Shown: piece by piece, positions 1-18,164 of the stretch
Layout of the letters: each line of letters starts with the position of its first letter
How positions within the stretch are numbered: position 1 is the first letter of the stretch
Assembly (NCBI GenBank): GCA_003153585.1
Contig: PLZZ01000099.1
Coordinates: forward strand, 1 to 18,164
Direction: 5' to 3'
DNA from: Acidobacteriota bacterium
Lineage (GTDB): Bacteria; Acidobacteriota; Terriglobia; Acidiferrales; UBA7541
Length of the DNA stretch: 18,164 nucleotides
Position numbers and translations under genes: made by a program
The notes under the pieces: generated by a model
The model's database searches: none
Told to the model about the DNA's origin: nothing
The model's input: the letters and a program-made list of their open reading frames with translations, nothing else

Positions 1-1700
1 GGATCTTCGAGCCCGTGCGCAACCGCGTTGCGTACCAGGTGAATTAGCGGATCCGAAATGTGCTGGATAATGTTGTTGTCGAGTTCCGTCTCCGCGCCTT
101 CCAGTGAAAGTTCCACTGGCTTTCCGGCTGCCTTGGACGCGTCTCTCACGGTCCGCGACAGCCGTGTATAGAGGTTGCCAATCGGCACCATTCGCGCGGC
201 GGTGATCTCGTCCTGCAAGTGGTGGGCTAGTTTGGTGAACTCGTCGATGTCCGAGTCCACTCTTCCCATGAATCCTTCGAGCTGGGTAAGCACTTCAGTT
301 ACGTCCGCGGATATTTCGGTCAAGGAGCGGGACAATATGTTGAAGTCGTCGTAGCGATCCATCTCCAGGTCGCTAAACTCCAGCAAATCGCTGGACATGA
401 TCGCCGGCATGTTTCCCAAGGTGCCACGGAACGTGTCCATCTGCGGCGCATGGACGCCAAAGTTCCGAGTTCCTCCAATGCGGCTGAATTCATGTTTTTC
501 CTGAAAATCGCCGACTTTTCCCGAAAGCCGTCGCTTCGAAAAATTTAGGATCTCCACCAGTTTTGCGAGTTCGGACAGGCGTCCCAGCATGCGGGTTCGG
601 TTTATGACCAACTCTCCGACCGCGTTCATCATACGGTCAAGGCGCTCGAGCGAAATGCGCACGGACTTCGCCTGGGGCAATACCTGCGCAGCGGCGGAAC
701 TCGGAGCAGCCGCCTGCCCTTCAACTGGCTCCTCCCTTGATTCTGGTGCTGCCGCAACGCCGTGAGTGGTCTCGGCCTTCGCGTCAGGCGCGCCTTCAGG
801 TGCCAGGTCCTCGATTCTCGCGAGAAGCATATCGACCGCAGCGCGCATCTCTGTATCGCTCGACCATTGCCGGTGCAGAAACTTTTTCAGCACATCGACG
901 GACTCGAGGCAAATATCAATGATGCTCGCGTTGGGTTGCAGCGCGCCATCTCGCAACTCGCCGATTAAATCCTCCACTCGATGCGCCACGGCGGAAAGGC
1001 GGTGAAGTCCGACCTGAGCCGCTGAGCCCTTTACCGTGTGCATCGAGCGGAATAACCGGTGAATGTCTTCGGCCTTCGGGTTCGCTTCGAGCGCGAGCAG
1101 ACACTCCGTCACCGCCTGCAAGTGCTCTTCAGCTTCGGGAATGAAAAATTCGAGAACCTCGTCAGGCACTTCCCCGTCGGCCGGCAGCTTGTCGGCATAG
1201 GAAGGCGATGGAAAGACTGCGGGCACGGACTGCCCTTCACCGGGATCACCGCCAACTGTTGCCCCACCGTATTCGTCATCGGAGTATTGCTTGGACTCGG
1301 ACGGTTCGGCGGGAAATGCGAACGAATAGCGCTGCTTGAAGGCGGCGAGATCCTCCATTGTTTCGGCGCCGCTCGAACTGATTTGCAGCAAATCGAATTC
1401 GAGCACCGAAATTGCGTCTGAAATGAATTCAGTGAGAGGCCCATGCATATCCGCGGTTAACGTGGCGTTCATGGCGTAATGGAAAATGTGCGCCATCTTT
1501 GCGGAAACTTCCGAAAATTGAGGAAATCCGTAGCTGGCGGAAGTTCCCGCGAGTGTGTGCGAAGCGATGTAAAGTTTCTCGAGATCTTCAGGCTTAGTTT
1601 GCGGCTCCTGCAGCATACCGGAGTACTCGCGGAGAAACTGGAGGTTCTCGGAAGCCTCTTGGAGGAACAATTCCACCGATTCTTGGTTTGGCACGTTCAC
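1..1700 (-). CDS. cheA: CheA-type histidine kinase, Pil-Chp/ChpA class, 3' end outside window
   Basis: Chemosensory histidine kinase; the first 566 residues are visible and the rest lies beyond position 1. Two Hpt phosphotransfer domains are seen: the first has His48 in HTLAGTS (the usual Lys of H-x-x-K-G is Ala), the second has His221 in the canonical MHTVKGSA. A Pro/Ala-rich linker follows, then the dimerisation helix (SVRISLERLDRMMNAVGELV, from about residue 344), a ChpA/PixL-like stretch containing LNFSKRRL, and the start of the HATPase domain with the N-box IHLVRNAVAHGLED at the window edge. The start is GTG, with GGAGG 7 bases upstream, and it overlaps the CheR stop as GTGA, so translation is probably coupled. 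P. aeruginosa ChpA has many more Hpt domains; this is a short version. ATP-binding G boxes, the CheW-like domain and any C-terminal receiver cannot be judged here. Family certain; Pil-Chp class inferred from gene order and the double Hpt. Confidence 0.93.
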   Translation of the reverse strand, partial: MNVPNQESVELFLQEASENLQFLREYSGMLQEPQTKPEDLEKLYIASHTLAGTSASYGFPQFSEVSAKMAHIFHYAMNATLTADMHGPLTEFISDAISVLEFDLLQISSSGAETMEDLAAFKQRYSFAFPAEPSESKQYSDDEYGGATVGGDPGEGQSVPAVFPSPSYADKLPADGEVPDEVLEFFIPEAEEHLQAVTECLLALEANPKAEDIHRLFRSMHTVKGSAAQVGLHRLSAVAHRVEDLIGELRDGALQPNASIIDICLESVDVLKKFLHRQWSSDTEMRAAVDMLLARIEDLAPEGAPDAKAETTHGVAAAPESREEPVEGQAAAPSSAAAQVLPQAKSVRISLERLDRMMNAVGELVINRTRMLGRLSELAKLVEILNFSKRRLSGKVGDFQEKHEFSRIGGTRNFGVHAPQMDTFRGTLGNMPAIMSSDLLEFSDLEMDRYDDFNILSRSLTEISADVTEVLTQLEGFMGRVDSDIDEFTKLAHHLQDEITAARMVPIGNLYTRLSRTVRDASKAAGKPVELSLEGAETELDNNIIQHISDPLIHLVRNAVAHGLED

Positions 1701-2578
1701 GGCCGTTCCTCCGCGAAGGCCAGCGTCCGTGGCGCCTCAGCAGATACGGGCTTGCGATAAATCAAGCAATCACCAAGCCTGATGGATTCCAAATTCAGCG
1801 AAACATTCGAAAGCGTTTCCGAGTGGCCCAGCAGAAAATATCCGCCGGGCTCCAGCGCGTCATAAAAGCGGCGCAGGATCGCGAGCCGCCTTTGTTCCGA
1901 AAAGTACATCAGTACGTTCATGCAAAAAATGCAGTCGAACTTGCCGAAGTACAGCGGCTCGACCAGATTCATCTGCACGAACGAGATCATCTTTCGAATT
2001 CGCGGTCTCACTTGATATCCATGTTTCGTTGCCGAAAAATGCGCTTCCAGCTGTGCCGGCGAAACATCCTGCAAGCTGCGCTTGGCGTAGATTCCGCGTT
2101 CGGCCTGGGACAACGCACGGCGGCTGATATCGGTGGCCAGGATTTCAATCTGCCACGCCTCCGCAAATTGCAGCGTGTCGCTCAGCGTCATTGCTATCGA
2201 ACAGGGTTCTTCACCCGTCGAACATCCCGCGCTCCATATGCGAAGCGCCCGCGGGTCCTGCCAGAATTTCCGCTCCTGCACCTCGGGCAGAATCTTTTTC
2301 CTCAGCGCTTCAAACACCGCCGGATAGCGAAAGAATGAAGTCTCCTGCGTCAGCAACTGTTCCAGCAGCGCTTCGTATTCAACGACGGATCCGCGTACGA
2401 TCTGCAGCAGCTCTGTTCCGCTCTCAATATGTTTCTCGCCGAGATATTCGCGCAGCCGAGATGAAAAGAAGCGCTCGCGAGAGGAATCGAGCAAAATCGC
2501 GGAACGCTGCTCAACCAATGTGCGAATCTCGCCGAGTTCCGTCTCGGTAAGCTGCGCGGTAGTGAGATGTTGTTTCAT
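1697..2578 (-). CDS. cheR: CheR/PilK-type MCP methyltransferase
   Basis: SAM-dependent methyltransferase expected to methylate glutamates on the neighbouring receptor. Visible motifs in order: the N-terminal CheR helices, QETSFFR (family NETxFFR), the SAM-binding loop RIWSAGCSTGEEPCS, ATDIS, then FCMNVLMYF and GGYFLLGHSETL near the C-terminus. The family form FCRNVLIYF has Arg where this protein has Met220. I chose the ATG at 2578 (293 residues); a GTG three codons upstream at 2587 is equally possible, and neither has a clear Shine-Dalgarno sequence. It lies about 50 bases after the MCP stop and overlaps cheA by 4 bases. The position between MCP and CheA matches pilK in Pil-Chp operons. Family call firm; start uncertain. 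Confidence 0.92.
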   Translation of the reverse strand: MKQHLTTAQLTETELGEIRTLVEQRSAILLDSSRERFFSSRLREYLGEKHIESGTELLQIVRGSVVEYEALLEQLLTQETSFFRYPAVFEALRKKILPEVQERKFWQDPRALRIWSAGCSTGEEPCSIAMTLSDTLQFAEAWQIEILATDISRRALSQAERGIYAKRSLQDVSPAQLEAHFSATKHGYQVRPRIRKMISFVQMNLVEPLYFGKFDCIFCMNVLMYFSEQRRLAILRRFYDALEPGGYFLLGHSETLSNVSLNLESIRLGDCLIYRKPVSAEAPRTLAFAEERP

Positions 2579-2629
2579 GTTCGGCACGCATCAGCGGCCG
2601 GCTTTTTCGCCGACCACTCCGGCACACCG

Positions 2630-4072
2630 TTAACGATGCGCCCCCACTGGAGCCGCCGGCCGCGTTTCCTCGGATGCAGCCGTTTCCGGTCGGCCGGACT
2701 GCGAACGAAATTGCGCGAGCGCTTCGTTGAGCTGCTCGGAGAGCTTCACCATGTTGCCTACGGTCGAAGCCGTCTGCCGCGCACCCTGCGTGGTCTGGCG
2801 CGTGATGCCGGAAATGATCTGCATGGCATTTGCCACGCCTTCTGTTCCGCGTACCTGCTGCTTCGACGCGAGCGAAATTTCCTGCACCAGCTCGGCGGAT
2901 TGGCGTACAACGCTTGAAATGGCTTCCAGCGCTTTTCCGGCTTGGTCCGCCAGTCCCGCTCCCACCTCCACCTCGCGGGTACCTTCTTCCATTACTACGA
3001 CGGCTTCGTTTGTCTCGGCCTGAATGGCTTTAATGAGTGCGGCGATGTCCTTGGTGGCGCTGCGGGAGTGTTCGGCGAGTTTGCGCACTTCGTCCGCGAC
3101 GACCGCGAAACCTCGGCCTGCTTCTCCGGCGCGCGCCGCCTCGATGGCAGCATTGAGCGCCAGCAAATTCGTTTGTTCGGTGATGTCGTTAATCACGTTG
3201 ATGATTTCCGAAATTTCTAGTGAACGATCACCCAGGGATTTGATTTTCTTGGCGGTCGCTTGCACCGAAGCGCGAATCCGCTGCATACCATCCAGCGTAT
3301 CGCGCACCGCGCGGTTGCCTTGTTCCGCGGCATCCAGCGCGCGACGAGCGGCTTCCGCGCTGGCTTCCGCGTTGTTCGACACTTGCTTCATCGAAACCGT
3401 CAATTCCTCCACGGCCGATGACGTGTTGGTGATTTCCTGGTCTTGTTGCGTAGCGCCTGCCGTCATGTCGTCTGCGGCTTCCAGAATCTGATTCGCGCTG
3501 GTGCTGACGTCGACCGCAGCCTTGCGCACGCGTTCGAGAACCTTGGTGAAGTTGTCGAGCATGAAGTTCACGGAGTCCACGACGTTGCCCAGAGCGTCGT
3601 TGCTCACCTTGCCGCGGATATTCAAATCGCCTCGCGCCACTTGGCTGATGGTGTTCAGCAAATCCGTGATGCTGCGCTGAAGCGAATCCTGCGCTTGTTG
3701 ATTCGTTACCGCATGGGCCACTTTCGCGGCGCTGCGATTGAAATTCTCCGCGATAAATCCGAACTCGTCACTGGTTCCGATTTCCACGCGCGCGCGTACG
3801 TCGCCGGCCACCAGCCGTTCGGAAAACGTGGCAATCTCCTGTACCGGGGTCAGCACACGCTTGCCCAGCACATAGATGAGCGAGACGGCGGCGAGAATCA
3901 CCAGCGCGGCCGCCGCGACCAGCGCGCCATTCGCGCCACCGGGGAACGATGTGGCATCGGCGCCTACCGCTGCGTGTGCGCCAGCGTAATACGCTAGCCC
4001 CAGCACGCCAAAAAGTGCGGCGCCGATCCAGAGGACCAGCAACCAAATTGTCGAACTCAAACGAGCTTTCAT
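2630..4072 (-). CDS. Methyl-accepting chemotaxis protein, PilJ-like, double HAMP, almost no periplasmic part
   Basis: Inner-membrane chemoreceptor of 480 residues. TM1 spans about residues 8-32 and TM2 about 50-72, separated by only about 17 residues, so there is no folded periplasmic sensor. After TM2 come a HAMP domain ([20 protein letters not shown], with DEFG) and a second HAMP-like segment ([17 protein letters not shown]). The cytoplasmic signalling coiled coil contains the hairpin tip core [20 protein letters not shown] followed by [15 protein letters not shown]. No C-terminal CheR-tethering pentapeptide is seen (it ends APVGAHR). I chose ATG 4072 because GGAGG sits 5 bases before it; an in-frame TTG four codons upstream overlaps that Shine-Dalgarno sequence. 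The 113 bases before it (4073-4185) show no convincing promoter. It sits between CheW and CheR, as pilJ does. It may sense membrane state or a partner protein rather than a periplasmic ligand (inference). Confidence 0.93.
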
Positions 4073-4185
4073 GACTTCCTCCAAAGAACTTGTTTACCGC
4101 GCGACCCCCACTGCGAATCCTGAACCTTGAACGGCCGGAGAACTGGCCTCATTTGTGCTCAGCTAAAACTCCGCGACGCAATTCT

Positions 4186-4716
4186 TCAAATTACCGGAAC
4201 CGGAAAAACATCAGTCAGCCGCCGGAGATCCACCACCAGCGCAAGCCGGTCGTCATGCCGCAGCATTCCGCGGCAATGCGGCACTTCGGCGGGCGCTTGA
4301 TCGAGCATCGATTCTTCGGTGGCGGAATACGTGCCGATCACTTCATCTGCGGCAATGCCCAGCCGCAAATCCCCGCGCTGCGAGTCGCTCTTCAATGCCG
4401 CAACCACTACGTGTTTTGGCAGTAGACCGGGGCGCCGGCCTTCTGTGAACGCAATGTCCACCAGCGGAACGATTGTTCCGCGCAAATTGAAGACACCCAT
4501 CAGAAACGCGGGCGCCAGCGGCACTCGGGTCACGATTGGCCAATCCACCACTTCCTCCACTTCCAGGACAGAAAAACAAAAGCGCTCGCGGCCGGCGCGA
4601 AAAACGCAGTATTGCCGTTCTGGCAGCCGCTCTTCAGCCAGCGACTCGCTCTCGAGAAACTCGCCCCCGGCGAGTTCCGCGTGCGACAGCACCAAGTTTT
4701 CGCGCTCGTTCGGCAT
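4186..4716 (-). CDS. cheW: CheW/PilI-type coupling protein
   Basis: Adaptor that would link the MCP (2630-4072) to the CheA kinase (1-1700) in the chemosensory array. It has 176 residues: an acidic N-terminal extension of about 35 residues, then a CheW fold recognisable from YCVFRAGRERFCFSVLEVEE, FLMGVFNLRGTIVPLVDI and the terminal LALVVDLRRLTDVF. The NLRG segment is the family's most conserved motif. The ATG at 4716 shares its A with the TGA of the CheY gene (TGATG), and AGAGG lies 8 bases upstream; the TTG one codon earlier is less likely. The position after CheY and before the MCP matches pilI/pixI. Confidence 0.92.
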   Translation of the reverse strand: MPNERENLVLSHAELAGGEFLESESLAEERLPERQYCVFRAGRERFCFSVLEVEEVVDWPIVTRVPLAPAFLMGVFNLRGTIVPLVDIAFTEGRRPGLLPKHVVVAALKSDSQRGDLRLGIAADEVIGTYSATEESMLDQAPAEVPHCRGMLRHDDRLALVVDLRRLTDVFPVPVI

Positions 4717-5078
4717 CAAGCAAACCTCTTTACCGCGCTCAGCAATTCATCCGGTGTGAAGGGTTTGGCCACGTAGCCATTCGCGCCTTGCTGTTCGCCC
4801 CAGTAGCGATCGCTGGGCGCTGTCTTGGAAGTCACTAAGATCACTGGAATCTGCGAATACGATTCGTGGTTCTTCAAATCGCGACAAGCCTGAAATCCGT
4901 TCCGCTGCGGCATCACCACGTCCAGCAGAATCACGTTCGGCCGCTCTTCCTCTATCGCTTCCTCAATCTTTGTCGGATCAGAGATGCCTACGGAATAAAA
5001 GCCCCCCTCCTGCAACATGTTTTGCATCAGCCGGATTTCGGCCAGCGAATCATCCACAACTAGAATTTTCTTCAACAT
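4716..5078 (-). CDS. CheY-like single-domain response regulator, PilG/PilH type
   Basis: A 120-residue receiver with no output domain, the likely phosphorylation target of the CheA at 1-1700. All active-site residues are present: Asp9/Asp10, phospho-acceptor Asp53 (VILLDVVMP), Thr83 (ILVTSK) and Lys105 (VAKPF). The segment DRYWGEQQGANGYVAKPF resembles PilH/PixH more than flagellar CheY, as I recall those families. The start at 5078 has a well-spaced GGAGG at 5086-5090, with a second GGAGG nearer. First gene of the Pil-Chp-like operon, directly downstream of a -24/-12 promoter at 5113-5130; it overlaps cheW by one base. Output is probably twitching motility or another pilus function (inference from class; no pilus gene is in the window). 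Confidence 0.93.
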   Translation of the reverse strand: MLKKILVVDDSLAEIRLMQNMLQEGGFYSVGISDPTKIEEAIEEERPNVILLDVVMPQRNGFQACRDLKNHESYSQIPVILVTSKTAPSDRYWGEQQGANGYVAKPFTPDELLSAVKRFA

Positions 5079-5112
5079 ACCTCCGCCTCCAGATTGGAGT
5101 CCCGAGAAGGAA

Positions 5113-5130
5113 TTGCAACTCGGTAGCCAC
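5113..5130 (-). promoter_or_regulatory. Sigma54 (-24/-12) promoter of the Pil-Chp-like operon
   Basis: On the minus strand the sequence reads GTGGCTACCGAGTTGCAA: TGGC, seven bases, TTGC, giving the diagnostic GG-N10-GC spacing and matching the consensus TGGCAC(G)-N4-TTGC at both cores. The predicted transcription start is near 5101-5104, about 25 bases before the ATG at 5078, leaving room for the Shine-Dalgarno sequence. It lies in the 131-base gap (5079-5209) between the pseudo-kinase gene and the CheY gene. Confidence 0.75.
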
Positions 5131-5144
5131 CACGCGCGACAAAT

Positions 5145-5157
5145 TCTCGTCCTGCGA
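5145..5157 (-). promoter_or_regulatory. TCGCA-N4-GAGA element upstream of the Pil-Chp-like operon
   Basis: The minus strand reads TCGCAGGACGAGA. This matches the core of the 17-base elements at 8062-8078 and 12047-12063 (TCGCA-N4-GAGA) but is diverged outside the core. It lies only about 15 bases upstream of the -24 box, closer than a usual enhancer site, so this is the weakest of the three copies. Confidence 0.4.
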
Positions 5158-5209
5158 ACATCTCGACATCCCCATGTATCGACTACCTTTACGAACCGCT
5201 TTTTCGTTC

Positions 5210-5917
5210 TTACGACCCGGATACCAGATGATGAGAACCTTCGGGCGTATCACCTTGAGACTCTTTCTCACCGGCTCGCATCTCGGCGGCGAGCGATGAG
5301 AATCGCTGCATGATTTCGTGCAGCCGCAGAGCCATAGTGTGAACCGTTCGAATTTGATCGCGACATTCAGCAGTCACTTGTTCCGGTTCCAGCAGCAACA
5401 AATCCGCGTTCCCCAATATGGAGGTCAGCGCGTTGTTCACGCTGGGACGCATTTCGAGCATGTATCGGCCAAGGGTCGCGTGCCCCTGGCTCTCAATCGC
5501 GAGGCGTTCGGCACGCTGAGCCCTGGCAACGGCCTGCACTCGCCGCAGCGCCTCACTGGCCACAAGAATTAATGTTGAAGTCCAGCCATCCTGACGCGGC
5601 ACAACCTGCAAGTGCGGATGTTCGGATTGCAGGAACGAAATTTCTTTCTCATCGTCCGAAACACAAACGGTTGTAATGTTTGGATAAGCGCGCAAGGCAG
5701 AGAGGATTGCGGAAGTCTTGCGCTCACGTACGGGTCCCAGAATTACCAGGTCGTAGCTCGCGGCGCTCGAACCATGCCAGACGTCGCTGGTGACCAGCGC
5801 GATTTCCGGAACGTGCCGCTCCGCGTGCCAGCGCGCCGCAACCGATCGAGCAAATTCCGTGTCGTCCGAGACAATCAGGACGCTGGCCTGACTCAAGTGG
5901 TCCCCCGTTCGCTTCAA
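5210..5917 (-). CDS. Pseudo-receiver plus pseudo-DHp protein (phospho-residues missing)
   Basis: A 235-residue protein. Residues 10-125 resemble a receiver: VLIVSDDTE keeps the acidic pair, but the phospho-acceptor position reads DLVILGPV, with Gly61 where Asp is expected, and no clear K-P motif follows. Residues 146-210 resemble a histidine-kinase dimerisation helix: GRYMLEMRPSVNNALTSILG aligns with the H-box pattern GRLAAGVAHEINNPLTAILG, with Pro158 replacing the phospho-His. No HATPase domain follows. It therefore looks like a non-phosphorylatable dimeric scaffold or anti-kinase (inference). It begins 2 bases after the stop of the 527-residue protein. The start is a TTG at 5917; another TTG seven codons in, after GGGGGA, is possible. 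A weak 5-base hairpin (5191-5207) follows the stop. Family assignment rests on motif alignment by eye. Confidence 0.72.
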   Translation of the reverse strand: MKRTGDHLSQASVLIVSDDTEFARSVAARWHAERHVPEIALVTSDVWHGSSAASYDLVILGPVRERKTSAILSALRAYPNITTVCVSDDEKEISFLQSEHPHLQVVPRQDGWTSTLILVASEALRRVQAVARAQRAERLAIESQGHATLGRYMLEMRPSVNNALTSILGNADLLLLEPEQVTAECRDQIRTVHTMALRLHEIMQRFSSLAAEMRAGEKESQGDTPEGSHHLVSGS

Positions 5918-5919
5918 TC

Positions 5920-7503
5920 TTAAGGCTGAAGTTTTTCCGCTTCCTCAATGGTGGAAAGCAGACGCTTCGTGCTGATCCCTAAATTCACCGCGGCTTCCGT
6001 ATTCTTTGCGCGCTTCGCCTGTTCCACGCGGCCCTGAAAGTAGGAAACTTCCGTCCGGGCCAGTACAAGCGCGGATGCAAGTTGACTCAAGTCGCCGGAA
6101 CGTTTTCGCTGGTCCATCGCGAGGCCTAGCAATGCCCGTGCCACCACGGCTCGCCGAAGGTCTTCCGCTTCCTGCCCGCCGTCCGCCACGAAAGCGCCTA
6201 CCTCCCATGACGACAGCAAAACCTTGGTGTCCTGCAGCACGACCGTGGACATGGAGCGCCCACGCGAAGGAGGAGCAGCAATCAGTTGTTCCCAGATTCC
6301 CTCGAGGCACTTTTCCATTTCCGCGGTACTCGTCGCCGCCGCCGGGCCATCGTTAGCAGAGTTCGCAGGCTGGCTCACCGCTGGAGGAATGCTTGGCGGC
6401 CTTGGAGCCGGCACATTCGCATCTTTCCCGGCTTCCGTGTTTTTGGGCGCTGGGGCATTGGACGGCGAAACTTGTACTGCTGCCGGAGCAGGCGTGGCCA
6501 AGACTGCCGGCCGTTTTTCTCCGTCATCCGGGGAAGCGACCGCACTCCGCACAACCTCTTCGGAAATCGTTGCGGAAGACTTGCTGGCATTCGGTGACCC
6601 AAGCGCCTCTTCGAGATCGGCGCGCAGCGCGAGCAATTGCTCGAAAGCCCGCCTTACCGAACTCGCCGTATAGTCTTTATGGAAGGGCTGGCGCCAGTTT
6701 TCGCAGTAATAGCGAAGCTGAATGGTCGTTTCAGCGGCAGAAAATCCCGCGCGCCTGCAGTCCACGGTTTTCACGCCGCTGGAATCGAGAGCTTCCACGG
6801 CTTGTTGCACGGCGCTCAAGTCCGCGTGGAGCAAACGAATGAACGCCCGCCGAAGCAGAAAATTGAAGCGGCAAAACGCAATCAGGGCTGCCGGATCGTA
6901 GAACAAGGGACCGGCGGATTCCTTCAGCAATCGCCCTTGTTCCAGCAGGCCATGCTCCATCATGTCGCGCAAGCTCTGGCACTGCGCGATTTTTCCAAGG
7001 ATCTGGTCCAGCGGGGCGCACCATTCCAGGGACGCGACATCCGCCTCGCCCAGCACGGGTCGCAGAACCTGCGCGACGTCATCGAGTCCAATATCTTTGC
7101 GATAAAGGTCCTCGGGAGCGCACAACGCGAAGTACTGCACCAGCAGCAAATCGATTTTGTCGCGGTCGGCTGGTGTCTTTTCCTGTTTCTTCAACTGCCG
7201 TTGCAGAAAGGCCCGCAACCCCTCTTCGCTGGCGTTGAGTGTTTCCGGAGGAAGCTGGCGAATTTGAAACGCGCGCAGGTTTTCGTCAATTGTGTCGAAC
7301 CATTTCAGGTCTGCGTCAAATACATCGCGCGTGGGCCGCTGTGGTGGCAACTCGCCCGCAGGATGCGGAAGCGGAGCGAGATTGAACTGCGTCGCCAGCG
7401 CTGCGTACAAGGAGTAAGCAAGACGTGCCTCGCTCCATTGTGTGGCAAAGTCGGAAGGACTTACGACGTTTCCTGAATTTGAAACATTCGTGTTTGTCGT
7501 CAT
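5920..7503 (-). CDS. Unknown 527-residue, mostly helical protein
   Basis: I do not recognise this family. Residues 1 to about 300 look like an all-helical domain rich in Leu, Ala, Glu and Arg. Residues about 300-395 are a low-complexity Pro/Ala/Ser linker (for example APAPAAVQVSPSNAPAPKN). Residues about 400-527 form a second helical domain ending in a probable coiled coil (RVEQAKRAKNTEAAVNLG). No signal peptide, membrane segment or catalytic motif is visible, so it is likely cytosolic. The ATG at 7503 overlaps the stop of the PilZ-like gene (ATGA), so the two are probably translationally coupled; longer in-frame starts reaching 7596 would run into that gene and are unlikely. It is followed by the pseudo-kinase gene. 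Context suggests an accessory or adaptor of surface signalling (inference). Confidence 0.8.
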   Translation of the reverse strand: MTTNTNVSNSGNVVSPSDFATQWSEARLAYSLYAALATQFNLAPLPHPAGELPPQRPTRDVFDADLKWFDTIDENLRAFQIRQLPPETLNASEEGLRAFLQRQLKKQEKTPADRDKIDLLLVQYFALCAPEDLYRKDIGLDDVAQVLRPVLGEADVASLEWCAPLDQILGKIAQCQSLRDMMEHGLLEQGRLLKESAGPLFYDPAALIAFCRFNFLLRRAFIRLLHADLSAVQQAVEALDSSGVKTVDCRRAGFSAAETTIQLRYYCENWRQPFHKDYTASSVRRAFEQLLALRADLEEALGSPNASKSSATISEEVVRSAVASPDDGEKRPAVLATPAPAAVQVSPSNAPAPKNTEAGKDANVPAPRPPSIPPAVSQPANSANDGPAAATSTAEMEKCLEGIWEQLIAAPPSRGRSMSTVVLQDTKVLLSSWEVGAFVADGGQEAEDLRRAVVARALLGLAMDQRKRSGDLSQLASALVLARTEVSYFQGRVEQAKRAKNTEAAVNLGISTKRLLSTIEEAEKLQP

Positions 7504-7982
7504 GGTTTGATAATCCAGTTGTCGATATGTCCCACAAAACGCGCCGCGACGGCTTTCCGGCCGTCGTGATACCTCACCGCAACAACTGTGGCCCACGCAT
7601 CCAGCGACCCGTCTGAGTTGAGCATGCGGACACGATCTTCGAACTCTAACGGCAAAACCGACGAGAATAAAACCTCATGCGCTGTGCCGAATTCAATTAC
7701 GGTCTGTTCCTGCAGTCGTTTGCGGCCAATGCCCGTCGTCAGAACTCGCACGGGTATGCGCACCGGCGAAATTCCGGTAAAAAGTTGCGCTAATTTCTCA
7801 ATGCAAGTTTGACCTTGGAAAGCGACCGCTACTTCGGTTTCACTCAGCACAGGATCCCAATCCTTTCGCTCTCCGCAGTCTGCTAGAGGCTCATGCCCCA
7901 GGGGCGCGAACAGAGCGAGCGCAGCAACACCACGAATGAAAGCGGAAAACTGCCCCAGTAGGGAATGCACATGAACAGCCAA
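7500..7982 (-). CDS. Divergent PilZ-like domain protein
   Basis: A 160-residue protein. The C-terminal 90 residues have an alternating beta pattern (RIPVRVLTTGIGRKRLQEQT ... EVLFSSVLPLEFEDRVRML ... AWATVVAVRYHDGRKAVAARF ... WIIKP) resembling PilZ-type barrels. Such domains bind cyclic di-GMP when they carry RxxxR and (D/N)xSxxG; here RKRLQEQ is only Arg-like and no clear (D/N)xSxxG is present, so nucleotide binding is doubtful. The N-terminal 70 residues are unassigned. The start is unclear: TTG at 7982 gives the longest frame but has no Shine-Dalgarno sequence, and a GTG at 7970 is an alternative. First gene of the 7982-5210 operon, with the TCGCA-N4-GAGA element about 80 bases upstream. It could be another small beta-barrel domain. 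Confidence 0.6.
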   Translation of the reverse strand: MAVHVHSLLGQFSAFIRGVAALALFAPLGHEPLADCGERKDWDPVLSETEVAVAFQGQTCIEKLAQLFTGISPVRIPVRVLTTGIGRKRLQEQTVIEFGTAHEVLFSSVLPLEFEDRVRMLNSDGSLDAWATVVAVRYHDGRKAVAARFVGHIDNWIIKP

Positions 7983-8061
7983 AGATTTTCAGGAGATTAG
8001 AATATTAAGTGATTTTATTTCATGCTATTGCAAGATGTAGAGCGCAGGTTTCGTCTCGCGA

Positions 8062-8078
8062 CGTCTCAGTGTGCGACA
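8062..8078 (-). promoter_or_regulatory. 17-base element, copy 2 (TGTCGCACACTGAGACG)
   Basis: The minus strand reads TGTCGCACACTGAGACG, identical at 15 of 17 positions to the element at 12047-12063. It lies in the 168-base gap between the end of the NtrC-family gene (8151) and the PilZ-like gene (7982), pointing toward the latter. It overlaps a perfect 11-base palindrome, GACACAGTGTC, at 8075-8085. Likely an operator or enhancer site; the bound protein is inferred to be the neighbouring NtrC-family activator. Confidence 0.55.
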
Positions 8079-8120
8079 CAGTGTCTCATCGCCAGGCGTA
8101 ATTCGCGGACGTGAATCTAG

Positions 8121-8138
8121 AAACGGACTTTACCGTTT
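8121..8138 (-). terminator. Small inverted repeat after the NtrC-family gene, possible weak terminator
   Basis: AAACGG-N6-CCGTTT forms a perfect 6-base stem 12 bases after the activator gene's stop. There is no U-tract beyond the stem on the minus strand, so any termination would be inefficient; it may be incidental. Confidence 0.25.
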
Positions 8139-8150
8139 GTCGTAAATCGC

Positions 8151-9548
8151 TCAGGACGCCATGCGCACATGCTCTCTGTGGGCCGACCGCAACGGAATAT
8201 TGTAAAGTTTGAGTTTTCGATACAGCGTAGCCCGGCTGATACCCAGCATTCTTCCCGCGAGCGCCTTATCGCCTCCCGCCTGTTCGAAGACGCGCAATAT
8301 GGTCATGCGCTCCAGATCAGACAACGCGGTTGTAGAGAGCTCGGAATCGGAAGCTTGCGATTTACCCTCCGGCGCCACGCGAACGGCCGGCGGCAGATCG
8401 CCTACATCAATCGTGTGATGGTCCCCCAGCGCAACGGCGCGTGCGATGCAATTCTCAAGCTCTCGCACATTTCCGGGCCAGTCATATTGCAGGAAACTCT
8501 TCATCGCGTCCGCCGTCACCTGGATATTTTCTCCCGGCGCATAGCGGTCCAGGAAACAATGCGCCAGCTGCGGTATATCGGAGCGGCGTTCTCGCAAGCT
8601 GGGCAAGTGCACGGTGACAACATTCAAACGAAAATAGAGGTCCTTGCGAAACGTGGCAGCGCGATAGGCGGATTCCAAATCGCGGTTGGTCGCGGCAATC
8701 ACTCGGACGTCCACCGGAACTTTCACATTGCTGCCGACGGGCCGCACTTCTTTTTCCTGCAACACGCGCAGCAGCTTGGCCTGCAACTCCAGAGGCAATT
8801 CACCGATCTCGTCCAGGAAAATGGTTCCGCCGTTCGCTGCTTGAAAAAGGCCCGCTTTCGTTTTCAGCGCGCCGGTGAAAGAGCCCTTTTCGTGGCCAAA
8901 AAGCTCGCTTTCCATAAGCGTTGGAACCAGGGAGCCGCAGTCCACGGCGACGAACGGCATTTGCGCCAGAGGTCCGCGGAAATGAATCGCTCGCGCCACC
9001 AGTTCTTTTCCCGTGCCGCTTTCCCCCGTGATCAGCACGGGTGTGCGCGTTTCCTTAAGCCTGGAAATCATTCGCATCACATCTTCGATCTTTACCGAGG
9101 TCCCCACGATTCCGTCGAGCTGTGTTTCCGTGCTCACGCGCTCCCGCAGGAATTGATTCTCCGTCACCAGGCGAACTTTTTCGGCCATGCGCTGCAGAAG
9201 CTGTCGTAGCCGCTCCACTCGAAACGGTTTTTCAATGTAATCGTATGCGCCTTGGCGCATGGCTTCCACGGCGGACTCGATGGATCCATGCCCGGTCATG
9301 ATGGCGGTCTCCGCGCGCGGCAATTGCTCGCGGATTTTCTTGAGCAACTCCGTCCCCGAGAGGCTGGGAAGCTTCAAGTCGGTGACCACGATGTCGGGCG
9401 GTGTTGTGTCCAATGATTCGAGAGCGGACTCGGCCGTCTCAGCCTCGGTGCAGACGAAACCCAGTCCTTGTCCCACGGTCATGCACAGTCGGCGAATGCT
9501 TTGTTCATCGTCCACAATCAAAAAGCGGAGTTTTGATTCGTCTCTCAT
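8151..9548 (-). CDS. NtrC-family sigma54-dependent response regulator
   Basis: A 465-residue enhancer-binding protein that would use ATP to open sigma54 promoters. The receiver (about residues 7-120) has phospho-acceptor Asp57 (VVTDLKLP) and Lys107 (YIEKPF). The AAA+ domain has Walker A GESGTGKE (175-182), the sigma54-contact loop GSFTGA (222-227; canonical GAFTGA), Walker [13 protein letters not shown] (Asp246/Glu247), an arginine-rich [14 protein letters not shown] and [11 protein letters not shown]. The C-terminus is a Fis-type helix-turn-helix ([20 protein letters not shown]). I chose ATG 9548 because it overlaps the stop of the receiver gene (ATGA); an upstream extension to 9614 lies inside that gene. 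Partner of the kinase at 9946-11934. Targets are inferred to be the -24/-12 promoters at 5113 and 12214. Family certain; targets inferred. Confidence 0.95.
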
Positions 9549-9949
9549 GGTTTTCCAATTGTCTTTTCCACCGCGGCCATCAGCTGATGAACGCGGAAGG
9601 GTTTTTCCACGCAAGGTGTCCCGTTTTGCGCAAGTAACGCCACCGTCTCGGCGCTCGCCGTATCACCCGTAATGAAGATGATTCGCGACGCCAATTCCGG
9701 CCGGTGGCGCAACAGCCAGTCATGAACATCCGCGCCGGTGATTCCCCCGGGTGTCCGAAAGTCCGAAATCACCCCGCGAAAATCCCCGGTGGCGAGTAAT
9801 TGCAATCCGTCGATGGCGGACGCAGAGGACGTGATTTGATAACCCCGCCGTTCCAGCGCCGTGCGCAGAAATGCAGCGACGGATGGCTCGTCCTCGATCA
9901 ACAAGATGCAGCCGTTCGTCAGTGCGGCGGCCGCGTCAGAACTCGTCAT
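9545..9949 (-). CDS. Stand-alone receiver domain protein
   Basis: A 134-residue receiver with no output domain. Active-site residues are intact: Glu19-Asp20 (LLIEDEPS), phospho-acceptor Asp63 (VISDFRTPGG), Thr94 (FITGD) and Lys116 (VEKPF). The FRTPGG after Asp63 resembles receivers attached to the C-terminus of hybrid kinases, so this may be a detached hybrid-kinase receiver (inference). Start and stop both overlap neighbours by 4 bases, the kinase upstream and the NtrC-family regulator downstream, so the three are made together. It could be a phosphate sink, a competitor of the activator, or a partner of the chemosensory proteins. Confidence 0.92.
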   Translation of the reverse strand: MTSSDAAAALTNGCILLIEDEPSVAAFLRTALERRGYQITSSASAIDGLQLLATGDFRGVISDFRTPGGITGADVHDWLLRHRPELASRIIFITGDTASAETVALLAQNGTPCVEKPFRVHQLMAAVEKTIGKP

Positions 9950-11934
9950 TGGGCGCCACTTTCTTCGTCGGGGGGCGCAGTGCCCTTCGCAATTGGCAGC
10001 CGCACGACAAAGGTAGATCCAATTCCGTCTGAATTGTTGCGCGCCGAAATTTCTCCGCCATGCGCTCGCACGATGCCATAACAGATGCTGAGTCCCAGAC
10101 CTGTGCCTTTGCCTACTTCCTTGGTGGTGAAAAAAGGGTCGAAAATGCGGTCGGGGTGGGAAATACCTGTGCCATTATCGCGAAATATAATCTCGATTAA
10201 TCCGTCCCGATGCGACGATCGAATTCCAATTTTTCCCTGGCGGCGCGTTTCATGAACGGCGTCATAGGCGTTATTCAATATGTTCAGAAAGGCCTGTTGC
10301 AATTGGTGCGGATCTCCTATGATCATCGGCAATTCCGCGTCGTAATTTTCCACTAACTCCACTCCGTGGTTCGAAAGATCGTATGCGCGAAGCTTCAGCG
10401 TCTGTTGCAAAATGGAATTTACCTGCAGCGGCTCGCGCTGTGCCGGCATCTGCCGCGCAAAACTGAGCAAATTCTGCACGATCACTCGCGTTCGCTGCGC
10501 TTCCTGCAAAATCACGCGCAGATCTTCCTTCGCGTTTTCCGGGACGTCTGTGTTTTCCAGCAGAAGATCCGTAAATCCGACGATTGCCGCGAGCGGGTTG
10601 TTCACTTCGTGGGCCACGCCGGAGACCAATTGTCCGAGCGCGGCCATCTTTTCCGTGTGCATCAATTTCGCCTGCAGGTCGGCCGCATCAGTGATGTCCG
10701 TCATCACCACTACCACGCTGTTAATGTCCCCTTGTTCGTCGCGCATCGGGCTGAGGCTTACCGAAAACTGCCCCGTACTGCCGTTTCCGCGGGAGAGTGG
10801 AATCTCGAGATTATCGAGCGCCGCGCCTTGCAATGTGCGCTCCAGTGCTTCCGCAAGCAGCGGGCGGCGCGCCGGCGCCACCATCTGAACGAGCGAATGT
10901 CCCAGCAAATCCTGTTCGCGGTAACCGGCCTCAAAGCAGCGGCGATTGGCATAACTTACCAGGCCCGCGGTATCCAGCACGAGAATCATGCTCTGGGTAT
11001 TGTTTAGAATATTTTTGTTGAAGTCGCGCTCCCGCCGGTAGCGGCGCTCCGCCGTGCGGCGGTCGGTAATATCTTTTAGCACGTGAATCGTGCGCAGCTC
11101 GTCTTTGGGGCCACCGTGTATGCGCGAAGCAGAAACCAGAAATGTCCGGTCGGCGGACTCATGAATGAATTCTTCATGCACCGCTTGCGAATTCCTGCAG
11201 AACGGGCAATAGCCCGGTTGTGCTGGTGATGAGAGCAGTTCCAACGCGCCCATATCGCGGCCGATAACTTCTGTGGGTCGAAGCTCCAGCAAGTCTGCAA
11301 GCGCGCGATTGAGACGCAGGACGCGATTCGCCGCGTCATGCACGATGATGTAATCTGAAATGGCGTCAAAATCCTGGACCCATTGCTTGCGGGATTGTTC
11401 GATCCGGGAAAATAGCCGGACATTCTCCAGCGCCACCGATGTGTGGCTGGCAAGCGCTTCCAGTAATTGCCGCTCGGCAGGATAAAGGTCACGCGCCAAA
11501 TCGACGAGACACAGCACGCCGAGCAGCTCTGCTTCGCTGCCGTAGAGCGGCGCGAGCACCAATCCCTTCCAGCCTAGCGACTCGGCTAATCCAGCTCCCA
11601 GCAGACGTTCCGCTAATCCCGTGCGCAAATCAGAACCGAGGCCAGTGGCCTGCTCGGCAAGCGTCCCAGCCAGACGATGCTGAGTCATCGCGTCCCAGCG
11701 ATGGGCTGGCCCGCTGAGCGCCGCAATCTCCCAATCAGACTCGCGTGCCACTACCAAGACCGCGGATCGAGCTCCTAACATTTCCGCCGCGCGCGCAGTC
11801 AGCCGCCGCGCAAACTCCGGCTTGTCCAGTGACGGGTTAAGTTCCAGGGTGGCGGCGGAGAACTGCGCCAGAAGGCTCTCGAAAGAGCCATCGAGACGAG
11901 TTGAGACTTCGCGAGTTCGTTTCAATGCACGCAT
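9946..11934 (-). CDS. Soluble GAF-PAS-PAS histidine kinase
   Basis: A 662-residue sensor kinase with no membrane segment, hence cytoplasmic sensing. Domains in order: GAF (about 25-170, ending LASHTSVALENVRLF), PAS-1 (about 185-300, containing the Cys pair C243-P-F-C246), PAS-2 (about 305-420), then HisKA with phospho-acceptor His442 in LGQLVSGVAHEVNNPLAAIV, and HATPase with NNAYDAV, FRDNGTGI, FDPFFTTKEVGKGTGLGLS. The start at ATG 11934 has no good Shine-Dalgarno sequence. The stop overlaps the receiver gene (ATGA). It should phosphorylate the NtrC-family regulator at 8151-9548 and possibly the intervening receiver. The signal is unknown; a redox or metal input through CPFC is conceivable. 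Membrane-bound PilS, the kinase of pilus-associated PilR, is differently built, so this is not PilS. Confidence 0.95.
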   Translation of the reverse strand: MRALKRTREVSTRLDGSFESLLAQFSAATLELNPSLDKPEFARRLTARAAEMLGARSAVLVVARESDWEIAALSGPAHRWDAMTQHRLAGTLAEQATGLGSDLRTGLAERLLGAGLAESLGWKGLVLAPLYGSEAELLGVLCLVDLARDLYPAERQLLEALASHTSVALENVRLFSRIEQSRKQWVQDFDAISDYIIVHDAANRVLRLNRALADLLELRPTEVIGRDMGALELLSSPAQPGYCPFCRNSQAVHEEFIHESADRTFLVSASRIHGGPKDELRTIHVLKDITDRRTAERRYRRERDFNKNILNNTQSMILVLDTAGLVSYANRRCFEAGYREQDLLGHSLVQMVAPARRPLLAEALERTLQGAALDNLEIPLSRGNGSTGQFSVSLSPMRDEQGDINSVVVVMTDITDAADLQAKLMHTEKMAALGQLVSGVAHEVNNPLAAIVGFTDLLLENTDVPENAKEDLRVILQEAQRTRVIVQNLLSFARQMPAQREPLQVNSILQQTLKLRAYDLSNHGVELVENYDAELPMIIGDPHQLQQAFLNILNNAYDAVHETRRQGKIGIRSSHRDGLIEIIFRDNGTGISHPDRIFDPFFTTKEVGKGTGLGLSICYGIVRAHGGEISARNNSDGIGSTFVVRLPIAKGTAPPDEESGAQ

Positions 11935-11976
11935 GGAGGTTTGGGGGCTGCGCGCGATTCTTACTTACCGATAAAG

Positions 11977-12006
11977 ACGTTACGGCCCAATCTCATTTTG
12001 AGTCAA
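11977..12006 (-). promoter_or_regulatory. Possible sigma70 promoter for the kinase/receiver/activator operon
   Basis: The minus strand carries TTGACT, 18 bases, then TAACGT, about 43 bases before the kinase ATG. The -35 is good and the -10 poor (three of six, including the key first, second and last positions). No GG-N10-GC is seen on this strand, so this operon does not look sigma54-dependent. Confidence 0.3.
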
Positions 12007-12046
12007 GCGAACTGGCGTCGGCTGTTTCGTAACACGCAATCGGGTC

Positions 12047-12063
12047 TGTCGCAGGCTGAGACG
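12047..12063 (+). promoter_or_regulatory. 17-base element, copy 3 (TGTCGCAGGCTGAGACG), putative activator site
   Basis: Imperfect palindrome TGTCGCAG-G-CTGAGACG (6 of 8 arm positions complementary), about 150 bases upstream of the -24 box at 12214, a typical enhancer distance for NtrC-family proteins. It matches copy 2 at 15 of 17 positions. Half-sites TTGAGACG (12087) and CTAAGACG (12140) follow in the same orientation at 31 and 53 bases, close to whole helical turns. Confidence 0.55.
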
Positions 12064-12148
12064 ATAGAAGGGTCGAAGCGAGCGGGTTGAGACGACGCTG
12101 GGTTATCAGGACCTCATCCTGGGAAGTCTGACAAAGACTCTAAGACGC

Positions 12149-12163
12149 TGTAGCTCAGCGACA
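12149..12163. promoter_or_regulatory. Imperfect palindrome TGTAGCTCAGCGACA
   Basis: Arms TGTAGCT and AGCGACA pair at 6 of 7 positions around one central base. It lies about 50 bases upstream of the -24 box, and its complement begins with TGTCGC like the 17-base element. Could be a second regulator site; evidence is base pattern only. Confidence 0.3.
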
Positions 12164-12213
12164 TCCCGGGACAATTGGCGATTTGATACGAGGCAAAAAT
12201 ATCGGTCGCCGCA

Positions 12214-12230
12214 TGGCACCCTTCGTGCAA
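12214..12230 (+). promoter_or_regulatory. Sigma54 (-24/-12) promoter of the TonB-C/MCP/CheWRA operon
   Basis: Reads TGGCACCCTTCGTGCAA: a perfect TGGCAC -24 box and TGCAA at -12 with exact GG-N10-GC spacing. The predicted start is near 12240, about 30 bases before the ATG at 12271, leaving room for the GGAGG Shine-Dalgarno sequence. Confidence 0.82.
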
Positions 12231-12270
12231 TTTCCGAGGCTGGAGTCATCCCCCGCGTGGAGGCAGTGGC

Positions 12271-12630
12271 ATGAAGTCGAAGATGGGAATGATTGGCTTG
12301 GGGCTGGCACTTCTTTTAGGTGAATCGCTCGCTCTGCCGCCAAAAGGATCCGCACAGGAAAATTCAACGGACGCGAACAAGCGAAAAGTACGCACTCGAA
12401 TAGTTCCTGATTATCCTTCGCTTGCCAAAGAATATAACGTTTCAGGAAAAGTCAAGATTGAGGCCAGCGTCGCGGCCGACGGCCACGTGAGCGCTACAAA
12501 AGTAATCGGCGGGAGCCCGTTGCTTGTGAATTCTGCGCTCGACGCAGTGAAAAGATGGCGTTTTGAAGCAGCACCGAAAGAAACATTGGAAACTGTGGAA
12601 TTCGAATTTAACGGCCAGGGCGCCAGATAA
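12271..12630 (+). CDS. Secreted TonB C-terminal domain protein
   Basis: A 119-residue protein. Residues 1-29 form a Sec signal peptide (MKSKMGMIGLGLALLLGESL) with a likely cleavage after GSA, before QENS. Residues about 46-115 match the TonB C-terminal fold: PDYPSLAKEYNVSGKVKIEA, VAADGHVSATKVIGGSPLL, ALDAVKRWRFEAAP. Classical TonB carries an uncleaved N-terminal anchor and a Pro-rich spacer; both are missing, so it cannot transmit ExbBD energy in the usual way. GGAGG lies 7 bases before the ATG. It heads a chemosensory operon just after the sigma54 promoter, so it may be a periplasmic partner of the MCP at 12689-14692 or of an outer-membrane receptor (inference). Confidence 0.87.
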   Translation: MKSKMGMIGLGLALLLGESLALPPKGSAQENSTDANKRKVRTRIVPDYPSLAKEYNVSGKVKIEASVAADGHVSATKVIGGSPLLVNSALDAVKRWRFEAAPKETLETVEFEFNGQGAR

Positions 12631-12635
12631 CTAGC

Positions 12636-12653
12636 CCGCTCGAATGCGAGCGG
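12636..12653 (+). repeat. Intercistronic hairpin CCGCTCG-AATG-CGAGCGG
   Basis: Perfect 7-base GC-rich stem with a 4-base loop, 5 bases after the TonB-C stop and 35 bases before the MCP ATG. No T-run follows, so it is not a standard intrinsic terminator. It may stabilise the upstream message or set the ratio of TonB-C protein to chemosensory proteins (inference). Confidence 0.55.
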
Positions 12654-12688
12654 AGGCCCTTGCAAGTGGGGGAGTGGAGGCGGCACAC

Positions 12689-14692
12689 ATGACAATAGGA
12701 AAGAAGCTCTATCTCGGATTTGGCGCTGTTCTCGCGATCATGCTGGTTTTGTTCATCATCAATATTTTCACCGTTCGGCGCGAATACATCGCTCGTTCTA
12801 CGGTCGCTTCGACCCTGTCCGACGTGAAGGCGATTGAGACCGTACGCTTTCAAATGATGGAAACACGTTTGTATCTCGGAAATTATCTCCTGAGTGGCGA
12901 TGTCCGCGACGAAGATAAAACCAACAAGGGCGCCAATGAGCTTTCCGAGATTCTAAAGGACGCCGAGTCCAAGGTTAACGATGCAAACCTGAAAACCGCT
13001 TTTGTTCAAGTGGATGAAGGAGAACGCAGCTGGCTTGAGGATTTTGCCAAGCCGATGATCGCTAAACGCCACCAGGTGGACGCAGGCGACGCCACGGTCT
13101 CTGATCTACAGATTTATTACCTTCAGCACGATCCCAATTCCTGGTTTAACAAATCCACAGCGGTACTGGACGAGGCCAATCTGTCCGTGCGCAAGACGCT
13201 GGACGATTCCAACTCATCGGCCGCCTCCGCCACCGCATTGAGCACCATCATTACGACTGTGGGCACATTCCTCGCGATTCTGTTGGGTGGATTCATCGCG
13301 TTCGCTACCGCGAAGTCAATCAAGGAGCCTCTGTATCACCTGATTGAAGTGGCCCATCGTATCGGGGAATCCGGCGACCTCGATCAGTCCATTGATATTC
13401 ATCGCGATGATGAGGTGGGCCTGCTCGCTTCAAATTTCAACAAGATGATTGTCCACTTGAAGGACATGGCGGCCGTCTCTGCGGCGATTGCGGAAGGCCA
13501 GTTGTCGGTGTCCGTCCTGCCCCGCTCCCCGCAAGACACCATGGCCTTGGCCTTCACCCGCATGACGCATGGATTGCGCGAACTTGTCCGGCAGGTCCGC
13601 GACAGCGCATCGCAAGTAGCCAGCGGTTCCGGGCAGATGGCCAGCGCTTCCGATGAATCCGCGAAAGTAAGCGTGCAGGCGGCATCGGCCATTGATGAAG
13701 TCACCAGCACGATGCACGAAATGAGCATCAACGTGCAAAACGTGGTCAAGAACACGCAGGTGCAAGCTTCCAGCGTCGCCGAAACTTCCGCTTCCATCGA
13801 TCAGATGGTGACTTCGATTCAGCGCGTTGCGGATACGGCGAAGCTGCTGGTGGATATTTCGCATCGGTCGCGCGAAGAGGTCCAAACCGGAATGGTCACC
13901 ATGGACAAGGCCACCGAGGGACTAAACCGCACGAGTCACGCGATCCAGTCCTCGGCCGAAATTATCGACGTGCTTGGCCGTCGCGCGGACGATATCGGCA
14001 AAATTATCGAAGTGATTGATGATCTTGCCGAACAAACAAACCTTCTGGCCTTGAACGCCGCGATCGAAGCGGCGCGCGCCGGTGAACACGGATTAGGCTT
14101 CGCCGTCGTCGCCGAAGAAGTGCGCAAGCTCGCTGAAAAATCCACACAATCCACCAAGGAAATTTCCGAACTGATTCAGGGCATACAGAAGGAAGCGCGG
14201 GAAGCCGTGGATAACATGGAAAAGAGCACCAGCATGGTGCAGGAAGGCCTGCTGTTGAATAAAGACCTCAGCTTCGCGCTCGAAAAAATTTCCGACGTTG
14301 TTTCCGAGGTTTATAAGTTCTCGCAGGAAATCGGAGCAGCGACTACCGAACAATCCAGCGGCTCCACGCAAATCGCCAAGGCCACCAATCGACTGACTGA
14401 AATTACGCAAGAGATTAATTCTTCAGTCGAAGAACAGGCCTCCGGAGCGCAAGGCGTTGTGCGCGCGATGGAAAAAATGCGCGAGCTTGTGCAGCAATCC
14501 ACTTCGAGCTCGACAGAATTGGCGGCGGCAGCGGAACAAATGTCCAAACTTTCCCGCGCGCTCCTGGAATCGATGGACCGTTTCGTGCTCGACGAGGGCT
14601 TCGTCGACGGCCGGCGTCAACCCTCTCGGCGCCCGTCGCCTGGTTCGGAGCGGCCGGCACGGCAGGAGTATGCAGAACTAACACGCTCGTAA
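12689..14692 (+). CDS. Methyl-accepting chemotaxis protein with helical periplasmic sensor
   Basis: A 667-residue chemoreceptor. TM1 is at about 8-28, a periplasmic helical region of about 155 residues (29-183) is consistent with a four-helix bundle sensor (4HB_MCP type), and TM2 is at about 184-206. HAMP follows (SIKEPLYHLIEVAHRIGESG, with DDEVG), then a second HAMP-like segment (MAAVSAAIAEGQLSVSV), then the signalling coiled coil with the tip core [20 protein letters not shown] and FAVVAEEVRKLAEKS. The C-terminal tail is basic and disordered, with no NWETF-like CheR tether. I chose ATG 12689 because GGAGG lies 8 bases upstream; the in-frame start at 12644 would fall within the hairpin loop and lacks a Shine-Dalgarno sequence. 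Followed 18 bases later by cheW. The ligand cannot be read from the sequence. Confidence 0.95.
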   Translation: MTIGKKLYLGFGAVLAIMLVLFIINIFTVRREYIARSTVASTLSDVKAIETVRFQMMETRLYLGNYLLSGDVRDEDKTNKGANELSEILKDAESKVNDANLKTAFVQVDEGERSWLEDFAKPMIAKRHQVDAGDATVSDLQIYYLQHDPNSWFNKSTAVLDEANLSVRKTLDDSNSSAASATALSTIITTVGTFLAILLGGFIAFATAKSIKEPLYHLIEVAHRIGESGDLDQSIDIHRDDEVGLLASNFNKMIVHLKDMAAVSAAIAEGQLSVSVLPRSPQDTMALAFTRMTHGLRELVRQVRDSASQVASGSGQMASASDESAKVSVQAASAIDEVTSTMHEMSINVQNVVKNTQVQASSVAETSASIDQMVTSIQRVADTAKLLVDISHRSREEVQTGMVTMDKATEGLNRTSHAIQSSAEIIDVLGRRADDIGKIIEVIDDLAEQTNLLALNAAIEAARAGEHGLGFAVVAEEVRKLAEKSTQSTKEISELIQGIQKEAREAVDNMEKSTSMVQEGLLLNKDLSFALEKISDVVSEVYKFSQEIGAATTEQSSGSTQIAKATNRLTEITQEINSSVEEQASGAQGVVRAMEKMRELVQQSTSSSTELAAAAEQMSKLSRALLESMDRFVLDEGFVDGRRQPSRRPSPGSERPARQEYAELTRS

Positions 14693-14710
14693 AGGCGCAT
14701 ACGTCTCAAC

Positions 14711-15211
14711 ATGGATAAAGAACTTCAGGTTGTAGGCTTCCGCATCGGGCGCGAGACTTTTGGCGTGCCGATCTCGTTGGTCCGCGAGATCGTGCGCGTG
14801 CCGGAAATAACCTCCGTCCCGAACGCGCCCGAATACATCGAAGGCGTCATCAATCTTCGCGGCCGGATCATTCCGGTGGTGGATTTGCGAAAGCGATTTC
14901 GCGAAAACGTGGCGGCGCCCACCAAGAAAAACCGCATCGTGGTAGTCGAAGTGGAAGGCCGGCTTATCGGTTTGCTCGTGAATTCAGCATCCGAAGTCTT
15001 AAGGATACTGCCTTCGGAAATTGAAGCCCCGCAGGATGTTTTCCAGGAAGGCGAGTTGAACTACATCACCGGCGTTGGGAAATTGCGTGGGCGCCTGGTA
15101 ATCCTGTTGGACCTTAACAAGATTTTGCAGCGCGGCGAACTTCGCCGCCTGGACGAAACCGCCGAATTGGTCGGCGCCGGTCCGGTGATCGGCACGAAGA
15201 GGGAACTCTAG
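14711..15211 (+). CDS. cheW: CheW coupling protein
   Basis: A 166-residue single CheW domain linking the MCP at 12689-14692 to the CheA at 16150. Motifs: VGFRIGRETFGVPISLVREI, VPNAPEYIEGVINLRGRIIP, VVDLRKRF, and LRGRLVILLDLNKIL near the C-terminus. Length is typical. No strong Shine-Dalgarno sequence precedes the ATG, so translation probably depends on ribosomes finishing the MCP gene 18 bases earlier. It is closer to canonical CheW than the copy at 4186-4716. Confidence 0.95.
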   Translation: MDKELQVVGFRIGRETFGVPISLVREIVRVPEITSVPNAPEYIEGVINLRGRIIPVVDLRKRFRENVAAPTKKNRIVVVEVEGRLIGLLVNSASEVLRILPSEIEAPQDVFQEGELNYITGVGKLRGRLVILLDLNKILQRGELRRLDETAELVGAGPVIGTKREL

Positions 15212-15244
15212 GCTTAGCCAGAAAGCGACGACATCGAGGAACGA

Positions 15245-16153
15245 ATGTCCACCACACTCGCGACGCAGGTACCACTCACGGAAGCCGAGCTGAAGCTCTT
15301 GCAGACATTGGTGTACCAGGAGTGCGGTATGTACTTTGACGAACGCCGCACCCATTTCCTGCGCGACCGCTTGCAGCGCCGCCTCAAGGCCTGCCAGATG
15401 GATTCTTTCTACAGTTACTACCGTCTGCTCACGAGCCGTGAGGGCAAGCAGGAACTCATCTCGCTGCTCGAAAACCTTACAGTGAATGAGACAAGTTTTT
15501 TCCGCTTGCGCCCGCAGCTGGAGCTTTTTCAAAAAGTCATTCTCGAAGATATTTTGAAACGCAAACAAGAACGGCGCGATTGGTCGCTGCGCATCTGGAG
15601 CGCCGGATGTTCCACAGGACAGGAGCCCTATACGCTCGCACTGCTCGTGTGCGATGCCCTCGCCTACTATTACCTAAGGAACCCGCTTCCGTTCGAGATG
15701 CCCACGCCGAAGCCGCTGATTCCTCCGCCCTGGAAAGTCGAGATCCTGGCGTCGGATATCAACTATTCGGCGCTGCTCACAGCGCAACAGGGAATCTACA
15801 CCGAAGCGCAGATGGAGACCGTCGATTACACCTGCCGGCTACGCTATTTCGAAAAAATTGGCGACAAGTATTTAGTCAAGCCGGCGCTCAAAAATTTAGT
15901 TCAGTTCGATTTTCACAACCTGAAGACCGAATATCTTCCCCAGCGCAACGACGCGATTTTCTGCCGCAACGTCATGATTTATTTTGACGAACCTGAGCAA
16001 AAGCGGCTGATTGACAAGTTCCATCGCTGCCTGAATCCGGAAGGCTATCTTTTCGTGGGACACGCCGAGAGCCTCTTCGGCCTCACAGCGAAGTTCCACA
16101 TGATCCACCAGAACAACGCGACCGTGTATCAGAAAGTCGAGGGGGCCAAGTGA
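15245..16153 (+). CDS. cheR: CheR MCP methyltransferase
   Basis: A 302-residue SAM-dependent glutamate methyltransferase. Motifs in order: NLTVNETSFFRLRPQLELF, the SAM loop IWSAGCSTGQEPYTLAL, ILASDINYSALL, AIFCRNVMIYFDEPEQKRL (with the family Arg) and LNPEGYLFVGHAESLFGL. A short Pro-rich insertion (EMPTPKPLIPPP) sits between the SAM loop and the DIN motif. GAGGAA precedes the ATG at good spacing. The stop overlaps the cheA start as GTGA, the same junction as in the other cluster. Expected to methylate the MCP at 12689-14692; no cheB is in the window. Confidence 0.95.
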   Translation: MSTTLATQVPLTEAELKLLQTLVYQECGMYFDERRTHFLRDRLQRRLKACQMDSFYSYYRLLTSREGKQELISLLENLTVNETSFFRLRPQLELFQKVILEDILKRKQERRDWSLRIWSAGCSTGQEPYTLALLVCDALAYYYLRNPLPFEMPTPKPLIPPPWKVEILASDINYSALLTAQQGIYTEAQMETVDYTCRLRYFEKIGDKYLVKPALKNLVQFDFHNLKTEYLPQRNDAIFCRNVMIYFDEPEQKRLIDKFHRCLNPEGYLFVGHAESLFGLTAKFHMIHQNNATVYQKVEGAK

Positions 16154-18164
16154 ATTTCCTGCCCGACGATCGCGCGTCCGAACTTCGCGACCTCTTTTTC
16201 GAGAGCGCCGCGGAGATTCTCCAGGCCATGAATGAAGCCGGCCTCGCGCTCGAAGAGCATCCGGCCGATAAGGAACACCTTCGCAGTGTCCGCCGCGCGG
16301 TACACACGCTCAAAGGCGATTCCGCCGCCTGCGGTTTTCGCGAACTCAGTGAGCTCGCCCACGAGCTCGAAGACGTCCTGACCCCCGAGCTGGTCAAACA
16401 AAACGCGGGGCTGATTCCCGAGGTTGTTCTCACCGCTGCCGATACATTTCACGAAATGCTCGCCGCCTATCGCAACCGCCTCCAGCCTCCTGTGGGAGGC
16501 GCCCTGCGCGATCATATCAACCGGCTATTGCACAAAACGGCCGCGGCGCCCGAAAAATCGTCGAGCGAAGCAAAATTTGATTGGACCGAATACCAGCGCC
16601 TCATGATCGCCGAAGCTTTCCGGCGCGGCGAATCGGTTTACAACGTCGCGTTCCATCTCGATTCGGAATCGTTGCTTCCGGCGGCGGCCTTTGAGCTGGT
16701 GCGCAAAGCCCTGGAAAGTGCTGGGAAAATATTGGTCCTCCATCCGGAAAGCGTGGCGCAAGCCGCCAGCACAAGGCTGATCGAAGCGGCGATCTCGAGC
16801 GCCAAGTCCGCGGATTGGATACGCGAGCATTGTTTCGTGCCTTCCGTCGTTGCCCGCATTTCTGTTCTGAAAATTCCCGTGCCGCAAGCTGCGCCGCGCG
16901 ACCTGCTTGAGATTTTGATCGAGTCGGAAGCCGCCGCCGTTTCTGCCGGCGTTGCCGCAGGCGCGCCGGATTCGGCGTTGGATCATCACGACGAATCGCG
17001 CGACGGCGCGGCGCCTTCTGGCTTGGCCCACGCCGCAGCCGAAAATACGCTGCGTGTCGACGCCGAACGGATCGATACCGTGATGAATTTGGTCGGCGAA
17101 CTCATCATTGGAAAATCCATGCTGCAGCGCACGATTATGGAGTTCGAACGCATACATGCCAAAGATCCCCTGCGCGGCAAATTCGCTGATGCTCTCTCTT
17201 TTCAAGCGCGCGTTCTTGGCGAACTTCAAAAGTCGGTTATGAAGATCCGCATGGTTCCGGTGGAACAGCTTTTTCGCCGTTTTCCCCGAGTCGTGCGCGA
17301 CGTTGCAAAGCTGCGCAACAAAGATATTGGTCTGGAAATTGCCGGCCAGAACACAGACTTGGATAAAAGTATCCTCGATGCTCTCGCCGAACCGCTTGCC
17401 CATATTGTTCGTAACGCAGCCGACCACGGCATTGAGACCGCCGCGGAACGCCAGGCTGCCCGCAAGCCGGCTCGGGGCACGGTTCGTTTGGATGCCTACC
17501 ACGAGGCCGACCATGTGGTGATCGAAATTTCCGACGACGGCCGCGGGCTCGACCGAAAAAAGATTCTTCGACGCGCCATCGAGAACGGAATTCTGCGGAC
17601 GGAAGACACCGGGCTTCTGAACGATTCCGACATCATGAACCTGATCTTTGCGCCCGGCCTCAGCACCGCGGATGAAATAACCGAGATTTCCGGCCGGGGT
17701 GTGGGCTTGGACGTGGTCAAGGCCGCTGTCGACAATCTAAAAGGATCGATTGAGCTGGAAAGCGAACTCGGCCGTGGCACAACGTTTCGTCTGATGGTGC
17801 CGCTCACTCTCGCCAGCATTCAGTCGCTTCTGTTTCGCGTGTCAGGAAAGCTGTACGCCGTCCCTCTTGCGTCCGTAGTCGAAATCACCCGTGTAACGGA
17901 AGGCGAAATCCACCGCGTGGACGATCACGAAGTCTTTCAATTGCGCGACCAGGTTTTGACCCTCGTTCGCCTGGAGCGTCTTGAATCCCAGCCGCAGCGC
18001 GCACTGGGAAAGCGGGTTTTTGTCATCGTGATCGCTTCGGGAACTCGCAAATTTGGTCTTGCTGTGGACAGCTTAATGGGTGAAGAGGAATTGGTGATCA
18101 AGGCGCTGGAAGATCGCTTGGTGACATCGCCGCTCGTTAGCGGCGCCTCGATTCTGGGAGATGG
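16150..18164 (+). CDS. cheA: CheA histidine kinase, 3' end outside window
   Basis: Chemotaxis kinase; the first 671 residues are visible. P1/Hpt has phospho-acceptor His52 in AVHTLKGDSAACGF. A P2-like region follows (about 140-250: GESVYNVAFHLDSE ... IREHCFVPSVVARISVLKIP), suggesting CheY/CheB docking. P3 dimerisation begins TLRVDAERIDTVMNLVGELI. P4 ATPase has AHIVRNAADHGIE, EISDDGRGLD, APGLSTADEITEISGRGVGL and GRGTTFRLMVPL. The CheW-like P5 runs to the window edge. GTG start with GAGGGGG upstream, overlapping the cheR stop by 4 bases. One Hpt and a P2 region contrast with the two Hpt domains of the CheA at 1-1700, so the two kinases belong to different classes and probably phosphorylate different CheY proteins. 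Its own CheY/CheB are probably just beyond 18164. Confidence 0.95.
   Translation, partial: MNFLPDDRASELRDLFFESAAEILQAMNEAGLALEEHPADKEHLRSVRRAVHTLKGDSAACGFRELSELAHELEDVLTPELVKQNAGLIPEVVLTAADTFHEMLAAYRNRLQPPVGGALRDHINRLLHKTAAAPEKSSSEAKFDWTEYQRLMIAEAFRRGESVYNVAFHLDSESLLPAAAFELVRKALESAGKILVLHPESVAQAASTRLIEAAISSAKSADWIREHCFVPSVVARISVLKIPVPQAAPRDLLEILIESEAAAVSAGVAAGAPDSALDHHDESRDGAAPSGLAHAAAENTLRVDAERIDTVMNLVGELIIGKSMLQRTIMEFERIHAKDPLRGKFADALSFQARVLGELQKSVMKIRMVPVEQLFRRFPRVVRDVAKLRNKDIGLEIAGQNTDLDKSILDALAEPLAHIVRNAADHGIETAAERQAARKPARGTVRLDAYHEADHVVIEISDDGRGLDRKKILRRAIENGILRTEDTGLLNDSDIMNLIFAPGLSTADEITEISGRGVGLDVVKAAVDNLKGSIELESELGRGTTFRLMVPLTLASIQSLLFRVSGKLYAVPLASVVEITRVTEGEIHRVDDHEVFQLRDQVLTLVRLERLESQPQRALGKRVFVIVIASGTRKFGLAVDSLMGEEELVIKALEDRLVTSPLVSGASILGD

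Follow-up and report, generated by a model that had tools for sequence, protein, structure and literature searches.

Activators of the NtrC family act from inverted-repeat enhancers located some 80 to 200 nt upstream of -24/-12 promoters. E. coli NtrC combines such an enhancer role at sigma54 promoters with repression of a sigma70-type promoter, the same two roles that we propose below for an activator of an Acidobacteriota bacterium, whose operator sequence and targets differ from those of NtrC. In Myxococcus xanthus, the CrdS-CrdA/Che3 system is described as one in which CheA3 and CrdS jointly set the phosphorylation of the activator (PMC3510030), and NmpR, an NtrC-like regulator of the same species that influences motility genes, is described as binding the promoter region of its own operon and a site that lies within the pilS coding sequence and ahead of a putative sigma54 promoter (PMC6211767). 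For response regulators of Desulfovibrio vulgaris, including NtrC-type ones, the reports describe most sites as inverted repeats of 4 to 6 bp placed 3 to 8 bp apart, with regulons found by the same comparative logic as ours (PMC3333781, PMC4641369).

The window analyzed here is a stretch of 18,164 nt in which, as in the CrdS-CrdA/Che3 system, a kinase, an NtrC-type sigma54 activator, and chemosensory genes are linked, a link known here from gene content and neighborhood; unlike what is described for that system, our evidence concerns the control by the activator of the synthesis of two chemosensory clusters (PMC3510030). The likeness to NmpR, whose described targets differ, lies in a site at the regulator's own operon together with a site within a coding sequence (PMC6211767), and the dyad reported here, with 6-bp repeats set 3 bp apart, resembles the described D. 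vulgaris sites (PMC3333781, PMC4641369). The main text of the NmpR paper does not contain the string "palindrom" (PMC6211767), and GTCTC and GAGAC are absent from the main text of the two D. vulgaris papers, which present their motif logos in figures (PMC3333781, PMC4641369). Targeted literature searches yielded no earlier report of this regulon among the papers listed, and a term search of the main text of a 2025 comparison of sigma54 regulons found no mention of Acidobacteria (PMC12316311).

The protein encoded at 8151-9548 (minus strand) possesses a receiver domain (PF00072, 3.7e-26), a sigma54 AAA+ domain (PF00158, 3e-68), and a Fis-type HTH domain (PF02954, 2.9e-10), in agreement with the original prediction, which had placed an NtrC-family activator with a Fis-type domain between the shared sites. 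Its translation contains GSFTGA and GESGTGKE, which we take to be the GAFTGA-type loop and the Walker A motif, respectively, and the SRATLYR segment of its recognition helix is identical in 34/34 orthologs among the matches listed. The same operon encodes a single-domain receiver (9545-9949, minus strand) and a sensor histidine kinase with a GAF-PAS-HisKA-HATPase organization (9946-11934, minus strand). A gene for sigma54 itself, rpoN, was found in all four genomes searched (PF04552 above the cut-off), the copy in the window's own genome being read in two frames. Genus g51, in which the match to the activator ended near residue 400, had been considered as a natural test and failed as such, the HTH being present beyond an insertion. 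A scan of viral contigs for the activator returned eight loci, all 40-48% identical, which were left out of the evidence.

Three other operons of the window are each preceded by a sigma54 -24/-12 promoter. On the minus strand, promoter TGGCTACCGAGTTGCA (5114-5129) precedes a receiver gene (4716-5078) followed by genes for CheW, MCP, CheR, and CheA, the last cut by the window (3-4719; operon 1). On the same strand, promoter TGGCTGTTCATGTGCA (7966-7981) precedes the genes for a PilZ-fold protein (7503-7850), a conserved, mostly helical protein with no family assigned (5920-7503), and a degenerate histidine-kinase-like protein (5210-5917; operon 2); since this promoter overlaps the start of the mechanically delimited ORF 7500-7982, the first gene begins downstream, probably at the GTG at 7850. 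On the plus strand, promoter TGGCACCCTTCGTGCA (12214-12229) precedes the gene for a TonB_C-domain protein (12271-12630) and those for MCP, CheW, CheR, and CheA, again cut by the window (12644-18162; operon 3). The fold of the 7503-7850 protein is that of PilZ according to its AlphaFold2 model (pLDDT 83.9), the best PDB matches of which are PilZ proteins; by sequence, the protein had no match in Pfam, even at an E value of 5. The model of the 5920-7503 protein gave no PDB fold match at E ≤ 0.001, a null result of little weight because the middle of that model is of low confidence. Within the window, the pattern TGGC-N7-KTGCA, composed after the promoters had been seen, matches only these three, a number reached in 0/200 shuffles, and the -24/-12 promoters of all three operons are conserved in orthologs (GG-N10-GC in a TGGC/TGC context).

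Comparison with 30 syntenic genomes revealed what these promoters have in common upstream. Judged by its conservation, the element is a 15-bp dyad, the palindrome GTCTCA-N3-TGAGAC, against which mismatches were counted, and not the word TCGCA-N4-GAGA of the original prediction. Dyad 1 (GTCTCAAGGTGATAC, 5247-5261, minus strand), with one mismatch, is located inside the 3' end of ORF 5210-5917 and has at most one mismatch in 25/27 orthologous regions (shuffle mean, 0.01), and third codon positions are more conserved around it than upstream of it (0.80 versus 0.53). In one locus (L079), it was not found even when two mismatches were allowed. Dyad 2 (GTCGCACACTGAGAC, 8063-8077, minus strand) and dyad 3 (GTCGCAGGCTGAGAC, 12048-12062, plus strand) have at most one mismatch in 28/30 and 27/27 orthologous regions (shuffle means, 0.04 and 0.03). 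Measured from its start to the -24 box downstream, the dyad lies at 132 nt (dyad 1), 96 nt (dyad 2), and 166 nt (dyad 3), and the corresponding distances in orthologs are 129-134 nt in 25/25, 96-98 nt in 25/28, and 163-166 nt in 24/27 regions. This conserved placing of an inverted repeat ahead of -24/-12 promoters is the layout of NtrC-family enhancers.

Each dyad is accompanied by a third half-site. For dyad 1, TGAGA (5266-5270, minus strand) lies upstream, 18 nt from the second half of the dyad, a spacing kept in 25/26 dyad-bearing regions (21 nt in L071), and its columns are invariant in the genus alignment. For dyad 2, TGAGAC (8083-8088, minus strand) is 20 nt upstream of the second half, with TGAGA at 18-22 nt in 30/30 regions, and for dyad 3, TGAGAC (12088-12093, plus strand) is 31 nt downstream, with a spacing of 30-32 nt in 26/27 regions (21 nt in L074).

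The activator operon has a site of its own. Dyad A (11990-12004, minus strand, two mismatches) lies ahead of the kinase-receiver-activator genes and overlaps a TTGACT -35-like box (TTGACTCAAAATGAGA, 11991-12006, minus strand), a form found just ahead of the operon in 48/49 loci tested. The -10 box of the proposed promoter is poor, with 3/6 matches to TATAAT in most loci. Dyad A suggests that the activator operon is autoregulated, for which this dyad would be the operator.

The arrangement extends to a second family, in which dyad 3 is present with at most two mismatches in 20/21 loci and a dyad with at most one mismatch stands ahead of the PilZ/kinase-like operon in all 17 stretches holding that operon. 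Dyad 1 is absent there in three of the seven loci possessing the receiver gene, and one locus (L194) has no dyad in the position of dyad 3 apart from dyad A. In L162 (genome G057), where the activator is 68% identical, two mismatches are present in each of dyads 2 and 3, and the usual form of dyad A is lacking. Where a target operon is found apart from the activator gene, the dyad accompanies it (G119, G036, and G024; L195-L198). A GGDEF gene seems to belong to the regulon in four genomes of a single genus, as a probable fourth target; the GGDEF homologs of the window's own genus have no dyad with up to two mismatches within the flanks examined. Four further dyads with at most one mismatch occur in the window's own genome (C15, C245, C12, and C264). 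Of the two inspected, C15 is flanked by genes for a LuxR-type regulator and for an M28 peptidase, and C245 is close to a gene for a squalene-hopene cyclase; neither has a sigma54 match at the proper spacing, and additional regulon members in this genome are thus unsupported.

The idea that TCGCA-N4-GAGA is itself the regulatory signal, with a true site at 5145-5157, draws on what the window shows. As originally claimed, exact copies of TCGCANNNNGAGA are present at 5145-5157 (minus strand), 8064-8076 (minus strand), and 12049-12061 (plus strand) and nowhere else in the window, against a mean of 0.31 in the dinucleotide-shuffled window, where one shuffle of 200 reached three. Among all 5+4 words tested (gap 0-10), it is the sole one present in the three gaps and confined to intergenic DNA, and such a word arose in 1/60 shuffles of intergenic pieces. 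Genome-wide, however, the word has 22 copies in 3.28 Mb, versus 12 for a reversed control and about 25 that by our own arithmetic a 9-base word would have by chance on two strands, and when one mismatch is allowed, its count in the window does not exceed chance (7 found, 7.5 expected). Moreover, the copy at 5145-5157, 16 nt upstream of the -24 box and with the conserved dyad further upstream, is not conserved: among 27 stretches of this gap, the exact word occurs in our own, in the near-identical L058, and, placed elsewhere, in L068 and L077. We therefore rejected both the word and this site, and we regard the idea as very improbable. Chance matching, or a side effect of intergenic composition, as the source of the shared words fits with a word chosen by eye and not enriched genome-wide, but is already contradicted by the conservation, in two families, of the dyad with its spacing and its half-site, and is less probable still. 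The 17-mers at 8062-8078 and 12047-12063 do match at 15/17 positions and lie on dyads 2 and 3, and 5145-5157 gives way to 5247-5261, some 100 nt away; because the latter falls within ORF 5210-5917, the claim that all sites are intergenic is true of the word and fails for the real sites. A word found by eye may thus lead to a real signal though wrong in detail.

The dyads and sigma54 promoters could also be real and be bound by another NtrC-family activator encoded elsewhere, the local one controlling something else. NtrC-family paralogs are numerous in the genome (65 loose candidates at first look), any of which may be able to bind, and the RATLYRKL helix motif also occurs in a 49% identical protein from another family. 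Yet the recurrence of dyad A ahead of the activator operon and the adjacency of activator and target operons in most loci of both families speak for the local protein, as does the finding that dyads are on average in excess where the genome has its ortholog (302 versus 192 control matches, n = 49) and not where the ortholog is missing (174 versus 241, n = 72). Some ortholog-free genomes still exceed the control (for instance, G031, 5 versus 2; G112, 4 versus 0), and because the MCP of operon 1 is also missing in 27/28 genomes without the activator (E ≤ 1e-90), co-occurrence does not separate the activator from the other genes of the cluster. Altogether, we consider binding by another activator improbable.

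Instead, the dyad is very probably the operator of the 8151-9548 activator, which would govern a small regulon of three sigma54 operons and an autoregulatory site. The local three-operon regulon originally predicted is thus retained, with sigma54 promoters and dyads at conserved spacing in two families, while its word and one of its sites are not, and it gains the further site of the activator operon and the probable fourth target in some relatives. As to the protein that binds, activation, autorepression, and the source of the phosphate, we infer the following. A dimer of the Fis-type domain would bind GTCTCA-N3-TGAGAC 96-166 nt ahead of the three sigma54 promoters, assisted by the third half-site close by. 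After phosphorylation, for which the adjacent kinase (9946-11934) is the probable donor, the activator would assemble and open these promoters, so that both chemosensory operons would be turned on together with the PilZ-fold operon. Dyad A, over the -35-like box of a housekeeping-type promoter, would most likely limit the synthesis of the activator.

Together, these results propose, for a sigma54 activator of Acidobacteria, a defined operator, a regulon, and precise targets for mutation, and provide what may be an example of an enhancer retained within coding sequence across a family. They also tie two chemosensory clusters and a PilZ-fold protein to what is probably one regulator. A further possibility, less probable than not, is that of a closed loop in which the two Che arrays would pass phosphate, directly or via the 9545-9949 receiver, to an activator that would drive the synthesis of these arrays and of proteins related to c-di-GMP (the PilZ-fold protein and, in some relatives, a GGDEF protein) and restrain its own promoter through the weaker dyad. 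If so, the level of the sensing machinery would be set by what that machinery senses.

The regions upstream of the three signalling operons share a 15-bp palindrome, GTCTCA-N3-TGAGAC (the dyad), revealed by mapping the window's genes onto syntenic regions from 17 genomes of the same genus and from 13 of the 30 other same-family genomes that had given a match, and by then aligning the gaps. The named relatives are Acidobacteria MAGs, including palsa isolates and a Candidatus Acidiferrales. Gap 1 precedes a receiver gene followed by CheW, MCP, CheR and CheA genes (5078 to the window edge, minus strand), gap 2 the gene of a PilZ-fold protein (7850-7503, minus), and gap 3 a TonB_C gene followed by MCP, CheW, CheR and CheA genes (12271 to the other window edge, plus). 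With the window itself included, the dyad was found with at most one mismatch in 25 of 27 gap-1, 28 of 30 gap-2 and all 27 gap-3 regions, and with at most two in 26/27, 30/30 and 27/27; the remainder of the 31 loci were left out because the region was off the contig or the gene was not recognised. Shuffled sequences gave means of 0.01, 0.04 and 0.03, respectively, at one mismatch. Across 80 sites, the promoter-distal half holds 66 mismatches and the proximal half 5 (locus L058 and sites with more than two mismatches excluded).

The original prediction had rested on another word, TCGCANNNNGAGA, and the window indeed contains exactly the three claimed copies. This count was equalled in 1 of 200 shuffles of the window, and the word is the sole 5+4 gapped word (gap 0-10) in the window found in three gaps but absent from coding DNA, a combination that arose in 1 of 60 intergenic shuffles. 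It failed as a genome-wide signal, since 22 copies against 12 for a reversed control and about 25 expected by simple arithmetic amount to chance level; taken alone, the word is a suggestive coincidence. It forms part of a dyad variant, GTCGCA-N3-TGAGAC, seen in gaps 2 and 3. The true element is the dyad, and the copy at 5145-5157, which is four mismatches away from it and is not kept in relatives, was discarded as a site. The conserved gap-1 dyad lies at 5247-5261, within the last codons of ORF 5210-5917, and third codon positions at 5245-5275 show a conservation of 0.80 (n=10) vs 0.53 (n=51) upstream in the same ORF (Mann-Whitney p=0.0035).

Each gap also carries a sigma54-type promoter, and the pattern TGGC-N7-KTGCA, composed after the promoters had been seen, has no other match in the window. 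The best or second-best sigma54-like match occupies the corresponding place in nearly all relatives, gap 1 in locus L079 being one exception. Because the mechanical start of ORF 7500-7982 and the gap-2 promoter overlap, position 7982 is too early and the gene probably starts at 7850. With the -24 box picked automatically, the distance from the dyad start to this box is 129-134 in 25/25 gap-1 regions, 96-98 in 25/28 gap-2 regions (77, 146 and 203 in the others) and 163-166 in 24/27 gap-3 regions (153, 154 and 17 in the others). Each dyad has a third half-site nearby. In gaps 1 and 2 this is TGAGA, located 18 nt (25/26) and 18-22 nt (30/30) upstream, respectively, and in gap 3 it is TGAGAC, located 30-32 nt downstream (26/27).

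The PilZ-fold protein was not recognised by Pfam. The next product (7503-5920, minus; 527 aa) is mostly helical and conserved except for a variable middle; neither Pfam nor NCBIfam gave it a family at E 0.001, and no fold in the PDB matched it at E <= 0.001. The protein that follows (5917-5210, minus) looks like a degenerate histidine kinase, with EMRPSVNN in the expected phospho-acceptor His region, no ATPase domain and a Pfam HisKA match at E 0.06 only. In the window's genome (3.28 Mb, 74% complete), the gene for the sigma54 factor is read in two frames (G000:C168:16949-17348), its DNA-binding domain being partly unmatched; this domain is in a single frame in three relatives, and the split could be an assembly error.

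Many NtrC-family proteins encoded in the window's genome are candidate binders of the dyad. We favour the local activator (9548-8151, minus), the third gene of an operon that starts with a kinase (11934-9946, minus) and a lone receiver (9949-9545, minus). Comparative sequence data make it very probably the binder, because a dyad precedes its own operon in 48/49 loci, because an excess of dyads, on average, goes with its presence, and because the recognition-helix stretch SRATLYR is unchanged in 34/34 orthologs read, the rest of the helix varying (K/R and I/L). The 49 genomes with an ortholog (E <= 1e-150) hold 302 dyads vs 192 control matches, and the 72 without hold 174 vs 241; the p value for these differences (Mann-Whitney, 4e-8, 121 genomes) is only a guide, since the genomes are related; single genomes also deviate. 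The window's genome has seven dyads with at most one mismatch, three of them in the window, and three control matches. Presence alone cannot separate the activator from the operon-1 MCP, as 27 of 28 genomes chosen for an absent activator also miss this MCP. The lone receiver had no tblastn match in several relatives holding that stretch (e.g., L065, L067, L074, L075, L079 and L080) and may therefore be optional.

An activator ortholog (E <= 1e-170) occurs in 86 of 399 sampled genomes of the class, 63 of which belong to the window's family and 23 to a single second family, and relatives of the kinase-like protein occur in both. Among the 21 of 23 second-family loci fetched (G351 and G381 were left out), the gap-3 dyad is present in 20 with at most two mismatches and in 16 with at most one. 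All 17 stretches containing the PilZ/kinase-like operon have a dyad with at most one mismatch upstream, with 3-8 kb separating five of them from the activator gene, and the gap-1 dyad is found in four of seven loci with the receiver gene and in two where an MCP comes directly after it. The target operon of genomes G036 and G024 is on a different contig from the activator, with no activator gene within the next 7-8 kb, and retains its dyads; the dyad thus goes with the targets and not with the activator gene.

The site of the activator operon itself (dyad A, 11990-12004, two mismatches) overlaps a TTGACT. Its form, TTGACTCA-N3-TGAGA, is exact in 25/27 own-family and 21/21 second-family loci; counting one-letter variants in L072 and L084, it reaches 48/49 loci, locus L162 (genome G057) being the sole exception. 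The recognised kinase part begins 0.1-1.7 kb further on in the second family, where the kinase frame stays open back to 14-100 nt after dyad A, or past it in L182 and L186, so that dyad A still directly precedes the kinase. In L180, it lies about 2.6 kb from the gap-3 dyad and remains beside the kinase frame. The -10 sequence that follows is TAnnnT-like or CGTAAC-like; because the match to TATAAT is mostly 3/6, we can only infer a housekeeping promoter at dyad A and repression through it.

Response regulators mapped in Desulfovibrio have inverted-repeat sites (PMC3333781), a layout that fits the 6-bp inverted repeat and 3-bp spacer of the dyad. NmpR of Myxococcus binds its own promoter region and also a site that lies inside a gene, ahead of a putative sigma54 promoter (PMC6211767), a precedent for both dyad A and the gap-1 dyad; CrdSA-Che3 (PMC3510030) offers one for a chemosensory system coupled to an NtrC-type regulator. 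No report of this operator or of such an Acidobacteria regulon was among the literature matches listed.

Four genus-g5 genomes (G050, G058, G061 and G062; loci L132, L134, L135 and L136) carry an exact dyad in the same position upstream of a GGDEF gene, which is a probable fourth regulon member there. Alignment of the four revealed a GG-N10-GC promoter-like sequence that the automatic sigma54 scan, demanding TGG, did not return. A fifth candidate, G045:C211, proved not homologous, and no dyad (at most two mismatches, flanks fetched) was found at own-genus GGDEF homologs. Genome G073, from another family, has two exact dyads (L138 and L139). About 1.1 kb separates one of them from an NtrC-type gene that is 49% identical and encodes a similar recognition helix, and the pair may belong to a related regulon. 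Together, these results correct the element and the gap-1 site of the predicted three-operon regulon and uphold the core of the prediction, a small sigma54 regulon whose palindromic operator is very probably that of the local activator.
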